Assembly: GCA_022450155.1 (NCBI GenBank)
Contig: JAKUQR010000006.1
Span: forward strand, 62,001 to 126,000
Direction: 5' to 3'
DNA length: 64,000 bases
From: Gammaproteobacteria bacterium
Lineage (GTDB): Bacteria; Pseudomonadota; Gammaproteobacteria; Arenicellales; UBA868
The notes beneath the pieces are model-generated. The model had not been told where the DNA came from and did no database searches. It saw nothing but the letters and a program-made list of their open reading frames with translations. Position 1 is the stretch's first letter. Each line of letters starts with the position of its first letter. A program made the position numbers and the translations under genes. Shown here piece after piece: positions 1 to 64,000 of this stretch.

Positions 1-270
1 CTGATAAAGACGCCGCACCACCACCAGTTCAACCAGCAGGCCGATGACGGCGGTGGCCGGCAGCGCGAGTAGGAGTCCCAGAAGAAACGAGTCAAGCCAC
101 TGGGTGAAGGTGGCGCAGAAGAACGCACCGACCATATACAGCGAACCGTGCGCCAGGTTGACGAAATCCATGATACCGAAGATCAGGGTCAACCCCGAAG
201 CAAGGAGAAATAGCAGGATACCGAGTTGCAGACCGTTGAGCAGTTGTACGGTCAGCAGTGTCCAGTCCAT
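1..270 (-). CDS. livH: Branched-chain amino acid-type ABC permease (LivH), 5' part only
   Basis: This is the first 90 codons of an inner-membrane permease; the rest lies beyond the left edge. The reverse complement of 1-270 opens with MDWTLLTVQLLNGLQLG and continues with LTLIFGIMDFVNLAHGSLYM, a stretch typical of the LivH family (membrane half of high-affinity branched-chain amino acid or amide importers). Two hydrophobic segments are visible. The ATG is at 268-270. The LivJ-like binding protein lies about 100 bp upstream on the same strand, so the two are probably co-transcribed. The real substrate of such systems is often not a branched-chain amino acid (urea, amides, betaines), so only the family is firm. 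Confidence 0.85.
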   Translation of the reverse strand, partial: MDWTLLTVQLLNGLQLGILLFLLASGLTLIFGIMDFVNLAHGSLYMVGAFFCATFTQWLDSFLLGLLLALPATAVIGLLVELVVVRRLYQ

Positions 271-370
271 GATTTTTCTGATTCAGCGGAGAGTGAGGTC
301 CGGACCAGCAGAGCTCGCCCGGCAGACTCTTGCGGGTCTGCCGGGCTGATTTAACGTTGATAGAAGCAGG

Positions 371-1555
371 TTACAGATTGCACTGGTCGTGGTAGCTGTC
401 CTGGTGATCGGTCAGAACGGTTGACACGTGCGACACGAACCAGTCCCCGGCGGCGTCTTCCTTCACCGTGCGCAGATAGAAATTCTGGATCGGGAAGTGA
501 TTCGGTCCATAGCGGAATTTACCGCGGACACTCGGGAAATCTGCTTTCATCATAGCGGCACGTATACCGTCCTGGTCATCCATATTGCCGTCGACGGCGT
601 CAACACCGCTCTTGATCAGCATGATGGCATCATAGGATTGCGCGGCGTAGTGGGTCGGGTAGCGCCCGGTCTTGGCTTTGAAGTCCGCAACAAAACGCTT
701 GTTTGTCGCGTTGTCCAGATCAGGTGCCCAGAACATCGTGTTCCAGGAGCCGAGAACCCCACCGAGTTTAGCTTTCTGCAGACGGCCCAGTGACAGGGCA
801 TCAACAGTGAACACGGTATAGAGCGGGATCACCCCACGAAGGCCTGCCTGTTGGTATTGCTTGATGAAAGCAGGTCCGGCGGGGCCGGGATAGAATACAA
901 AAATGGCGTCGGCACCAGATGCCTTGGCCTTCGCCAACTCGGCCGAGAAATCAAGCTGCATATCCTTGCCCCACTTGGTCATGTCTTTGCCGACGATCTC
1001 GCCCTTGAAAGTACGTTGGACTCCGGACACCATGTTCTTGCCGGCGGCATAGTTGGGCGACATGATGTAAAGCTTTTTCACCCCTTTCGCGTTCAGCACT
1101 TCGCCGGTGGCCATCGGGTTCTGGTCGTTCTGCCAGGAAGAGGAGAAGAAATTTTTGTGACATAGCTTACCGGCCAGAAGTGAGGGGCCGGCATTGGCAC
1201 TGATCAGGAACTTGCCCGCGTCGAGCGCAGATTTACGGGAAGCCAGCAGTACGTGTGACCAGATATAGCCGGTGACGAAATGCACGTCATCCTGTTTCAC
1301 CAGCTTGTCGGTTTTCTGCTTGCCGATCTCCGGCTTGAAGCCGTCGTCTTCGACGATGAACTCGACGTCCTTTCCACCCATCTTGTGACCAATGTGATCG
1401 AGCGCAATATTGGCGGCTTCTACCATGTCACGCCCCATAGCACCAGCAGGGGTTGTCAACGTGGTGACGAAACCGATCTTGACCGTACTGGCTGCAGCTG
1501 CGGGCAACGCAACCAGAGCAGCGGCCAATGACAGAAAAACAATTCGAAGTCTCAT
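371..1555 (-). CDS. LivJ-like periplasmic substrate-binding protein of an ABC transporter
   Basis: A 394-residue periplasmic binding protein (Peripla_BP_6 / LivJ type) that would deliver ligand to the adjacent LivH-type permease. It begins with a clear Sec signal peptide (MRLRIVFLSLAAALVALPAAAA), followed by the family start VKIGFVTTLTTPAGAMGRDM. I chose the ATG at 1553-1555 because GGGAGGAATT precedes it at good spacing and the signal peptide starts there; the frame stays open about 320 bp further upstream but that part has no recognisable sequence. Length is normal for the family. The ligand cannot be told from sequence; the window's betaine and amine theme makes a small amine or amide plausible, but this is inference. 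Confidence 0.88.
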   Translation of the reverse strand: MRLRIVFLSLAAALVALPAAAASTVKIGFVTTLTTPAGAMGRDMVEAANIALDHIGHKMGGKDVEFIVEDDGFKPEIGKQKTDKLVKQDDVHFVTGYIWSHVLLASRKSALDAGKFLISANAGPSLLAGKLCHKNFFSSSWQNDQNPMATGEVLNAKGVKKLYIMSPNYAAGKNMVSGVQRTFKGEIVGKDMTKWGKDMQLDFSAELAKAKASGADAIFVFYPGPAGPAFIKQYQQAGLRGVIPLYTVFTVDALSLGRLQKAKLGGVLGSWNTMFWAPDLDNATNKRFVADFKAKTGRYPTHYAAQSYDAIMLIKSGVDAVDGNMDDQDGIRAAMMKADFPSVRGKFRYGPNHFPIQNFYLRTVKEDAAGDWFVSHVSTVLTDHQDSYHDQCNL

Positions 1556-1876
1556 ATCCAATTCCTCCCTCTTCGTTCTAATCTGCCCGTTGATCGGGCT
1601 GGGTTTATAGTCGTGGTGAGAGGCGGGCCGGTTTACGATGATCACCACCCTGGAAGCCGTGCCAGCACGCCGATCTCCACAGCGTTCCGCATGTGCATGC
1701 GAATTGTCGAACACTGTAATATGATCTTTTGATCGGTGCAACTTGGCCGTAACCGAACTGCCAGAGTGGATGGAAACCTGCATGCCTGCGTTCGTTACGG
1801 TAATGTTTATCAGAAGGAGTATCCGTTTGAGGTGGTGAAAGGATTCGGTCTGGTTGCCTGTTGCCAGAGAAAACAT
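1556..1876. promoter_or_regulatory. Divergent intergenic region between LivJ-like and DUF3604 genes
   Basis: About 320 bases separate two divergently transcribed genes and should hold both promoters. Open frames run through it in both directions, but neither translation resembles a known protein and both proposed starts lie at the inner edges. A short symmetric element GATC-TTTT-GATC occurs near 1721-1732. No confident -35/-10 pair or riboswitch was recognised. Confidence 0.35.
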
Positions 1877-4207
1877 ATGTCAAAGCTCGAAAAATCAGTC
1901 AACGCAGTAGATGGTCCAGTGGCTGAGGACCTGGTTGGCGAAGTATGGCCCAGTGCTGAACCAGCTGAAGATCCGGTTTTATACGGTTACGCTGTGCTGG
2001 AACCCCATGACCCAGTTGAGGTCCGCAGCTTGCAGACATTTCACCTAACTTATACGGTTGGGCGCTATGGTCTGGACGACACTGGGTCTATACGGGTCGT
2101 GTTCCGGGCAATGGGAGACGGCCAGGCATTGCAGTCCTCAGATCCGAAGTCACCTAACTATGTCACGGCCAGGTCGAGTAGCGGGATACCCCTGGCAGTT
2201 GAATACCGTCATCGTGGTGTGTCTGCCCGGCCACGCTGGAAATCCCTGACCGTGACCGTTAACGGGGGTTACCTGAAGGAAGGTGATGTCATCACTATTG
2301 TATTTGGCGATACCTCGGGCGGTTCGCCAGGTATGCGGGTTCAGACCATGGCTGACGGTGGGTTTGAGTTCAAGGTTCTGGCCGATGTCTGTGCTGTTGG
2401 ACAGTTTGTGCCGATCCCTGACACACCAACGGTTTCAATCGTTCCCGGGCCTCCGGTCGTTTGGAAAGCCGTTCTGCCGTCTTTGCGACGACCTGGTGAG
2501 CACTTTCGGTTTGGACTTAAAGCTGAAGACAAGTGGGGCAACCCGACCGACCGCGCCATAGGCAGCTTCATTTTCCAGACCAATATTGCGGTAGACGGAC
2601 TGCCTGGTACGTTCGAATATCTCCTAGGTAAAAAAGCGATCGTCTTTGACGATCTGAGTGTTGCTGAACCCGGTGTGCTGCGTATCCAGGTGCGTGACAC
2701 GACGAGTGCTATCGTCGCCGAGTCGCATCCCCTGGTGATCCGGGAGGGGTCCTTTGCCGGTTATTGGGGTGACATGCATGGGCAAAGTGGTGAGTCAATC
2801 GGGATCACAACGTCTCGTCAGTACTTCGACTTCGCTCGCAACAAGGCGTTTCTGGATGCAACAGGTCACCAGGCGAATGATTTTCAGATCAACAATGCTT
2901 TCTGGGCTTATCTCAACGAACTGAGTGCCGAGTATAACGACGAGGGAACGTTTGTGACCCTGCCAGGATACGAGTGGTCGGGCAATACAGCGGTTGGCGG
3001 TGATCGCAACGTCTACTTTCGCAGCGAAGGACGTCAGATTCGTCGATCATCCCATGCACTGTTAACCGATCGTTCCGACCTCGACACAGATGCATCTGAC
3101 GCCAATAGGCTGTTTGAAGTGCTACAGGAAGAAGATTGTGTCGTCTACGCCCACGTCGGCGGCCGCTACGCGGACACGGCCTATGCCCATGACCCCCGGC
3201 TTGAGACGGCGATGGAAATTCATTCGGCATGGGGAACGTTTGAGTGGTTGCTGACCGATGGGTTTGCGCTCGGTCATCGTTGCGGTGTGGTCTGCAATAG
3301 CGATGGTCACAAGGGTCGTCCGGGTGCAAGCTACCCAGGGGCGGCGACCTTTGGCGCTTATGGTGGGCTGACTTGTTTTTACGCCGAAGAGCTGAGCCGT
3401 GACGGGCTGTTCGCGTGTCTGCGGCGACGCCACCACTACGGCACTACCGGAACCCGCCTGCACCTGGACGTGCGCGCACAACTGTCCGGCGGCGGGCAGC
3501 TTTTTGAGCGTGATCCAAAAGTCTTTCCCGATGCCGCCTCGTCGGTCGTCGACGAGGTAATGATGGGTGATATCGTCCAGACCGATGGCGACACACTCAG
3601 CTTGAGAATCGAGGTGATCACCCAGTCGCCGATTGAACGAATCGAGGTGCGAAATGGCAAGGATGTGTTACGGACCTTGCGGCCTTATACGGTGGATGAC
3701 CTGGGTGGTCGTGTCCGGGTTCTGTGGGGAGGTGCGGAGTACCGTGGTCGGGGGCGGACGACCTACTGGAAGGGCCGGGCGCGTTTTCAAGGCACTACCA
3801 TACAGCGTATGAACAAGATCAACATCTGGAATCACGAAAAACTAGTCGATCAGCAAGGGTCCGATACCGTGCAGTTCGATACGATCACGACAGGGAATTA
3901 TGCGGGGTTCGATGTTTGGCTGGACAGCGTTGCAGATAGCCGGATCGACCTGACGACCAATCACGGCGGGCTCGCCACAGCATTGGATGACATCGGTATC
4001 GATGACTTGGTGATGGAGGCCGGTGGACTTGAACGGCGGATAAAGCTCTTCCGCCTGCCGGACGAGAATCCACATCGGGAAATGATTGAAACGGTAGCAG
4101 TGCCGATTCGACCAGTGGGCGACAATCCTGTCTGGGTTTCGGTATATACCGAGGATGGCTTCCAGGCTTGGAGCAGCCCGATTTTTGTCTATCGTGAGGA
4201 AGGTTGA
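1877..4207 (+). CDS. DUF3604 family protein (PHP-like), function unknown
   Basis: A 776-residue protein of the DUF3604 family. The N-terminal ~280 residues look like beta-sandwich domains. The middle carries the family block: GYWGDMHGQSGESIG (two metal-type ligands D and H), then LPGYEWSG, VVYAHVGGRYAD, METAMEIHSAWGTFEWLL-type and CNSDGHKGRPG, a spread of His and Asp residues like PHP-type metallohydrolases. The C-terminal ~200 residues look beta-rich again. There is no signal peptide at the chosen ATG; the frame is open 47 codons further upstream. The start MSKLEKSV was chosen as the first ATG with a purine-rich stretch (CCAGAGAAAA) before it, but it is uncertain. The gene is divergent from a LivJ-like transporter gene. 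No member's reaction is known to me. Confidence 0.75.
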   Translation: MSKLEKSVNAVDGPVAEDLVGEVWPSAEPAEDPVLYGYAVLEPHDPVEVRSLQTFHLTYTVGRYGLDDTGSIRVVFRAMGDGQALQSSDPKSPNYVTARSSSGIPLAVEYRHRGVSARPRWKSLTVTVNGGYLKEGDVITIVFGDTSGGSPGMRVQTMADGGFEFKVLADVCAVGQFVPIPDTPTVSIVPGPPVVWKAVLPSLRRPGEHFRFGLKAEDKWGNPTDRAIGSFIFQTNIAVDGLPGTFEYLLGKKAIVFDDLSVAEPGVLRIQVRDTTSAIVAESHPLVIREGSFAGYWGDMHGQSGESIGITTSRQYFDFARNKAFLDATGHQANDFQINNAFWAYLNELSAEYNDEGTFVTLPGYEWSGNTAVGGDRNVYFRSEGRQIRRSSHALLTDRSDLDTDASDANRLFEVLQEEDCVVYAHVGGRYADTAYAHDPRLETAMEIHSAWGTFEWLLTDGFALGHRCGVVCNSDGHKGRPGASYPGAATFGAYGGLTCFYAEELSRDGLFACLRRRHHYGTTGTRLHLDVRAQLSGGGQLFERDPKVFPDAASSVVDEVMMGDIVQTDGDTLSLRIEVITQSPIERIEVRNGKDVLRTLRPYTVDDLGGRVRVLWGGAEYRGRGRTTYWKGRARFQGTTIQRMNKINIWNHEKLVDQQGSDTVQFDTITTGNYAGFDVWLDSVADSRIDLTTNHGGLATALDDIGIDDLVMEAGGLERRIKLFRLPDENPHREMIETVAVPIRPVGDNPVWVSVYTEDGFQAWSSPIFVYREEG

Positions 4208-4463
4208 CCATTTTGCTTTGTTTGTCGGCTAAGACATCAAAGGCTCAACCTGCATGACCGAGAAATGCCCTGGCCCCCACATTCCGGGTCCAGTAGTCTT
4301 TCCGCTGCACAGAAAACTGGGTATGGGAAGAGCACCATCTTCGTAGATATGATGAGCTGGCAAACTGCGTTTCCAACGCGCACATGAACGAACTGGGTAG
4401 GGATATCTTTCGTGAGCCCCATAAATGCAAACGTGGTGGCGTAGGCTGATTCAGACGAGGCTT

Positions 4464-5243
4464 TTATTTACCGGTAAAGATCGGTTTTCGCCGCTCGATA
4501 AAAGCCGTTTGGCCCTCAGCGTAATCCCGAGAAGATCGGGTAAGTTCGCGCCAGTTCATGCCCGCACGTCGGCCTGCTGCTTCATCTTCAAAGACGGCCC
4601 GCCAGAGCGTTTCCTTTTGGGCCTGAACCGCCAGGGGTGCACAGCTTTGCGCAATTTCTGTCGCGAGCTCGAATGCCCGGGACTGTGCCTGGCCCGCTGG
4701 CGTGATGATTTCCACCAGTCCAGCTGCCTGGCACCAGGCCGCATCCTTGGCATCGCCCGGTGCGAGCAGCGCAAAGGCCTTGGCGTAGCCGAGCTTACGG
4801 GCGAGTTTAAGGGGAATGTCCACGGCATTGATCCCGATCCGGGCCTCGGACACGGCGACTTTGACGGTTTCGTCAGCGACCACCAGGTCGCAGGCGAGCA
4901 TGAGATTCACGCCTTCGCCAATACAGTGCCCATGGACTGCAGCAATGATCGGTTTGGCGGTGACCATGTTATCGTCGCTGATCAGGGGGCCGTAACCCTC
5001 AAAGGTGCCGGCCTCCATGTCTGCAGCGATCGCCTTGACGTCGGCACCCGCAGAAAATGCGCGGTCTCCCGCTGCCTGCAAAACACCGACGTATGCAGTA
5101 CTGTCGTCACGGAAAAGTTGCAGCGCGTGGTTAACGCCATCATACATGTCCCGATCAAATGCGTTCAGTACTGCAGGGCGATTCAGGGTGATCACGGCCA
5201 CGTGGCCTCGGTTTTCGTACAAAACACGTTCCTGCGTACTCAT
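4464..5243 (-). CDS. Enoyl-CoA hydratase/isomerase (crotonase) family protein
   Basis: A 259-residue crotonase-fold enzyme acting on an acyl-CoA. Oxyanion-hole segments are visible: FSAGADVKAIAADM (residues ~63-76) and HGHCIGEGVNLMLACD. Of the two catalytic glutamates of classical enoyl-CoA hydratase, the second is present (AVSEARIG) but the first position is Asn (GEGVNL instead of the usual GGGCEL), so simple hydratase activity is doubtful; carnitinyl-CoA dehydratase-, isomerase- or hydrolase-like chemistry fits as well. Its ATG overlaps the stop codon of the upstream CoA ligase (ATGA at 5240-5243), so translational coupling is likely and its substrate is probably the CoA thioester made by that ligase. 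Confidence 0.85.
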   Translation of the reverse strand: MSTQERVLYENRGHVAVITLNRPAVLNAFDRDMYDGVNHALQLFRDDSTAYVGVLQAAGDRAFSAGADVKAIAADMEAGTFEGYGPLISDDNMVTAKPIIAAVHGHCIGEGVNLMLACDLVVADETVKVAVSEARIGINAVDIPLKLARKLGYAKAFALLAPGDAKDAAWCQAAGLVEIITPAGQAQSRAFELATEIAQSCAPLAVQAQKETLWRAVFEDEAAGRRAGMNWRELTRSSRDYAEGQTAFIERRKPIFTGK

Positions 5244-6601
5244 TGGTCTGCCTCCTCAACCAGGCGGGTCTTTCCGGTCGCACCTTTTAATAGTTCAAAC
5301 TCACCTTCATCGATAAAGTTGAATGTAGCCCGAAATCGAAGCTGATGATGGATGGCATTGTCGAGATCACCGGCAAGCGCCTGTTTTTGTTCATCGGGCA
5401 AACCCGCTTTGACTTCGACTTTTACGAGTACCGGTGCCGGGACTACCGGACCGGGGCCGGATTTAACGATACGAATATTGCCGGTTGTGAGGTCGGAGGT
5501 TTTATTGATCACATCGCGGACGGCGTTGGGAAATACGTTAACACCCTTGACCAGCAGCATGTCGTCGACACGGCCCTTGAACAGCATACGGGGGCCGGGG
5601 CGGCCGCAGCGGCACGGTTCGGTGGCGACCTGAATGATGTCTTTATCCCGCCAGCGGATCAGCGGCCCGCACTCCCGTTCTAGACCCGTAAACACGATCT
5701 CTCCTTCAACACCGTCCTCAATGGGCAGGGACTGGAGTGTTCCAGGATCGCAGATCTCGAACATGGCGTTGTCCTCGGCATAGAAGTGTATGCCGTTGTG
5801 CTCTTCGCAGGAAATGCCGGTTGGGCTGTGGCAGCCGGTTGCGCCCATGATGTCGTGCACCATCGCGCCGCCAAACCCTTTTTCCAGAGGCTCGTAGATC
5901 TCCGGTATTGAGCCACCGGGTTCACCAAATACGACTACCTTTTCCAGTCCCAGTGTTCGCGGATCTATCCCAGTACGCTCTTCCATGTGTTTGACCAGAT
6001 ACTGAGCAAAGGACACTGTGCATTTAATCGATTTGGGTCGGGTATCGCGAGCGATCTGGGCGACCCGTTCAACTCCGCTGAGCGCACCGACCGGTACCAA
6101 GCACACGCCATAAGCCATCATTGAGTCAACACCCGGGATACCGGCAATCCACATTGACAGTACGCTGGCGTGCATGACCACATCACCGGGTTCTATGCCG
6201 AGGCGAACCAGGGCACGGGCCTGGTTTTCGTTGGTAATTTCACGGTCGGTCAGGGTAAAGCCGCTATAGGTTGGTGATCCGGTCGTTCCGGAGGAGGATG
6301 ACACGCGGTTTACAGCCTTGGGATTACAGGTGATGTGCAGACCGAATGTGTGCCCCGCTTGTTCCCTGGCCGCTTCTTGGCTGGCGCGCTCTTCGTCTTT
6401 ATCGAAAAACGGATAGTCCTGGTAGTGTTCGAGGCTTTTCAAGTTCTGAGGGTTCACGCCAGCTTTATCGAACTTAACCCGATAATAGGGCGATTGTTCA
6501 TAGACCCGGCTGAGGAGGGACTTGAGCTTGATAAGCTGTAGTGCTCGCGTTTCAGCGCGCGACATCAGTTCCTTTTTTGGGTTCCACAGGCGTTGTGCCA
6601 T
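5240..6601 (-). CDS. PaaK-like acyl/aryl-CoA ligase (AMP-binding)
   Basis: A 453-residue ANL-superfamily ligase of the phenylacetate-CoA ligase type, which activates a carboxylate with ATP to an acyl-adenylate and then a CoA thioester. The phosphate-binding loop SSSSGTTGSPT lies at residues 101-111. VVVFGEPGGSIPE and the C-terminal KGVNVFPNAVRDV with GRVDDMLLVKG are the PaaK-type later motifs. CRCGRPGPRM supplies a cysteine pair as seen in PaaK homologues. Length matches PaaK (about 430-450). It forms a two-gene operon with the crotonase, and its 5' end faces a divergent SDR-TSUP-PLP operon 130 bp away. The acid substrate is unknown. Confidence 0.85.
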   Translation of the reverse strand: MAQRLWNPKKELMSRAETRALQLIKLKSLLSRVYEQSPYYRVKFDKAGVNPQNLKSLEHYQDYPFFDKDEERASQEAAREQAGHTFGLHITCNPKAVNRVSSSSGTTGSPTYSGFTLTDREITNENQARALVRLGIEPGDVVMHASVLSMWIAGIPGVDSMMAYGVCLVPVGALSGVERVAQIARDTRPKSIKCTVSFAQYLVKHMEERTGIDPRTLGLEKVVVFGEPGGSIPEIYEPLEKGFGGAMVHDIMGATGCHSPTGISCEEHNGIHFYAEDNAMFEICDPGTLQSLPIEDGVEGEIVFTGLERECGPLIRWRDKDIIQVATEPCRCGRPGPRMLFKGRVDDMLLVKGVNVFPNAVRDVINKTSDLTTGNIRIVKSGPGPVVPAPVLVKVEVKAGLPDEQKQALAGDLDNAIHHQLRFRATFNFIDEGEFELLKGATGKTRLVEEADQ

Positions 6602-6732
6602 GGTTTTAAGTTTTCCCGTGTTTCAGCCAGTGATCAACATACCCGGTATTTCGATCGTAAACCAGGGTCACTGATTAAGGTTGAATGATATTCTTCCGGT
6701 TAACCGGAGACAGTTCAGAAGGGGCGAAGCTG

Positions 6733-7467
6733 ATGAGCGATAACAACATGACGGATCAGGTGGCCATAGTGACGGGAGCTGCCAGAGGCTTCGGGCTGGC
6801 GATTTCTGAGCGTTTGATGCAAAGCGGTGTTCGTGTATTTGGTTGGGATCAGGAGCCGTCCCCAATCGTGGGTGACAGAAGGTTTCTCGGGGTTGAACGG
6901 ATCGATGTCACTGACCAAGATGCGGTTCAATCAGCCGTCGAGGCAGCACTGTCAACGGCAGGACAGATCCATATCCTGGTCAACAATGCGGGTGTCAACG
7001 GTCCCCAGGTGCCGGTTGAGGACTATCCACTGGAAAACTGGGAGAGGGTAATTGCGGTCGATCTGACTGCAGTCTTTCTATGTACGCGTGCCATCGTTCC
7101 ACATATGAAACAATCCGGATACGGACGAATTGTCAGCATTGCCAGCCAGGCCGGTAAAGAAGGGATCGCCAATGTCAGTGCCTATAATGCAGCCAAGGCC
7201 GGTGTCATTGGATTTATGAAGGGCATTTCTGGCGAGTTGGCATCATTTGGTATCACTGCCAACAGTATTACCCCAACCCTTGCCGAAACAGATCTCATGA
7301 AAGAGATGAGTGACGACTATATCGCCGGGATCAAAGAAAGGACTCTGATGGGTCGTCTATGCCGGGTCGAAGAGGTGGCCGACATGGTGGCCTTCGTGGC
7401 GAGTCCGGCCTGCAGTTATTCCACCGGGGCCTGTTTCGATGTATCAGGCGGTAGAGCACAGTACTAA
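6733..7467 (+). CDS. Short-chain dehydrogenase/reductase (FabG-like)
   Basis: A 244-residue classical SDR oxidoreductase using NAD(P). The cofactor loop TGAARGFG lies about residue 13, NNAG follows (VNNAGVNG), then the active-site serine region SIASQAG and the catalytic pair Y-x3-K in YNAAKAG. The C-terminus FDVSGGRAQY is normal. The ATG at 6733 follows AGAAGGGGCG at good spacing; an upstream in-frame ATG at 6685 would add 16 residues of unrelated sequence. It is the first gene of a plus-strand run (TSUP exporter, CuyA-like lyase, hydrolase, ThDP enzyme) with short gaps, and by context probably oxidises a hydroxy intermediate such as a sulfolactate- or sulfopropanediol-like alcohol (inference). 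Confidence 0.85.
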   Translation: MSDNNMTDQVAIVTGAARGFGLAISERLMQSGVRVFGWDQEPSPIVGDRRFLGVERIDVTDQDAVQSAVEAALSTAGQIHILVNNAGVNGPQVPVEDYPLENWERVIAVDLTAVFLCTRAIVPHMKQSGYGRIVSIASQAGKEGIANVSAYNAAKAGVIGFMKGISGELASFGITANSITPTLAETDLMKEMSDDYIAGIKERTLMGRLCRVEEVADMVAFVASPACSYSTGACFDVSGGRAQY

Positions 7468-7482
7468 GAGCGGCTATTTATT

Positions 7483-8244
7483 GTGCCGGAAAGCCACTGG
7501 ATTCTTCTGCATTGTGTCGTTTTCTGTGCTGCTCTGGTCCAGGCTGCAACCGGATTTGGTTTTGGCTTAATTGCTGTATCAGTGCTGCTGATTGTGTTGA
7601 ACAGCAGTGCTGCGATTCAAGTTGCTATTATGCTGAGTCTGCTGATTGCTCTGATTCTCGTGCCATCGCTGCGATCATTCGTGGACCGGCGCCTGCTCAG
7701 ATTATTTGTGATTGGGGCAGGTGTGGGTGTACCCCTGGGCGTCGTTATTTTTCTAGTTATTGATCTGATTCTACTGAAAGTTCTGACTGGATTGGTTGTA
7801 ATGATATCTGTCCTGTTTATAACGGGCCGGGTCGGCGGTCGTGCGAACATGCTATCTACTCCTTCGAGTAGAGTGAGGGACCTGACAGTCGGCATAATGG
7901 CCGGAATCATGAATGCGAGTCTCGCGATACCAGGTCCACTGCCAGTCGCCCGAATGGTTCGTTTAGGAGCTACACCGGAAACGATCCGGGCGACAATCCT
8001 GGCCCTTTTTGTGTTTTCCTATCCGGTGGCAATTACATTACAGGCTTTGATGGCCGGGGTGAGCCCTGCTACATTAAAAGTCACCGCTGCGCTCATACCG
8101 GCGACATTAGTCGGAATACTGATCGGCCGAATACTGGCGTCGCGAATCACGGAGCGCATGTTCATCAGAATCACGGTTGTTTTACTCACCGCTACCTCGC
8201 TGGGTCTTTTTGTTAACGCGGGGTATGTTCTAGTGAGGACCTGA
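7483..8244 (+). CDS. TSUP (TauE/SafE) family membrane exporter
   Basis: A 253-residue polytopic membrane protein with about eight hydrophobic segments. The N-terminal repeat start AALVQAATGFGFGLIAVSVLL is characteristic of the TauE/SafE (TSUP) family, members of which export sulfite, sulfoacetate or sulfolactate, or move other small anions. The start is a GTG at 7483 preceded by CTAAGAGC. It lies 15 bp after the SDR and 2 bp before a CuyA/DcyD-like PLP enzyme; this exporter-lyase pairing resembles the cuyZ-cuyA arrangement in which the lyase releases sulfite and the TSUP protein expels it (established for cysteate-degrading roseobacters; the transfer to this locus is inference). Confidence 0.8.
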   Translation: MPESHWILLHCVVFCAALVQAATGFGFGLIAVSVLLIVLNSSAAIQVAIMLSLLIALILVPSLRSFVDRRLLRLFVIGAGVGVPLGVVIFLVIDLILLKVLTGLVVMISVLFITGRVGGRANMLSTPSSRVRDLTVGIMAGIMNASLAIPGPLPVARMVRLGATPETIRATILALFVFSYPVAITLQALMAGVSPATLKVTAALIPATLVGILIGRILASRITERMFIRITVVLLTATSLGLFVNAGYVLVRT

Positions 8245-8246
8245 TC

Positions 8247-9272
8247 GTGGGAAATGGTCTGGAAAGGCTCGAAAAACTGCCTCGCGCTGTTCTGGCCCAT
8301 ACACCCACCCCTATCGAGCATCTTCCGAACCTGAGCGTGAAAATCGGCGGTGCGGTGCTGTACGTCAAGCGTGATGATTGCACCGGTCTTGCTCTTGGCG
8401 GTAACAAGGCGCGCCAGCTCGAGTACTACATTGGTGATGCTCTTTCACAAGATGCCGATACGATCCTGATTACTGGTGCAGTGCAGTCGAACTTCGTACG
8501 CGCGGCGGCGGCTGCAGCAGCTCGATATGGACTGGCCTGCCACATTCAGCTCGAAGAACGGGTGAAGAGTGAGGACGCTTTATACCGGAATTCAGGAAAC
8601 GTACTTCTCAATCAGTTGCTTGGCGCGACTATTCACAGTTATCCAGATGGTGAGGATGAGTCAGGAGCCGACTTGAGTATTCACGAGATCGCAGATGTTC
8701 TCAGGGCGCAGGGGAGCCGGCCGTATGTTATTCCTCTGGCCCCTGGTCATCCGCCACTTGGGGCGTTGGGTTATGTGGTTGCGGCACAGGAAATAGTCTC
8801 GCAACTGACTGCGATGGATCAAGCAGTCAGTGAGATCGTGGTGGCATCCGGCAGCGGACACACACACGCTGGTTTGCTGTTTGGGCTGCGGATGCTGGGA
8901 TCGTCGATTCGCGTGCTGGGTATCTGTGTACGCCGAGATTCCGGTGCGCAGGCGCTTAGAATTCGAGCGCGGTGCCGCGAGATCTCAGAACTGCTGGAAG
9001 TGCAGTCCCCAGTCACAGACGCAGATATTTATCTGCAGGACGACTTTCTTGCGCCTGGTTACGGCCAGCTGAATCCCCCGACCCGCGAGGCGATCAAGCT
9101 GGGAGCGCACCACGAAGCGCTCCTGCTTGATCCTGTCTATACTGGAAAAGCGTTCGCTGGCTGTCTGCAACGAGCACAGGAGCTTGATTCCCAGGACACG
9201 CTTCTGTTTGTTCATACTGGCGGGACCCCGGGGATCTTTGCTTACGGTGCACAGCTGTTGGAGGGACAGTGA
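8247..9272 (+). CDS. PLP-dependent lyase of the D-cysteine desulfhydrase / L-cysteate sulfo-lyase (CuyA) family
   Basis: A 341-residue fold-type-II PLP enzyme. The Schiff-base lysine is in KRDDCTGLALGGNKARQLE (about residues 42-60), the typical start of DcyD, ACC deaminase and CuyA. QSNFVRAAAAAAARYG is the next block; relatives usually have QSNH, so the F is a substitution in the active site. The phosphate loop reads GSGHTHAGLL where relatives have GSGGTQAG, and PLAPGHPPLGALGY replaces the usual GGSN-type loop, so substrate choice is probably shifted. The gene starts with GTG 2 bp after the TSUP exporter and overlaps the hydrolase by one base (TGATG). Cysteate sulfo-lyase is my best guess; D-cysteine or another beta-substituted alanine is possible. 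Confidence 0.75.
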   Translation: MGNGLERLEKLPRAVLAHTPTPIEHLPNLSVKIGGAVLYVKRDDCTGLALGGNKARQLEYYIGDALSQDADTILITGAVQSNFVRAAAAAAARYGLACHIQLEERVKSEDALYRNSGNVLLNQLLGATIHSYPDGEDESGADLSIHEIADVLRAQGSRPYVIPLAPGHPPLGALGYVVAAQEIVSQLTAMDQAVSEIVVASGSGHTHAGLLFGLRMLGSSIRVLGICVRRDSGAQALRIRARCREISELLEVQSPVTDADIYLQDDFLAPGYGQLNPPTREAIKLGAHHEALLLDPVYTGKAFAGCLQRAQELDSQDTLLFVHTGGTPGIFAYGAQLLEGQ

Positions 9273-10126
9273 TGGCGTTCAAGGATCTGGAAAGACTTAC
9301 CCGCACACCCGAGGGTGTTACGACATTTATTGAACGGCCTGACGGTACCCGTCTGCATTGTATTGCAGTGGGGGAAGGACCAGTGGTGGTACTGGCCCAC
9401 GGGATCTTTAACGAACTGCGTTGTTTTAACCTTGTGCTAGAGCAACTGCTCAACAGACATGTTCGAATCATCCTTTTCGACCAGCGGGGACACGGGCAGT
9501 CGAGCATCGGTGCCGATGGTCTCGGGTCGCGTCAGATGGCGGGTGATTACAAGGCGGTGCTCGAGCATTTCGACGTTACAGACGGCATACTGGTGGGACA
9601 CTCGATGGGGGCTTTTCTGGCCGTGGTACTGGCTGAAAACCATCCAACGGTGGTGGAGGCAAGACTGCGGGCAATGTTGCTGGTCAGTGGGCATGCGGGG
9701 ATCGCCGCTAAGGGCAGTCTCCAGAACCAACTACAGATTCCGCTGATCAGGGTTGGTCTGATGCCGTTGATCCTGTCCTCGAAGTGGTTGGGTCGTTTAT
9801 TCATTCGTACGCTCTTTGGAAAAGTCGCCCAGGAAGAGCATGTTGAAGTCACCCGCGCGATACTGGGTGCAAATAGTACAAAGGACCGGGTAGCGCTGGT
9901 TGATTTTCAGGTCAGGGAGGATCATTACCCGGCTTTAGGCCAGATCAAAGTGCCGACAATCGTTGTTTGCGGTGAGCAGGATAGAACCTGTCCACGGTGG
10001 CATTCAGAAAGGCTGGGTGCTGAGATTCCAGGTGCCCGTAATACATGGCTGCCTGACGTAGGGCATGTAGTGGTCTACGAGGCGCCCGAGATTATTGACC
10101 GTGAGGTGGCATCGCTGATCAGTTGA
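9272..10126 (+). CDS. Alpha/beta hydrolase
   Basis: A 284-residue soluble alpha/beta-hydrolase. The nucleophile elbow is GHSMG (LVGHSMGAF, about residue 108). The oxyanion region is AHGIFNE, and FDQRGHGQS follows as in esterases and dehalogenases. The acid is likely Asp in CGEQDRTCP and the base His in DVGHVV near the C-terminus, so the triad is complete. The ATG at 9272 overlaps the TGA of the PLP enzyme and follows GGAGGGACAG. Its place inside the operon suggests hydrolysis of an ester, thioester or C-C bond in the same pathway, but its substrate cannot be read from sequence. Confidence 0.85.
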   Translation: MAFKDLERLTRTPEGVTTFIERPDGTRLHCIAVGEGPVVVLAHGIFNELRCFNLVLEQLLNRHVRIILFDQRGHGQSSIGADGLGSRQMAGDYKAVLEHFDVTDGILVGHSMGAFLAVVLAENHPTVVEARLRAMLLVSGHAGIAAKGSLQNQLQIPLIRVGLMPLILSSKWLGRLFIRTLFGKVAQEEHVEVTRAILGANSTKDRVALVDFQVREDHYPALGQIKVPTIVVCGEQDRTCPRWHSERLGAEIPGARNTWLPDVGHVVVYEAPEIIDREVASLIS

Positions 10127-10171
10127 TGCCCGGTCCGGGAAACCAATCGGTGGTCATCAGGGGAGGCAGAT

Positions 10172-11881
10172 ATGAATACGGTAGAAAGTGGTCACGCGGT
10201 GCGTACAGTGCCCGTCTATGAAGTGTTGGCAGCCGATATCAAATCGCTCGGCGTTGAAGCAGTGTTTGGTTTGATGAGTGATGACACAGCGTTGTTCGTG
10301 ACCGCGCTCGACATGGCCGGTATAACCTTTCATGGTGCCCGGCACGAGAATGCGGCCATCTCGATGGCCGAGGGCTACGCCTCGGCCACTGGTTCCTTGG
10401 GTATAGCAGTGATCGGGCGAGGACCGGCTACAGCCAATGGTCTGCATGCCGCTGTTTACGCTGCCCGCACCGGTTCGCGTGTGCTCATTATTTACGGAGA
10501 CGCTGCCTTTGGAACGTCATCGACCAACGCACTGGGCCCTGACTACAAAGCGTTCAATGCCCTGGGCGTGTTGACCGCCGCTGGATTGCAGGTGCTTCGC
10601 GCGACAAGTGCTATCGGGGCACGCACGACGCTGGCAGATGCTGCTGCGCTGGCTATGCAGGGCAACGCGGTTGCTCTGTTGCTGCCGACCAGCATTCAAC
10701 TCGCAAAATTCGAGTGGGACGATGGCGATCCAGCACCATCTGTCGTGGTGCCGGAAGCCCAGACAGATTCTGCGCGACCCGAGGCAGTTCAATCGGCAGT
10801 CGATTGTCTGAGTCGGAGTGAACGGCCCTTGATTATTGCCGGTCTGGGCGCACACCGCGCCGGTGCGAGAGAAGCTTTGGAACAACTTGCTGATCGGCTT
10901 GGTGCCCTGCTGTTGACCACGGCACGGGCCAAGGAGATGTTCCGGGGTCACCCTTATCAGATCGGGATTATCGGTTCTTTCACGCACTCGGTGGGGCGAC
11001 GTTACATCGATCAGGCAGACAGCATCATAGTTTTTGGTGCCAGTCTCAATTTCTGGACAACCAGTTTTGGCTCTGCGGTCCCGGCTGTGCCCTTGATCCA
11101 GGTCGATAGCGAACGAACCCACATTGGTCGGTGGTATTCGGCTGACGTAGCACTGGTGGGCGACGCAAAGCAGGTCTGCGAACAGTTGCTGGCGCTACTG
11201 CCAGTGCGGTCGATGGAAGACCGGCCCTTTCATACCTCCGAAACGCGTCAGCGCATTGCAGAATTCGACCCGGCAGGTGATTTCCTAGCCGCACATACGG
11301 CCCGTACTATTGACCCCAGATCATTGGGTATCGCACTGGATCGAATACTGCCCGAACAACGCAACCTGGTCTACGATGCGGGTAATTTTCTCGGCATCGT
11401 GCCTTACATTTCGGTACCAGGCCCGGATCATTTCAAGTTCACCACAAATTTTGCGTCCATCGGCCTTGGGTTTGGTACGGCGTTGGGTGTTGCCCGTGCG
11501 CGGTCTGGTAGCACGACCGTGCTGATTGTGGGTGATGGCGGATTCCTGATGACCATCAGCGAACTAGAAACGGTTGTTCGCGAAGATTTGCCGTTGATTA
11601 TCGTGGTGATGAACGATTGTGCCTATGGTGCCGAACTGCACTTCTTAAAGATGCACCAGCGTCCGGTAGACACGTCGGTGTTTCCGGATGTGGACTTTGC
11701 ACCCATCGCCGAAGGGTTTGCTTTTGAGGCATTTACAATCCGGACCATGGACGATCTAGAACAGGCAGCGCCCTCGATACGTTCACTGGAAGGACCTATC
11801 CTGCTCGACTGCAAGATCAATGCCGATATTGCAGGGTCGTTCATGAGCGAACTGGCAGCATTTGAGGGAGGCGAAGACTGA
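10172..11881 (+). CDS. Thiamine diphosphate-dependent enzyme, acetolactate-synthase-like
   Basis: A 569-residue ThDP enzyme with the three-domain layout of acetolactate synthase and 2-oxoacid decarboxylases. The cofactor-activating Glu is in HENAAISMAEGYA (E59). The central domain runs about 190-320. The Mg/ThDP motif GDGGFLMTISELETV leading to VVMNDCAYGAE is at about 450-485. GGGGAGG precedes the ATG. It follows the hydrolase by 45 bp in the same orientation. In a sulfonate context it could be a sulfopyruvate decarboxylase- or sulfoacetaldehyde acetyltransferase-like step, but the sequence alone does not separate these from benzoylformate-, oxalyl-CoA- or acetolactate-type enzymes. Confidence 0.8.
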   Translation: MNTVESGHAVRTVPVYEVLAADIKSLGVEAVFGLMSDDTALFVTALDMAGITFHGARHENAAISMAEGYASATGSLGIAVIGRGPATANGLHAAVYAARTGSRVLIIYGDAAFGTSSTNALGPDYKAFNALGVLTAAGLQVLRATSAIGARTTLADAAALAMQGNAVALLLPTSIQLAKFEWDDGDPAPSVVVPEAQTDSARPEAVQSAVDCLSRSERPLIIAGLGAHRAGAREALEQLADRLGALLLTTARAKEMFRGHPYQIGIIGSFTHSVGRRYIDQADSIIVFGASLNFWTTSFGSAVPAVPLIQVDSERTHIGRWYSADVALVGDAKQVCEQLLALLPVRSMEDRPFHTSETRQRIAEFDPAGDFLAAHTARTIDPRSLGIALDRILPEQRNLVYDAGNFLGIVPYISVPGPDHFKFTTNFASIGLGFGTALGVARARSGSTTVLIVGDGGFLMTISELETVVREDLPLIIVVMNDCAYGAELHFLKMHQRPVDTSVFPDVDFAPIAEGFAFEAFTIRTMDDLEQAAPSIRSLEGPILLDCKINADIAGSFMSELAAFEGGED

Positions 11882-12034
11882 CGCCACTTGCGCTGCCATC
11901 GTTGCAAGGCGATCCCGCGCCTCGGTCAACTACTGGCCGGGCACGTTATCCTGAAACCCTGGCCGGGAAATAGGAGGAATCAGCCGACCGGGTAGAAATA
12001 CCCGGCCAAGGGTCAGTACCGGGTGGACTACCGG

Positions 12035-12469
12035 TTATCGCCAGAATGTCTGGTGGTAGGCAACCCAGGTCTGAAAGCCCTGGGGCGACTGAAACTGACT
12101 CGAGTGTGTCTGAAATCGACTCGGTGGTTCAATGCCGATGTCCCGCAGCAGGTGACTGGGTAGTGACCGGATCAGTTGATCTCGCTGGCGGTAGGCACGG
12201 GTTCTGCGATGCTTATCAACCGGATTTGCCCATAGCGCGTTTATTACGCGACTCATTGCGCGGCCCAACTGACCGACGAACAGGCGTATTGTTTGGGCCC
12301 GGGCTCGCTGGGCGCGCCGCATGACGATGCCATAGTCGAGAATACTGAATTCTTTTGAGTCCAGTACGGTCAGCAGTGCCGACTCAGGTCCTTTGAGAAC
12401 ATGTTCGTCGTTTGCGGCGGTCCATTTTGCGACCGTCTGGTCGAGGAATCGGGGTGGTGATTTAGACAT
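12035..12469 (-). CDS. DUF1127-type small protein with N-terminal extension
   Basis: A 144-residue protein with no transmembrane segment. Residues about 92-115 (RAYRQRDQLIRSLPSHLLRDIGI) match the DUF1127 signature, an Arg-rich helix pair ending in LLRDIG common in alphaproteobacteria. Such proteins are normally 45-75 residues and some are linked to phosphate, arginine and RNA regulation. Here about 80 residues precede the motif and 30 residues rich in Gln and Phe follow it, so this is a long variant. No good ribosome binding site precedes the ATG (upstream is AT-rich, TTAATTAAAC), so the start is uncertain. It lies downstream of the agmatinase gene, separated by 437 bp. Confidence 0.65.
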   Translation of the reverse strand: MSKSPPRFLDQTVAKWTAANDEHVLKGPESALLTVLDSKEFSILDYGIVMRRAQRARAQTIRLFVGQLGRAMSRVINALWANPVDKHRRTRAYRQRDQLIRSLPSHLLRDIGIEPPSRFQTHSSQFQSPQGFQTWVAYHQTFWR

Positions 12470-12730
12470 ATTAGTTTAATTAATCCATAAAGTAGAGAGC
12501 GAAAAGGCTTGAACGATTAAATCGGTGCGAAATTTATAGGAAATAAAAGGAGTCGACAAACGATATATTCTTTGTTCATAGTTAGAATAACTAAATCGAT
12601 CTGGCAAGTCACAGTAAGTGGGAGCAAAATTTCTAGATTGCCGTGAATGTGACCGGGGTCCTGCTGGCCCAATTGCCAAACGGTCCGGTTGTGGTAGTTT
12701 GCAGCGATCGTTTCCCCCTTAATCACACCG

Positions 12731-12847
12731 AGGAGGTTAAGACGATGACGCCACCCGACGGTTCCGTGCGGGGGCGGTAAGAGCCACAATGGGCTGCCGC
12801 CCCCGTTTGAATTTGGAGGGTGGGGAGCCATCCGCGTACCACGCGGA
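12731..12847 (+). other. Possible leader peptide plus GC hairpins in a 437-bp gap
   Basis: The gap 12470-12906 has no normal gene. On the plus strand a consensus AGGAGG (12731-12736) sits 8 bases before an ATG (12745) that opens an 11-codon frame, MTPPDGSVRGR, ending TAA at 12778-12780. The end of this frame is inside a strong hairpin with arms CGGGGGCGG (12769-12777) and CCGCCCCCG (12797-12805), with a nested AGCC/GGCT pair (12782-12785, 12792-12795). A second hairpin TCCGCG-TACCA-CGCGGA follows at 12831-12847. There is no T-run, so it is not a usual intrinsic terminator. No plus-strand gene follows, so this is either a structured RNA or chance. No Rfam family was recognised. Confidence 0.35.
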
Positions 12848-12906
12848 AATCAGCGGTAAAATCCCGATTGTTTTCGCCTTTAACCGGGTGCTGGGTCTAA
12901 GCCAAA

Positions 12907-13884
12907 TTATCGGGTGATTTTGCGCCAGGGTGCTTTGGTGAACAGGCAAAGAAAATCGAGCGCCAGTGTTGCCCCAGCCAGTGCGGTAATCTCAGCGTGG
13001 TCGTAAGGCGGAGCCACTTCCATCAGATCAGCTCCCACGATGTTGATACCGGCCAGACCTTTCACAATTTCCCTGGCCTGGCTGGTAGTGAGCCCAGCAC
13101 AGACGGGCGTACCGGTACCCGGGGCATATGCGGGATCCAGACAATCGATGTCAAAGGTCAGGTAGGTTTTGTTGTCCCCAACAATCTTGCGGATGTGTTC
13201 GATTACGGCATCCGTACCGTGGTGTTGCACCCAGGGACCATCGAGGATATTGAAACCCAGGGTGTCCTGGTTGTCGGTCCGCAGGCCGATCTGAACAGAT
13301 GTCGCAGGATCGAGGAACCCCTGTTGTGTTGCATGCCAAAACATGGTGCCGTGATTCACGCCATCAGCATGTTCATCAGGCCAGGTGTCACTGTGCGCGT
13401 CGAAGTGGATTAGGGAAATCGGCTTACCGTGTTTTCCAGCGTGTGCTTTGATCAGTGGTAAGCTGATGAAATGGTCGCCTCCCAGTGACAGCACCATGAC
13501 ATCCTGGTCCAGCATCCAGGAGATGTATTCTTCGATTTGCTGAGGGACCTTTGCTGGCTGAGCAAAGTCGAACGGTAGATCACCGTGATCACAGATTCGC
13601 ATCTCGCGGATGGGGTGAAAATCCCAGCCGTAAACGCGGGTACCGAATGCTAGGCTTACCGATGCGTTCCGGATTCCACGAGGTCCGAAACGGGCGCCCG
13701 GGCGGTTAGTCGTTGCCGTGTCGAAGGGGATACCGACTACGGTAGCGTCTATATCACTGAGATCTTTTTGATAGGGCCGGCGGAGAAAACTGGTCACACC
13801 GGCGTAGGTGGTTTCTTCCGGCAGCGAGTGAATGTCCAACGTCGTCAGTGCGCCATCGGTTGTCATCCTGGGTTTATCTGTCAT
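12907..13884 (-). CDS. speB: Agmatinase-type ureohydrolase
   Basis: A 325-residue arginase/agmatinase-family hydrolase that would split a guanidino compound (agmatine, guanidinobutyrate or similar) to urea and an amine, using two Mn ions. All metal-binding blocks are present: GGDHF (residue ~133), FDAHSDTWPD (~157), and SFDIDCLDP-type TFDIDCLDPAYAPG (~243), with EVAPPYDHAEIT near the end. Length suits agmatinase. It is followed by the 437-bp gap and preceded, 93 bp upstream, by a PhyH dioxygenase on the same strand. The exact guanidino substrate is unknown; the symbol denotes the family. Confidence 0.85.
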   Translation of the reverse strand: MTDKPRMTTDGALTTLDIHSLPEETTYAGVTSFLRRPYQKDLSDIDATVVGIPFDTATTNRPGARFGPRGIRNASVSLAFGTRVYGWDFHPIREMRICDHGDLPFDFAQPAKVPQQIEEYISWMLDQDVMVLSLGGDHFISLPLIKAHAGKHGKPISLIHFDAHSDTWPDEHADGVNHGTMFWHATQQGFLDPATSVQIGLRTDNQDTLGFNILDGPWVQHHGTDAVIEHIRKIVGDNKTYLTFDIDCLDPAYAPGTGTPVCAGLTTSQAREIVKGLAGINIVGADLMEVAPPYDHAEITALAGATLALDFLCLFTKAPWRKITR

Positions 13885-13977
13885 GACGTGTGCTCAGTAA
13901 AAGTGTGGTCAGTGATGGACTCAGTAGTCGGGGATTCTTATGGCGAGACCGCGGGTTCAAGAGGTTGCATCGGATCT

Positions 13978-14820
13978 TTATGGGTCCTGGAGTCCGGCAA
14001 TGCTATTTCGGTCCGTGTTGGTGAGATAAATCTGACCCTGGAGGTCCGCCACATGCTCGTGGAAGTCGACGGCATCAGAAGACATGGTGGATTCCGGAGT
14101 GATCTCTTCGTTGAAGTGGCGAAAGCGGTCTTCTCCACTGACCAGTGTCGCATAATCCTCGTCGATTCGGGTCTGACGGGCGCTGGGTGTGATATAGCGT
14201 ATAGCAACGCCGACGCGCCTCTTGCTAGAACAATTCGGCGTTGACGCATGAAACATATCAACATGATGAATTGATGCTTCGCCGGCTTTGAGTTCGACCC
14301 AGACAGATATTTCTTCGTTAATCCCATCTTGTATGGTCTGGCCACGGGTCAGGATATTGTTTGCGTCCTGGGTATCCTGGTGCTCCACCTGGCCCTTGTG
14401 GTGGCTGCCCGGAATCATGCGCATGCATCCATTCTCTCGGGTAGTATCTGTCAGAGCCACCCAGACCGTCAGCACTTGGTCACTGTCGAGGCCCCAGTGG
14501 GCGCTATCCTGGTGCCAGGAAACAAAGCGGCCATCACCAGGCTCCTTGGGGTAGATATGGGTGGTCCAAACCATCAGGTCATTCCCCAGGATAGCGCGCA
14601 CCAGGTCAAGAATTGCCGGGTGCCGCATGAGTCGGTTGAACCAGGGAAACACAAGATGCGACTTGTAGCGCCACTTGCCATTGATCGGACCGCCAGAATT
14701 GGTTTCGTAGACTTCGAGTTCAGCGAGGTAGTTGGCCGCGTCGGCGGCACTCATCACACGCCGCGGAAAAATCAGGCCCGTGTCGTGGTACTGCGTGACC
14801 TCATCGGCCGAAACCGCCAT
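13978..14820 (-). CDS. Phytanoyl-CoA dioxygenase (PhyH) family Fe(II)/2-oxoglutarate oxygenase
   Basis: A 280-residue non-heme iron, 2-oxoglutarate-dependent oxygenase. The iron ligands are visible as H-x-D in SWHQDSAHWG (about residue 122) and a distal His in HHVDMFHASTPN (about 210), followed by an Arg in SKRRVGVAIRY that would bind 2-oxoglutarate. A very good ribosome site, GAAGGAGGTCACC, precedes the ATG. PhyH proteins hydroxylate many small molecules, including ectoine, acyl-CoAs and phosphonates. The neighbouring agmatinase might act on the same molecule (a guanidino or arginine derivative), but this is only proximity. Confidence 0.85.
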   Translation of the reverse strand: MAVSADEVTQYHDTGLIFPRRVMSAADAANYLAELEVYETNSGGPINGKWRYKSHLVFPWFNRLMRHPAILDLVRAILGNDLMVWTTHIYPKEPGDGRFVSWHQDSAHWGLDSDQVLTVWVALTDTTRENGCMRMIPGSHHKGQVEHQDTQDANNILTRGQTIQDGINEEISVWVELKAGEASIHHVDMFHASTPNCSSKRRVGVAIRYITPSARQTRIDEDYATLVSGEDRFRHFNEEITPESTMSSDAVDFHEHVADLQGQIYLTNTDRNSIAGLQDP

Positions 14821-14921
14821 GGTGACCTCCTTCGATGAACGAATGATTATGCATCAGAGAATACCCGTCACCAATAATATCCTCCCGGCGGTCATTCCAA
14901 TGCCAGCGACTTAGCGCGCAC

Positions 14922-15398
14922 TCAGTCTGATGTCAGTCGGGTGTGCCACTCAGCGATGGATTCATCGGGATATTCATCGAAACAACGGTCCATTTCTGCA
15001 CTAAAAGTCTGCACCCACCCCGGTTTGTAGTTCAGCATCATGTGGGTGTAATAGGGTGGTCTGGGCAGTTCAGAATCGACAGAACTGGCGATCGGATGCA
15101 TAAAGTCCGGCCAGTCGCTGTGCCAGGCCCAGAGGTGACTTCCACAATGGCGACAGAACAATCGCCGGTGCTCACTCTTTCGGGATTCCGGGGCGCAGAG
15201 CTTTGCCTGGTAAGTCGCAAGGTGTTTTTCCCCGTTGATCTTTAATGTACGGGCGTCCGCCAGGAGGTTGGTCGCGTAGCCTTCGCCGCCGCTTGTCTTA
15301 CGGCAAATAGAGCAGTAACACTTCTGATAGGGGTAAGGGCCGTCGGAATCGACCTGGTAACCAACGGCGCCGCAGTGACAACTGCCAGAGATCTTCAC
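14922..15398 (-). CDS. GFA family zinc protein (glutathione-dependent formaldehyde-activating type)
   Basis: A 158-residue protein of the GFA/CENP-V fold. Zinc-binding cysteines are clear: SCHCGAV (residue ~6), YCSICRK (~28) and FCRHCGSHLW (~82). The length is typical. Family members include Gfa, once proposed to speed S-hydroxymethyl-glutathione formation from formaldehyde, and many of unknown role. Formaldehyde is a product of the Rieske and demethylase chemistry elsewhere in the window, which makes a detoxifying role attractive but unproven. It lies 28 bp before the NnrU-like gene in the gene order. Confidence 0.8.
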   Translation of the reverse strand: MKISGSCHCGAVGYQVDSDGPYPYQKCYCSICRKTSGGEGYATNLLADARTLKINGEKHLATYQAKLCAPESRKSEHRRLFCRHCGSHLWAWHSDWPDFMHPIASSVDSELPRPPYYTHMMLNYKPGWVQTFSAEMDRCFDEYPDESIAEWHTRLTSD

Positions 15399-15426
15399 AG
15401 TGTTCGGGTCCTCATCGAGATTTTCA

Positions 15427-15987
15427 TTAATTGATTAACTGTGGGCCAAACAGGTAGGGGTGCAGGAACACCAGTACAGCAAATACAACAGCACCCGCCA
15501 CAACCGTAATGACATCCCGGAAAACAGGTTGTGGTTCAGTTATTTTCCCTGTTTTTCGTAGGGTGGCCGAGACGATGCCCAAAAGCGAATAAACGAGGAA
15601 GCTGCCGAACAGCAGCAGCGAGGCCATGTCGCCATTTGCGCACAGGTGTGCTAATGCCCAGAGTGTCACTCCCCACAGCATCGGGTGACGCACCAGCCGC
15701 TTGATATTACCCGGCATGTGGCTGGCTGCCAGCAGGATCAAGGCAGTTAGAACGAGTGGAAATGCTACAGTCTGTTCCCAATCGGGCGGTGTCCACAGGT
15801 GGACATAGCCGGCAGTCGCCTTGCCCCAGATGATCAGGATCAGTCCTGCAGCCGCCACAGCGGTGTAGATCAGTTTGTAGGTGTTTTCTCCCAATCGCTG
15901 TACTGCTCTGCGTCGCAGGGGAGGAAGGCTTGGGACCAGGTGGATCGTAAAAAAGACCACAATGCCGACTATCAGCAGTGTCATCAT
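15427..15987 (-). CDS. NnrU family membrane protein
   Basis: A 186-residue inner-membrane protein with about five hydrophobic segments. The segment HMPGNIKRLVRHPMLWGVTLWALAH-like region (MPGNIKRLVRHPMLWG, ALAHL) is the NnrU signature. NnrU is named from nitrogen-oxide metabolism loci and is related to the isoprenylcysteine methyltransferase-like membrane fold; its activity is unknown. The start MMTLLIVG at 15985-15987 was chosen because CTGGAGCAAC precedes it; the frame extends nine codons further. It lies upstream of the GFA gene on the same strand. Confidence 0.8.
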   Translation of the reverse strand: MMTLLIVGIVVFFTIHLVPSLPPLRRRAVQRLGENTYKLIYTAVAAAGLILIIWGKATAGYVHLWTPPDWEQTVAFPLVLTALILLAASHMPGNIKRLVRHPMLWGVTLWALAHLCANGDMASLLLFGSFLVYSLLGIVSATLRKTGKITEPQPVFRDVITVVAGAVVFAVLVFLHPYLFGPQLIN

Positions 15988-16166
15988 GTTGCTCCAGTTT
16001 GTTTTGCAGAACACAGGCCGCAGTGCAGCCCATCAAGTGGGATGTTCACCTATCTTACTCGGCAGTCCGGCTTGTCCGACACTGGGCCAGTGTCAATCAC
16101 GAGTGAATATAACTTTACTCGACCCTGATTTTCTGCACAATGACGAGCGACTCCCTGGAGGGATCG

Positions 16167-17180
16167 ATGGCGAGTGCAATTAACACAGACGGTATTGCAG
16201 GGCAGAATAAGTCTTCTTGGAATTATCAACCCTTACTTCCAATTGAAGGGGTGCCGGTTTTTGTTTGGCCCCCGCGGCCGGTTGCAGCGATTAAATACCT
16301 GCTGTCCAGGGCCTACCTGTTTTCAGTTGTCATGCCATTTGGGTTGTTTGCGCTGATTACCTGGGCTTACCTGCAGCCTGCGATTACGCGCTGTGCCACA
16401 TTCGAGTTCAGCTGGATCGCCCAGATGTATCTGCGTAATCTCATGCTCTTCGTGCTGATCGTGGGTGGTCTTCATCTCTATTTTTTTACCTTCAAGCGTC
16501 AGGGCAAACAGCTCAAGTTCAGTGGTCAGGCGCTCGGTCGGGACGACCGAAAGTTTTTTGCCCGTGACCAGGTGTGGGACAACGTCTTCTGGAGTTGTGT
16601 CAGCGGTGTGACGTTGTGGACAGCCTATGAAGTGTTTTTTATGTGGAGTTATGCGAACGAGCTGTTGCCGTTCTATCTTGACTGGCGCGAGCATCCCGTC
16701 TGGTTTGTGTTGATATTATTTGCGATCCCATTTTGGGATTCGATCCACTTCTACTTCATCCATCGTTTGCTTCATTGGAAGCCACTCTACCGGGTCGCCC
16801 ATGCGGTTCATCACCGCAATGTGAGCACCGGCCCCTGGTCAGGGTTTTCGATGCACCCGCTTGAACACCTCATTTACCTCAGCAACGTACTGATCCACAT
16901 TCTGTTTGCTTCCCATCCGGTGCATATCTTCTTCCACCTGCAGTGGAACGCCATCGGTGCCGGTACGAGTCATAGCGGCTACGAATCTTTGACTGTCTGT
17001 GGGAAGCCAGTGATTGGATTGAGTCCATTCCACCATCAACTGCACCATCGGCTGTACAACTGCAACTATGGCAATAGCCTGGTGCCCATGGACAAATTAT
17101 TTGGTTCCGATCATGACGGTACCGACGAGGCCTGGAGTGCTATCCGGAATGGTCGGCGGGTGAGGGTGGCCGAGGCCTGA
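16167..17180 (+). CDS. Membrane-bound di-iron fatty acid hydroxylase / sterol desaturase family
   Basis: A 337-residue integral membrane oxygenase. Three histidine clusters needed for the di-iron site are present in order: HFYFIHRLLHW (residue ~191), HAVHHRNVSTG with MHPLEH (~208-228), and FHHQLHHRLYN (~286). About four transmembrane helices precede and surround them. The ATG at 16167 has GGAGGG a few bases upstream; an earlier in-frame ATG at 16140 has no ribosome site. Family members hydroxylate or desaturate lipids such as sterols, carotenoids and fatty acyl chains. It is flanked by genes on the opposite strand, so it is probably monocistronic. Confidence 0.85.
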   Translation: MASAINTDGIAGQNKSSWNYQPLLPIEGVPVFVWPPRPVAAIKYLLSRAYLFSVVMPFGLFALITWAYLQPAITRCATFEFSWIAQMYLRNLMLFVLIVGGLHLYFFTFKRQGKQLKFSGQALGRDDRKFFARDQVWDNVFWSCVSGVTLWTAYEVFFMWSYANELLPFYLDWREHPVWFVLILFAIPFWDSIHFYFIHRLLHWKPLYRVAHAVHHRNVSTGPWSGFSMHPLEHLIYLSNVLIHILFASHPVHIFFHLQWNAIGAGTSHSGYESLTVCGKPVIGLSPFHHQLHHRLYNCNYGNSLVPMDKLFGSDHDGTDEAWSAIRNGRRVRVAEA

Positions 17181-17230
17181 AGCGGCGGCTAAATCAGCTG
17201 AGCTTTACTTGCCAGTTTGGACGATTAATT

Positions 17231-18094
17231 TTACGACCCTAACCGCTCTGCAATAGAGAGGATACGCTGCATCTCGCGTAATATCGGTTTTTCAATCAGC
17301 TTACCATCGACAACCACCAGTCCTGTATCCGCTTCAGAAAACGCGTTCAGAATGCGGCGCGCGTGCGCAATTTCTGCATCACTGGGTGTGAAGACATCGT
17401 TAAGAATCGGAATCTGTTTGGGATGAATTGAGCCCTTGCCGCCGAACCCCAGTTCGCGTGCAAGCCTTGCTTCTTCAGCCATGCCATCGGGGTCCTCCAG
17501 GTCGAGATAAGGTACGTCGATTGCGTCGATACCAGCACTGGCTGCAGCATGTACGACCCGCGACCGTGCATAAAGCAAAGGCTCCCAAGCATTGGAACAG
17601 CGAAGCTCGGCTGCCATGTCGACCCCACCAAAAAACAGTGCGTCAATACGAGCGCTCGCGCGCGCGATATCGTGTACTGCTTCCAGTGAGGCATTGGTTT
17701 CGATGATGACGTGCAGTCGGGTATCGTGACCGCGTTCTGACAGCAGATCGTCCAGCCAGATGATTTCATCCGGTGTCATCACTTTGGGTAGCATCAGCGC
17801 CGGTGGTGGGGTATCCGTCGCCAGCACAGCGTTGACATCGGCGAGACCGAATGCCGTACGCAGGCAGTTAATACGCACGATTCGCTCGACACCATCGTCA
17901 GCCTGGGGTGATGCAAACAAGGCCAGGCCTTTTTCTCGGGCTTCGTCTTTGTCTTTGGGTGCGATGCCATCTTCGAGTTCGACACAGACGATGTCGGTAC
18001 CGGAGGCAAGAGCCTTGGGGAACATTTTCGGCTTAAGGCCCGGTGCAAAGATAAAGGTGCGTCGTGGTCGGATAGCACGCTCACTGGCTGTCAT
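17231..18094 (-). CDS. HpcH/HpaI - CitE-like acyl-CoA lyase family protein
   Basis: A 287-residue TIM-barrel lyase of the CitE/malyl-CoA lyase group, which makes or breaks C-C bonds next to a CoA thioester with Mg. Family blocks seen are RRTFIFAPGLKPKMFPKA (N-terminus), VCVELEDGIAPKDKDEAR (acidic metal region), VIIETNASLEAV (Glu ligand), FGGVDMAAEL (Asp ligand) and GFGGKGSIHPKQIP. It lies 66 bp downstream of the DmdA-like gene on the same strand, so the two may be an operon; a CitE-type lyase is not part of the known demethylation pathway. Substrate unknown. Confidence 0.85.
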   Translation of the reverse strand: MTASERAIRPRRTFIFAPGLKPKMFPKALASGTDIVCVELEDGIAPKDKDEAREKGLALFASPQADDGVERIVRINCLRTAFGLADVNAVLATDTPPPALMLPKVMTPDEIIWLDDLLSERGHDTRLHVIIETNASLEAVHDIARASARIDALFFGGVDMAAELRCSNAWEPLLYARSRVVHAAASAGIDAIDVPYLDLEDPDGMAEEARLARELGFGGKGSIHPKQIPILNDVFTPSDAEIAHARRILNAFSEADTGLVVVDGKLIEKPILREMQRILSIAERLGS

Positions 18095-18160
18095 GGTGTT
18101 GTCCCGGTCTGGCGAAGAGATTGTAGTGTCTGCGAAGAATTACCCGCTGTCATCGGCGAT

Positions 18161-19267
18161 TCAAATCCAGAATGAGTCACGCACTTCGGCGTCGCGTGGT
18201 CCGTCAGGGGTTTGAACGTGCAGGGTGGTGCCCGCGGTCCAGTGGTCCTTGTGGACCATACCGATCGCGACATTGATTTCAAAGTCCGGTGACCACGTGA
18301 TCGAGGAGACGTGACCCGCGGCATTCCCGGCTGTATCTGTGAGCGGCCAGGACCAACTGATTGGTGGTACTGCTGGGGCTGCTACCGCCAGTGGCCGGAT
18401 CTGCCGATCCGGGTGCTTTTTTTCAACTAATGCGGGGTGTCCCAGGCACCCGGTGGCAGTGTCCAGATTGCAGTACTTAGCAAGTCCTGATTCGAACGGC
18501 GTATCGTCGATGGACATATCGTTACCGTAGGACAGCAGACCCGCTTCGATGCGTTCGATCAGGTTAGGACAGCCGGCTCGAACATCCAGATCTTTCCCGG
18601 CCTCAAACAGCGTGTCCCACAGGTCTTCGCCATATTGACTGCCGTCCAGGTAGATTTCAAAACCCCCCTGGTGAGACCAACCCGATCGGGCAATGATCAT
18701 ATCCTGGCCCTGGAAATTGACCGTTTTGTGTCGGAAGAACCGGGTCTCAACGATGTCTGTGCCGAATACCCGTTCAATGAGTTCGTCCGATTTGGGACCC
18801 TGAACCGCAAGAGGTGATACGTCAGGTTCGAAAATCTCGACGTTCAAGTCACGGCCCATGGCGAGGCCCTTGCAGTAATACAGCATGTCGCTGTCGGCAA
18901 GCGATAACCAGTAGCGCTCTTCAGCGAGCCGAATGGCGATGGGGTCGTTCAGCATCTGACCTGCATCATCGACCATCGGCACGTAGTAACACTGATCGTC
19001 GGTCATTCGTGACAGGTCGCGCGGTGTGGTCATTTGCGCCAGTGCCAGTGCATCTGGACCCTTGATCTCAACCTGCCGCTCGCAGGATACATCCCAGACC
19101 TGTACTGCACGCTTCAGGTGTGCATAGTCTTCTTCCAAGGAACGGAAATACCCGGGTATCAGCATCCGGTTGTACACGGAATAAGCTTTCACCCCGGCTT
19201 CCTCAACGCGGCGGGTAAAAGGCGTCCGTCGTACCCGGATGGAAGGCGAAATGAGGGGCAGTGACAT
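18161..19267 (-). CDS. dmdA: DmdA-like DMSP demethylase (GcvT fold, tetrahydrofolate methyl acceptor)
   Basis: A 368-residue GcvT-fold protein whose length and sequence pattern match dimethylsulfoniopropionate demethylase DmdA rather than glycine-cleavage T protein. DmdA-type segments include RRTPFTRRVEEAGVKAY at the N-terminus, VQVWDVSCERQVEIKGPDA, DDQCYYVPMVDDAGQMLNDP, DVSPLAVQGPKSDEL, ARSGWSHQGGFEIYL, DVRAGCPNLIERIEAGLLSYGND-like region and a C-terminus ending EVRDSFWI. DmdA moves one methyl of DMSP to tetrahydrofolate, giving 3-methylmercaptopropionate. Downstream genes dmdB-D are not recognisable in the window. Functional assignment rests on remembered family sequence, so a DmdA-clade paralogue acting on another methylated compound remains possible. 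Confidence 0.75.
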   Translation of the reverse strand: MSLPLISPSIRVRRTPFTRRVEEAGVKAYSVYNRMLIPGYFRSLEEDYAHLKRAVQVWDVSCERQVEIKGPDALALAQMTTPRDLSRMTDDQCYYVPMVDDAGQMLNDPIAIRLAEERYWLSLADSDMLYYCKGLAMGRDLNVEIFEPDVSPLAVQGPKSDELIERVFGTDIVETRFFRHKTVNFQGQDMIIARSGWSHQGGFEIYLDGSQYGEDLWDTLFEAGKDLDVRAGCPNLIERIEAGLLSYGNDMSIDDTPFESGLAKYCNLDTATGCLGHPALVEKKHPDRQIRPLAVAAPAVPPISWSWPLTDTAGNAAGHVSSITWSPDFEINVAIGMVHKDHWTAGTTLHVQTPDGPRDAEVRDSFWI

Positions 19268-19445
19268 GCGCAGGTGATCCTGTATAGTGCGATTGTCCAG
19301 TTCGGGGGGCTATTGTGCGCAACTGGCCGAAAAAAACAATCACTGCAATGCAGCGAAGCGGTGGGTGACAGCTCAGTCCTGGTGAGTTCTGTCTGCCCTA
19401 TCGGTACCGACTGACAAGAGAAGAAAAATAGAAAACACCAATGAC

Positions 19446-20321
19446 TTGACAGTAGATGCCCGTGAGTGGCGACCTATTAAAGGCATCGCGCTTAGTGTAG
19501 TGGGTATCGGTTTCATCACTTTCAATGATGCGATGATGAAGCTGGTGGTTGAAGAACATCCTATCGGTGAAGCGATCTTCGTACGGGGTCTGTTTGCGCT
19601 GGTACCGATGGCATTTCTGATCTACAGAGCAGGTGGCCTACGCTCGCTTGCTGTCCACAACATGGGCATGCAACTCTGGTGTGCGCTGTTGCTGGTGGGC
19701 CCGTTGTTTCTGTTTGTTTTCTCGCTGAGCAGGCTGCCGCTTTCAATAGCCACCATCATATTCTTTACGAATCCGCTTTTTGTAACGCTGCTGGCCCCTT
19801 GGTTTCTTAACGAAACAGTGGGTTGGCGGCGCATCAGCGCGGTGCTGGTGGGGTTTGCCGGTGCGACGCTGGTCGTTAAGCCTGTCGGTGATGCATTTGT
19901 CTGGATTATGCTGGGTCCTTTACTCGTGGCGCTGTTGTCTGCTGTGCGCGAACTCATTGTCCGCACAGCACTGGCCCGCGAGACGTCAGTGTCGCTGCTG
20001 TTCTATTCCAGTGCAGCAGTTACATTGACCGCGCTGGCGACAGCACCGTTCGGCTGGGTGCCGTTATCCTGGCATACCCTGGTACTGCTGGCAGCCAGTG
20101 GAATAGTGTTTAGTTTTGGAATCTATCTGATGACAGAGGGGTTGCGATTTGGGGATGCAAGCCTGCTGTCTCAGTATAAGTACACCGGCATTGTTTGGGC
20201 CCTGGGACTCGGCTATCTGCTGTGGGAGGAAGCCCCCGACTGGTGGACGCTACTCGGCACGGTACTGATTATTGCCAGCGGCTTGTATATTGTGTTGAGA
20301 CAGCGCCGGCTTCCCCGGTAG
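19446..20321 (+). CDS. EamA/DMT-family transporter
   Basis: A 291-residue membrane protein with about ten hydrophobic helices in two EamA repeats (the first from IKGIALSVVGIGFITFND, the second from FVWIMLGPLLVALLSAVREL). DMT proteins usually export amino acids or metabolites. The start is a TTG at 19446; an ATG five bases earlier is out of frame and stops at once, and the next in-frame Met would delete most of helix 1, so the TTG is the best available choice. The gene is divergent from the DmdA-like gene (178 bp) and converges on the amidase. Confidence 0.8.
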   Translation: MTVDAREWRPIKGIALSVVGIGFITFNDAMMKLVVEEHPIGEAIFVRGLFALVPMAFLIYRAGGLRSLAVHNMGMQLWCALLLVGPLFLFVFSLSRLPLSIATIIFFTNPLFVTLLAPWFLNETVGWRRISAVLVGFAGATLVVKPVGDAFVWIMLGPLLVALLSAVRELIVRTALARETSVSLLFYSSAAVTLTALATAPFGWVPLSWHTLVLLAASGIVFSFGIYLMTEGLRFGDASLLSQYKYTGIVWALGLGYLLWEEAPDWWTLLGTVLIIASGLYIVLRQRRLPR

Positions 20322-20339
20322 TCCTCTGTTAGCTTTCGT

Positions 20340-21755
20340 TCAACTGGCCTCGCGTGGGTCAATAGGCAGTTGATCGCGTACCGTAAAGTGTTCTTCGAGC
20401 AAGGCTGCAAAACTCAGTAGTTCATCTTCGCGTCTGGGTTTTGACAGGATCTGTAGACCCATGGGTAGACCTTCATCGGTAAAGCCGCAAGGCAGGCTGA
20501 CCACAGGGCAACCGGTCATGGTCAGTGCAAAGGTAATTGCAAACCAATCGATGTAAGTTTTACAGGGCGTGCCGTCGATTTCCGTAATAAAGGGCTTTTC
20601 TGATTCAAACGGCGCAATTGATGCGGCCGGACAGATTAGAAACTCATGAGTTTCAAAAAATTCAGCCATGTGCCGGGCCAGTGTCCACCTTACCCGCTCA
20701 GCCTCTATCAGGCGCTTAGGGGTCATGTTAAAACCCACATCAACGTTCTTCACGATATCGCTGAGAATCTCGTCTCGATGCTGCTGAACCAGTTCGCCTT
20801 TCAGGGTGGCTAGAAGAACACCTCTTAAGGTATGGAATGCATCCAGCACGCCGGTAAAGTCTGGGATGTCATCAGAGACATCGACGCCCAGTCGAGAAAT
20901 ACTGGCAGCCGCGTTTTCGGTGAGGGCCCTGATATCCTGGGCAACCGGCACGATTCCAAGATCGGTACTGAAGGCCACCCGTTCTGGCAACTGATGCTGT
21001 TTGATTGCCTGGGTAAAAGAATCGCAGTGATGATTAAAAGACAGAGGATCTTCAGTGCGCAGACCACATCCAGCATCGAGCATCAGCGCGACATCACCCA
21101 CTGATCTTCCCATGGGTCCTTCAACCCACAGTGTGTCAAACGTCAGGTTACCGTGACCCCGAGGTACTACGCCTGGACTGGGACGAAGTCCAACCACCGC
21201 ATTGAATGCTGCCGGGGTGCGCAGGCTGCCGCCCAGGTCGTTACCGGTAGCCAGCCAGACCTGGCCGCTCGCCAATGCCGCGGCGGAGCCTCCCGATGAG
21301 CCACCGGCGCTTCGACTAAGGTTCCAAGGATTGCGCGTTAGACCGTTTACCGGATTAAAGGTGTGACCACCCGCCCATTCCGGCACATTGGACTTGGCAA
21401 CCGGGTTGGCGCCATTCTTTTCCAGCACGGCGACGGTGACATCTGAGCGTTCAGGAATATAGTCCTTAAATATTGGCGAACCGTAGGTCGTACGTACACC
21501 CGCCACATCGTTGTAGTCCTTGACAGCGATTGGTAGACCACACAGGCTTTTCGGGTTTTGCCGGTGACTGGCTAGGTCCAGTGTTTCAGCACGTTCAATT
21601 GCACGGTCGAAACAATGGATGGGCAGTGCGTTGGTCTTGCCGTCAACCGCTTCGATGCGCGCAATGGCTGCCTGTACGGCTTCAACAGGGGATATCTCTC
21701 CGGATCGGAGCAGGCCGACGACATCGACCGCACTTTGTTTCCATAGCACACTCAT
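20340..21755 (-). CDS. Amidase (amidase signature family)
   Basis: A 471-residue amidase. The Ser-cisSer-Lys triad is visible: Lys in LPIAVKDYND (residue ~76), the Gly/Ser block SAGGSSGGSAAALASG (~150-165) and the nucleophile in GNDLGGSLRTPAAF (~175). Length is standard for the family, which hydrolyses amides to acid and ammonia or amine. It sits 84 bp downstream of a dialkylglycine-decarboxylase-like gene on the same strand. No signal peptide, so it acts in the cytoplasm. The substrate cannot be told. Confidence 0.87.
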   Translation of the reverse strand: MSVLWKQSAVDVVGLLRSGEISPVEAVQAAIARIEAVDGKTNALPIHCFDRAIERAETLDLASHRQNPKSLCGLPIAVKDYNDVAGVRTTYGSPIFKDYIPERSDVTVAVLEKNGANPVAKSNVPEWAGGHTFNPVNGLTRNPWNLSRSAGGSSGGSAAALASGQVWLATGNDLGGSLRTPAAFNAVVGLRPSPGVVPRGHGNLTFDTLWVEGPMGRSVGDVALMLDAGCGLRTEDPLSFNHHCDSFTQAIKQHQLPERVAFSTDLGIVPVAQDIRALTENAAASISRLGVDVSDDIPDFTGVLDAFHTLRGVLLATLKGELVQQHRDEILSDIVKNVDVGFNMTPKRLIEAERVRWTLARHMAEFFETHEFLICPAASIAPFESEKPFITEIDGTPCKTYIDWFAITFALTMTGCPVVSLPCGFTDEGLPMGLQILSKPRREDELLSFAALLEEHFTVRDQLPIDPREAS

Positions 21756-21839
21756 CAGTTTGGGCTCCAGTGTTCGCCAGGCCTGATATCCAGATTGTTC
21801 TGTCAGACAGATTGTGTTGGGTTATCTCTTGCTGGCCTC

Positions 21840-23183
21840 TCACTCTGCATTGGGGTCCTGGTTTTGAAGGTTAATGCACTTACTGGTAAGAGTTTCTAAG
21901 CCCTCGACAAGTGCCTGGTCTAGGATTGTGATTGCAAGGTCGATTTCATCGGTCGTTACCGTCAGAGGTGGTGCAATCCGCCAGACGGCACCGCGTTCCG
22001 GTCGGCGTCGGATGTTCATCGACAGGCCAAGTTCGAAGCAGCGTTCCGTAGTTACCGAGCCGAGCTGATGAAACGGTTGTCGGGTTTCCCGGTCCGTAAC
22101 CAGTTCAACGCCTAACAGTAGCCCTTCACCTCGAATGTCTCCGATAGATTCATGGCGCTGCTGAAGGTCCCGCAGTCTTTCTGTCAGATAGTTGCCCATT
22201 TTTATCGCTCTTGCGACGAGGGCTTCTTGTTGAATTGTCTGAAGAACAGCGAGGCCAACCGATGCGGGTAATGGGTCAGAGACGTGGCTGGTATAGAAGG
22301 TGAATCCCGCAGTATACGCTCGGTCTTCGATTTCAGGGCTGGTGACCGTCGCGGCTAGAGGCAGTCCGCCACCGAGGGTCTTGGATAGTGTCATGATGTC
22401 GGGAGTAACTTTGAGCTTGGTAGCCGAACAATTCGCACCTACCCGACCGAACGCCGTCTGCGCTTCGTCAAAAATTAGCAGCATACCGCGTTGATGGGCG
22501 GCGTCACGCAAGCAGTCAAAATACCCAGCAGGTGGCACGATAACACCACCCGCTGAAATAATGGGTTCAGCGATTATCGCTGCCGGCGCGCCGTCACTTG
22601 CCATGTCGAACATCTTCAGGCCAACTCTCAGGCACGACATGTCGCAGGTATCACGACAGTGTTCAATGGGACAGCGGTAAGCGTTCGGCTCTGGAATTAC
22701 ATGATTGCCAGGAACTTTGGGACCGTAACCCCGTCGGTCGCTTGCAAACGTCGCTGCAGCCGAACCTCCGGTCGTCCCATGCCAGGAACCGCCCAGAGCA
22801 ATGACCTCGTATCCGCCGGTGGCTAGTTTTGCGAGACGCAGAGCGGCTTCGTTGGATTCGCTGCCCGTACTCAGTAATAGGGATTTTCGCAGTGGTGATG
22901 GCAGCCAGTCTGCAAGCGCTTTAGCGAGTTTCACGACCGGCTCCGGAATCATCCCCGAGAACATGTGAAGTGCAGTGTCACAACTCTCCTTAATAGCTTT
23001 AGTGATCGCCGGATGGTTGTGGCCCAGTGTTGCGCACATCTGACCCGATGTGAAATCCAGGATCTCACGACCATCAGTGTCAGTGACAATACTCCCTTTT
23101 GCTGACCGGAAGAGGTTCGGAAAAGCATCACCGCCATATCGGATCAAAAGATCCTTGGCATCATCTTTCAGGCTGGAATCCAC
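21840..23183 (-). CDS. Class III PLP enzyme resembling 2,2-dialkylglycine decarboxylase
   Basis: A 447-residue class-III aminotransferase-fold enzyme. The PLP lysine is in DIMTLSKTLGGGLPLAA (about residue 280), with IFDEAQTAFGRVG supplying the Asp that binds the pyridine nitrogen and STGSESNEAALRLAK the phosphate loop. The stretch around FTFYTSHVSDPLPASVGLAV and the C-terminal RIAPPLTVTTDEIDLA resemble 2,2-dialkylglycine decarboxylase, which couples decarboxylation of an alpha,alpha-dialkyl amino acid to transamination of pyruvate. Other family activities (beta-alanine, taurine or omega-amino acid transaminase) are possible. The amidase lies downstream and the MttB-family gene upstream (123 bp), all on the minus strand. 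Confidence 0.8.
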   Translation of the reverse strand: MDSSLKDDAKDLLIRYGGDAFPNLFRSAKGSIVTDTDGREILDFTSGQMCATLGHNHPAITKAIKESCDTALHMFSGMIPEPVVKLAKALADWLPSPLRKSLLLSTGSESNEAALRLAKLATGGYEVIALGGSWHGTTGGSAAATFASDRRGYGPKVPGNHVIPEPNAYRCPIEHCRDTCDMSCLRVGLKMFDMASDGAPAAIIAEPIISAGGVIVPPAGYFDCLRDAAHQRGMLLIFDEAQTAFGRVGANCSATKLKVTPDIMTLSKTLGGGLPLAATVTSPEIEDRAYTAGFTFYTSHVSDPLPASVGLAVLQTIQQEALVARAIKMGNYLTERLRDLQQRHESIGDIRGEGLLLGVELVTDRETRQPFHQLGSVTTERCFELGLSMNIRRRPERGAVWRIAPPLTVTTDEIDLAITILDQALVEGLETLTSKCINLQNQDPNAE

Positions 23184-23306
23184 AGGTTATCTTCTGATTA
23201 AAATCTAAAAAAGGGTATCCGGGACATTCATTCACAGGCATTCTGAATGCTAGATTCGTAAAGCACCAGTCAGTAATTCGGTTCAGCTTCAATAAGCCTG
23301 GATCTG

Positions 23307-24836
23307 TCAGCGCAACTCCGATGGGATAGTGGCTTCTTTTTCGGTGATAAAAGTGGAGAGCGCTTCATCAATTGTCGGATCGAACTCTGGCTCTTCGTAC
23401 CGAGCCAACCACTGCTTTGCCTTGTCCAGCCCGACCTGTTCACTGTCTTTCCGGCCTTCATCATCCCACTGCTCGTAGGTGACGTTGTTCTGGGAGGGAA
23501 AAATAAATAGATTGGCCTTGCGGGTGTGTGCCGAACCCAGAAAATGACCGCCGGGTCCGACGTCCTTCACGGTTTCGAAAATCTCGTCCAGGTCATCAAA
23601 TCGACAGCCCTGGCAGAAATGGTAGAACGCATCGAGCTGTTCAAAATCAATAACTGTTTTTGCATAGCCCACCCCGAGTGTCCCTTCCATCATGCCGCCG
23701 GCCATGGTGATCCACTGTGCGCCGGCTAGAAAAGAAGGAAATAGACCCCACATCGAGTCGTAAGCGGCCTGCATGTCAGCCGACTTGGAGGTTGCACAAT
23801 TGGCGATCGCCCGGTGGGGTATGCCGTAACGCCGCGCCATCTGACCGGCGAGGAACTGGACGATGGCCGAATCCGGGCTACCGTGTACCGGCGCACCGGT
23901 GTTCAGCGCGACGGTCATTGCCGGTACACCAAAGAGCATGGGTGAGCCGGGTCGCACCAACTGAGCAAAAGCGATCGCCATCAGGGCTTCGGCCGTAACC
24001 ACTGCCATCGTTCCGACATTGCTGGCGGGTGTTGACGCTGCAGCCATGGAAAACGGTGAACACATGACCGCATGGTTGTTGGCGGCATAGACCTTGAGAG
24101 CGTCGAGCATGGTGGCATCCCACACCAGCGGCGAATTGGCGTTGATCAGCGATGTGGTGCAGCAGTTATTGGTGGCAAAGTCGTCGCCAAACACGATTTT
24201 GCACAGATCAATCGTATCCTCCGCGCGTTCGCGGGTAGTAACATTGCCGACGATCGGTTTATCCGAGTACTTGAACCCGCTGTAGGCCATATGCAGGTGC
24301 CGATGTGGCACGGGGATATCCATCGGCTCGACGACCGGTCCGCCGGCGATATGGACACTGGAGGCCATATGATTGAGTTTCTGCAGATTGTGCAGGTCTT
24401 CTAGCGTGGCCGGCCGGCGCTTGCCCTCCAGATCATAGATATAAGGGGGGCCATAAGAAGGCGACACCACCATCGAACGGCCGCCGACAGTCACCGTGCG
24501 CTGCGGATTGCGTGCGTGGTGCACGTACTCCGACGGTGCCTGATCGACCAGTGCTATGAGCGTGTCGCGGCTGACCCGAACCCGTTCGCCTTGTATCTCA
24601 GCATCGGTTTTCTTCCAGATCTCCAGTGATTCTGCATCGCGAAAATCAACGCCGATGTTTTCCACAATGCGCATGGCGAGATCATGAATCTGTTCAACGC
24701 CCTCGGCGTTGACCACTTCGTAAACCGGAATGTTCGGCACCAGGGCCGGTTGATGAATGATGGGTGCGTTCACCCGCGCTGCACGGCGTGCGGAGCGTCC
24801 GCCCTTTCGTGTGTGTTTTTCCGGCTGAAGCGTCAC
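23307..24836 (-). CDS. MttB-family corrinoid-dependent methyltransferase (no pyrrolysine)
   Basis: A 509-residue protein of the trimethylamine methyltransferase (MttB/COG5598) family. The N-terminal RRAARVNAPI and later blocks (EIWKKTDAEIQGERVRVSRD, HARNPQRTVTVGGRSMVV, MAGGMMEGTLGVGYAKT, HFLGSAHTRK) follow family order. The frame has no internal amber codon, so it belongs to the non-pyrrolysine group whose characterised members demethylate glycine betaine, proline betaine or carnitine to a corrinoid protein. No corrinoid protein (MttC-like) is visible nearby, so the methyl acceptor is unknown. It is the last gene of the long operon, 14 bp after the dimethylglycine-dehydrogenase-like gene. Confidence 0.85.
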   Translation of the reverse strand: MTLQPEKHTRKGGRSARRAARVNAPIIHQPALVPNIPVYEVVNAEGVEQIHDLAMRIVENIGVDFRDAESLEIWKKTDAEIQGERVRVSRDTLIALVDQAPSEYVHHARNPQRTVTVGGRSMVVSPSYGPPYIYDLEGKRRPATLEDLHNLQKLNHMASSVHIAGGPVVEPMDIPVPHRHLHMAYSGFKYSDKPIVGNVTTRERAEDTIDLCKIVFGDDFATNNCCTTSLINANSPLVWDATMLDALKVYAANNHAVMCSPFSMAAASTPASNVGTMAVVTAEALMAIAFAQLVRPGSPMLFGVPAMTVALNTGAPVHGSPDSAIVQFLAGQMARRYGIPHRAIANCATSKSADMQAAYDSMWGLFPSFLAGAQWITMAGGMMEGTLGVGYAKTVIDFEQLDAFYHFCQGCRFDDLDEIFETVKDVGPGGHFLGSAHTRKANLFIFPSQNNVTYEQWDDEGRKDSEQVGLDKAKQWLARYEEPEFDPTIDEALSTFITEKEATIPSELR

Positions 24837-24850
24837 TCGACTGGCCTGAT

Positions 24851-27295
24851 TTACGACCGGGGTCGCAGGTTGTCAGGATCGTAGGGCGAGTCCGTGATCA
24901 CTGTTGCCGGACAGCGACGTTCCAGTACCTGGACTTCCAGCTTTGTCCCCGGTTGGGTGTGTTCAATGGCAACGAATGCCATGGACAGGCAGTTGCCCAC
25001 GTGATGCGACGTCGCGCCTGAAGTCACCCGGCCGACCAGTTGACCATCCTGGTAAACCGCTTCATTCATGTAAGCGTCGGCATCTACCGTCTCGACCTGC
25101 AGTGTCACCAGGCGTTGGCCAAGGTCCTGTTTCTGCTGATCGAGCAGGGCATCCTTGCCGACAAAGATATCCTTGTCGAACTTGATGAAGCGATCAAGAC
25201 CCGACTCCAGTGCGGTGTGCTCAACGTCCATGTCGCGGTACATGGCGCGGTAGGATTTCTCCAGTCGCAGAGACTCTATCGCGCGGTAACCGCAGTGTTT
25301 TAGGCCAAGCTCACTTCCAGCTTTGGTGATCTCGTCAAACAGGTGTAGGTTGTAGTTGATCGGGTGATAGAGTTCCCATCCCAGTTCGCCTTCGTAGTTG
25401 ACCCGCATCAGTCGCACGTCTGAAGCGAGTCCCGCTGTGACGGTCTGGCTGGTCATCCAGGGGAAAGCGGTATTCGATAGGTCTGCATCGACCAGTTTCT
25501 CTAAAAGTGCTCGGGCGTTCGGACCCACCACAGTAAAGCCGCCCCGTTCAAGCGTTACATTGTACAGGTTGACACTGCCATCTTCGGGAAGCGACTTTTC
25601 CAGTACATCAAAGTCATGGCGTTCGCCACGTGGCGTACCAATCAGATAGAACAAATCATCATCCAGTCGGGTGACCGTGAATTCTGCGCGGACCGTGCCT
25701 TTGTAGGTGAGAAAGTGTGCCAGTACTGTGCCGCCGATCCTGCGCGGCATGCGATTGGCAAGAATGCGATTGAGCCAGGTCTCAACGCCGGGTCCTTTGG
25801 CTTCGTACTTGCCCATCGGTGTCATTTCAAACAGACCCACTGCTTCACGTACCGCACGGCATTCGGCACCCACGTGCGGCATGGAGTTGAATACCCGGTA
25901 ACTCCATTCATCGCGGGGTTCTACGCCTTCCGGGGCAAACCACAACGGCACTTCCCAGCCGTAGATCGATCCCCAGGCCGCACCGGCCTCAGTCAGCCGA
26001 TCGTAGCAGGGCATGGTTTTAGCCGGCCGGGCGGCGGGCCATTCATAGCCCGGGTAATGAATGCCGAAATTGTGACCGAAGGCCTCCTTGTTCTTGACCC
26101 CGGTATAGACCTTGTTGGCGTAGTCACCAAACCGTCTCGGATCGACTTCGGACAGGTCGACATGGGGTTCGCCATCGATGATCCAGTTAACGAGTTCATG
26201 GCCCAGACCACCGCCCATCAGGATGCCGCCCGTAAAACCTTCAGCGAGCCACAGGTTTTGTTTGCCCCAGGCGGGTCCGCACAGCGGCAGGTTGTCCGGT
26301 GTGCCACAGATCGGTCCGCGCACGTTGGACTGAATACCGGCTTCTCCAAGCGCCGGCACCAGCTCGAGTGCGGCGGCCCAATTGTCTTCAACCGCAGCCA
26401 TGTCTTCCGGCAGCAGGTCTGCGCCGAACCACTCGGGCACACTGTCCCGGGCAAAATGCTCCAGGCGGTCGGGTTGTTCATAAGGGCCAAACATCAGCCC
26501 GTCCCGTTCTTCCCGCACATAGCCGTTGATCGCTTCATTACGCAGGACCGGCAGCTCGGGCAGTCCTTGGTCTTGTCGTTCACGGATCTGGGGTACGGTT
26601 TGGGTAACCCAGTACTGGTGCAGTAAGGGAAAGCAGGGCAGTTCAAGGCCCAGCATTCGTGCGGTGTGCTGGGCGTAATTGCCAGTGGCGGTCACCACGT
26701 GCTCGCAGACGATGTCCCCCTGCGCTGAGACGACCTTCCACTCGCCTGAGCGCAGCCGTTCAATCGCCGTCACGTCCGTCTCCCGGTAGATGTTCGCCCC
26801 CAGTTGCCGGGCTCCCTTGGCCAGGGCCTGGGTCACATCAGCCGGTGCGATGTGGCCGTCATCGGGGTTATAGACCGCACCCAGCAGTTTGTCGGTTCGG
26901 GTCATCAACGGCCACAGATCAATGGCTTGTTCTGGTGTCAGAATCTCTGCCCGCACACCCTGGGTTTCTGCAATGGCAGCGTAGTTCAGGTACTCGTCCA
27001 TACGGTCTGGTGTTTCGGCAATACGCAGCTGGCCGCACTTGTGCCAGCCGATGCCCTGGCCTGTCTCTGCTTCCAGGTCTTCGTAGATCTCGATGGTCTT
27101 CTTGATGAGCCGGCCGAATTTGTAGGAAAACGAATAGATCGGGATCAGGCCGGCGGCGTGCCATGTAGAGCCCGCAGTCAGTTCGGTGCGCTCGAGCAGG
27201 CAGGCGTCTGTCCAGCCGCGGTGCGCAAGACTGTACAGCACATTGACACCAACACAGCCGCCGCCGACGACAACAACCCGGGCATGTGATTGCAT
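24851..27295 (-). CDS. Dimethylglycine/sarcosine dehydrogenase-like flavoprotein with GcvT domains
   Basis: An 814-residue two-part enzyme. The N-terminal ~370 residues are a DAO-type FAD domain with VVVVGGGCVGVNVLY; ELTAGSTWHAAGL contains the His (H46) at the position that binds FAD covalently in dimethylglycine dehydrogenase. After a linker (FAO-type, ~380-440) the C-terminal half is GcvT plus GcvT-C (MTPMGKYEAKGPGVETWLNR, LMRVNYEGELGWELY, GYRAIESLRLEKSYRAM), which would pass the formaldehyde unit to tetrahydrofolate. Such enzymes oxidise dimethylglycine, sarcosine or other N-methyl amines. It sits between the DddQ-like cupin (19 bp) and the MttB gene (14 bp). Confidence 0.87.
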   Translation of the reverse strand: MQSHARVVVVGGGCVGVNVLYSLAHRGWTDACLLERTELTAGSTWHAAGLIPIYSFSYKFGRLIKKTIEIYEDLEAETGQGIGWHKCGQLRIAETPDRMDEYLNYAAIAETQGVRAEILTPEQAIDLWPLMTRTDKLLGAVYNPDDGHIAPADVTQALAKGARQLGANIYRETDVTAIERLRSGEWKVVSAQGDIVCEHVVTATGNYAQHTARMLGLELPCFPLLHQYWVTQTVPQIRERQDQGLPELPVLRNEAINGYVREERDGLMFGPYEQPDRLEHFARDSVPEWFGADLLPEDMAAVEDNWAAALELVPALGEAGIQSNVRGPICGTPDNLPLCGPAWGKQNLWLAEGFTGGILMGGGLGHELVNWIIDGEPHVDLSEVDPRRFGDYANKVYTGVKNKEAFGHNFGIHYPGYEWPAARPAKTMPCYDRLTEAGAAWGSIYGWEVPLWFAPEGVEPRDEWSYRVFNSMPHVGAECRAVREAVGLFEMTPMGKYEAKGPGVETWLNRILANRMPRRIGGTVLAHFLTYKGTVRAEFTVTRLDDDLFYLIGTPRGERHDFDVLEKSLPEDGSVNLYNVTLERGGFTVVGPNARALLEKLVDADLSNTAFPWMTSQTVTAGLASDVRLMRVNYEGELGWELYHPINYNLHLFDEITKAGSELGLKHCGYRAIESLRLEKSYRAMYRDMDVEHTALESGLDRFIKFDKDIFVGKDALLDQQKQDLGQRLVTLQVETVDADAYMNEAVYQDGQLVGRVTSGATSHHVGNCLSMAFVAIEHTQPGTKLEVQVLERRCPATVITDSPYDPDNLRPRS

Positions 27296-27314
27296 GACTA
27301 ATTGTCCTTAAGAA

Positions 27315-27914
27315 TCAGCAGAAACGGTAGTGATCTAGGGATACGTCATCGCCGGTCCATGAATAGACTGTCAGCGCCGGTGTGCTATCCGTTCGCATAG
27401 CATGGGTCATCATGGATGGAATATCAATAATGTCGCCAGCCCCTTTTGCCTGGTAGGGTCCACCATCCAGCGACCAGCTGCCACAGCCGGCCAGAACGAT
27501 ATACACCTCATCCGCCGGGTGAACATGATCGGCATAGTCGATACCTGAGATCAAGGCGAATAGACCGACCCGGAAACTCCGGTGCTTGACCAGACCTGTC
27601 GGGCCGATCAGCTGACTGTAGGGCGTGTGTGACCGGGCGGATTCATGCCACTGAAGTTCTTTGGCCACTGCTATGATTTCGCAAACCGATGGCATCTGCG
27701 ATTCGCTTTGCAACAGTTTTAGGATCGGACCTGGAAGGTCGCACAGTGTGTCGAGACTACTTATCGGCTGGACCGGTTCGGTGCTGATTGTGGTATCCAC
27801 CGATTGGAGCAGATCGACGGTGCGGCGACAGGCATCACTGGACCCACGGTCGAATTCCGCCGTGATGGCAGTCAGCAGGGTATCAACAGCAGTTTGAATC
27901 GATTCAGGACGCAT
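27315..27914 (-). CDS. Cupin resembling DMSP lyase (DddQ-like)
   Basis: A 199-residue single-domain cupin. The C-terminal half contains Y-x2-H-x-H-x-A-x-E-x-Y-x2-L-x-G-x3-W (YADHVHPADEVYIVLAGCGSW), the signature of the DddL/DddQ/DddW DMSP-lyase group, with likely metal ligands H130, H132, E136 and H171 and catalytic Tyr138; the later DIIDIPSMMTHAMRT also fits. Length equals DddQ. Such enzymes split DMSP to dimethylsulfide and acrylate. ATG at 27912-27914 was preferred to a TTG two codons earlier. It lies within an operon of betaine-demethylation-like genes, so a lyase for a different onium compound cannot be excluded. Confidence 0.7.
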   Translation of the reverse strand: MRPESIQTAVDTLLTAITAEFDRGSSDACRRTVDLLQSVDTTISTEPVQPISSLDTLCDLPGPILKLLQSESQMPSVCEIIAVAKELQWHESARSHTPYSQLIGPTGLVKHRSFRVGLFALISGIDYADHVHPADEVYIVLAGCGSWSLDGGPYQAKGAGDIIDIPSMMTHAMRTDSTPALTVYSWTGDDVSLDHYRFC

Positions 27915-27967
27915 ATGCAACGTGAAGCTAGGCTGGGGATTACGCAGATGTTACGCTCAGCAATACC

Positions 27968-29503
27968 TCACGATCCAGCCACATCGCCCACCCGGCGCAC
28001 ACGAACGCGAAGACTGTTGCCGGGCAGATAAGACAGTGGTATATCTTCGGTTTCGATGGTTGTCAGCGTGGCTTCAGCCGCACCCGCCGCGAGGGCCCGC
28101 GATGTCGCCAGCTGAGTGGCTTGTTCGATCGCTTCCGTGCGCGAGAGATCCCGAAAGATCTGGTCGACCTCGCCGGATACCTGTGCAATGGCCGCACCCA
28201 CTGCGTTGGCACAGTCGCCATGGGTGACATGATGCAGGTCGGACACACCCCTGAGTCGGTCGGGTACCAGAAACGCACCCCCGCCGACCGCGATCAGTGG
28301 TGTATCGCCGGCGCGGGTTTTAACCCGGTCGACGGCTTCTTCCAGGAGCCGTTCACATTCAGTCAGTACTGCAGATTGTGTGTCGGTGTCGATGCTGTGC
28401 AGAAGTTCTGCATTACCGAGGTCGAGCAGGCCGCGGGCGACGGCGATGTCTGTTGCCGTCAGTTGACTGCCGCCAAAAATAAGCCCGTCATGTATCAGCT
28501 GGTAGCCGACCGACAGCGGGCCGACCTGCAGTGGATCAAGGCAGACATGACTGCCGCCGCCCAGTCCGAATGACAGCAATTCCGGCATCCGGAACAGAGT
28601 GCGCACACCACCGATCTCGACAACCGTGTTGGACTCCCGCGGGAAACCACTGACCAGTTGGCCCACATCGGTTGTGGTGCCGCCAACATCGACTACGATG
28701 GCATCGTCTATGCTGGATAGATAGGCAGCGCCGCGCATGGAGTTGGTGGCGCCGGAGGCAAAACTGTAAACCGGAAACCGGATCGCTGTTGCGGCCTCGA
28801 CCACCGTACCGTCGTTCTGGGTGATATACAGCGGTGTGTTGATACCGACTTGATGGAGTGCTGCCTCAAATGCGTTGATGGTCTGAACTGCCAGACCGCT
28901 CAATGCTGCGTTCAGCAGCGCAACATTTTCCCGCTCCAGCAACCCGATCCGACCCAGGTCGGACGAAAGCGTGATCACGGCGCTGGGAATTTCGTCCGCA
29001 ACGATGGCGGCGGCACGTTGTTCGTGGTCGGCATCAATGGGGGAAAAGATCGACGCTATGGCAATCGCGGTCAGACCCTGGTCACGCATTTCAGTAGCCG
29101 CCTGACGAATGGCGTCCTCATCCAGGGGTAGGATGGGCCGACCGTCGTATTCATGACCACCTTCGACCGACCACACACCTCCCTTGGCGATGTTTGCGAG
29201 GTCACCCGGCCAGTCACAGAACGGCATCAGGCTGCTGCTGACTGGATCACCAATACGCAGCGCGCCGACTGGCGACAGAGAACGGCGCTGCACGATCGCA
29301 TTCACAAAATGTGTGGTGCCGATCATCACGCTGTCAACATCGCCCTGACCGGCAGGTTCAGCACGCAGTGCTGACAGAGCTGCGATGATGCCGCCGGTCA
29401 CGTCTTCGCTGGTGGGCGCTTTCACCGCGCGCAGGACTTCACCGTTCTTGATCAGGACTGCATCGGTGTTGGTGCCGCCAACGTCGATGCCGATGCGTCT
29501 CAT
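27968..29503 (-). CDS. Hydantoinase A / oxoprolinase-type protein (HyuA)
   Basis: A 511-residue ASKHA-fold protein of the hydantoinase/oxoprolinase family. It has two nucleotide-binding signatures, RIGIDVGGTNTDAVL at the N-terminus and VVDVGGTTTDVGQL in the middle, plus FGLGGGSHVCLD and IAVGGGAFLVPD. It has the short form that pairs with DUF917 proteins; HyuA enzymes open cyclic amides with ATP. The start ATG overlaps the DUF917 stop by 4 bp (ATGA at 29500-29503), so the two are translationally coupled. No HyuB is present. It is in the middle of the long operon, between the AroM-DUF917 pair and the cupin. Confidence 0.85.
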   Translation of the reverse strand: MRRIGIDVGGTNTDAVLIKNGEVLRAVKAPTSEDVTGGIIAALSALRAEPAGQGDVDSVMIGTTHFVNAIVQRRSLSPVGALRIGDPVSSSLMPFCDWPGDLANIAKGGVWSVEGGHEYDGRPILPLDEDAIRQAATEMRDQGLTAIAIASIFSPIDADHEQRAAAIVADEIPSAVITLSSDLGRIGLLERENVALLNAALSGLAVQTINAFEAALHQVGINTPLYITQNDGTVVEAATAIRFPVYSFASGATNSMRGAAYLSSIDDAIVVDVGGTTTDVGQLVSGFPRESNTVVEIGGVRTLFRMPELLSFGLGGGSHVCLDPLQVGPLSVGYQLIHDGLIFGGSQLTATDIAVARGLLDLGNAELLHSIDTDTQSAVLTECERLLEEAVDRVKTRAGDTPLIAVGGGAFLVPDRLRGVSDLHHVTHGDCANAVGAAIAQVSGEVDQIFRDLSRTEAIEQATQLATSRALAAGAAEATLTTIETEDIPLSYLPGNSLRVRVRRVGDVAGS

Positions 29504-30585
29504 GACACAAAGACAGAGGTATAGGGGATGTCGTAGCCGAACGCGCTGGGGCCAACCAGTTCGAGTCCCCGCGCTGAGAGAAACACCTCAGGCGGGGGTA
29601 GGGCAATCACGCTGACGCGCTGTCCGTAACGGATCGTTTCGGTGCCGATGGCTTCCCCGGAGTCGCTGTTCAGTACACAGATCAGATCCGGGGACGTGAC
29701 CCGCGGTGTGCCATCCTGCCAGGCAACGACCCACTCATTCTGGAAGCTGATCTGCATCAGTATGCCCTGGGAGTCATCCAGACCCTCCAGCGTGACCTGT
29801 CCACGCAAGAAACCTTCCGTGGTTCTTCGTTCAATGTCAGTCACCTTCCCGCTGTAGAGTCTTTTTCCCGGTTCGACACGAAGGATGGCTTCGATCGGAT
29901 CGTGATGCAGTTGTTGCGCGTTACGCACGGCCGAGCCAATTTCAATGGCCTTGGTGGTGGTATACGGAATCGCCCAGCGCTTGATTTCAGCGCCGCTTCG
30001 CGGTGCCTTGCAGGTTGCGGCGACCGATCCGTACTCAGTACAGATCTTGCGGCTGACGCGCTCCATCCATTTCCAGGAGGGTACTTTGTAGACGACTGAT
30101 TCCACTCCCCGCGGATCGATACTGGTCAGCGGGTAGGGTCTTAAGTCGCCGACCGCGAAACTGGTCATTTGTGCTTCTGGGTAAGCACGGCCCATACAGT
30201 CGGCATCGACGACGGGCCGGTCCAGGTGCGCGGCAGCCATGAGCGGCTGGATGGCATTGCCACCGCCGATCTCCAGGGACATGATGGCCTGAAAGTCGAC
30301 GCCGGTGATCTCTTCCATGAGCGCGACGGCACGGGCCATATTGCGGCTGTCCGTCAGCCGTTCCTGACCAACCAGCGGCGCCCCCTGGTTGGAGACGACC
30401 GCGATCGTGTCGGTATCGCCCAGGGAGTCCGGAGAGATTAGACGGACGCGATGGCCTGCGGCATACAGCTGGCGCATGTTCAACAGACCCAGGTAAGGGC
30501 TGCCGCCGCCGCCCGTACCGAGGATCCACGCACCCACCGCCAACGACTCAATATCGTCCAGACTGAGTTCTCGTGTTTCGGTCAT
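29500..30585 (-). CDS. DUF917 family protein (S-methyl thiohydantoin desulfurase-type domain)
   Basis: A 361-residue protein with the DUF917 signature LAVGAWILGTGGGGSPYLG near the N-terminus, MSLEIGGGNAIQPLMAAA and DADCMGRAYPEAQMTSFA. The family is now often labelled S-methyl thiohydantoin desulfurase after one characterised member; most members are uncharacterised and lie beside hydantoinase genes, as here. It overlaps the AroM gene upstream and the HyuA gene downstream by four bases each, a rigid three-gene block. Likely role: processing of a cyclic hydantoin- or thiohydantoin-like intermediate before ring opening by HyuA (inference). Confidence 0.82.
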   Translation of the reverse strand: MTETRELSLDDIESLAVGAWILGTGGGGSPYLGLLNMRQLYAAGHRVRLISPDSLGDTDTIAVVSNQGAPLVGQERLTDSRNMARAVALMEEITGVDFQAIMSLEIGGGNAIQPLMAAAHLDRPVVDADCMGRAYPEAQMTSFAVGDLRPYPLTSIDPRGVESVVYKVPSWKWMERVSRKICTEYGSVAATCKAPRSGAEIKRWAIPYTTTKAIEIGSAVRNAQQLHHDPIEAILRVEPGKRLYSGKVTDIERRTTEGFLRGQVTLEGLDDSQGILMQISFQNEWVVAWQDGTPRVTSPDLICVLNSDSGEAIGTETIRYGQRVSVIALPPPEVFLSARGLELVGPSAFGYDIPYTSVFVS

Positions 30586-31256
30586 TCCAGCAGTCCCCGG
30601 ATGGCGCGGCCGGTGACCGTGATGGCCAGCAGCGTGGGCACACCCACAATGGCCGAGGCGATGGCTTTGCTCTCGGGGGTATAACTCATACAGTCCATCG
30701 CGACGAGGTCCGGTTTTAGGTGTGCCAGGCGTTCGGCGGCCGCTCGTGTGTGGGTATCATCCGCACTGGGGCGCAAAGCTTCGGCGACCACCTCCACACC
30801 AGTGCGCTGCCACTTCGCCGCCAGCTTGTTTGATTGTTCGGGCAGCGGGATGAGCAGTCCCAGCCGCCCGCGCGGGAGCAAACTCTCGGCAAGCGCATTG
30901 AGAATTCGCGAGGGAAAGATCACACCGGTATCACCGTCCATCGGAGGAAACTCGCCAGTGCAGGCAAAGACCAGCGTATCGGCGCCATCGCCACGAAGTT
31001 GTTGCAGTGTGTTGGACGCCCGTTCAATCGCGTGGGTTTTTGAGATTTTGACGTCAACCCCGCCGCGTAGCCGGGTGTACAGCGTATCGGCACCATCCAT
31101 CGGTGGGCGCTGGGCGATCGGGTCATCGGTCAGGTTATCCAGACAGCCCCGCAACAGGATACGGGTGGACGAAGGTGTCTGCTCGGAAAACAGTGCGGCA
31201 ATATCATCGCGCGGTGCCTGCCCGATCGTGGCAATGCCCAACGTGCGTTCGGTCAT
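30582..31256 (-). CDS. AroM family protein (Asp/Glu racemase-like fold)
   Basis: A 224-residue protein of the AroM family, named from the aro region of enterobacteria but without a known reaction. It starts TERTLGIATIGQAPRDDIA, with the family block LVFACTGEFPPM (a Cys like the first catalytic Cys of the racemase fold) and VAMDCMSYTPESK (second Cys). The pair of cysteines suggests an amino-acid-racemase-like or hydantoin-racemase-like mechanism. The ATG at 31254-31256 was chosen; a GTG lies directly before it. Its stop overlaps the DUF917 start. The AroM-DUF917-HyuA set is probably one functional unit. Confidence 0.8.
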   Translation of the reverse strand: MTERTLGIATIGQAPRDDIAALFSEQTPSSTRILLRGCLDNLTDDPIAQRPPMDGADTLYTRLRGGVDVKISKTHAIERASNTLQQLRGDGADTLVFACTGEFPPMDGDTGVIFPSRILNALAESLLPRGRLGLLIPLPEQSNKLAAKWQRTGVEVVAEALRPSADDTHTRAAAERLAHLKPDLVAMDCMSYTPESKAIASAIVGVPTLLAITVTGRAIRGLLE

Positions 31257-31271
31257 CACCGAGACAGGGGT

Positions 31272-32003
31272 TCAGGGCAGGGGCAGTCGTGCCAGTCGTC
31301 CGCCATCGACCGTGTAGATCTGACCTGTGACAAACGAGGCGTCATCTGAGACCAGCCAGGCGACCAGTGATGCGACTTCTTCGGGTGTGCCGGTACGGCC
31401 CACCGGGTGGATACGGCCGAGCTCCTCGCGGAAGCGCGCCGGGTCCGGCATCGACTCGATGAAGTCGGTATTGAGTTCGGTATCAATCCAGCCCGGTGCG
31501 ACGGCGTTACAGCGGATGCCGTCCGGCCCGTGATCGACTGCAACAGCGCGTGTTAGCGCATGCAGGCCCGCTTTGGACGCACAGTAGGCTGGGTGGCGTG
31601 CATTCGAGCCCAGGCCTTCGATGGAGCCGATGTTCACAATACGGCCGCCGTCTCGAAGATAGGGCAGTGCCTGTTTGATCAGAAGAAAAGGTGCCCGAAG
31701 ATTAACGGCCAGCGTTCGGTCCCAGTCCTCAACCGACATTTTTTCGACAGTCGCCTCCAGCATTATGCCCGCGTTGTTAATCAGAATATCGAGCTGTCCA
31801 GCGTGTTCAGTGACGTGCTCAATAATCTGGCGGGGGGCGTCGGTGTCGGCGAGATCGGCGCAGATGCTGTCAAATTCAGGGTCGTCCTGCCGTTGTGCGG
31901 TAAACACCTGAATTCCCTGGCTAGCCAGATTCCGGGCACAGGCCTGTCCGATGCCGCTGCGCCCGCCCGTAACCAACGCAACCTGTTTACGGTCTGTCGT
32001 CAT
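31272..32003 (-). CDS. Short-chain dehydrogenase/reductase, copy A of the operon
   Basis: A 243-residue classical SDR with NAD(P) loop TGGRSGIGQ (residue ~13), NNAGIM, IGSIEG at the catalytic serine, Y-x3-K in YCASKAGLH and an end [13 protein letters not shown]. Its start overlaps the stop of the next SDR by four bases and AroM begins 15 bp after it, placing it firmly in the operon. With three SDRs in a row the pathway probably contains several alcohol/ketone steps, or the paralogues act on related stereoisomers. The substrate is unknown. Confidence 0.85.
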
Positions 32004-32731
32004 GTCACTGGCTTTCCGCCATTGACTTCAACCAGCGCGCCGCACATGTAGCGCGACTGATCAGAGACGAGAAACAGCACCACATCGGCGATCTCTTCCG
32101 GTTGGGCGATATGCCCCAGCGGTACGGACCGATTGAGATCATCAATGGCTTTTTCAGGATCGATGCCGCGGGCACTGAATCCCGAGCGCAGCATGGGCGT
32201 GTTCACTTCGTTGGGGCAGACGGCGTTCACACGGATGCCCTGGTGGGCGTGGTCATGGCCCAGGCACTGCGTCATCGATGCGAGTGCTGCTTTAGACATG
32301 CAGTAGAGCGGATGATTCGGGCCAGGCCGTACACCCCAGCAGGATGAGACATTGACAATGGCACCACCGCCATTGGCAGCCAGGATCGGTATGGCCGCCC
32401 GGCAGATACGGAAAGGTGCTTCGACGTTGACAGCCATAGACTGAACGTAGTCATCGTCCGTTGAGTCAGTAATAACACCGCGGCGGATGATCCCGGCGTT
32501 GTTGATCACAATATCAAGACCGCCCAGGGCTTCGCGAGTTTTTGCGGGCAGTGCATCGCAGTGCGCGGAATCGGTAAGGTCCCCAAGGATAGCGACATCA
32601 CACGGGATACCTTCGAGCTGAATATCTGTGGCCGCAATAGCCGCACCCGCGTCGGTCAGCGCCCTGACGATGGCCTGGCCAATACCCCCGGCCGCGCCGG
32701 TGACCAGTGCTTTTTTTCCAGATAATGTCAT
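32000..32731 (-). CDS. Short-chain dehydrogenase/reductase, copy B of the operon
   Basis: A 243-residue [12 protein letters not shown] is the cofactor loop, NNAGIIRRG follows, VSSCWG supplies the serine region and YCMSKAAL the Tyr and Lys. AATDIQLEG after the second beta strand (Asp) points to NAD rather than NADP. It overlaps SDR copy A by four bases and lies 54 bp downstream of SDR copy C, the widest gap but one in this part of the operon. Sequence differs clearly from its neighbours, so they are old paralogues and not a recent tandem duplication. Confidence 0.85.
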
Positions 32732-32785
32732 CGATGTATTTTGGGCGTGCTCACACCTATCAGGACATTTTGGGAGGACACCAGC

Positions 32786-33568
32786 CTAAAATAGTCCCGG
32801 TTGCAGCGGTGAGGCAGCCACGAGCCCGCCATCCACGGTCATCGACTGGCCGGTCATGAACGCACTCTGGTCTGAGGCCAGCCACACGGCAGCGGCGGCA
32901 ATGTCTTCCGGCTGACCCAGCCGGCCCACCGCATGCCGGGCCAGTGCGTCCGCTTTGGATGCGGCTGGATTTCTGGCGAGATCGAAGGCGGCATCAATCA
33001 TGCCGGTTGTAATCCAGCCCGGGCAGATGGTGTTGCAGCGGATACCTTCGGCACCGTGGTCTACCGCAATCGATCGACTCAGACCTGCGACAAACGCTTT
33101 GGATGCGTTGTATAGCGCCATGGTCGGGTCCGCATGCTCGCCACTGATCGAGCCGATGTTGATAATCGAACCACCGCCTGAAGCCGTCATGATCGGTATG
33201 AAGCGCCGGCAAACCAGAAACACCCCCCGCGCGTTGGTGCCCATCAGCTGGTCCCAGTCCGCATCGGTGCTGTCGACCACGGTTTTTTCGAGCTGAACTC
33301 CGGCGTTGTTGACGAGGATGTCGATGTCGCCGAGTTGATCGACCGCAAATTCAGCCAGTGTGTCGACCTCATCTCGCTCACTGACATCAGCCTGCAGCCA
33401 GTGAACCGCGTCCGGCAGATCGCTATCGGCTGCGTGTCGGCTGCTGGTCACCACCTGTGCGCCTTCGGCGACAAATTTGTCCACGATGGCGCGGCCGATC
33501 CCACGACTGCCGCCGGTGACCACGGCGGTCTTGTTCTGCAGTTGTCCGGTACCAGTCGGGTAATTCAT
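32786..33568 (-). CDS. Short-chain dehydrogenase/reductase, copy C of the operon
   Basis: A 260-residue SDR with TGGSRGIGRA, VNNAGVQLE, IGSISGEHAD and the Y-x3-K pair in YNASKAFV. TSSRHAADS after beta 2 (Arg) suggests NADP preference. I start it at the second ATG (33566-33568), because AGGG lies about ten bases upstream and the ATG overlaps the stop of the Rieske gene (ATGA), giving coupling; an ATG three codons earlier (33577) is also possible. It ends MTVDGGLVAASPLQPGLF. It probably acts directly after the Rieske step. Confidence 0.85.
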   Translation of the reverse strand: MNYPTGTGQLQNKTAVVTGGSRGIGRAIVDKFVAEGAQVVTSSRHAADSDLPDAVHWLQADVSERDEVDTLAEFAVDQLGDIDILVNNAGVQLEKTVVDSTDADWDQLMGTNARGVFLVCRRFIPIMTASGGGSIINIGSISGEHADPTMALYNASKAFVAGLSRSIAVDHGAEGIRCNTICPGWITTGMIDAAFDLARNPAASKADALARHAVGRLGQPEDIAAAAVWLASDQSAFMTGQSMTVDGGLVAASPLQPGLF

Positions 33569-34710
33569 GGGCTGCATGCCCTGCGATAGGCATCGAGTAC
33601 AAGGCCGTGAAAATGATGGACCCCATGTTCACTCAAACCGGACCCCGTGGGATCCACCACATAACGACCCTGATTGAAGGCTGGAGTCTGCATGCCGCGC
33701 TGTACGCTTTCGACCAGCCCGATGTCTTCAGGCTGCAGTACGTCATCAATGAATTGGATCGCTTGCATTTCAGCATCGGTGGGTGTGTCGGTTTCAAAAA
33801 AGAAATCAAATTCCTCATAGGTCTCTCCCGCATTGACCGGAATAAAGCGCCATACCATGAAGTTACCTCTGCCTGGGTAACGCATCAGGGCCATGTTGGG
33901 CCAAAGATACCAGACCGCGTGGTCGGTCACACTCACATCGTCGACGCCATAGGCCTGGTTTTCGGTGCGGCCGGCTTTGGCCATGTGGCTGGAATAGATG
34001 CCGTGGGTTTTGACTTTGTAGGTATCCATCTCTACTAGTGTCACAAAATCTTTGTGAGCCACGGGGCAGTGATAGCACTCCAGAAAATTGTCGACGATGG
34101 CTTTCCAGTTGGCTTTCAGGTGATAGGTCAAACGGTGTGCAAAGGTCAGCTCTGCGAGATCCGGTGCATAGGTCATTATTTCCTGGGCGAGGTCACCGCT
34201 TTGCTCAGCCAGTGCTGAAGCGTCAGGGCTGAGATTGACAAAAATCAGGTGACAGAAGAGCTCGACCTGGATGGGTTGCAGGCGAATGTCACTGTCCCGG
34301 AAGTTTTCGATCAGTTCACTGCGCCGCGCGCGCCGCAGCGATCCATTGAGATCGTAAACCCAGCCGTGGTACGGGCACGTGATGGTGCTGGTGATGCCTT
34401 CACCCTGCAGCAGTTCATGTCCCCGGTGCTGACAGACGTTGTAAAAAGCCTGGAGGACACCGCCGGTATCGCGGGCCACAAAGATGCTCTGGCCCTGTAG
34501 GGATGCGGTGACATAGTTACCGGGTTGGCGCAGCTTTTCTTCGTGACACACGAACTGCCAGGTCCGGTGGAATATTTGCTCGCGTTCAGCAGTCAGAAAA
34601 CGGTCATCGCGGTAGCAGTCACTGTGGATCGAACTCGAGCGCGCGGCGACCGGATCATAGCCCCGTCCTATATGATCGATATCAGCGCACGTCAGTGGGG
34701 TTGCGGTCAT
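33565..34710 (-). CDS. Rieske oxygenase alpha subunit, quaternary-amine type (GbcA/CntA-like) no. 1
   Basis: A 381-residue Rieske non-heme iron oxygenase. The [2Fe-2S] site is C-x-H in CQHRGHELLQG and C-x2-H in CPYHGWVYDL. The catalytic domain has two His in DNFLECYHCPVAHKD and an Asp in PEDIGLVES. The residue that bridges the two metal sites is Glu (NFLE-CYH) rather than Asp, as in carnitine oxygenase CntA and glycine-betaine demethylase, and ECYHC is the usual motif of that group. It overlaps the GNAT gene upstream and the SDR downstream by four bases. No reductase component is present, so electrons must come from a shared reductase. Likely reaction: oxidative N-demethylation or cleavage of a trimethylammonium compound. 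Confidence 0.87.
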   Translation of the reverse strand: MTATPLTCADIDHIGRGYDPVAARSSSIHSDCYRDDRFLTAEREQIFHRTWQFVCHEEKLRQPGNYVTASLQGQSIFVARDTGGVLQAFYNVCQHRGHELLQGEGITSTITCPYHGWVYDLNGSLRRARRSELIENFRDSDIRLQPIQVELFCHLIFVNLSPDASALAEQSGDLAQEIMTYAPDLAELTFAHRLTYHLKANWKAIVDNFLECYHCPVAHKDFVTLVEMDTYKVKTHGIYSSHMAKAGRTENQAYGVDDVSVTDHAVWYLWPNMALMRYPGRGNFMVWRFIPVNAGETYEEFDFFFETDTPTDAEMQAIQFIDDVLQPEDIGLVESVQRGMQTPAFNQGRYVVDPTGSGLSEHGVHHFHGLVLDAYRRACSP

Positions 34711-35414
34711 CCTCTGGCCTTGAGCAGCGGGGCGGTCAGTGTTGACAGCCGGGTTTTTTGATTGCCGTCATGATCAAAATTGTCTGGATCAAGCCACTGT
34801 TCAAAAGCTAGCTTGAGATCAGGCCATTCCCGATCGATGGTGGCATACCAGGCCGTGTCACGGTTGCGTTGTTTATACACGGTGGCCTGACGGAAGATGC
34901 CTTCATAAGACAGGCCCAGTCTCTGGGCCGCCGTGCGGGATGGCGCATTGAGCGTATCGCATTTCCACTCATAACGCCGGTAGCCCAGTTCAAATGCCTG
35001 TTTCATCATCAGGTACATCGCTTCAGTCGCGGCCGGCTTTCTTTGCAGTAGCGGGGAGTAGTGGATATGGCCGACTTCGATCGTCCCCGCTAGTGGCGTG
35101 ATTCTGAGGTAACTGGCAATCCCGACGGCGGTCTGGCTTTCACTGTCGATGATGGCAAAGAAAAATGGATCATCCAGCTTGGCCATACCACTCAGCCAGG
35201 TGTGGAACTCGACATAGTTCTCGAATGGGCCCTGCGGCAGGTAGGTCCAGTTGTGACCTTCGGTATCGAGCGCATGCGAATCGAACAGCGATTGTCCATC
35301 GTGGTCCGCGTCAAGACGTTCGAGCTGGCAGTACCGTCCGATCATCGGTTCTGCAGGCGGCCTGACCGGTGGGGTCCAGTCGTCTACGGCAAAACCAATT
35401 GGTTGAATGGTCAT
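34707..35414 (-). CDS. GNAT acetyltransferase (RimJ/RimL type)
   Basis: A 235-residue GNAT protein. The RimL-like core is seen in AVGIASYLRITPLAGTIEVGHIHYSP (split over the core strands), the acetyl-CoA loop region SPLLQRKPAATEAMYLMMKQA, and WKCDTLNAPSRTAAQRLGLSYEGIFR, a pattern found in RimJ/RimL N-acetyltransferases. It is the first gene of the long operon and its stop overlaps the Rieske start (ATGA at 34707-34710). It may acetylate an amine intermediate or play a protective role; nothing more can be said. Confidence 0.8.
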   Translation of the reverse strand: MTIQPIGFAVDDWTPPVRPPAEPMIGRYCQLERLDADHDGQSLFDSHALDTEGHNWTYLPQGPFENYVEFHTWLSGMAKLDDPFFFAIIDSESQTAVGIASYLRITPLAGTIEVGHIHYSPLLQRKPAATEAMYLMMKQAFELGYRRYEWKCDTLNAPSRTAAQRLGLSYEGIFRQATVYKQRNRDTAWYATIDREWPDLKLAFEQWLDPDNFDHDGNQKTRLSTLTAPLLKARG

Positions 35415-35471
35415 CGCTTCAGATTGTTTTCGTCGTGCGAAATTGCCGGCTCAGATGAATTAATGCCCGCT

Positions 35472-36632
35472 TCACGACTCTGGTACCGATACGACTGATT
35501 CAAAGATCAAACGAGCAAAATGCTGTTGAACCGGGTCCCAGTAGGGCGATAGCACGCCACCATCAAACCCGTCGGATAAGCGCCCAGCCTGCATGCGCTC
35601 CAGGATGCTAATGTCTTCATTGTTGAGATCATGCCAATTTTTGATGACCACGTTGCGCGCGTTCGTGTATTGATCACTATTCGCGCCGTCGCCGACAAAA
35701 TAAAGTCCGATCGTTTCTTTGCATCGATCAGGTCCTGATGGTGCCGCAACAAAGACGGCGAGCTGGTCCGGAAAGATCTCAAATGCAAAATTAGGGAACA
35801 ATACATACCAGTCCCCGCGCCTTTTCTTGTCACTCGGAAGGTTCGGAAAGTATGGCAATCCCTCCCCGCGGGCAGGATCCGTTTTCTTGAATTCGTAGCC
35901 GCATGAAAGGATGTGATTTTCGAATGTCGGCGGACTTCGTTCCGCCATAGCGACAAATGAATTAAGCCAGGGATGGCAGGAGAAGACGTGATAAGGCTCG
36001 ATGAAATTTTCGATTGCCAGTTTCCAGTTTGCGCGAATATCGAATTCCAGTTCGGTAGCAAAATGCAAGGCGCTAAGATCGTATCCATCAAGTTTATTGA
36101 CTATGGGCTCAATATGAGCGGAAAAATTGCCGGCATTCCCATCTAAGTTAACAAACACCCAGTCGTTCCAGGTTTCACATCGAATCTCGATCAAGTTTGA
36201 CTGCTGGCATTGCGCAGGATTAACGTCGTGTTTGCCACCACCGAAAAAATGAGGCCGTGACAACAATTTTCCGCTGAGGCTGTAGCTCCATGAATGGTTG
36301 GGACAGACGATCGTGCGGCATTTGGATTTCCATTCGTCGACAAGTATCGCACCCCGATGCCGGCAGACGTTGTGAAAGGCTCTGATAGCGGTTTCATCGC
36401 TTTTAGTCAGCAGGATGGGTTGCCCGGCCACCTCCACGGGTAACAGGTCTCCAACATCCTGGAGTTTGTGAGCAAAGGCAGCGAACACCCAGGTCTTTTT
36501 AAACAGTGAGTTCTGCTCCAGCTTGAAAAACGCCGAATCAGTGTAGGCAGCATTAGGCAGGCCAGACCCCTCAGCCGTGGGTTCAGTGATGCGTGTCCAT
36601 AGATCTGGATCAAACCAATGATCGTTACCCAC
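35472..36632 (-). CDS. Rieske oxygenase alpha subunit no. 2 (EPYH subtype)
   Basis: A 386-residue Rieske oxygenase. The cluster ligands are CRHRGAILVDEW and CPNHSWSYSL (Asn replaces the usual Tyr before the His). The iron site is NFIEPYHVFSCHPW with a later Asp in NNEDISILERMQAG. The bridging residue is Glu. The EPYHV motif sets it, with the protein at 52652-53782, apart from the ECYHC pair. It lies 57 bp upstream of the GNAT gene and 90 bp downstream of the Old-Yellow-Enzyme-type demethylase on the same strand, so the pair probably removes successive methyl groups from one betaine (inference). Confidence 0.86.
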   Translation of the reverse strand: MGNDHWFDPDLWTRITEPTAEGSGLPNAAYTDSAFFKLEQNSLFKKTWVFAAFAHKLQDVGDLLPVEVAGQPILLTKSDETAIRAFHNVCRHRGAILVDEWKSKCRTIVCPNHSWSYSLSGKLLSRPHFFGGGKHDVNPAQCQQSNLIEIRCETWNDWVFVNLDGNAGNFSAHIEPIVNKLDGYDLSALHFATELEFDIRANWKLAIENFIEPYHVFSCHPWLNSFVAMAERSPPTFENHILSCGYEFKKTDPARGEGLPYFPNLPSDKKRRGDWYVLFPNFAFEIFPDQLAVFVAAPSGPDRCKETIGLYFVGDGANSDQYTNARNVVIKNWHDLNNEDISILERMQAGRLSDGFDGGVLSPYWDPVQQHFARLIFESVVSVPES

Positions 36633-36722
36633 CTGACACTCCTGTTGTATCGAGAGAATTCATGGGTCCTCCACGATGCTACTCTTACCTGTAAATGCTT
36701 CGCGGGCCCACCCAGTGTTTCT

Positions 36723-38729
36723 TCACTGTAAAGACCAGGCTGCCTGAAATCCATCCAGAACTGCCTCTTCAACGGTTCTGGGGGCGAGTGCGTCACCGAC
36801 TTTTATGAGTGTGGGTTGTTTGTGCGTGCCGGTTGGCTCAAATAACCAGTCATATTGCTTATTTGATTGGGGTGCGTAGCAACTGACGATCGTGTCGACG
36901 TTTTCGCAGATAATCGGTTCGCCGTTGATCATATGCTGGAAAAATACAGAGCGATCCTGCGCTCCGAAAAAACGGGCGAAGTTTATTAATTCAACATTCA
37001 GGCTCTGCAGTTCGCCGATCCATTGGTCTCGAACAATACCCGGAATCGACTCTCCAGGAATACTGGCACCCGACAGCAACCTCACGTGATGCCCTTCCAG
37101 CGCCAGTTTATGAGCAACTCCAAGGCCGGTCCAATCGCATGCCCAGTCTGCAATGACAACGTTCTGTCCAATTTTCTTGTGGCGCTGGATGACAGACCAA
37201 GCATGAACGAGTTCTACATCGTTTACTTCAACTTCTGGCAGCCGGGTCACTGCGCCTGTTGCGACAATTATTGCATCGGGCTCGAATTTGTTGACCGTCT
37301 CACTGGATACGGTTGAATTTAAGCAGACATCAACGCTGTTCCGCTCCAACTCATGTACAAGGTTAGTAGTGACACCGCCAAATTCGGCCCGACCGGGCAG
37401 TAATTCTGCAAGATTTACCTGGCCGCCGAGCCTTGCCTGCTGCTCAAAAAGTAAAACCCGGTGCCCGTGTTCTGCTGCAGTCACGGCGGCTTTCATCCCT
37501 CCTGGTCCGCCACCGATAACCATAACCGTCTTCGTTGATTGCGATTCTTGAGTATTCTGGAAGAGTTGCTCTCTACCGGTTCGCGGATTCTGGATGCAGG
37601 AAATCGCGTGGTGTGTTAGACGATGCCCCACACAGGCTTGATTGCATCCGATGCAGGCGCGAATATGATCGCTTTTGTTCTGGGCAACCTTATTTACAAA
37701 CTCGGGATCGGCAATCAGTGCCCGCGCCATGCCAATCATGTCGGCCTTACGCTCAGACAAGATCTCTGAAGCCGTCTGAGGTTGGTTGATTCTTCCTGCA
37801 ACCAGGACTGGTTTCGAGATTGCATTTTTCAGTCGTGCAGCATCGTCTGCAACATAAGCATGGGGGATAGCCATGGGTGGAAAGACATGAATCCAGCCGG
37901 CGGGAGAAGACGACGAACCAGAGATCACACTGAAGTAATCGAGGACATCGTCCTCTTCCAGGGCGCTGCAGATTTTGATGACCTCATCGGCATCCAGGCC
38001 GGTATCAGTCTTCTCGTCCAGGGTGATGCGAATTCCCAAAGTTTTCCCCTGACCAATTGCCTTTCTTGTCTGTGTAACCGTTTCGCGCAAGAATCTCAGT
38101 CGGTTTTCGAAGCTGCCGCCAAACTCATCTTCGCGTCGGTTCGTTGCCGGGTTTAGAAACTGAGCAATCAGATAACCCATACTCGCTAGAATTTCGACGC
38201 CATCTAAATCTGCTTCCACCAAACGCACAGCTGCCTTGGCGTAGCTGTCAATGACCTCCCAGACCATTTCATTGGGCATAGGCCTGGGCACCACGCGATA
38301 ACGTTCATCGGGAATATCGGACGGTGAGTAGACTAATGGTTTTGATCCGTCATGACTGGATCGGACGGCACGCCCCGCATGGTACAGCTGCCCGAATACC
38401 GCTGTGCCATGCTCTCTGCAAGCTCTGGATAGCTTTTTGAGTCCAGGAATTATGCTGTCACGACCCGCATTCAAGTAAGCCGACTCGAACTCGAAGCTTG
38501 GGTGAAAAGCCATGCCCTCGAGAATGATCAGGCCCACGCCGCCTTTTGCGCGGGCCTCGTGATATGCGATCAGGTTATTCGTAACGACCCCTTCGGAACC
38601 CAACGTCGTGCCGTGTGGAGGATTGAAAATCCTATTGGCAACTCGTGTTGGTCCCAACGCAATGGGTTGGAGCAGGTTTCCGTACACCGTCTCCGTTGGT
38701 TTAGTACTGTTGCTATCAGGTTGATTCAT
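36723..38729 (-). CDS. OYE-type NADH:flavin oxidoreductase with Fe-S and FAD domains (N-methyl amine demethylase-like)
   Basis: A 668-residue protein of the trimethylamine dehydrogenase / 2,4-dienoyl-CoA reductase group. An FMN TIM barrel (~20-370) with LLQPIALGPTRVANRIFNPP and GQLYHAGRAV is followed by the 4Fe-4S cysteines CIGCNQACVGH and CIQNP and a FAD/NAD(P) domain with VMVIGGGPGGMKAAVTA and LLFEQQARLGGQVN. Proteins of this type beside Rieske genes include N-methylproline demethylases of stachydrine and hydroxyproline-betaine catabolism (StcD/HpbN). ATG at 38727-38729 is preferred to a TTG seven codons upstream; neither has a good ribosome site. Confidence 0.85.
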   Translation of the reverse strand: MNQPDSNSTKPTETVYGNLLQPIALGPTRVANRIFNPPHGTTLGSEGVVTNNLIAYHEARAKGGVGLIILEGMAFHPSFEFESAYLNAGRDSIIPGLKKLSRACREHGTAVFGQLYHAGRAVRSSHDGSKPLVYSPSDIPDERYRVVPRPMPNEMVWEVIDSYAKAAVRLVEADLDGVEILASMGYLIAQFLNPATNRREDEFGGSFENRLRFLRETVTQTRKAIGQGKTLGIRITLDEKTDTGLDADEVIKICSALEEDDVLDYFSVISGSSSSPAGWIHVFPPMAIPHAYVADDAARLKNAISKPVLVAGRINQPQTASEILSERKADMIGMARALIADPEFVNKVAQNKSDHIRACIGCNQACVGHRLTHHAISCIQNPRTGREQLFQNTQESQSTKTVMVIGGGPGGMKAAVTAAEHGHRVLLFEQQARLGGQVNLAELLPGRAEFGGVTTNLVHELERNSVDVCLNSTVSSETVNKFEPDAIIVATGAVTRLPEVEVNDVELVHAWSVIQRHKKIGQNVVIADWACDWTGLGVAHKLALEGHHVRLLSGASIPGESIPGIVRDQWIGELQSLNVELINFARFFGAQDRSVFFQHMINGEPIICENVDTIVSCYAPQSNKQYDWLFEPTGTHKQPTLIKVGDALAPRTVEEAVLDGFQAAWSLQ

Positions 38730-38777
38730 TTCTGTGAGTTTACTTCCCAAAAGCAGGTCTGAAGATAGGCAGCAGGA

Positions 38778-38796
38778 TAGTATAATTACAATACTA
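38778..38796. promoter_or_regulatory. Inverted repeat TAGTAT-N7-ATACTA, likely operator
   Basis: A perfect 6-bp inverted repeat with a 7-base spacer lies 49 bp before the OYE-type gene (minus) and about 290 bp before a Rieske gene (plus), in the only divergent spacer of the betaine cluster. It contains TATAAT on the plus strand and TATACT on the minus strand, both -10-like, so a repressor bound here could block transcription of the minus operon. No regulator gene is next to it. Confidence 0.35.
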
Positions 38797-39087
38797 CCGG
38801 ACGGCGCGATGAGTTGACGTAGTCGAATCTGTGCAGCTCGAGATTGATCAGGGGATCACCGTTATCGGGAGTTCAGACCGTCCCGCGTCGCCGCTGTTTG
38901 TACAAGACCGCCCTCGTTTTGTGGTGCCAGTCGCTAGGCCACTGTTTGTTATGTTGAAAGCGGTGTTGCATGCGTTATTGGAGACTTTAATGGCTTCTGT
39001 TATCGCTGATGCCCATGAATGACTGGCTGCCAAATTCAAATGTATCCATGAGCAGGGTATTTTCTTGAACAGCGAAACCAGTTTGTC
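38797..39087. other. Rest of the divergent spacer, no recognised gene
   Basis: This 290-base stretch separates the divergent OYE-type and Rieske genes. A 63-codon plus-strand frame (38831-39022) starting with GTG resembles nothing I know and lacks a ribosome site; it could be a decayed gene end. Apart from the inverted repeat just to the left I see no terminator, RNA or repeat here. Confidence 0.3.
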
Positions 39088-40197
39088 ATGACATCAGACG
39101 ACAAGGCGTCTAGTTCCGAAGTGATACGCACTTTGGAGCCAAACTACTACACCAGTGAAGCGCACTTCCAAAACGAGCGGTCGGGCCTGTTTATGCGGAC
39201 CTGGCAGTACGCAGGTCATGTTTCTCAAATACAGAAACCGGGTGATTACTTCACTTATGAGATCGCCAGGCAGGGCTTGTTCTGTATCCAGGATGCTCAG
39301 GGCGAACTACGTACATTCTATAATGTTTGCCAGCACCGGGCTCACGAACTCGTGCACGGTGCAGGCAATTGTCGCAAGGTAATCGTCTGCCCGTACCATG
39401 GGTGGACCTACCAGCTGGACGGTCAGTTGCTCAAAGGCCCGAACACCGAAGTCGTACCAGGGTTCTCGAATGAAAAGATCTGCCTGTCGAAGGTTCGTAC
39501 AGAAGTCCTCTGCGGTTTCATTTTTGTTAACCTGGATGACAACGCTGCACCCATGGCAACGTGGTATCCGAACCTAGAGCAGGAGTTACGGGCATACGTG
39601 CCGGATATCGATACGCTGAAGCCCCTGGAGTGGATTCAGGTACCCGAAAAATGTAACTGGAAGGTGTCAGTTGAAAACTATTCAGAGTGCTATCACTGCC
39701 GGATCAATCACAAGACGTTTGCTACCGGTGTCATAAAGCCCGAAACCTACGACATTCAACCCCAGGGATACTGCCTGCGCCATACCACCGAGTGTCAGAA
39801 TCTTGACCAGATGAGTTACCCCATAAACCTGGATGCCAATGGGCATGCCGGTGACTATTCATCGTGGTTTCTCTGGCCCACATTTTCGTTTCAAGTCTAT
39901 CCGGGTAATGTGCTCAATACCTATCACTGGCAGCCCACAGATGTTGAAGAGGTCAGGCTGACCCGAGGCTGGTTTACGGTCGGTGGCGAAGAATCAAGAA
40001 TCATCCGTGAACTGGCAGTACAGGACCGCGCGACCACCGTCGAAGAGGATATCCACCTGGTTGAGTCGCAACAGAGGGGATTCAAGAATCGCGGTTACCG
40101 GCCTGGACCTTTGGTCATCGATCCGGCAGGTGGCGTGAATTCAGAGCATTCGATCAAGGTACTGCAGCAGTGGATGCGCGAAGGGTGTGAGTTGTAA
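39088..40197 (+). CDS. Rieske oxygenase alpha subunit, quaternary-amine type no. 3
   Basis: A 369-residue Rieske oxygenase. The cluster ligands are CQHRAHELVHG and CPYHGWTYQLDG. The iron site is ENYSECYHCRINHKTF, with an Asp in VEEDIHLVESQQRGF. The bridging residue is again Glu, and ECYHC places it with carnitine/glycine-betaine/stachydrine oxygenases. It opens a plus-strand operon with an enolase-superfamily protein 6 bp downstream and an MDR dehydrogenase after that. By analogy with hydroxyproline-betaine clusters it would demethylate a betaine whose stereochemistry the epimerase-like partner adjusts. No reductase partner is encoded nearby. Confidence 0.87.
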   Translation: MTSDDKASSSEVIRTLEPNYYTSEAHFQNERSGLFMRTWQYAGHVSQIQKPGDYFTYEIARQGLFCIQDAQGELRTFYNVCQHRAHELVHGAGNCRKVIVCPYHGWTYQLDGQLLKGPNTEVVPGFSNEKICLSKVRTEVLCGFIFVNLDDNAAPMATWYPNLEQELRAYVPDIDTLKPLEWIQVPEKCNWKVSVENYSECYHCRINHKTFATGVIKPETYDIQPQGYCLRHTTECQNLDQMSYPINLDANGHAGDYSSWFLWPTFSFQVYPGNVLNTYHWQPTDVEEVRLTRGWFTVGGEESRIIRELAVQDRATTVEEDIHLVESQQRGFKNRGYRPGPLVIDPAGGVNSEHSIKVLQQWMREGCEL

Positions 40198-40203
40198 ACA
40201 GCG

Positions 40204-41316
40204 ATGAAGATTAAGAAGATTTCCGTCTATCAAAAGGATCTGCCACTTTCCGAGCCCTATTGGTTGTCCGGTGGACGGCTGAAATTCGAAGTGCTGGATG
40301 CCACCTTCGTGAAAATAGAAACCGATAGCGGCCATATCGGCTGGGGTGAAGGCACGCCTTGGGGACATACCTATGTACCTGCCCATGGCCCCGGCATCCG
40401 GGCTGGCATCGAAACCATTGCTTCTGTTCTGATAGGCATGGATTCACGACAGAATGAGCGGATTGAATATGTGATGGACAAAGAACTCCCCGGTCATCCT
40501 TATGTGAAATCTCCAATCGACATGGCCTGTTTGGATATTGCTGGCCAAGCTGCTGGCCTGTCGTTGCCGGACCTGCTGGGTGGGCGCTATGAAACCGGTA
40601 CGCGCATCATGTCATCCGTGTCTTCAGGTCAGCCTGAATACATGATAGAGATCATCGAGAAATACCGGAAGATGGGCTATCGTGGCCATTCGGTAAAGGT
40701 GGGCGGCAGCGATATCGAGCTCGATATTCGGCGGATCCGGCATATCGAACAAAACCGGCTTGAGGGAGAGCGCATTCTCTATGATGTTAACCGGGCTTGG
40801 ACACGCCGGGAAGCCGCTATCGTGATGAATGCAGTTGCTGATCTGGGAGTGACGTTTGAGCAACCTTGCGAGACGACGGACGATATCAAGGCCGTGCGTG
40901 CGGTGACCACTTCTCCGATTTCGGTAGACGAATCGTTGGTCAGTCTGAACGATATGGTTAGGATCGCCCACGAAGGCATTGCAGATGTTGCTGGAATCAA
41001 GATCAATCGGGTCGGTGGGCTGACCAAGGCCAAGCGGATTCGCGATGTGGCCATCGCTCACGGTATCCAGATTTATGTCATGGCCACTGGAGGCTCCGTA
41101 TTGGCCGATGCCGAAGCCGCATCCTTGGCACAAACTATTCCGGATGAGTTCCGGCTGGGCTGCTGGGCTTGTCAGGACATGCTGACGGTCGACGTGGCCC
41201 CAGGCAGGGGACCGCGTAGCCAATACGGCGAACTTAGGATTCCAGATCTGCCAGGCTTAGGATTTTCTCCAGACGAGTCTTTGCTGGGAAAACCAGTTGC
41301 GGTGTATGCAGCATAG
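40204..41316 (+). CDS. Enolase-superfamily protein, hydroxyproline-betaine epimerase-like (MLE subgroup)
   Basis: A 370-residue mandelate racemase/muconate lactonising-type enzyme. Metal ligands are Asp in YDVNRAW, Glu in FEQPCE and Asp in SVDESL; the base Lys are in GHSVKVGG (~167) and GIKINRVGG (~265), one on each face as expected for racemases. The ending GLGFSPDESLLGKPVA and overall length resemble HpbD, the cis-4-hydroxyproline-betaine 2-epimerase. It lies 6 bp after a quaternary-amine Rieske gene, matching the arrangement of hydroxyproline/proline-betaine clusters. Other substrates such as carnitine or another amino-acid betaine are possible. Confidence 0.8.
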   Translation: MKIKKISVYQKDLPLSEPYWLSGGRLKFEVLDATFVKIETDSGHIGWGEGTPWGHTYVPAHGPGIRAGIETIASVLIGMDSRQNERIEYVMDKELPGHPYVKSPIDMACLDIAGQAAGLSLPDLLGGRYETGTRIMSSVSSGQPEYMIEIIEKYRKMGYRGHSVKVGGSDIELDIRRIRHIEQNRLEGERILYDVNRAWTRREAAIVMNAVADLGVTFEQPCETTDDIKAVRAVTTSPISVDESLVSLNDMVRIAHEGIADVAGIKINRVGGLTKAKRIRDVAIAHGIQIYVMATGGSVLADAEAASLAQTIPDEFRLGCWACQDMLTVDVAPGRGPRSQYGELRIPDLPGLGFSPDESLLGKPVAVYAA

Positions 41317-41346
41317 GACTCGGGCTGTTAACCGAGGCGATGCAAG

Positions 41347-42453
41347 ATGACAACTGAAATCCCAAAGACCATGCAGGCGGTTGTACTGACAGGCCACGGT
41401 GGCCTGGATAAGCTGGTGTTTCATGATGATTGGCCCACGCCGGTTCCGGAAACCGACGACGTAATGATCCGCGTGGGTGCTTGCGGGCTTAACAACACTG
41501 ATGTGAACACCCGCAGTGCCTGGTACTCCAAAGGGAACACGGAAGCGACCACCGGAGATGCTCTGACGGGTGCCGATGGGGAGGATGGCACCTGGGGCGG
41601 TACCTCAGTCAGTTTTCCACGAATTCAAGGGGCTGATGTTGCCGGTATCGTGGTGGCGGTGGGGCAGCAGGCTGATGCCGCACTCGTCGGACAGCGCGTG
41701 CTGGTCGACGGCTGGCTCCGCGACTGGAATGACCCTATGAATCTCGACAAAACCGGGTACTTCGGTAGTGAGTGTGACGGCGGCTATGCCGAATATACCA
41801 AGGTCAGTCAGCGTCAGGTCCATCCAATCGATTGCGTATTGTCTGATGCGGAGCTGGCGACGTTCGCCTGTAGCTATGTCACGGCAGAAAATATGCTGAA
41901 TCATGCCCAAGTCGCGGCTGGCGATACCGTGTTGGTGACCGGTGCGTCGGGTGGTGTTGGGTCTGCTCTTGTCCAACTAGCAAACCGGCGCGATGCGGTT
42001 GTGGTAGCGCTATGTGGTGCTGATAAAGCACAGGCGGTGAGTGCCATTAGCCCTGCTGCGGTTCTCGAGCGTAACGCGGAAGACATCCGATCACGACTTA
42101 AGGCGGCCATCGGCCGCGATACGGTCGACGTGGTGGCAGATGTGGTTGGAGGTGTCCTGTGGCCACAGCTGATCGATGCCATTGCACGTGGTGGCCGTTA
42201 TACCTGTGCTGGAGCCATTGCCGGGCCGGTCGTAGAATTCGACCTGCGGACGTTCTATCTACGAGATCTCACCTTTACCGGTGCCACGGTGGCACCGCCC
42301 GGCGTCTTCGAGGATCTGGTACGCTATATTGAGCAGCGTGAAATCAGGCCCTTGCTCGCGGCAACATTCCCTTTGTCGCAGTTTCATGCCGCCCAACAGG
42401 CGTTTATCGACAAGCAGCACGTTGGAAACATCGTGGTGTGCCCAGGCACTTAA
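41347..42453 (+). CDS. MDR superfamily zinc-less alcohol dehydrogenase / quinone oxidoreductase
   Basis: A 368-residue medium-chain dehydrogenase/reductase. The N-terminal GroES-like domain has RVGACGLNNTDVNTR; the zinc cysteine pattern of true alcohol dehydrogenases is missing. The nucleotide-binding loop is GASGGVGSALVQLA (residue ~198). An insertion rich in acidic residues and Trp (about 60-140, YSKGNTEATTGDALTG) is unlike the short quinone oxidoreductases. It sits 30 bp downstream of the epimerase-like gene in the same operon, so it probably handles a ketone, enone or aldehyde made from the betaine. Substrate unknown. Confidence 0.83.
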   Translation: MTTEIPKTMQAVVLTGHGGLDKLVFHDDWPTPVPETDDVMIRVGACGLNNTDVNTRSAWYSKGNTEATTGDALTGADGEDGTWGGTSVSFPRIQGADVAGIVVAVGQQADAALVGQRVLVDGWLRDWNDPMNLDKTGYFGSECDGGYAEYTKVSQRQVHPIDCVLSDAELATFACSYVTAENMLNHAQVAAGDTVLVTGASGGVGSALVQLANRRDAVVVALCGADKAQAVSAISPAAVLERNAEDIRSRLKAAIGRDTVDVVADVVGGVLWPQLIDAIARGGRYTCAGAIAGPVVEFDLRTFYLRDLTFTGATVAPPGVFEDLVRYIEQREIRPLLAATFPLSQFHAAQQAFIDKQHVGNIVVCPGT

Positions 42454-42478
42454 TGCGTAATCAGCGGATCCACAGGCT

Positions 42479-43528
42479 ATGAATGAAACTGCCGGCCAGG
42501 AATTAGCGCACAGCAAAATCCAAAAGGTGCGCGATGTGTCGGCCGCACTGCTGAGTGGGGCGTTTGATCCGCTTGCTGATGACCGGTCTGCCGCATCTGA
42601 AGATGACATGCCCACATCAGATCAGTTTGCGGTTCATCTGATCTGGAGCGGCCGTGATGCCATGCTGCCCGAACGACTTTATCTGATCCGTCTGGCGGGC
42701 ATCGAAACGACCGTCCAGATCACAGATCTCTCGTATCGTGTTGAGCCGGATACGCTGGAGCAACTCGCAGCTAAAACACTGGGCCAGGGAGAGATCGCCT
42801 ACTGCAAGATCGCGTTGGACCGGGCGGTACCGTTCGCCGATCATGACAGTGACGACTGGGTCGGTGCGTTTGCCCTGGTCGATAAAGATCAGAACATGAC
42901 GGTGGGTGCCGGTGTGATCGACTTTGCGTTACGCCGGGCCACCAATGTGATGTGGTTCGACATGGAGGTCGATAAGGCAGCGCGTGCACGAGCTGGCCAG
43001 CAGACGCCGTGTGTACTGTGGTTTACCGGTTTATCGGGCGCCGGTAAGTCGACCGTTGCTGACCGGGTGGAACAGAAACTGCACGCGATGGGTAAACGCA
43101 CTTATCTGCTCGATGGGGACAATGTCCGGCATGGGCTCAGTCGTGATCTTGGATTTACTGATCAGGACCGCGTTGAGAATATCCGGCGCGTTGCGGAAGT
43201 CGCCAAGCTGATGGTCGATGCGGGTTTGATCGTTATGGCGTCGTTTATTTCACCGTTTCGCTCTGAACGGGCGATGGCCCGCTCGCTCATGAGTGAAGGC
43301 GAGTTCGTGGAGATTTTTGTGGATGCTTCGCTTGCGGTTTGTGAAGCCCGTGATCCGAAATCACTGTACAAAAAAGCAAGAGCTGGGCAGTTGAAAAACT
43401 TCACCGGTATCGACTCGGCCTATGAACCGCCACAAAACGCTGAGATCGTCCTCAACGCCGAAGATACAGACCCGGATACGCTCGTACAACAGATCATCTC
43501 CTATCTTCAAGCGCGCAACTATTTATAA
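42479..43528 (+). CDS. cysC: APS kinase (CysC) fused to a CysN C-terminal domain; GTPase domain missing
   Basis: A 349-residue protein. Residues ~170-349 are adenylylsulfate kinase: Walker [10 protein letters not shown] (184-192), [33 protein letters not shown]. Residues ~45-165 match the C-terminal EF-Tu-like domain of sulfate adenylyltransferase subunit CysN ([47 protein letters not shown]), exactly as in bifunctional CysNC. The preceding CysN GTPase and second domain are absent, and residues 1-40 resemble nothing I know. It should phosphorylate APS to PAPS for sulfotransfer but cannot assist sulfate activation. It begins 25 bp after the MDR gene. No cysD is present here. Confidence 0.88.
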
Positions 43529-43531
43529 GAA

Positions 43532-43828
43532 GTGGCTGCCATTGGAGCACACGTAAGCGTCTACCAAAAAACCGACCCACTGGGCGGATTGGAAAAACAA
43601 GCTTTTCCCGTATCAGGTCGGTTTCACCTGTCCGCCGCGGGACTTCTATGACGGAGGGTCCTGGCACGAGAAATTGAAAGGCTCCACGGGACTAAAACCG
43701 CAGAAGCCAGGTTACACGGACATTTCCAGTGTGCCGGACCCCGCCAAACAGCTGTACGAAAAAGTGCGGCCACATTACGAACATCTTTATGAGTACCGTT
43801 TGAAAGACCCTTTAAGGTTCAGTTGATA
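43532..43828 (+). pseudogene. Frameshifted small gene or 3' gene end after the APS kinase
   Basis: The frame 43557-43828 is open to a TGA for 90 codons but has no start codon: THWADWKNKLFPYQVG, CPPRDFYDGGSWHEKLKG, then SVPDPAKQLYEKVRPHYEHL. The composition (Trp, Tyr, Pro) looks like genuine protein, and C-terminal ends of this kind occur in PAPS-dependent sulfotransferase-type proteins, though recognition is weak. A GTG at 43532, with TAAGAAG before it, opens a frame (MAAIGAHVSVYQ) that leads into it if one A is removed from the A6 run at 43566-43571. So either a one-base frameshift broke a ~98-codon gene or a longer gene lost its 5' part. No other gene lies in 43529-43848. Confidence 0.5.
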
Positions 43829-43848
43829 CGGGTGGCAGCACTCTGCCC

Positions 43849-44589
43849 TTATTCGACCAGATAGGCGAGTAGCTGTTCTCGGTGTCCTGGGGTCAGTCCT
43901 AGAACATCGTGCAGAAGGCGCTCAGTAGAGCCATAGTGCTCGGATATCGCGGTAAATGCGGCGTCTAGGTACTGTGAGTCGGCTGTAAACACAGCATTCC
44001 TGACGTCATCATCTTCTTCGGTGAGCACATCTGTCGGCATTTCCCAGTAGGTGTTCGAGAGCAGGTAGTCATCGAATATCGCGTCGCGGGAGGCACCGAG
44101 CGCGGTCAGCAGCAAGGCCGCCGCCAGACCTGTGCGGTCTTTGCCGGCCACACACAAAAAGACGAGAGGATAGTTGCCGAGATCCAAAAGACTGTTGAAG
44201 AAGAGCTTATAGGCATCGGCGTGGTCCAACACCAACGATCGGTAGATATCCGCGAGAATCTTGCGTGCACTCGTGCCAGTGAGTTTTTCACCGGAAAGCG
44301 CTGAGCGAATCAGCACGCTGACGCTGATGGGGGTCGTGATGGTATTCGCCCTCGCGCTGAACGGAAGATCGATAGGTACCTTCTGTTTCTGTTTGTCATC
44401 TCGGAAATCACACAGGGTACGGATGCCCAGCGTCTGGAATTGGCGCAGGGTGTCGTTATCCGTCGCAGAGATCTCGCTAGAGCGGTACAGTGTGTGCCAG
44501 CGCAGTGATCCGCCCTGCACCGCATAGCCGCCCAGGTCCCGCAGGTTGCTGATGCCTGGGACGGGTCTTCGAAGCCGTGGTAGTGTCAT
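43849..44589 (-). CDS. Tyrosine/serine phosphatase of the Y_phosphatase3 family
   Basis: A 246-residue dual-specificity-like phosphatase. The active-site loop C-x5-R is CVAGKDRTG (Cys146, Arg152); GKDRTG is the hallmark of this lipid- and protein-phosphatase group. The N-terminus ISNLRDLGGYAVQGG and LYRSSEIS agree with the family, as does the length. It has no signal peptide, so it acts in the cytoplasm. It lies 70 bp downstream of the DddP-like gene on the same strand. The substrate is unknown. Confidence 0.85.
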   Translation of the reverse strand: MTLPRLRRPVPGISNLRDLGGYAVQGGSLRWHTLYRSSEISATDNDTLRQFQTLGIRTLCDFRDDKQKQKVPIDLPFSARANTITTPISVSVLIRSALSGEKLTGTSARKILADIYRSLVLDHADAYKLFFNSLLDLGNYPLVFLCVAGKDRTGLAAALLLTALGASRDAIFDDYLLSNTYWEMPTDVLTEEDDDVRNAVFTADSQYLDAAFTAISEHYGSTERLLHDVLGLTPGHREQLLAYLVE

Positions 44590-44659
44590 CGCGCCACGAG
44601 TAACGGCGGGAACACAGGCATTAAAGTGTTGCAGACGATCCGATTAATGTGTCTATCAA

Positions 44660-45892
44660 TCAGTCCAGCAATGAAGGTTCCAGAGGGTCGCTAGAGAGCA
44701 TCTCATAGCCGTCTGCTGTCACCAGCACCTGCTGTTCCAGTTTAACGCCGTCGCGCTCCCCGACAGCACCCATATAACTCTCAACACAGATGATCATCCC
44801 TGCTTCCAATGTCCCGTTGTAGGGATTGGGCCCGCGAAAAACCGGATTCACTCTCGGATATTCATCACACATGCCCACCCCGTGTATGACACAGGTGTAA
44901 GCATTCTGGTGAAAGGCTTCCGGCGGCACAAAAGCTTGTTGCTGAAAGGCCTCCAGGGTGATCCCCGGCCGGATCAGTTTCAGATTGTATTCAATCTCCT
45001 CTAGGGCAAGGCGGTAGAGTTCCTTTTGGCGTTTGGTTGGTTTGGAGGGTCTACAATGCAGGGTGCGGGAAATGTCGGCACAGTAGCCGTAAGGACCAAT
45101 CATGTCGGTGTCAAAGCCCACCAGGTCACCGGATTCTACGCGCCTGAGTGTGGCTTCCTGCATCCAGGGATTGATTCGCGGACCGGAAGCGAGCATGCGG
45201 CCGTCGTGCCAGTCTCCGTTGTTGGCAAGGTTGGTGTAGTTGAGTAAGCCCCACAGTTGGGCTTCGGTCACGCCCGCGCGCAGAGCGGTTTTGAGTTTGG
45301 CGATGCCGTGCTCGGCGACGGCGACCGCCCAGCGGATACAGTTGATTTCATCTTCCGATTTGATGACTCGGGCGTTTTCAGAGACCAGCACACCGTCGAT
45401 CACTTCAAGTCCTGTCGCCTCCAGTGCCTGAGTGATACTGGGGTTGACGTATTCAACAGCCACCCGCCGATTGTCGGTACCGATCTCTTTAAGGTAATTG
45501 ACCACATCCCGCGCCAGTTGCTTTGCATTGTTCTCAAGTTCTGTCGCGCCATCGAAGTAGGAAATCGGCCGGGCCTCACGAAATTCATCCGCCATCGGGG
45601 CGGAATCCAAGGCCCCGTGGATAACCACCGGGCCGTCAACTGGCAGAAACAAGTAGGCTGTCGGGATGTGCGACTGAAACAGTGCATAAGCCCGGTAGTC
45701 GACCGCATATCGGAGGCTGATCGGACTGACGAGCAGGCACATCGCGGCCCCAGTATCCCGAAGACATGAGCGCAGCCGCGCCAGACGATGGGTATGGAGG
45801 CGTGCGATATCAATCGCGGGGGGTGACTTGAATTGGCTGAGGTCACTCCAGTCATCCTGGGCAACCAGGCTATCGGGAGAAAACTGGTTCAT
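44660..45892 (-). CDS. M24 family metalloprotein resembling DMSP lyase DddP
   Basis: A 410-residue protein of the creatinase/aminopeptidase P (M24) fold. The metal ligands are Asp261 and Asp263 (GFDTDMIG), Asp273 (CADISR), His337 (VIHGVGMCDE), Glu371 (CVESYMG) and Glu386 (KLEQQVL). The segments around RMLASGPRINPWMQE and the placement of the second Asp two residues after the first (DTD) resemble DddP, a DMSP lyase of this fold (447 residues in Roseovarius), more than peptidases. True DddP would release DMS and acrylate. Distance from DddP is clear, so an M24 hydrolase for another substrate (creatine-like, dipeptide) is still possible. Confidence 0.75.
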   Translation of the reverse strand: MNQFSPDSLVAQDDWSDLSQFKSPPAIDIARLHTHRLARLRSCLRDTGAAMCLLVSPISLRYAVDYRAYALFQSHIPTAYLFLPVDGPVVIHGALDSAPMADEFREARPISYFDGATELENNAKQLARDVVNYLKEIGTDNRRVAVEYVNPSITQALEATGLEVIDGVLVSENARVIKSEDEINCIRWAVAVAEHGIAKLKTALRAGVTEAQLWGLLNYTNLANNGDWHDGRMLASGPRINPWMQEATLRRVESGDLVGFDTDMIGPYGYCADISRTLHCRPSKPTKRQKELYRLALEEIEYNLKLIRPGITLEAFQQQAFVPPEAFHQNAYTCVIHGVGMCDEYPRVNPVFRGPNPYNGTLEAGMIICVESYMGAVGERDGVKLEQQVLVTADGYEMLSSDPLEPSLLD

Positions 45893-45980
45893 GGTGTGAT
45901 AATTCCTTTAATCATATGTCGGCCTAATTCATGCATCGGGCCAGCAGTTGGTCGATTTCTGAGTGAAAACTAAACCCGGT

Positions 45981-46739
45981 TCAGGTGACCTCTGCCGCGC
46001 CACTTAAGTCAATCGTATTCCCTGTTGCCTGCGGCGCCACTCCGCTGGCAAAAAAAGTAATCAAGCTGGCCACCTCTTCCGGCGTTGCCACACGTCCGGT
46101 GGGATACATCGCTGCCATGGCTTCGAGTCCTTTCTCCTCAATCACCGGGCGAACCATGTCGGTCAGTACAAAACCCGGTGCGATGCCGTAGGCGAGAATA
46201 TTGTCTTTTGCACAATCGCGGGCGATGGTTCGATTGAGAGCCAACATACCGGCCTTGGAGGCACCATAGTGCAGGTGGTCGATATTGTCGCCTCGTTTTC
46301 CGGAGCGACTCGAAACATTGATCAGTACACCGCCACCGGTTTCACGAAAATGGGTGACGGCCCGGCGGCACAGTTGGGCGGCGGCCAGCAGGTTGATACG
46401 CAACGTCCGTTGCCAGTCGTCAAGCCATTGGCCAAGATCAAGGTTCAGGGGTGATTTTTCGTAGATGCCGGCATTATTGATCAGGATATCGATATGACCG
46501 CGCCAGGCTAGGGCATTATCCCAGAGGTGTTCGGTTTCGCTTTCAGAAGTGAGGTCTGCCTGGCACAGATGAATCGAGGAGCCACCGAATTCATCAGCGA
46601 GCGCCTGTGCAGCGGTAAGGTTGGAACCGAAGTGAACGACCACGCTGCCACCATGGGCGACGAGTTGGCGCACGGTGGCTGCGCCAATACCACGTGATCC
46701 CCCTGTCACGAGTATGGTCTTGCTGGTCAAGTCGATCAT
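45981..46739 (-). CDS. Short-chain dehydrogenase/reductase
   Basis: A 252-residue SDR. The cofactor loop is TGGSRGIGAAT, the next block INNAGIYEKS, the serine region VSSRSGKRGD and the Tyr-Lys pair YGASKAGM. The end GNTIDLSGAAEVT is usual for the family. It is 88 bp upstream of the DddP-like gene on the same strand and could be its operon partner. A product of the DddP step, or a separate alcohol, might be the substrate; nothing in the sequence decides this. Confidence 0.83.
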   Translation of the reverse strand: MIDLTSKTILVTGGSRGIGAATVRQLVAHGGSVVVHFGSNLTAAQALADEFGGSSIHLCQADLTSESETEHLWDNALAWRGHIDILINNAGIYEKSPLNLDLGQWLDDWQRTLRINLLAAAQLCRRAVTHFRETGGGVLINVSSRSGKRGDNIDHLHYGASKAGMLALNRTIARDCAKDNILAYGIAPGFVLTDMVRPVIEEKGLEAMAAMYPTGRVATPEEVASLITFFASGVAPQATGNTIDLSGAAEVT

Positions 46740-46892
46740 CTGCTTTAGATATGATCTGTTTGTTCGTAGTTCTCTTTGATGAAAAGTCTACCCGATTGGA
46801 AGGCTAGGGACTGTCAGGAAATTAGGCCTTGTCGCTTCTAGATCCTCCTGAATAGATCGATTTCTATCGGTTTGACAGGCGGCAATAGAACT

Positions 46893-47111
46893 CTAATGTT
46901 CTTGAGTCGTTTGGCTGATTCCGTAAAAAGATCTCAGTTCAGATTTCAGGACTTTTCCGAGAGCGCTCTTGGGCAGTTCATCGACGAACACCATCTGACG
47001 GGGTATTTTGTAGCCGCCGATCTGCTGACGTGCGAAGTCTATGACGGATTGGATGTCGGGTGCTGTTTTCCCCGCGGCGACCAGAACTGCAAGCACCGCC
47101 GCAGGTGTCAA
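46893..47111 (-). pseudogene. C-terminal stub of an acyl-CoA synthetase
   Basis: About 60 residues match only the C-terminal lid of AMP-forming acyl-CoA synthetases: QQIGGYKIPRQMVFVDELPKSALGKVLKSELR, in which Lys of GKVLK is the catalytic lysine (the motif is written here in two pieces: QQIGGYKIPRQMVFV and DELPKSALGKVLK). The frame opens with a TTG and upstream codons have no relation to the family, so the ~450 residues before it are gone. No start or ribosome site is seen. It lies in the 550-bp gap 46740-47290, which otherwise holds nothing I recognise, and is best read as the remains of a deleted gene. Confidence 0.75.
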
Positions 47112-47290
47112 AACCGTATGACTGAGGAGACTACTGGTCGCACACCAGAATCCCAGACTCTGTCCCGACTTTTATATAGTGCGCCGGTTCGGGGATCACG
47201 AAAGCCGGTCGCTGGAGTGATCCGTATCAGGTCTGTTATGCTTACACGGCTCGCGATAATTCAGGTTTACAGTCAATCAGATGACATGCC

Positions 47291-47473
47291 ATGAACAGCA
47301 TTAATCCAGTTGTTGAAGCTTCGGTACCCGCTGTTGGGCGTCTCGGGTGGCCATCACTCGTCGGCATCATCCTGGCAGTGATCATTCTGTATGGTGTCGG
47401 TTTTGCGCATAACGACTCGCTGCATCACTCGGCCCATGACACCCGCCACTCGGCGGCTTTCCCCTGCCACTGA
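47291..47473 (+). CDS. cbtB: CbtB, small subunit of a predicted cobalt transporter
   Basis: A 60-residue protein with one transmembrane helix (SLVGIILAVIILYGVGF) followed by a His-rich tail HNDSLHHSAHDTRHSAAFPCH (21 residues; key ligands are the seven His), the usual layout of CbtB. CbtB accompanies CbtA, predicted to import cobalt for cobalamin. The CbtA gene begins 10 bp downstream. No cobalamin riboswitch, which often precedes cbtBA, was recognisable in the 180 bases upstream. The corrinoid link suits the MttB-family protein elsewhere in the window. Confidence 0.88.
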   Translation: MNSINPVVEASVPAVGRLGWPSLVGIILAVIILYGVGFAHNDSLHHSAHDTRHSAAFPCH

Positions 47474-47482
47474 ACCTCGTAC

Positions 47483-48172
47483 TTGGACGTATTCAGACGG
47501 ATTGTCTTCTCAGCCTGTCTGGCTGGGCTGGTGTCCGGGTTGGTTCTGACTGGGGCACAATCATTATTTGTGCTGCCGATTATTGCTGAAGCCGAGTCCT
47601 ATGAACAGGCAATCGACAGTGGCGTTTCCAGTGCGGAGAACGCGGTGTCAGCACACGGTGATGCAGCGCACAGTCACACACGCTTACTGTGGACAGCCAT
47701 CAGCAATATTGGTCTGGGTATCGGTTTTGGACTGTTGATGACTGCAGTACTTTCGCTTCGTGGCCGGGTTAGTTGGCGCGAAGGTCTACTCTGGGGGATA
47801 GGGGGCTACGCCACGTTCTTTTTTGCACCTGCCTTGGGTTTACCGCCTGAGTTGCCGGGCACTACGGTGACGACATTGGCGCCGCGTCAGCTCTGGTGGT
47901 TGTTGGCGGTGACGTTCACCGGGATCGGGTTGCTGCTGCTCATTTTAGGTTCGCCAGGATGGGTGAAGGTTATCGGTGCGGCATTGTTACCAATACCTCA
48001 CCTGGTCGGTGAACCCCGCCCGGAGAGCTACAGCGGTGCCGCGCCCGAAGCGCTGACGAGTGTTTTCTTGGTACACACTGCAATCGTCAACGCGATATTC
48101 TGGCTGCTCCTGGGTGCTGTTAGTGCGCTGTGCTTACTCCGCTTTTTGCGGCCGCCCGCGTCCAGGACCTGA
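47483..48172 (+). CDS. cbtA: CbtA, membrane subunit of a predicted cobalt transporter
   Basis: A 229-residue inner-membrane protein with about five helices: FRRIVFSACLAGLVSGLVLT at the N-terminus, AISNIGLGIGFGLLMTAV, GIGGYATFFFAPALGLPPEL-type block and a last helix VHTAIVNAIFWLLLGAV. The GLPPELPG segment and a His-containing external loop (SAHGDAAHSHTRL) are typical of CbtA. It starts with a TTG at 47483, 10 bp after CbtB, and forms an operon with it. The role is predicted from association with cobalamin genes, not from measured transport. Confidence 0.86.
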   Translation: MDVFRRIVFSACLAGLVSGLVLTGAQSLFVLPIIAEAESYEQAIDSGVSSAENAVSAHGDAAHSHTRLLWTAISNIGLGIGFGLLMTAVLSLRGRVSWREGLLWGIGGYATFFFAPALGLPPELPGTTVTTLAPRQLWWLLAVTFTGIGLLLLILGSPGWVKVIGAALLPIPHLVGEPRPESYSGAAPEALTSVFLVHTAIVNAIFWLLLGAVSALCLLRFLRPPASRT

Positions 48173-48184
48173 CCCATAGGTACA

Positions 48185-49450
48185 TTATTTGGGCGTGGAG
48201 GAGTATTCCTCAAGATACACGGTGCCACGGGCAGCCAACTGACTGATGTCATCGTCGCTATAGCCGAGTTCGCTGAGAACTTGATGGCTGTGCTCACCCA
48301 GTCGGGGCGCTGGCCGCGTCAGGGTAGGCCCACCATGCGCGAAATTGAAGGCAGCGACCGGTGCCTTTAGTTGCAGGCCCGTTTCAGGAATGGTATCGGA
48401 TTGTTGCAGCACCTGGCGCGATTGTGTTTGAGGATGTTGAAGCGCTTCGTCAATTCGGCGTACGCGCGCTGCAGGCACACCGGCGTCATTGAAATGTGCC
48501 TCCCACTCGTCGGCTGTTTTTGTCGCCAGAATATTGGTCAGTAGTTCGGCAAACTCATCCCGACGCTCGCCGATCTCTTTAGCAGTGGCGTGGGTGACTT
48601 CTTCTGCAAGATCGTTACGGTCAATCGCTCTCAACAGCCGCTGCAGTTGTTTCAGTGTGTAGGCACCGACCATCAGTAGGCCGTCAGCTGTTGGATAGGC
48701 TGAATAGGCGGCACGGGAGGGATGTTGATTGCCGGGCGGCGGAGGCGTCTGGCCAATGGATTGAGTCGTCATGACGAGATTTGACATCAGCATCATTGCT
48801 GCATCGGCCATGGCCACATCAATACATTGACCCAATCCTGTTCGTGACCTTTGAAAGAGTGCTGACGAGATCGCCAGCGCCGCGTGGGCACCGGTGCCGT
48901 AATCAAGCACAGCGGGGCCGACCCTGACGGGCGAACTGTCGGGCGTACCATTTGCGGCCATGAGTCCGGAGTAGGCCTGGATGACTACATCGTATGCCGG
49001 GTGCCTGGCTTTAGGTCCGGTATGCCCAAACCCGGTCAGTGAGCAGTAGATGATGCGTGGGTTCAATGCGCTGACCACGTCATAGCCCAGCCCATGGCGT
49101 TCCATCACCCCGAAGCGATAGTTCTCAACCATCACATCCGCAGTTTCGATCAGTCTGCGGGCGACCGCCACACCGTCTGGTGCTGAAAGGTCCAGAGACA
49201 GTGAGCGTTTGTTGCCGTTCTGGGACAGGAACTCGGTGCCACGGCCTTCGTTTGCCAGCGCGGCACTATCGCCGATTTCGCGGTACATGTCCGGCTCATG
49301 GCGGGGCTCGATCTTGATGACATCGGCCCCCATGACGGCCAGTTGATAGGTCGCGGAAGGGCCAGCCAGCACATGGGTGAAATCCACCACCCGGATACCA
49401 TCGAAAGGTTTGAGTTGCTCTTGAGAGCTGTCGTCGGGTAACGAGGCCAT
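48185..49450 (-). CDS. CaiB/BaiF family class III CoA-transferase
   Basis: A 421-residue formyl-CoA transferase-type enzyme that swaps CoA between carboxylates. Family blocks are GIRVVDFTHVLAGPSATY, VIKIEPRHEPDMYR, VMVENYRFGVMERHGLGYD and GQCIDVAMADAAMML, whose first Asp is the covalent acyl-anhydride residue. ATG at 49448-49450 with CCGGAGACAC before it was chosen; an upstream extension of 66 codons has no relation to the family. It is a single-domain form; the DMSP enzyme DddD has two CaiB domains and is not this protein. It converges on CbtA (12 bp) and lies 34 bp downstream of the PEMT-like gene. Confidence 0.87.
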   Translation of the reverse strand: MASLPDDSSQEQLKPFDGIRVVDFTHVLAGPSATYQLAVMGADVIKIEPRHEPDMYREIGDSAALANEGRGTEFLSQNGNKRSLSLDLSAPDGVAVARRLIETADVMVENYRFGVMERHGLGYDVVSALNPRIIYCSLTGFGHTGPKARHPAYDVVIQAYSGLMAANGTPDSSPVRVGPAVLDYGTGAHAALAISSALFQRSRTGLGQCIDVAMADAAMMLMSNLVMTTQSIGQTPPPPGNQHPSRAAYSAYPTADGLLMVGAYTLKQLQRLLRAIDRNDLAEEVTHATAKEIGERRDEFAELLTNILATKTADEWEAHFNDAGVPAARVRRIDEALQHPQTQSRQVLQQSDTIPETGLQLKAPVAAFNFAHGGPTLTRPAPRLGEHSHQVLSELGYSDDDISQLAARGTVYLEEYSSTPK

Positions 49451-49484
49451 GGGTGTCTCCGGTATTTTCGTCGTCAGTCTGGGG

Positions 49485-50162
49485 TTATTGCTGTTTGCGG
49501 TAGATGAATGCCATGTCGGGTTTTTCGGTCGCGTAGTAGTGTACCCAGATGTATAAAGCCTGAAACGCCGCCGCAACGAGCGCCAGTTTGGACGCAGCCA
49601 GAATTCCGAACAGCCACAGTGATTGAATGGCGAACACGTACATCGCATTGGCTGTCCATCTGAATGCGCCCTCCTGGATCAAGGGTCGGTTGCGATAATC
49701 GGGATCGAAGTGATCGAGTCCGGCTGCACGCGCAAAGCCAAAGAATTTCTTAACGGAATACATTGTGTAGCCAGCAAGGCACAGGATCGGCAACGCCAGC
49801 AGCAATCTCAACTCCATTGGTAGGGAAACAGTGTTTTGATTGGCCAGGCAAAGGGCGAACAGGGTAACGAACCGGCCAACAAACAGCGTAAAGAACAAGA
49901 TCAGATAAATTCGAAGACCCGATTCAGAGGATCCGTGTCGGGTGAACACCCGATGCTGGAGTTGAAGTCGCCAGGAGATCCATACAAATGCCTGGTGCAG
50001 GACGGGTGTGGTGATCGCGATCCAATACCAGAGAGCAACAGAGATGCCGAGCCAGACACCTTCTGTCGGTTGGGTGATATAAATCAGCGGCAGTGCGACA
50101 AGCAGAAACGCCACATGTAGATGTTGCCCCTGGAACAGAGACGGGGGGTGATTCGGGTTCAC
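49485..50162 (-). CDS. Membrane methyltransferase-like protein (PEMT/ICMT-type fold)
   Basis: A ~225-residue membrane protein with about six hydrophobic helices. The C-terminal part RNRPLIQEGAFRWTANAMYV with later HYYATEKPDMAFIY resembles the S-adenosylmethionine-binding end of phosphatidylethanolamine or isoprenylcysteine membrane methyltransferases (Arg-Asn, Asn-x-Met, and the Glu-Pro-Asp pattern). The start is unclear: I used a GTG at 50160-50162; a TTG at 50291 would add 43 residues of poor quality. A substrate could be a membrane lipid (phosphatidylcholine synthesis), but this is inference. The EutQ-like gene is divergent, 230 bp away. Confidence 0.6.
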   Translation of the reverse strand: MNPNHPPSLFQGQHLHVAFLLVALPLIYITQPTEGVWLGISVALWYWIAITTPVLHQAFVWISWRLQLQHRVFTRHGSSESGLRIYLILFFTLFVGRFVTLFALCLANQNTVSLPMELRLLLALPILCLAGYTMYSVKKFFGFARAAGLDHFDPDYRNRPLIQEGAFRWTANAMYVFAIQSLWLFGILAASKLALVAAAFQALYIWVHYYATEKPDMAFIYRKQQ

Positions 50163-50390
50163 TTGGTGGCACTCATGTGGTAATCGTACCGCGCCATGTT
50201 GATTAGATGCAGATGTTCTGTTTGTCGTTTGGAATTGATTGATTGCCAGACGAACCAGCAAAGTGTGGTTCGCGAACAACCCAACTTTCAACGATACTAG
50301 GTAGATAATATCCGCAACGATCTCAGTGACTGTAAAGTTACAACAGGTTCAGCGCGGCAATAATACTTCCGATAAGCAAAGGATAAGAAT

Positions 50391-50792
50391 ATGGCCAACA
50401 AACCACAACTCTACAAATTCTCTGACATCGAACATCGACTGCACACGCTGGAACCTGGCAAAAGCTACATCAAGCCGTTCGTAACCAGCGCGGTCAGTGA
50501 CACTATGTGTGGTGGTCTTAACTTCCTTAATCAGGTCTCGGTGCCCTGGGACCTGACGTGCGATGAGATAATTTACTGCATGGAAGGGACATTTCGTTTG
50601 ACTTGCGATGGTGAGTCGTACAGCTGCAGTCCAGGTGATGTCCTTTATGTTCCGAAGGACAATCATATTGCCTATGAGTGCGATGAAAAATGTGTGATTT
50701 TCTATGCGGCTTATCCACACGACTGGAAGCAGCAGGCAGGCATCACCTTTGTTCCAGGGATCGATCCGGAGGATATGCCCAAGCCAACGTGA
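50391..50792 (+). CDS. EutQ-like cupin protein
   Basis: A 133-residue single cupin of the EutQ type, as in WDLTCDEIIYCMEGTFRLTCDG (split: WDLTCDEIIYCMEG and TFRLTCDG), SPGDVLYVPKDNHIAYEC and FYAAYPHDWK. EutQ has acetate-kinase activity in ethanolamine degradation but most small homologues are unassigned; the metal-binding His are partly replaced, Glu and His remain (EII...NHI). AAAGGATAAG precedes the ATG. It stands alone between divergent and convergent genes. An amine-linked role (ethanolamine, choline) is only a guess from the surroundings. Confidence 0.75.
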   Translation: MANKPQLYKFSDIEHRLHTLEPGKSYIKPFVTSAVSDTMCGGLNFLNQVSVPWDLTCDEIIYCMEGTFRLTCDGESYSCSPGDVLYVPKDNHIAYECDEKCVIFYAAYPHDWKQQAGITFVPGIDPEDMPKPT

Positions 50793-51027
50793 TCGCGGTT
50801 ATGTTGATGGTCAGGAGGATTTACAAGAACAACCACCGTAAGTAAAAATATTCTCTGAGCTAATTACCACCAGCTTTTACACACTTAGAGAAACAACTTG
50901 TTTTTGCAGATGGTATTGTCGTTGGATTAACTGCTCAATATTCTCTAACAATGTTTGGTAGTCGATATCGATTGGAGTTAGGCATCATCAGATAGTTGAT
51001 CTTGACGACTGGTGATCTGGCCAGCGC

Positions 51028-52443
51028 TCAGTAAAGGCGCAGATATTCAACGACTTCCCAGTCGGTAATGGCCTGATGGTACCGTTCCCACTCGTCGGAT
51101 TTGTAGGCCAGGTAAGAATTCATCATGGCATCGCCCAGTACTGTGCGTGCCAGGTTGTCAGTACGCAGAATCTCTATGGCTTCCAGCAGGTTTCGCGGCA
51201 GCCGCTGGGCGCCGGAACGTTCGATTTCATCCTCGCTCATGCTGTAAAGATCCTGATTGAGCGGCGTACCGGCGTCATAGTTATTCACGATGCCTTCAGT
51301 CATCGCAGCGGCAGACATGCCCAGGGCAAGGTAGGGGTTCATGCACATATCCGCGGCCCGGTTCTCGATAGCGAACCGGCTCTGTGGCAGGCGCAGCATG
51401 GCCGACCGGTTGTTGTAGCCATAGGTCATGTGAGTCGGTGCCCACGTGACCGTGCCGCCTTCAAAACCGCCTACCCGGGGAACCAGACCGTTATAGGAAT
51501 TTACCGTTGAGCAGGCAATGGCCGTCAGGGCGCCGCCATGTCGCAGCAAACCGCCCACCGCACCAAAGACAGCGTCACCCCAGCTACCGTTTGGGCCTTC
51601 GAAAATATTCTCGCCGGGTTTATCGACCAGTTGCATCGACGTATTCATGTGTGCACCCGATCGCCAGTCACCGATAGTCGGTTTCGGCATAAAGGTGACG
51701 AACAGCCCGTGGCGCTTGGCGACTTCTTTTAGAAGTACTCGCAGAAAGACCAGACGGTCGGCCATCGCCAGCAAGTCAGTGTAGTGAAAGTCCAGTTCAA
51801 ACTGAGAATAACCCCCTTCACAGACCACATCGTGCAGGTTCCAGCCGAGTCCCTCGATGATGTCGATCATCTCGCCGAGAAAACCCATCGAGTCTATCGA
51901 GAACTCAATATCGTAGCCGAACGCCTGTCGGCGGGGCCGTACACCCTGCCCGGGTGCCGGGTCATTGTCGAACGCCTTGACTGGTTGTCCGTCCTGCCAT
52001 TTCATGACGATGAATTCAGGCTCTACACCGGCGTACACTGCATAGCCTTGATCTGCAACGTTCTGAATGGTTTGTTTCAGCGCACTGCGTGGACACAGCT
52101 TGTAAGGTTGTCCCTCCCACCACAGGTCTGCGAACACCCAGGCACAAGTTTTATCCCACGGACAGATCACGAGACTGTCGAGGTCGGGCAGGGGAATTTG
52201 GTCGGAATCAGCGGGACCAAGTTCTGGCACGAATGAAATTGAATGGACTGCGAACTGAGGCCCTTTTCCCATGCATAACAACTCGAAATCGCTAATTGGC
52301 ACTGGCTTGGTTTTGGGCACACCCAGCAGGTCGATCCAGCAGGATAGGATGTATTTAACCCCCGCGGCTTCGAGTCGGCTTTTTTCTTCGGCTACACGCG
52401 CTGAATCAGGCAGTGCATCGGCAAAGTTTTCGATGTAGGGCAT
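51028..52443 (-). CDS. Glutamine synthetase-like amide ligase (GlnA/GMAS family)
   Basis: A 471-residue glutamine synthetase-fold ligase. The N-terminal part has KYILSCWIDLLGVPKTKPV, the metal-binding core GVEPEFIVM and CEGGYSQFELDF, GAHMNTSMQLVD (His/ATP loop) and the Arg block ENRAADMCMNPYLALG. The length and these motifs fit type-III-like enzymes such as gamma-glutamylmethylamide synthetase (methylamine assimilation), gamma-glutamylpolyamine synthetase or GlnT. The window's demethylation chemistry could release methylamine, making the methylamide form attractive (inference). The gene converges on the cupin and is divergent from the fourth Rieske gene. Confidence 0.83.
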   Translation of the reverse strand: MPYIENFADALPDSARVAEEKSRLEAAGVKYILSCWIDLLGVPKTKPVPISDFELLCMGKGPQFAVHSISFVPELGPADSDQIPLPDLDSLVICPWDKTCAWVFADLWWEGQPYKLCPRSALKQTIQNVADQGYAVYAGVEPEFIVMKWQDGQPVKAFDNDPAPGQGVRPRRQAFGYDIEFSIDSMGFLGEMIDIIEGLGWNLHDVVCEGGYSQFELDFHYTDLLAMADRLVFLRVLLKEVAKRHGLFVTFMPKPTIGDWRSGAHMNTSMQLVDKPGENIFEGPNGSWGDAVFGAVGGLLRHGGALTAIACSTVNSYNGLVPRVGGFEGGTVTWAPTHMTYGYNNRSAMLRLPQSRFAIENRAADMCMNPYLALGMSAAAMTEGIVNNYDAGTPLNQDLYSMSEDEIERSGAQRLPRNLLEAIEILRTDNLARTVLGDAMMNSYLAYKSDEWERYHQAITDWEVVEYLRLY

Positions 52444-52651
52444 GGACAGAATTCCTGTAAATAGACAAGATAGGGTGCTGCCGGCTTGTGTCGGTTACAG
52501 AAGCGACCTCAAGGTCCGGCAGGTGATGTACAGTCAGTCTAGGTACGTCTACGTAAAAAGTAAATTCTCTGTTATGGTAACCGCGCATTAGTCGGAGCAT
52601 CATGATGACAAGTAGGCTCTTGCATCGCTATTAGCCCACTGAGTGATTACT

Positions 52652-53782
52652 ATGACCGTGCTGATAGACACAGCATTCTTTAACGCCTTCGATCAAGTGG
52701 GTCCGGTACACCATGGACTACCGGCCGCGGCTTATACACGTAGTGAGTTTTTTGAATTGGAATCCAACCTGTTATTTACTGCTTCGTGGTCATTTGTCGG
52801 GTTTGCGCATCAGTTGGCTAAGGTGGGTGATGTGCAACCACTAACTGTGGCGGGTAAGCCGGTATTCCTGGTGCGAAGTGAATCAGACAAAATTCGTGCA
52901 TTCCATAACGTTTGCCGGCATCGAAACCTTAAGTTGATTGATCGGGCTGGGCATTGCGATGTCCTGATTACCTGTCCTTATCACCGCTGGTCCTATGATT
53001 TCAGCGGGAAGCTCCGCCTCGCCCCATACTTTGGTGGTGAAAAAACAGGTCTGCCCGATGGATTTGACCTTGCAGATCACGGACTTTATGAGATTCGGTG
53101 CCATACATTTCATGACTGGGTATTTATCAACCTGGATGGCCAGGCCGAATATTTCGATGTTTTTATCGAGCCACTCAAACGCCAGCTGATTGGGTTTGAA
53201 CCCGAAAAGTTTGAACCTGTCGCCACTTTGGATTTTGGCGAGGTGCCGGCCAACTGGAAGTTGTTGATGGAAAACTTCATCGAGCCCTACCACGTTCAGT
53301 ATGTGCACAAAACGACAACCAGTCAGCCGCTTGAGGATCATTACGTGGTGGCAGACGAACACTGCCTGGGCAGTGCTATTGAACTGACGGCCGAACAACA
53401 GGCCGATGCCGCAGCCGGTACGCTAGGTGTCAGTTCGCGCTATTTAACGCTGTTCCCCAATTTTGTATTGGGGTTGTATTACCCGGATCAGATCGGTGTG
53501 CACTTGAACCGTCCGGTGTCGGCGGATACAACTCAGCAAAGTCGGGTGATTTATCTGCATCGTGATTCAGATCACAGTCAAGCTGCGGTCGAACATGCGC
53601 GGCAGTTGTGGGACAGCGTACACCGTGAGGATCACCACATGTGCGAACGGCTTCAGGCAGGGCGCCACAGCAGCGTCGCCGAAGGTGGCGGTGTACTCTC
53701 CCCTCACTGGGAAGTGAGCGTGCGGCGGTTTCAGGAACTGGTCGCTGATGCAGTTCGCCCTGGCCTTGAAGGCGGGATCTGA
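52652..53782 (+). CDS. Rieske oxygenase alpha subunit no. 4 (EPYH subtype)
   Basis: A 376-residue Rieske oxygenase. The [2Fe-2S] ligands are CRHRNLKLIDRAG and CPYHRWSYDF. The iron site is ENFIEPYHVQYVHKT with a later Asp in REDHHMCERLQAG. The bridging residue is Glu. The EPYHV motif pairs it with the protein at 35472-36632. The ATG at 52652 was chosen over a GTG three codons earlier. It is 208 bp from the divergent glutamine-synthetase-like gene and is monocistronic. The nuclease stub and IS remnant follow. Substrate probably a small amine or aromatic acid; not determinable. Confidence 0.87.
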   Translation: MTVLIDTAFFNAFDQVGPVHHGLPAAAYTRSEFFELESNLLFTASWSFVGFAHQLAKVGDVQPLTVAGKPVFLVRSESDKIRAFHNVCRHRNLKLIDRAGHCDVLITCPYHRWSYDFSGKLRLAPYFGGEKTGLPDGFDLADHGLYEIRCHTFHDWVFINLDGQAEYFDVFIEPLKRQLIGFEPEKFEPVATLDFGEVPANWKLLMENFIEPYHVQYVHKTTTSQPLEDHYVVADEHCLGSAIELTAEQQADAAAGTLGVSSRYLTLFPNFVLGLYYPDQIGVHLNRPVSADTTQQSRVIYLHRDSDHSQAAVEHARQLWDSVHREDHHMCERLQAGRHSSVAEGGGVLSPHWEVSVRRFQELVADAVRPGLEGGI

Positions 53783-53841
53783 ACTTCTCACCATAAGTGG
53801 AACTGGAATCTCTTCAGGCATCACACAGCTGTCCTATGAGA

Positions 53842-54024
53842 TCAATCAGAAAGTTCGGGTGTGTCGATACCAACGAGGTGTACCGTTTTTGGCTCACCTT
53901 TTATCTTGAGGATCCTGGTGTTGCCGTCAAGTACTTCGACCCAAGTTGCCGGGGTGTAGGTACACGGGCAGGCTGCGACAACAGCTGTGCTGGCCATAAG
54001 CTGCAAGAGCCCAGCAATCCCCAC
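53842..54024 (-). pseudogene. N-terminal stub of a thermonuclease-like lipoprotein
   Basis: A 60-codon frame on the minus strand. A hydrophobic N-terminus with a lipobox-like end (LMASTAVVAACPC) is followed by VLDGNTRILKIKGEPKTVH and LVGIDTPEL, the start of the staphylococcal nuclease fold (VVDGDT...GIDTPE). It then ends at TGA, so the remaining ~100 residues and the catalytic Arg/Glu residues are missing, and following codons give no nuclease sequence. The start is a GTG and no ribosome site is evident. Truncation lies near the IS3 remnant (54178-54605), which may have caused it. The 395-bp gap 53783-54177 holds nothing else I recognise. Confidence 0.55.
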
Positions 54025-54177
54025 TAAAGCGCGATATTTATTGGTGTCTGTCGGACTAACGCGTCGTAACGTCGAAAGCGGTAGAAATTAGAAGTAGCCC
54101 CGCAAATCTGAACACCCTGTTAAGTGAATTCTCTGCCTGGTACTGGCATCATAACCCCAGTGATCAGGAGAGAGAAA

Positions 54178-54605
54178 ATGAGCAAGCGACCACGCCGGAA
54201 TCACTTACCGGCATTCAAGGCCAAAGTGGCATTAGAGGCTGCCACAGGGGAATACACCCTGGCGGGGCTGGCCCAAAGATTTGACCTACACGCCAACCAG
54301 ATCAGCCAATGGAAAACCCAGTTACTCGAGCGTATCCCGGAGGCTTTTGACCAGAACAGGCAGGTATCAGCCCAGCCGATCGATAACAAGACCCTGCATG
54401 CCAAGCTCGGTGAGCTGACCCTGGAGAATGATTTTTTAGAAGGTGCGCTCACCAACCAGGGCAGCTTAAACAGGCCAGGCACCCCGGTCACCGGATCTAT
54501 CCCTATCTGCTGCGCCCTATGCGCATAGATCGGCCCAATCAGGTCTGGGCCGTGGATATCACCTATATCCCGATGGCCCGGAGGTTTATCTATCTATCCA
54601 CATAA
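54178..54605 (+). mobile_element. Decayed IS3-family insertion sequence (OrfA and OrfB pieces)
   Basis: OrfA starts at an ATG (54178) after AGGAGAGAGAAA: SKRPRRNHLPAFKAKVALEA then LAGLAQRFDLHANQISQWK is the Tn3-type helix-turn-helix of IS3-family OrfA, ending in the leucine zipper LHAKLGELTLENDFLEGAL. After about 100 residues the sequence jumps in another frame (54474-54605) into an OrfB piece, HPGHRIYPYLLRP and IDRPNQVWAVDITYIPMARRF, which contains the first Asp of the DDE triad (WAVDITY). The OrfB N-terminus (~110 residues) and everything after the first Asp are gone. I found no clear terminal inverted repeats. It cannot move by itself. Confidence 0.85.
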
Positions 54606-54868
54606 TCGCAAATGCTCATGATTAATCTAAATGGTAACCAAATCCGTGAAACAACACGCTCATTAACCTAGATATTAGCAACAAACGACCTAAAATTAAG
54701 TGTTTAAAGATGGAGCGTGGTCTGTTGGTTGACTCCAAATGGTAGCTATGTTTCACTGTTTCCCTTGTAATTAGCACGTTTGTATTTGGCACGTTGGGCG
54801 GTTGTAGAGATTTACCCTACTCGTGTTGATATGAAGAATGCAATTTTCCCCACGAGGATTCGAGAGAA

Positions 54869-56446
54869 ATGAAAGAAATCAAGACTTTTCAACAGATGTA
54901 CCGCGATGGGCACGTTAACCGTCGTGAGTTTTTAGCAGCGATGGGTGCGCTCGGTGTGACTGCAGCGACCGCTGGCAGTTTTCTGACCTCAGCCAGTGCA
55001 CTGGCATCAACACCCACTCGGGGCGGTTCCGTCATCTTTGCGTCGAACCTGCATGGTCCAGACGATACCTTGGACCCGATTCTAGGCACATCAACCATCG
55101 ACTACACCCGGGCAAATGCGGGGTGCAATGGCTTGATCCAGGTTTGGACCGACATGAGTCTACATGGTGAGTTGGCTGAAGAGTGGTCGGTGAACGGTAA
55201 TGCGACGGAATACATCTTCAAAATCCGTAAAGGCGTTACCTTCCACGATGGTCATCCTCTGGAGGCCGCCGATGTTGTGTGGAGCATGAACCGTCACATT
55301 GAAGATGGATCGCCGTCTTCGATAAAGTCCTTTTTCGCCCAAGTGACGGAGTGGAAAGCTGTCGACAAGCACACCGTGAAACTGAGCCTGTCGTCACCCG
55401 ATGCGGATATGCCGTACAAGCTCACACAGCCACAAGCCAAGATCGTCAAGAAACACACGACGAACTGGTGGAAGTGTGGTACCGGGCCCTATCTGGTTGA
55501 CGAATTTCAGGCCGGTGTGAAGTCGACCCATGTGCGTAATCCAAACTATTGGCGCGACACTGGCCAACACCTCGATAGCATAGAGATCACAGCGATCACC
55601 GACCCGAATGCGCGTCTAAACGCGTTGCTCGCGGGCAGTGTCGACATGATTGGCGCGATCAGTGCCAAGATGATCAAGAAGCTCGAGAGCTCAGGACTGA
55701 ATGTCTTGTCAGTGCCGGCGGGTGTGTATGGTGGTATCTGCTGCCTGAAGAACACAGCCCCGGGTGATAATGATGATCTGGTTCAGGGACTGCGGTACAT
55801 CCAGGATCGTGAGCGGATTGTCCGGAAGTTCCTAAAAGGTCACGGGACACTGGGTAACGACCATCCGATCAACATTTCTTATGGCGCCGATCATTGTCAT
55901 GAACTGCCGCAAATTCCGTATGATCCGGACAAGGCCAAGTGGCATCTGAACAAGTCGGGCTACACGACGGCTGAATTGTTCGTTGCACCCGTTTCTGGTG
56001 CTATCGAGGATACGTGTCTCCTGATGCAGGCGAACCTCAAGAAGATCGGATTTGATCTGAAACTGAAAAAGGTACCGACCGACGGTTACTGGGGTGCGGT
56101 GTGGATGAAAGAGCCACTGAACGTGGTGTCATGGAACATGCGCCCGACTGCGAACTCGATGATGGGTATTCAGTTTGGTCCCAATGGCAACTGGAACGAC
56201 ACTTACTGGAATAGTGACCGCATGGGAGAATTGTTGAAAGACTCCTTGGCCGAGACCGATGCAGCCAAGCGCCATGAGATGCACTGTGAGATGCAAAAGC
56301 TGGTCAGTACTCAAAGCGGGATCATTATTCCTTATCACACCAACATTTTGGATGCCCACAATCCAAAGGTCAAAGGATTCTCCAACGTGCCTCTGGGTCA
56401 GTTTGGCGGGAACGGCTGGGCCGAGTTTGCCTGGAAAGAAGCTTAA
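54869..56446 (+). CDS. Tat-exported substrate-binding protein of a peptide-type ABC transporter (SBP family 5)
   Basis: A 525-residue periplasmic binding protein of the DppA/OppA family (SBP_bac_5). The N-terminus has a twin-arginine signal, VNRREFLAAMGALGVTAATAG, then TRGGSVIFASNLHGPDDTLDP. LTQPQAKIVKKHTTNWWK and GTGPYLVDEFQ-type segments fit the family, as does length. It begins the operon for two permeases and a fused ATPase, but a strong terminator (56471-56506) separates it from them, so the binding protein is probably made in excess. Family 5 also takes up nickel, glutathione, sugars and oligosaccharides, so the ligand is not fixed as a peptide. Confidence 0.87.
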   Translation: MKEIKTFQQMYRDGHVNRREFLAAMGALGVTAATAGSFLTSASALASTPTRGGSVIFASNLHGPDDTLDPILGTSTIDYTRANAGCNGLIQVWTDMSLHGELAEEWSVNGNATEYIFKIRKGVTFHDGHPLEAADVVWSMNRHIEDGSPSSIKSFFAQVTEWKAVDKHTVKLSLSSPDADMPYKLTQPQAKIVKKHTTNWWKCGTGPYLVDEFQAGVKSTHVRNPNYWRDTGQHLDSIEITAITDPNARLNALLAGSVDMIGAISAKMIKKLESSGLNVLSVPAGVYGGICCLKNTAPGDNDDLVQGLRYIQDRERIVRKFLKGHGTLGNDHPINISYGADHCHELPQIPYDPDKAKWHLNKSGYTTAELFVAPVSGAIEDTCLLMQANLKKIGFDLKLKKVPTDGYWGAVWMKEPLNVVSWNMRPTANSMMGIQFGPNGNWNDTYWNSDRMGELLKDSLAETDAAKRHEMHCEMQKLVSTQSGIIIPYHTNILDAHNPKVKGFSNVPLGQFGGNGWAEFAWKEA

Positions 56447-56470
56447 GTTAATAGCTGTGATGTTACGAAA

Positions 56471-56506
56471 AGAAGCCCGCACGTTCGCGTGCGGGCTTCT
56501 TTATTT
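56471..56506 (+). terminator. Rho-independent terminator with UUCG loop
   Basis: A perfect 13-bp stem, arms AGAAGCCCGCACG (56471-56483) and CGTGCGGGCTTCT (56488-56500), closes a TTCG tetraloop and is followed by TTATTT. It lies between the binding-protein and permease genes and probably makes transcription of the permeases partial. The stem is symmetric, so it could also act on the minus strand, but no gene needs it there. Confidence 0.88.
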
Positions 56507-56543
56507 GGGCTACCCTAAACTCATGTTATTTGATTAACTCATC

Positions 56544-57509
56544 ATGCTTTGGCGCGCGATTGTCGGCCGGCTGGGCCTCAGTATAGTCACCTTGTGGCTG
56601 GTCTCGGTGCTGATTTTTATCGGCACCAACTTGTTGCCTGGGGATATTGCACAGATTCTACTGGGGCAGACTGCAACCCCTGAAAACACCGCCGCGCTGC
56701 GTGTAAAACTCGGTCTGGATAAACCCGCCCACATGCAGTATCTGGTCTGGCTGGGTAACGTCGCGATGGGGGACTTAGGAATTTCCAAGGCGGGCTTAGG
56801 TGCTGGGCTGGGCACCCCAATCGTCGAGGTGTTGGGGCCTCGAGTGACTAACACCCTCCGTCTTACTGCACTAGTGGCAGTTATTGCAATTCCACTTTCA
56901 TTATTTATCGGATTGATCGCCGCGATGCATCCGGGAACCCAACTTGACCGCACGGTGACGTTCTCGACGCTGAGTCTCATATCAGTGCCCGACTTTCTCG
57001 TGGCGACATTTTTAGTATTAATTTTTGCAGTTTATTTAGGATGGTTACCCTCTATCGTTTTTCTGAGAGGTAACGAAACTGGCTGGGTGCTAATTAAGAC
57101 CTTAGCAATGCCAACCTTGACTTTGATTATAGTTGCCTCGTCGCAGATTATCCGAATGACGCGGGCAACAGTTCTGAATGTGATGAGTTCCCCATACATT
57201 GAAATGGCCATACTGAAAGGTGTGCCACGCAAGAAAATTATCTTGCGGCATGCATTGTTAAATGCGATCGGTCCGATCGTTAATGTGATTGTGCTGAATC
57301 TTGCGTGGCTTGTCGGTGGGGTCGTGGTGGTCGAGATAATTTTTGCCTATCCCGGATTGGCTAAATTGATGGTCGAAGCCGTTCTTCTGAGGGACTTACC
57401 GCTGGTTCAGGCTTGTGCAATGATTTTCTGTAGCACTTATGTCGTCCTAATTTTTTTGGCCGACATGGCTTCAATACTGTCCAATCCGCGCCTGCGCCAT
57501 CCCAAGTAA
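56544..57509 (+). CDS. Peptide-type ABC transporter permease (DppB-like)
   Basis: A 321-residue inner-membrane permease with about six helices. The N-terminus WRAIVGRLGLSIVTLWLVS and GTNLLPGDIAQILLGQTATP are typical of DppB. The EAA-like loop that docks the ATPase is seen as MAILKGVPRKKIILRHALLNA. It starts at an ATG 98 bp after the binding protein, just past the terminator, and is 11 bp before the second permease. It acts with the DppC-like protein and the fused ATPase. Confidence 0.87.
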   Translation: MLWRAIVGRLGLSIVTLWLVSVLIFIGTNLLPGDIAQILLGQTATPENTAALRVKLGLDKPAHMQYLVWLGNVAMGDLGISKAGLGAGLGTPIVEVLGPRVTNTLRLTALVAVIAIPLSLFIGLIAAMHPGTQLDRTVTFSTLSLISVPDFLVATFLVLIFAVYLGWLPSIVFLRGNETGWVLIKTLAMPTLTLIIVASSQIIRMTRATVLNVMSSPYIEMAILKGVPRKKIILRHALLNAIGPIVNVIVLNLAWLVGGVVVVEIIFAYPGLAKLMVEAVLLRDLPLVQACAMIFCSTYVVLIFLADMASILSNPRLRHPK

Positions 57510-57520
57510 GAGAGCTGGCA

Positions 57521-58456
57521 ATGTCAGAGATAACTCAAAACGCTAGTCCGACAACGCAGTTCGAAGAACTGCCTGATGCACCGCCCAAGCGAAAAATAAA
57601 ACTCAGTTGGGCAGGTAAAGCCGGTGTTGTAGTCCTCATTTTCTGGGCGATCATAGTGGCCATCGGACCAACGATCTCTCCTTATCACGAGGCAGACATT
57701 CTTGAAGAGGCACTTTTTGTTGTGCCAGGCGGAGACGAGTATCCGGATACAGATTTTCTGCCACCCAGTAAAATCGTGTTGCTTGGGTCGGACTATTTGG
57801 GTCGGGACACTCTATCTCGTCTACTTTACGGCGCAAGAACAACCATCGGAATTTCGTTTATTGCAACCCTGTTGGCGTATCTCATCGGGGTCACACTGGG
57901 CATTGCAGCGGCCGTCGGCAGCAAAGTGCTAGACACGATTCTGAGCCGGCTAAACGACGCACTGCTTTCTTTACCCTCATTAATGATGGCGCTTGTTATG
58001 ATTGCTGCTTTGGGCAGCACGATTCCTTTGCTGATCCTGCTGACGGGAATAATTTACGCGGCCAGTGTGTTTCGCATTGCGCGTTCTCTGGGGCAGGAGG
58101 TCATGGTCAGTGATTTTGTTGAAGCGGCTCGAGTACGAGGTGAGGGTTTATGGTGGATTATCACCCGAGAAATACTACCCAACATCGCGATGCCGTTGGC
58201 GACTGACTTTGGATTGCGTTTCGTTTGGATCATCCTGTTCATCTCCGCATTGAGTTTTCTGGGACTAGGTGTGCAGCCACCAATGTCGGATTGGGGCAGT
58301 ATGGTGAAGGAAAATCTTCCAGGCCTGATCTATGGGTCGATGGCACCGATATTGCCATCGCTTTGTATCGCAACCCTCACGATATCGGTGAACATGATTG
58401 TGGATGATATCTCTGCATTTACCGGCGGCAAGCTGTCCAAGAGGATGATTGCATGA
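57521..58456 (+). CDS. Peptide-type ABC transporter permease (DppC-like)
   Basis: A 311-residue permease of the DppC type with a cytoplasmic N-terminal tail (residues 1-30), a first helix AGVVVLIFWAIIVAIG, a periplasmic loop, then TRLLYGARTTIGISF-like permease core with EAARVRGEGLWWIITREILPN as the EAA docking loop. The C-terminus NMIVDDISAFTGGKL is diagnostic here because a decayed copy of it occurs at 60432-60527. It overlaps the ATPase gene by four bases (ATGA at 58453-58456). Confidence 0.87.
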   Translation: MSEITQNASPTTQFEELPDAPPKRKIKLSWAGKAGVVVLIFWAIIVAIGPTISPYHEADILEEALFVVPGGDEYPDTDFLPPSKIVLLGSDYLGRDTLSRLLYGARTTIGISFIATLLAYLIGVTLGIAAAVGSKVLDTILSRLNDALLSLPSLMMALVMIAALGSTIPLLILLTGIIYAASVFRIARSLGQEVMVSDFVEAARVRGEGLWWIITREILPNIAMPLATDFGLRFVWIILFISALSFLGLGVQPPMSDWGSMVKENLPGLIYGSMAPILPSLCIATLTISVNMIVDDISAFTGGKLSKRMIA

Positions 58457-60267
58457 GTGTCCTGCTCGAGGTTGACGATCTCAAAATCAGTGCCCGCAGG
58501 GACGATGACAGCCTGCTGCCGATTGTTAAAGGGGTCAGTTTCAACGTGTCCCGCGGTGAGGTGGTGGCGCTGATCGGCGAGTCTGGGTCGGGCAAGACCA
58601 CCATAGCGTTGTCGGCTCTGGGGTATACCAAGCCGGGCCTGGAATTTGCCGGCGGTGAGGTCCGCCTGGAAAGTGAAGATGTTATTACCATGGAGCCAAA
58701 TCAGCTGCGAGCCCTGCGTGGCCAGCGGGTCGCTTACCTGGCCCAGAGCGCAGCGGCAACGTTCAACCCGGCGCTGACGATCGGTGAACAAGTGACAGAG
58801 TCTTGTGTATTACACGGCATACTCAACCAAAAACAGGCCAATGAACGTGCTGAGACACTCTACCGTGCCCTGGAATTGCCAGATCCTGATCGATTAGGCA
58901 AACGATATCCACACCAGGTGTCAGGGGGTCAGTTGCAACGGCTAATGGCTGCAATGGCACTGTGCGGCAAGCCGGATCTTCTCGTGCTCGACGAGCCAAC
59001 TACTGCCCTCGATGTAACCACCCAGATAGAAGTGCTTAAGGCATTCAAATCGGTAATTAAGCAAGAAGGCTCTGCCGCCATTTATGTGACGCACGATCTG
59101 GCTGTAGTGGCGCAGATTGCAGATCATATCGTGGTGCTCTATGCGGGTGAGGTCCAGGAGCATGGCAGCGCCGAACAAGTGGTAAATCAACCGACCCACG
59201 ATTACACCCGACGCTTGATGCGTGCGGTACGGCCACCACCTGCAGCCGGTCAGGGTGATGAAACATTGGGTGAGCACAAGCGAGAGGTACCGGCGTTAAA
59301 GGTGAAAGACATTACCGCGGGTTATGGCAGGAAACGCAATGGCGTACCTGAGATTACAGTCTTGCGGGACGTCAATGTCTCCATTGAACGCGGCCATACC
59401 GTGGGCGTGATAGGGGAATCCGGTTGCGGGAAATCGACCCTGGCGCGGGTGATGGCCGGATTATTGCCTGCCGTACATGGGCAGGTGTTGCTGGACGGAG
59501 ACGAATTGCAACCGGCGCTTCAAAAGCGCGACCGCAGTGAATTACAGAAAATTCAGTTTGTTTTTCAGATGGCCGATACTGCGCTTAATCCGCGTCAACG
59601 GATCGATCATATTCTGGGTCGGCCCCTAGAGTTTTACCTGGGCCTAAAAGGCAAGGAGAAGCGCAAGCGGGTCATGGAGCTGCTCGACATGGTCGAACTG
59701 CCTCAGGACTTTGCCGGCCGGTATCCCGAGGAACTCTCGGGTGGGCAGAAGCAGCGCGTTAATCTTGCCAGGGCGCTGGCTGCGTCTCCCGAGGTGTTGC
59801 TCTGTGACGAGGTGATCTCGTCCCTGGATTCGATCGTGGGCGCCAATGTCATTGAACTATTAAAACGGTTGCGCAAACAAACCGGCGTATCGTTTGTGTT
59901 TATCAGTCATGATCTTTCGACGGTTGCTTCCTTTGCGGATGAGATTGTGGTGCTCTACGCTGGCCGGGTGGTTGAACAGGGGCCGGCGGACCAGGTGCTG
60001 TCACCTCCCTATCATCCCTACACCCGTCTGCTGATCAGTTCTGTACCAGAACTTCGTGTCGGCTGGTTGGAAGAGACGATGCAGACGCAAGAAGCACAGG
60101 CTGGTATCGACCGGGTCGTGCAGTTGACCGAAATCGGCTGTCCATTCTTTGATCGATGTCCACTGGCCATCAAGGATACCTGCGATCGTGAGACTGCCCC
60201 CATCCGGGATCTTGGCGATGGTCACCTGATCGAATGCCATCGCAGTATGGAAGAGTTTGTGCACTGA
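58453..60267 (+). CDS. Fused double ATPase of the peptide-type ABC transporter (DppD-DppF)
   Basis: A 604-residue cytoplasmic ATPase with two nucleotide-binding domains in one chain, equal to DppD plus DppF. Domain 1 has Walker A GESGSGKTT (42-50), signature VSGGQLQR (~155) and Walker B LLVLDEPTTALD. Domain 2 has Walker A GESGCGKST (~321), signature LSGGQKQR (~426) and LLCDEVISSLD. Each switch His is present (YVTHDLAV, FISHDLST). The C-terminal Cys-rich oligopeptide-type tail CPFFDRCPLAIKDTC is typical. Fusion removes the need for two genes; it is common in alphaproteobacterial peptide importers. Confidence 0.9.
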   Translation: MSVLLEVDDLKISARRDDDSLLPIVKGVSFNVSRGEVVALIGESGSGKTTIALSALGYTKPGLEFAGGEVRLESEDVITMEPNQLRALRGQRVAYLAQSAAATFNPALTIGEQVTESCVLHGILNQKQANERAETLYRALELPDPDRLGKRYPHQVSGGQLQRLMAAMALCGKPDLLVLDEPTTALDVTTQIEVLKAFKSVIKQEGSAAIYVTHDLAVVAQIADHIVVLYAGEVQEHGSAEQVVNQPTHDYTRRLMRAVRPPPAAGQGDETLGEHKREVPALKVKDITAGYGRKRNGVPEITVLRDVNVSIERGHTVGVIGESGCGKSTLARVMAGLLPAVHGQVLLDGDELQPALQKRDRSELQKIQFVFQMADTALNPRQRIDHILGRPLEFYLGLKGKEKRKRVMELLDMVELPQDFAGRYPEELSGGQKQRVNLARALAASPEVLLCDEVISSLDSIVGANVIELLKRLRKQTGVSFVFISHDLSTVASFADEIVVLYAGRVVEQGPADQVLSPPYHPYTRLLISSVPELRVGWLEETMQTQEAQAGIDRVVQLTEIGCPFFDRCPLAIKDTCDRETAPIRDLGDGHLIECHRSMEEFVH

Positions 60268-60333
60268 ACTTGACCTGAATTTGGTGTAGGCTTGGATTTA
60301 TAAAACGTTGTTGCCAACTATTGAGTGGCCCGT

Positions 60334-60393
60334 TTCTACACGGGTCTGCAAATACGTCAATCGGATTTCCCTCATGTGATTTAGCAACGTCGC
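60334..60393 (-). pseudogene. Decayed C-terminal end of a 2-hydroxyacid dehydrogenase
   Basis: On the minus strand, DVAKSHEGNPIDVFADPCRN (written as 20 residues) parallels the C-terminus of the intact dehydrogenase 300 bp away, whose end includes NIVKFYEGNPINVVASPCQE. The two stretches are about 70 percent alike at nucleotide level by eye. No start or ribosome site and no further homology upstream, so this is the end of a lost paralogue. Confidence 0.6.
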
Positions 60394-60431
60394 TGCTGAT
60401 CGTCTGACGAATCAGTGGCTGCTCAATTAAC

Positions 60432-60527
60432 ATGGACGAGGTTGCCACGCTGACCATCTCGATCAACATGATCGTCGACGACATCTCTGCGCACACCGGC
60501 GGTAAACTGGCGAAGAGGATGATCTGA
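60432..60527 (+). pseudogene. Decayed C-terminal end of a DppC-like permease
   Basis: This 31-codon frame, from an ATG by chance to a TGA, reads VATLTISINMIVDDISAHTG then GKLAKRMI. The intact DppC ends ATLTISVNMIVDDISAF then TGGKLSKRMIA; about 24 of 27 positions agree. Codons differ at most third positions, so it is not a recent duplication but the 3' end of a second, older transporter locus that has been deleted. The gap 60268-60628 holds only this and the dehydrogenase stub. Confidence 0.75.
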
Positions 60528-60628
60528 TTCGGCTGAGATATACCTCGATTACTCCTTATTCGTGTGCGTGACTGCGCCGGCAACGTGCGACCATCCGGGG
60601 TCGAGTAAAAGCCGACAGTTCCGGCGCT

Positions 60629-61600
60629 TTATTCCTGACAGGGACTGGCAACCACATTAATTGGGTTTCCCTCATAAAATTTAACAATGTTCTCCACTGC
60701 GATCTCACAAATCGCATCACCGGCTTCGGGTGTGTTGTAGGCCACATGCGGACTCAGCACCACATTGTCAAGTTTGAGCAATGGGTGTTCGACCGGCAAA
60801 GGATCTTGCTGGTAAACATCGAGCCCCGCTGCTTTGAGGTGACCATCGCGTAGTGCATCGACGAGTGCTGTTTCCTCAACAACCTCGCCACGGGCAGTGT
60901 TGATGAGAATGGAGCCCGGTTTCATCTGTTTGATCCTGCCAGCATCAATCAAGTCTATCGTGTCATCGGTAAGCGCGACATGTAGAGAAATCACATCAGA
61001 GGTTTGCAGCAGTTTGTCGAGGGATACGAATTCGACATCGTGTTCGCGGGCGCGGGCTTCGCTGGGGTTTCGGGTCCAGACCTTCACAGTCATGCCGAAC
61101 GCGCGGGCCAGCTTAAAGACCCGGCGACCGATACCGCCAAATCCGACCAAACCCAGTTTTTTTCCTCGTAGTTCCATCCCATCAAGCGACTGATTCCAGC
61201 GACCGCCGCGCAGTTCGGCATCGAGTTGCGGTAGGTGCCGGGCTGCAGCGAGGAGTAGCGCTAGGGTGTGCTCAGCGACCGTGTTGTCGGCATAACCTGG
61301 GCAGTTACAGACGGTGATGCCCTGGGCGGCGGCAGCTGGCAGGTCGATAAAATTACTGGCACCGATACCCGTAAACGAAAGAATTTCAAGTGTGGGGGTC
61401 TGGGTCATCACGTCTACCGGCAGTGCCCAGCCGACCAGCAGCGCATGTGCACCGTCGACCCGTCGCAGAAATTCCTGGTGATCTACCGGCGCATCGTAGA
61501 AAATCATCAGGTCACCCAGTTTCTCAAGACTTTCCCGGCGATGACCAGCGAGTATTTCTTCAATGCCCTCACTGGCATCTGGATAGACGATGTTCTTCAC
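60629..61600 (-). CDS. D-isomer-specific 2-hydroxyacid dehydrogenase
   Basis: A 323-residue NAD(P)-dependent dehydrogenase of the D-2-hydroxyacid family. The nucleotide loop is LGLVGFGGIGRRVFKLA (residue ~152). Catalytic residues are Arg in INTARGEVVEE and His in LSPHVAYNT. The usual Glu before Pro (in DVF-x-x-EP) is Asp here (DVYQQDPLP), which could change the acid/base pair. The N-terminus MKNIVYPDASEGIE is normal. Likely glyoxylate, hydroxypyruvate or phosphoglycerate-type substrate; unknown. It converges on the ABC operon remnant and is divergent from the EamA exporter. Confidence 0.86.
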   Translation of the reverse strand: MKNIVYPDASEGIEEILAGHRRESLEKLGDLMIFYDAPVDHQEFLRRVDGAHALLVGWALPVDVMTQTPTLEILSFTGIGASNFIDLPAAAAQGITVCNCPGYADNTVAEHTLALLLAAARHLPQLDAELRGGRWNQSLDGMELRGKKLGLVGFGGIGRRVFKLARAFGMTVKVWTRNPSEARAREHDVEFVSLDKLLQTSDVISLHVALTDDTIDLIDAGRIKQMKPGSILINTARGEVVEETALVDALRDGHLKAAGLDVYQQDPLPVEHPLLKLDNVVLSPHVAYNTPEAGDAICEIAVENIVKFYEGNPINVVASPCQE

Positions 61601-61704
61601 AATTGCTCCTGATTCAGTACCATGGCTGACAGATTACAGCATTCATAGAAAGAAATGGTTTTCTCGTCAACTGTCCCAAATCTTGCTGATGTCGCATGAA
61701 GTAG

Positions 61705-62637
61705 GTGACCGCGACAACTTTGTCTGAACCCTATAGGACTTCAGGTTCTGAGCACACCGACTCAGTCGGGCGCCGCGGATATGCTATTGGATTGATGATT
61801 GCGAGTTCGGTGGTGATCAGTTTTACCGGCTTGATTGTTCGTCATGTGGACGCTGACCCCATGGTCATGAATTTCTATCGTGCCTTGTCACTCATGGTCG
61901 CGGTTACGCTTATTCTGGCCATTCAGTATCGCCGTATGGCCATTACCCATGTGATCCGGATTGGCTGGCCCGGAATTGTTGGTGGGGTGATGCTGACCGT
62001 GGCAGCAATCTCGTTCCTCCAGTCGATGACGCATACCACTGTTGCCAACACGCTGTTTATTCTGGGGGCTATTCCTTTTTTTACTGCTGTGCTGGCCTGG
62101 ATTTTCCTGAGAGAGCGGCCCGCACGGGCGACGCTGTGGGCAATGGTGATCGCCTTTTCCGGCATCACGGTCATGCTGGGTGAGGGATTCGGCTCGGGGT
62201 CAGCCTACGGAAATCTCATGGCAATGGTCACGGCGATCTGTTTTTCTATTTATACGGTACTCGTGCGGCGCAACCGTCACGTTAATATGCTGCCGGCACT
62301 GCTGGTCTCGACGGTATTGATCATACTGGTTGCCGGTGTGAGTAGTTACGGCAGTCTCACGATCTCCACCGGTGACCTGGTGTTGTGTGTCCTCTGGGGT
62401 GGCGTACTGTCTGGGTTTACCAGTGTCTGTTTCATCGTTGCATCTCGCCACCTGGCAGCGGCAGAGTTGACGCTGTTTATGCTGTTGGAATTTGCCCTCG
62501 GACCGGTCTGGGTGTGGTTGTTCGTGAACGAGATCCCTTCGCGTTGGACATTGTTAGGGGGCAGTCTGGTCGTCGCAGCCGTAATCACGCGGGCACTGGT
62601 CGAATGGCGTCAACCCCTGCCGTCTGGTTCGGGGTAG
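61705..62637 (+). CDS. EamA/DMT-family transporter
   Basis: A 310-residue membrane protein with about ten helices in two EamA repeats (first starting GYAIGLMIASSVVISFTGLIV, split as GYAIGLMIASSVVIS and FTGLIV; second from NLMAMVTAICFSIYTVLV). Start is a GTG at 61705, in a region without a good ribosome site; the next in-frame Met (residue 31) would delete part of helix 1. It is the second EamA protein in this window, with different sequence from the one at 19446. It probably exports a metabolite; substrate unknown. Confidence 0.8.
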   Translation: MTATTLSEPYRTSGSEHTDSVGRRGYAIGLMIASSVVISFTGLIVRHVDADPMVMNFYRALSLMVAVTLILAIQYRRMAITHVIRIGWPGIVGGVMLTVAAISFLQSMTHTTVANTLFILGAIPFFTAVLAWIFLRERPARATLWAMVIAFSGITVMLGEGFGSGSAYGNLMAMVTAICFSIYTVLVRRNRHVNMLPALLVSTVLIILVAGVSSYGSLTISTGDLVLCVLWGGVLSGFTSVCFIVASRHLAAAELTLFMLLEFALGPVWVWLFVNEIPSRWTLLGGSLVVAAVITRALVEWRQPLPSGSG

Positions 62638-62698
62638 GTTGGATCTGGGATCTGGGATCTGCGACCCGATACTCGATGCCCTGTCGTAAAGGCTCAGA

Positions 62699-64000
62699 TC
62701 ACACCATCGGCACCTGTTTGGCAGCAATCGAAGCCGGCGAGATGACTTCTAGGTCCAGTTCGACGTGCCACCTTTCGGTGCACCGCACTTGAGGCGGTGC
62801 AGTCGGTTTTCCGGAACCTGTCATAACAAAACCCTCGTAACCGCCCATCATGACGCTGTTGCATTTGTCCACATAAATTGGAAACCCACCGATGTAAGGC
62901 ATAAATACTCTCGGTCGCCCGGGAATATTCGCGCCCACATACCAGGAACTACAAGTCGATCGAAGCGAAACCTGAGAGACTTCGTTGACGTGGTCTACCC
63001 AATCGTTTTCGTCGTGAACTTTGGCTTCGATGGTGTCTGCTCCTACATCCCGCATGTGACCAATGCAGTCAGCAATCCAGTCGACGTGCTGTTCGATCGC
63101 CTGGATCATACTCGCGAGAACAGAAGGGCTGCCGGGGCCAGTGATCATGAACAGATTTGGGAAGCCGCTTGATGACAGGCCGAGATAGGTACGAGGCCCA
63201 GCGCTCCATTTTTTCTTTAGGGTCAAGCCACCACGCCCAGTAATTTGAATTTTGTCGAATGATCCGGTCATTGCGGCAAATCCGGTGGCGCAGACAACGC
63301 TATCAAATTCATACTCAATGTCGTTAGCGAAAATACCTTTCTTTGTAAAACGTTCGATCGGTTTTTCAGACACATCGACCAGTCTGACGTGCGGCTGGTT
63401 GTAGGCAGCAAAATAGCCCGTATCGACGCACAGACGCTTGCAGCCAAAAACGTTGTCTGGACAAAGCAGATCGGCCGTCTCGGGGTCTTTGACAATATCG
63501 CGAATCTTACTGCGTGCGAACTCAGCGATCGTGTCGTTGGCTTGCTTGTTGAAAAGAATATCACCATAAGCGCCAAGGAACGGTAGGCCGCCACGAGCCC
63601 AGAATTCTTCGTACTGTTGTTCGCGCAATTCCGCTGTCGCTTCAAGGGCTGGTGATGTGTTGTACTCGAAAAAAAAGCCTGTTGGCCTTGCGCGCGCCTT
63701 TGCCCTGAGATCGGGATAACTCGACTTAACGGATTTCACATAATCCAGTTCTAAATCCTCGTTGTGTGCGGGCACTGAGTAGTTCGGTGTTCGCTGGAAT
63801 ACAGTTAACGACGACGCCTGACCCGCAATAACGGGTATTGCTTGAATTGCCGATGAACCCGTGCCAATGACCCCAACCCGAAGCCCTGAAAAATCAACTT
63901 CATCATGAGGCCACTCGCCCGTGTGATAGATCGAACCGCCAAATTCGTCGAGACCTTCGAAATCAGGCAGGTTTGCAGCCGACAGGCAACCTATTGCCAT
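62699..64000 (-). CDS. Baeyer-Villiger-type flavin monooxygenase, N-terminus beyond the window
   Basis: A partial protein: 433 residues are visible, the 5' end lies past the right edge and includes the FAD GxGxxG motif. The BVMO fingerprint is seen as FGGSIYHTGEWP (F-x-G-x3-H-x3-W-P). VGVIGTGSSAIQAIPVI is the NADPH loop. VVCATGF and GPGSPSVL agree with cyclohexanone- and phenylacetone-type monooxygenases. It would insert oxygen into a ketone to give an ester or lactone. The neighbouring EamA gene is convergent, with a 61-bp gap. Confidence 0.85.
   Translation of the reverse strand: MAIGCLSAANLPDFEGLDEFGGSIYHTGEWPHDEVDFSGLRVGVIGTGSSAIQAIPVIAGQASSLTVFQRTPNYSVPAHNEDLELDYVKSVKSSYPDLRAKARARPTGFFFEYNTSPALEATAELREQQYEEFWARGGLPFLGAYGDILFNKQANDTIAEFARSKIRDIVKDPETADLLCPDNVFGCKRLCVDTGYFAAYNQPHVRLVDVSEKPIERFTKKGIFANDIEYEFDSVVCATGFAAMTGSFDKIQITGRGGLTLKKKWSAGPRTYLGLSSSGFPNLFMITGPGSPSVLASMIQAIEQHVDWIADCIGHMRDVGADTIEAKVHDENDWVDHVNEVSQVSLRSTCSSWYVGANIPGRPRVFMPYIGGFPIYVDKCNSVMMGGYEGFVMTGSGKPTAPPQVRCTERWHVELDLEVISPASIAAKQVPMV

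Follow-up and report, generated by a model that had tools for sequence, protein, structure and literature searches.

Gene content and order of the locus

The window analysed here is a 64-kb stretch of DNA (64,000 nucleotides). Between positions 23307 and 35414, 11 co-directional ORFs are tightly packed on the minus strand, where an earlier note on this DNA had claimed twelve genes. The families named in that note (GNAT, Rieske, three SDRs, AroM, DUF917, HyuA, DddQ-like cupin, DMGDH-like and MttB) are correct. The genes of the block and its flanks are, in minus-strand order:

36723..38750, minus strand: OYE/FadH-type FMN-FAD oxidoreductase, with which the extended operon probably begins; adjoins Rieske2 in G003 and G021
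35472..36632, minus strand: Rieske2, probable upstream extension; 57 bp from GNAT, order as in G003 and in G010 (cut by contig end)
34707..35414, minus strand: GNAT acetyltransferase, at the start of the block as originally delimited; Pfam PF13302/PF00583
33565..34710, minus strand: Rieske1, Rieske oxygenase of the quaternary-amine type; closest to CntA among solved structures, ECYHCPVAH at residue 211
32786..33577, minus strand: SDR1, short-chain dehydrogenase; accompanies Rieske1 elsewhere
32000..32731, minus strand: SDR2, short-chain dehydrogenase; pairs with SDR3
31272..32003, minus strand: SDR3, short-chain dehydrogenase; pairs with SDR2
30582..31259, minus strand: AroM, racemase-like, conserved Cys 100 and 190; PF07302, 197 bits
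29500..30585, minus strand: DUF917 / S-Me-THD-like protein; PF20906, PF06032
27968..29503, minus strand: short HyuA-type protein, 511 aa; PF05378, PF01968
27315..27920, minus strand: DddQ-like cupin with Y129, H132, H134, E138, Y140 and H173; PF16867, aligned to 5cu1 and 4la2
24851..27295, minus strand: dimethylglycine-dehydrogenase-like flavoprotein (DMGDH) with folate-binding domain; family and structure matches
23307..24836, minus strand: MttB-superfamily methyltransferase, glycine-betaine-methyltransferase-like; PF06253, 549 bits
21840..23183, minus strand: class III aminotransferase, flanked by MttB and the amidase; missing from this position on the contigs of G002 and G010
20340..21755, minus strand: amidase; on the contigs of G002 and G010 it lies immediately 3′ of MttB

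The DUF917 family is now called S-Me-THD in Pfam.

From GNAT to MttB, the junctions measure −4, −13, +54, −4, +12, −4, −4, +47, +19 and +14 bp. The earlier description as 4-bp overlaps or gaps of 14–54 bp fits most of these junctions, but leaves out an overlap of 13 bp and a gap of 12 bp. The packed block is real, but its end was probably placed wrongly at GNAT. Ahead of the block and in the same orientation come Rieske2, after a gap of 57 bp, and the OYE/FadH-type flavoprotein, after another of 90 bp; the operon probably extends upstream to both. On the 3′ side of MttB, the aminotransferase and then the amidase follow at 123 and 84 bp. A consensus scan gave 0 minus-strand promoter- or terminator-like matches at the block junctions, all such matches on this strand lying within genes; the scan is uninformative, as promoter-like matches were rarer than in shuffled sequence (5 versus 10.0) and terminator-like matches commoner (25 versus 16.5).

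The gene order is secure in one genus only, in three assemblies of which two are partial. In G003 (same genus, partial contig), the order is kept from the start of DUF917 to the OYE gene and beyond, including the SDR3/AroM junction. In G002 (same genus, partial contig), it is kept from AroM to the amidase, including the HyuA/cupin junction. Both contigs differ from the window by about 12–14% in DNA. The order was also observed on two contigs binned as other genera (G010 and G014), for which the binning is doubtful, and the G002 and G010 contigs are 98.5% identical to each other. The resemblance to this genus is too close for the contigs of G010 and G014 to be counted as independent, and a count of conservation across five genomes was lowered after identity checks of the contigs. 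A conserved neighbourhood, whose absence the earlier note had named as a refutation, thus exists in the genus; in other genera, no contig of secure binning carried the complete set.

Putative genes for the demethylation of nitrogen compounds

Modules A (GNAT-Rieske1-SDR1), B (SDR2-SDR3-DMGDH-MttB) and C (AroM-DUF917-HyuA) are found apart elsewhere. Module A occurs in carnitine-type gene sets. Among solved structures, Rieske1 is nearest to the carnitine monooxygenase CntA (248.9 bits, residues 33–373), and it is about 37% identical to carnitine monooxygenases. Its Rieske cluster motif lies at residue 93, and ECYHCPVAH at residue 211 provides the bridging Glu and a Cys-x-x-Cys pair at the iron site. 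Rieske3 carries the same motifs, whereas the Cys pair is missing in Rieske2. The CxH...CxxH motif and the E-C-x-H-C...H site of Rieske1 and Rieske3 are shared with group V Rieske enzymes such as CntA and the stachydrine demethylase Stc2, and a Cys-x-x-Cys pair beside the mononuclear iron is present in some group V members, according to PMC10952381. In contrast to the CntA system, family annotation gave no CntB-like or other Rieske reductase among the operon genes; elsewhere in the same genome, the reductase candidates are one at 31% identity and a partial one at 41%. Relatives of Rieske1 (37 plasmid records match) were accompanied by BKACE, aldehyde and carnitine-type dehydrogenases and betaine/choline ABC genes in all three plasmid loci examined. 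By family annotation, BKACE and the carnitine-type dehydrogenase are absent from the block, which thereby differs from the carnitine pathway that runs through these two enzymes.

Module B resembles the demethylation end of glycine betaine catabolism. In another genus, four genomes carry it as one unit (DMGDH 79–80% and MttB 76–80% identical). DMGDH scores 597.7 bits to dimethylglycine dehydrogenase versus 318.4 bits to dimethylglycine oxidase. The best structure match of MttB is 4yyc (449 bits), deposited as a putative trimethylamine methyltransferase, followed by the glycine betaine methyltransferases 2qne and 9yce (339 bits) and the trimethylamine methyltransferase 7xcl (80 bits). Since 4yyc was deposited under this name and the genome of the window holds four further MttB genes, the MttB of the block may act on another amine. 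On three Rhodobacterales plasmids, SDR2-SDR3 are found with MttB (39–41%) and MR_MLE, and on one of them also with DHDPS and aldehyde dehydrogenase. With these neighbours, a compound resembling (hydroxy)proline or a sugar acid is indicated instead of carnitine. A search of the open-licence literature for proline-betaine pathways returned nothing.

One stretch elsewhere in the genome (L177, contig C3) encodes a stand-alone B12-binding protein of 244 aa, DUF1638, a Pterin_bind protein of 303 aa and a RACo protein of 695 aa; the one PF02607 protein of the genome lies within it. The same kinds of partner genes are described for MtgBCD glycine betaine demethylation in Ruegeria pomeroyi in PMC12478193, and the likeness includes the MttB-superfamily protein and a DMGDH-type next step. 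Unlike in R. pomeroyi, MttB and DMGDH are here co-operonic with Rieske, SDR, cupin and AroM-DUF917-HyuA genes, and the MtgC/MtgD-type genes lie on the other contig. The MtgC-, MtgD- (both assigned at family level only), DUF1638- and RACo-type genes support a predicted methyl transfer to corrinoid and folate. Demethylation of a quaternary amine with the methyl groups going to a corrinoid or folate, as the earlier note had proposed, agrees in outline with the nearest relatives of Rieske1, MttB and DMGDH and with this stretch.

The cupin aligns with the DddQ-type structures over its metal-site residues, and we take its Tyr, His, Glu, Tyr and His to be the metal-site and catalytic residues of DddQ. 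DmdA (18161–19267; 560.7 bits, cut-off 410) and a DddP-like M24 protein are encoded in the same window, as would be expected if the locus served the degradation of DMSP or another sulfonium compound with the cupin as key lyase. However, the cupin matches the DddQ-type structures at only 32–43 bits, and Rieske1, MttB and DMGDH are nearest to enzymes for methylated nitrogen compounds. A sulfonium substrate is thus very unlikely. The cupin was rejected as an anchor: at E 1e-12 there are matches for 13 of 145 relatives, and apart from those in this genus, on the G010 contig and in G007, these matches are only 30–44% identical. Three such loci (L166–L168) hold no other notable operon gene, except an HpcH-like gene in L167. 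The 37 plasmid records that match the cupin are all less than 60% identical.

The AroM-DUF917-HyuA cassette

Relatives of the cassette were found at 62 loci outside Arenicellales-type contigs; HyuA lies immediately 3′ of DUF917 at 55 of them, and AroM immediately precedes DUF917 at 37. At 49 loci with such cassettes in Alphaproteobacteria, DUF917 is 60–74% identical and AroM lies directly upstream in 37 of the 49, the AroM proteins of these cassettes being mostly only 38–46% identical. In the DUF917 tree, the three Arenicellales-type rows fall inside a group of 51 rows that has 100/100 support and consists almost wholly of Alphaproteobacteria. The tree and the patchy spread indicate that the cassette was probably acquired sideways. 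Composition was dismissed as a mark of transfer, as the GC content of the cassette (0.60–0.62) is matched by SDR1 and SDR3 (0.60–0.61) and codon usage is ordinary.

In AroM, C100 and C190 are kept in at least 97% of 41 rows; presumably these are the two catalytic cysteines of the Asp/Glu racemase superfamily. The DUF917 model has a pLDDT of 91.9, and at E 0.001 or better the fold search matched the two chains of 2o3i and nothing else; as this structure is unassigned, no function follows from the fold. Residues 1–360 of HyuA align with 1–382 of N-methylhydantoinase (92.6 bits), an N-terminal likeness to the ATP-dependent HyuA/HyuB hydantoinases. In contrast to these enzymes, HyuA is only 511 aa long here, and five HyuB-type queries gave no HyuB-like match in the 64-kb window. 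DUF917 may stand in as the HyuA partner. A HyuB-less ATP-dependent racemase-amidohydrolase, in which DUF917 would replace HyuB as hydrolytic partner and open an N-methylated lactam or imide derived from a marine betaine as part of an undescribed pathway, is rather improbable. PMC11055893 places AroM in the Asp/Glu racemase superfamily and calls DUF917 and AroM not experimentally characterised in 2024.

NCBIfam now names some DUF917 members thiohydantoin desulfurases, and the only two NCBIfam matches of the protein are S-methyl thiohydantoin desulfurase (NF058532) and thiohydantoin desulfurase (NF058529). Together with a urocanase-family gene elsewhere in the genome, this would suit the degradation of ergothioneine or a thiohydantoin with DUF917 as desulfurase. 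The scores, however, are 101.6 and 91.9 bits versus cut-offs of 450 and 440, respectively, and the urocanase-family gene is absent from the block, its sole genome match lying on another contig. Searching the open-licence literature for thiohydantoin desulfurase with ergothioneine gave no result. The thiohydantoin or ergothioneine chemistry suggested earlier is not borne out by these scores, and we give this explanation hardly any weight.

None of the 62 cassette loci contains another operon family at 45% identity or more over half the length, and the other operon genes also occur without the cassette. At the Bradyrhizobium locus L045, IclR and ABC genes precede the cassette. Of 131 matching plasmid records, four were examined; ABC genes lie near the cassette on three of these and at a greater distance on the other. 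As the cassette stands next to its own transporter genes elsewhere, it need not serve this pathway. One transcript might carry two functions, namely a betaine demethylation operon and an inserted scavenging cassette for imported cyclic amides or dipeptides, with no shared substrates. The enrichment of DUF917 and AroM families in cyclodipeptide-oxidase gene clusters, given in PMC11055893, would fit such a role. The Alphaproteobacteria cassettes lie by transporter genes without betaine genes, and this one lies inside a betaine operon. On the other hand, no ABC transporter gene is among the annotated neighbours of this cassette, and it is tied in by 4-bp overlaps and gaps of 12 and 47 bp, and its upstream and downstream junctions are kept in G003 and G002, respectively, at the DNA divergence given above. 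In G007 (related genus, single locus), an alpha/beta hydrolase between SDR3 and the cupin occupies the slot of the cassette, which hints at a hydrolytic step. Two separate functions are the less likely reading, and the cassette may share one pathway with the rest of the operon.

For the nearest cassette relative (L018), a cyclodipeptide oxidase was considered and rejected: a nitroreductase is present, but among the ORFs long enough for the gene calls, its two larger neighbours belong to other families.

A proposed route for a quaternary-ammonium osmolyte

Methylated nitrogen osmolytes are important marine carbon and nitrogen sources. From the observed families, gene order, modularity and partner genes, it seems likely that the locus is a modular operon for the catabolism of a quaternary-ammonium osmolyte. 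With a reductase whose gene lies elsewhere, Rieske1, and perhaps also Rieske2, would oxidise the substrate at a position adjacent to its N-methylated nitrogen, and SDR1, SDR2 and SDR3 would oxidise or invert the resulting alcohols. The chain would be trimmed to glycine betaine or a close analogue. MttB would then pass one methyl group to a stand-alone corrinoid protein of the MtgC type and on to tetrahydrofolate via an MtgD-type protein. DMGDH would convert a second methyl group to methylene-tetrahydrofolate and leave a sarcosine-like product. AroM-DUF917-HyuA might racemise and hydrolyse an intermediate by ATP-dependent opening of an amide or lactam, a slot filled by the alpha/beta hydrolase in G007.

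No description of an operon with this gene set was found in the open-licence literature among the matches listed. If the proposal is true, the recently described corrinoid route for glycine betaine would be joined to Rieske chemistry and to the DUF917 and AroM families. The contrast between this genus, which has the cassette, and G007, which has the alpha/beta hydrolase in the same slot, offers a testable handle on the role of the cassette.

Layout of the block and its order in related genomes

Gene calling placed eleven ORFs in the block, where the earlier note had counted twelve genes.

23307-35414, minus strand: GNAT, Rieske1, SDR1, SDR2, SDR3, AroM, DUF917, HyuA, a DddQ-like cupin, a DMGDH-like flavoprotein (DMGDH) and an MttB-superfamily protein (MttB), in this order

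At the ten junctions, the genes overlap by at most 13 bp or lie at most 54 bp apart. Upstream on the same strand lie Rieske2 at 57 bp and then an OYE/FadH-type flavoprotein (OYE) at 90 bp; downstream, also on this strand, an aminotransferase follows after 123 bp and then an amidase. In a consensus scan, none of the block junctions had a promoter-like or terminator-like match on the minus strand, which is weak evidence because the scan gave 5 promoter-like matches versus 10.0 in shuffles and 25 terminator-like matches versus 16.5. The window is part (64 kb) of a contig of 152,306 bases, and the genome (3.2 Mb) is 95.5% complete. The best reading of the block is an operon for betaine catabolism that was put together from modules and ends in corrinoid- and folate-linked demethylation. 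No description of this gene set was found in the literature, among the matches listed.

Of 61 related genomes, the window's own included, six have a DUF917 match; contig ends truncate the matches of G003 and G014, and the G009 matches are 39% paralogues or fragments. Among 369 genomes drawn from the class, only the own genome carried DUF917 at E 1e-60 or better. Two assemblies of the window's genus keep the order: in G003 it runs upstream from the DUF917 start as far as OYE and beyond, and in G002 from AroM down to the amidase. No DUF917 match was found in a further genome of this genus (G001, 86% complete). The order is also present on short contigs binned as two other genera, G010 (13.5 kb) and G014 (3.8 kb). 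Identity between the G010 and G002 contigs is 98.5%, and a search of G010 for rpoB gave no match. The G014 contig shares 84.7% identity with the window, compared with 71.5% between the rpoB stretches of the two genomes. These contigs may be misbinned or transferred, and the secure evidence is thus one genus with three assemblies, two of them partial. On both the G002 and the G010 contig, MttB is directly followed by the amidase, so the aminotransferase was either gained on the window's side or lost from the other lineage.

Modules and their separate occurrence

Three modules are distinguished: GNAT-Rieske1-SDR1 (module A), SDR2-SDR3-DMGDH-MttB (module B) and the AroM-DUF917-HyuA cassette (module C). 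In G007, a genome of another genus, the order is GNAT-Rieske1-SDR-SDR1-PhyH-SDR2-SDR3-alpha/beta hydrolase-cupin-DMGDH, up to the contig end, and no DUF917 match was found in this genome (85% complete). Modules A and B and the cupin are therefore joined here without the cassette, and the hydrolase occupies its slot between SDR3 and the cupin. This swap is seen at one locus and could be coincidence. Compared with the window's genome, identity is 74.9% for the rpoB stretch and 73.5% for the operon, as would be expected under vertical descent.

Rieske1 was matched in 49 of 61 relatives (E 1e-30). Twenty regions around matches of 58-80% identity, several cut by contig ends and some the source of reference sequences themselves, were compared with the reference set. 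SDR1 (55-72%) was present in 16, another SDR, like the one adjoining Rieske1 in G007, in 17, BKACE in nine, an adjoining GNAT in six and a carnitine-type dehydrogenase in four; AroM, DUF917 and HyuA were found in none of the 20. Rieske1 was also matched in 37 plasmid records, and all three examined carry Rieske1 (56-58%), the other SDR, BKACE, aldehyde dehydrogenase, SDR1, carnitine-type dehydrogenase and betaine or choline ABC genes. From annotation and general knowledge, we take such gene sets to be carnitine-type pathways. Four Rieske1 neighbourhoods (L102, L107, L111, L122) contain choline-sulfatase-like genes, 51% or more identical to the L107 copy, and the substrates there may be sulfated quaternary amines. 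In G003 (L014, 3105-4850), GNAT and Rieske1 form one open frame of 581 aa, compared with two overlapping genes in the window, which may be an assembly error or a fusion.

SDR3 was matched in 22 of 145 relatives (E 1e-75). Leaving aside G000 (the own genome), G003, G007, G010 and G014, 17 of these relatives remain, and 12 regions from among them were compared. SDR2 adjoins SDR3 in 11 of them, DMGDH (79-87%) comes next in five, one cut short, and MttB comes next at 76-80% in four and lies close by at 41-42% in two; Rieske1, AroM, DUF917, HyuA and the cupin were found in none of the 12. In the one region annotated (L157), the gene ahead of SDR2 belongs to the FA_desaturase family. Among 315 plasmid records with an SDR2 match, three Rhodobacterales plasmids were examined; all carry MttB (39-41%) and MR_MLE, then SDR2-SDR3 (65-70%), and one has genes for DHDPS, aldehyde dehydrogenase and FAD oxidoreductase as well. 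A fourth plasmid, chosen for its MttB (47%), combines it with a B12-binding protein, MR_MLE and an OYE-like gene.

The AroM-DUF917-HyuA cassette

Scanning one genome per species for DUF917 gave 65 loci, or 62 after leaving out three of Arenicellales type (the window's genus and very similar contigs binned as other genera). In 55 of the 62 (58 with room) HyuA is the next gene downstream, and in 37 (59 with room) AroM is the next gene upstream; all 37 are among the 49 loci with DUF917 at 60% or more. AroM identity is mostly only 38-46%. The other operon families, at 45% identity or more over half their length, were absent from all 62, and some loci have SDR matches of 32-39%. A HyuB-like match occurs in 8 of the 65 loci and was not found in the window. 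In the annotated Bradyrhizobium locus L045, the cassette comes after genes for an IclR regulator, permease, binding protein and ATPase; members of the regulator's cluster occur in 18 of the 65 loci and members of the binding protein's cluster in 25. Of 131 plasmids with a match, four were examined: ABC genes lie near the cassette on three and further off on one, two have them annotated as peptide or dipeptide/nickel type, and AroM was not seen on one. Three DUF917 matches surround one short HyuA in L012 (G009:C94) and in the Haloferax loci L068, L069 and L080. The own genome has 14 hydantoinase-B matches above the Pfam cut-off, at 14 places in 3.2 Mb.

In the DUF917 tree (midpoint root, for drawing only), the three Arenicellales-type rows belong to a group of 51 rows with 100/100 support, almost all of them from Alphaproteobacteria. 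This grouping and the patchy spread suggest that the cassette was acquired sideways, with the direction not proven. Two cysteines of AroM, C100 and C190, are conserved; the near-invariant polar residues of DUF917 are carboxylates, amides and basic residues, without His or Cys, and its model (pLDDT 91.9) matches only 2o3i, whose function is unassigned. According to a 2024 paper (PMC11055893), cyclodipeptide-oxidase clusters are enriched for DUF917 and AroM, two families described there as lacking experimental characterisation. We infer, with about an even chance or less of being right, that the cassette contributes an ATP-dependent opening of an amide to the pathway of the block.

Methyl transfer and neighbouring genes

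MttB scores 449 bits to 4yyc, a putative trimethylamine methyltransferase, 339 bits to glycine betaine methyltransferases and 80 bits to the trimethylamine methyltransferase 7xcl. DMGDH scores 598 bits to dimethylglycine dehydrogenase, in entries that are presumably mammalian. The own genome carries five MttB genes altogether. Its one PF02607 protein is encoded in a gene run together with DUF1638, pterin-binding and RACo proteins. The genome resembles Ruegeria in this respect, for which PMC12478193 describes methyl-transfer partners of the same kinds.

Three further stretches of the window were also annotated.

18161-19267, minus strand: DmdA (DMSP demethylase), adjoining an HpcH/HpaI aldolase gene
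39088-43528, plus strand: divergent run of Rieske3, MR_MLE, zinc ADH and APS kinase
44660-45892, minus strand: M24-family protein resembling the DMSP lyase DddP

DmdA scores 560.7 bits versus an NCBIfam cut-off of 410, and the M24-family protein is below its cut-off (281.6 versus 600 bits). The MR_MLE protein reaches 309 of 500 bits with the cis-3-hydroxyproline dehydratase model and 505 bits with 3eez. Rieske2, OYE and Rieske3 are clustered in G021 (L108) too, together with an arylmalonate-decarboxylase-like gene.
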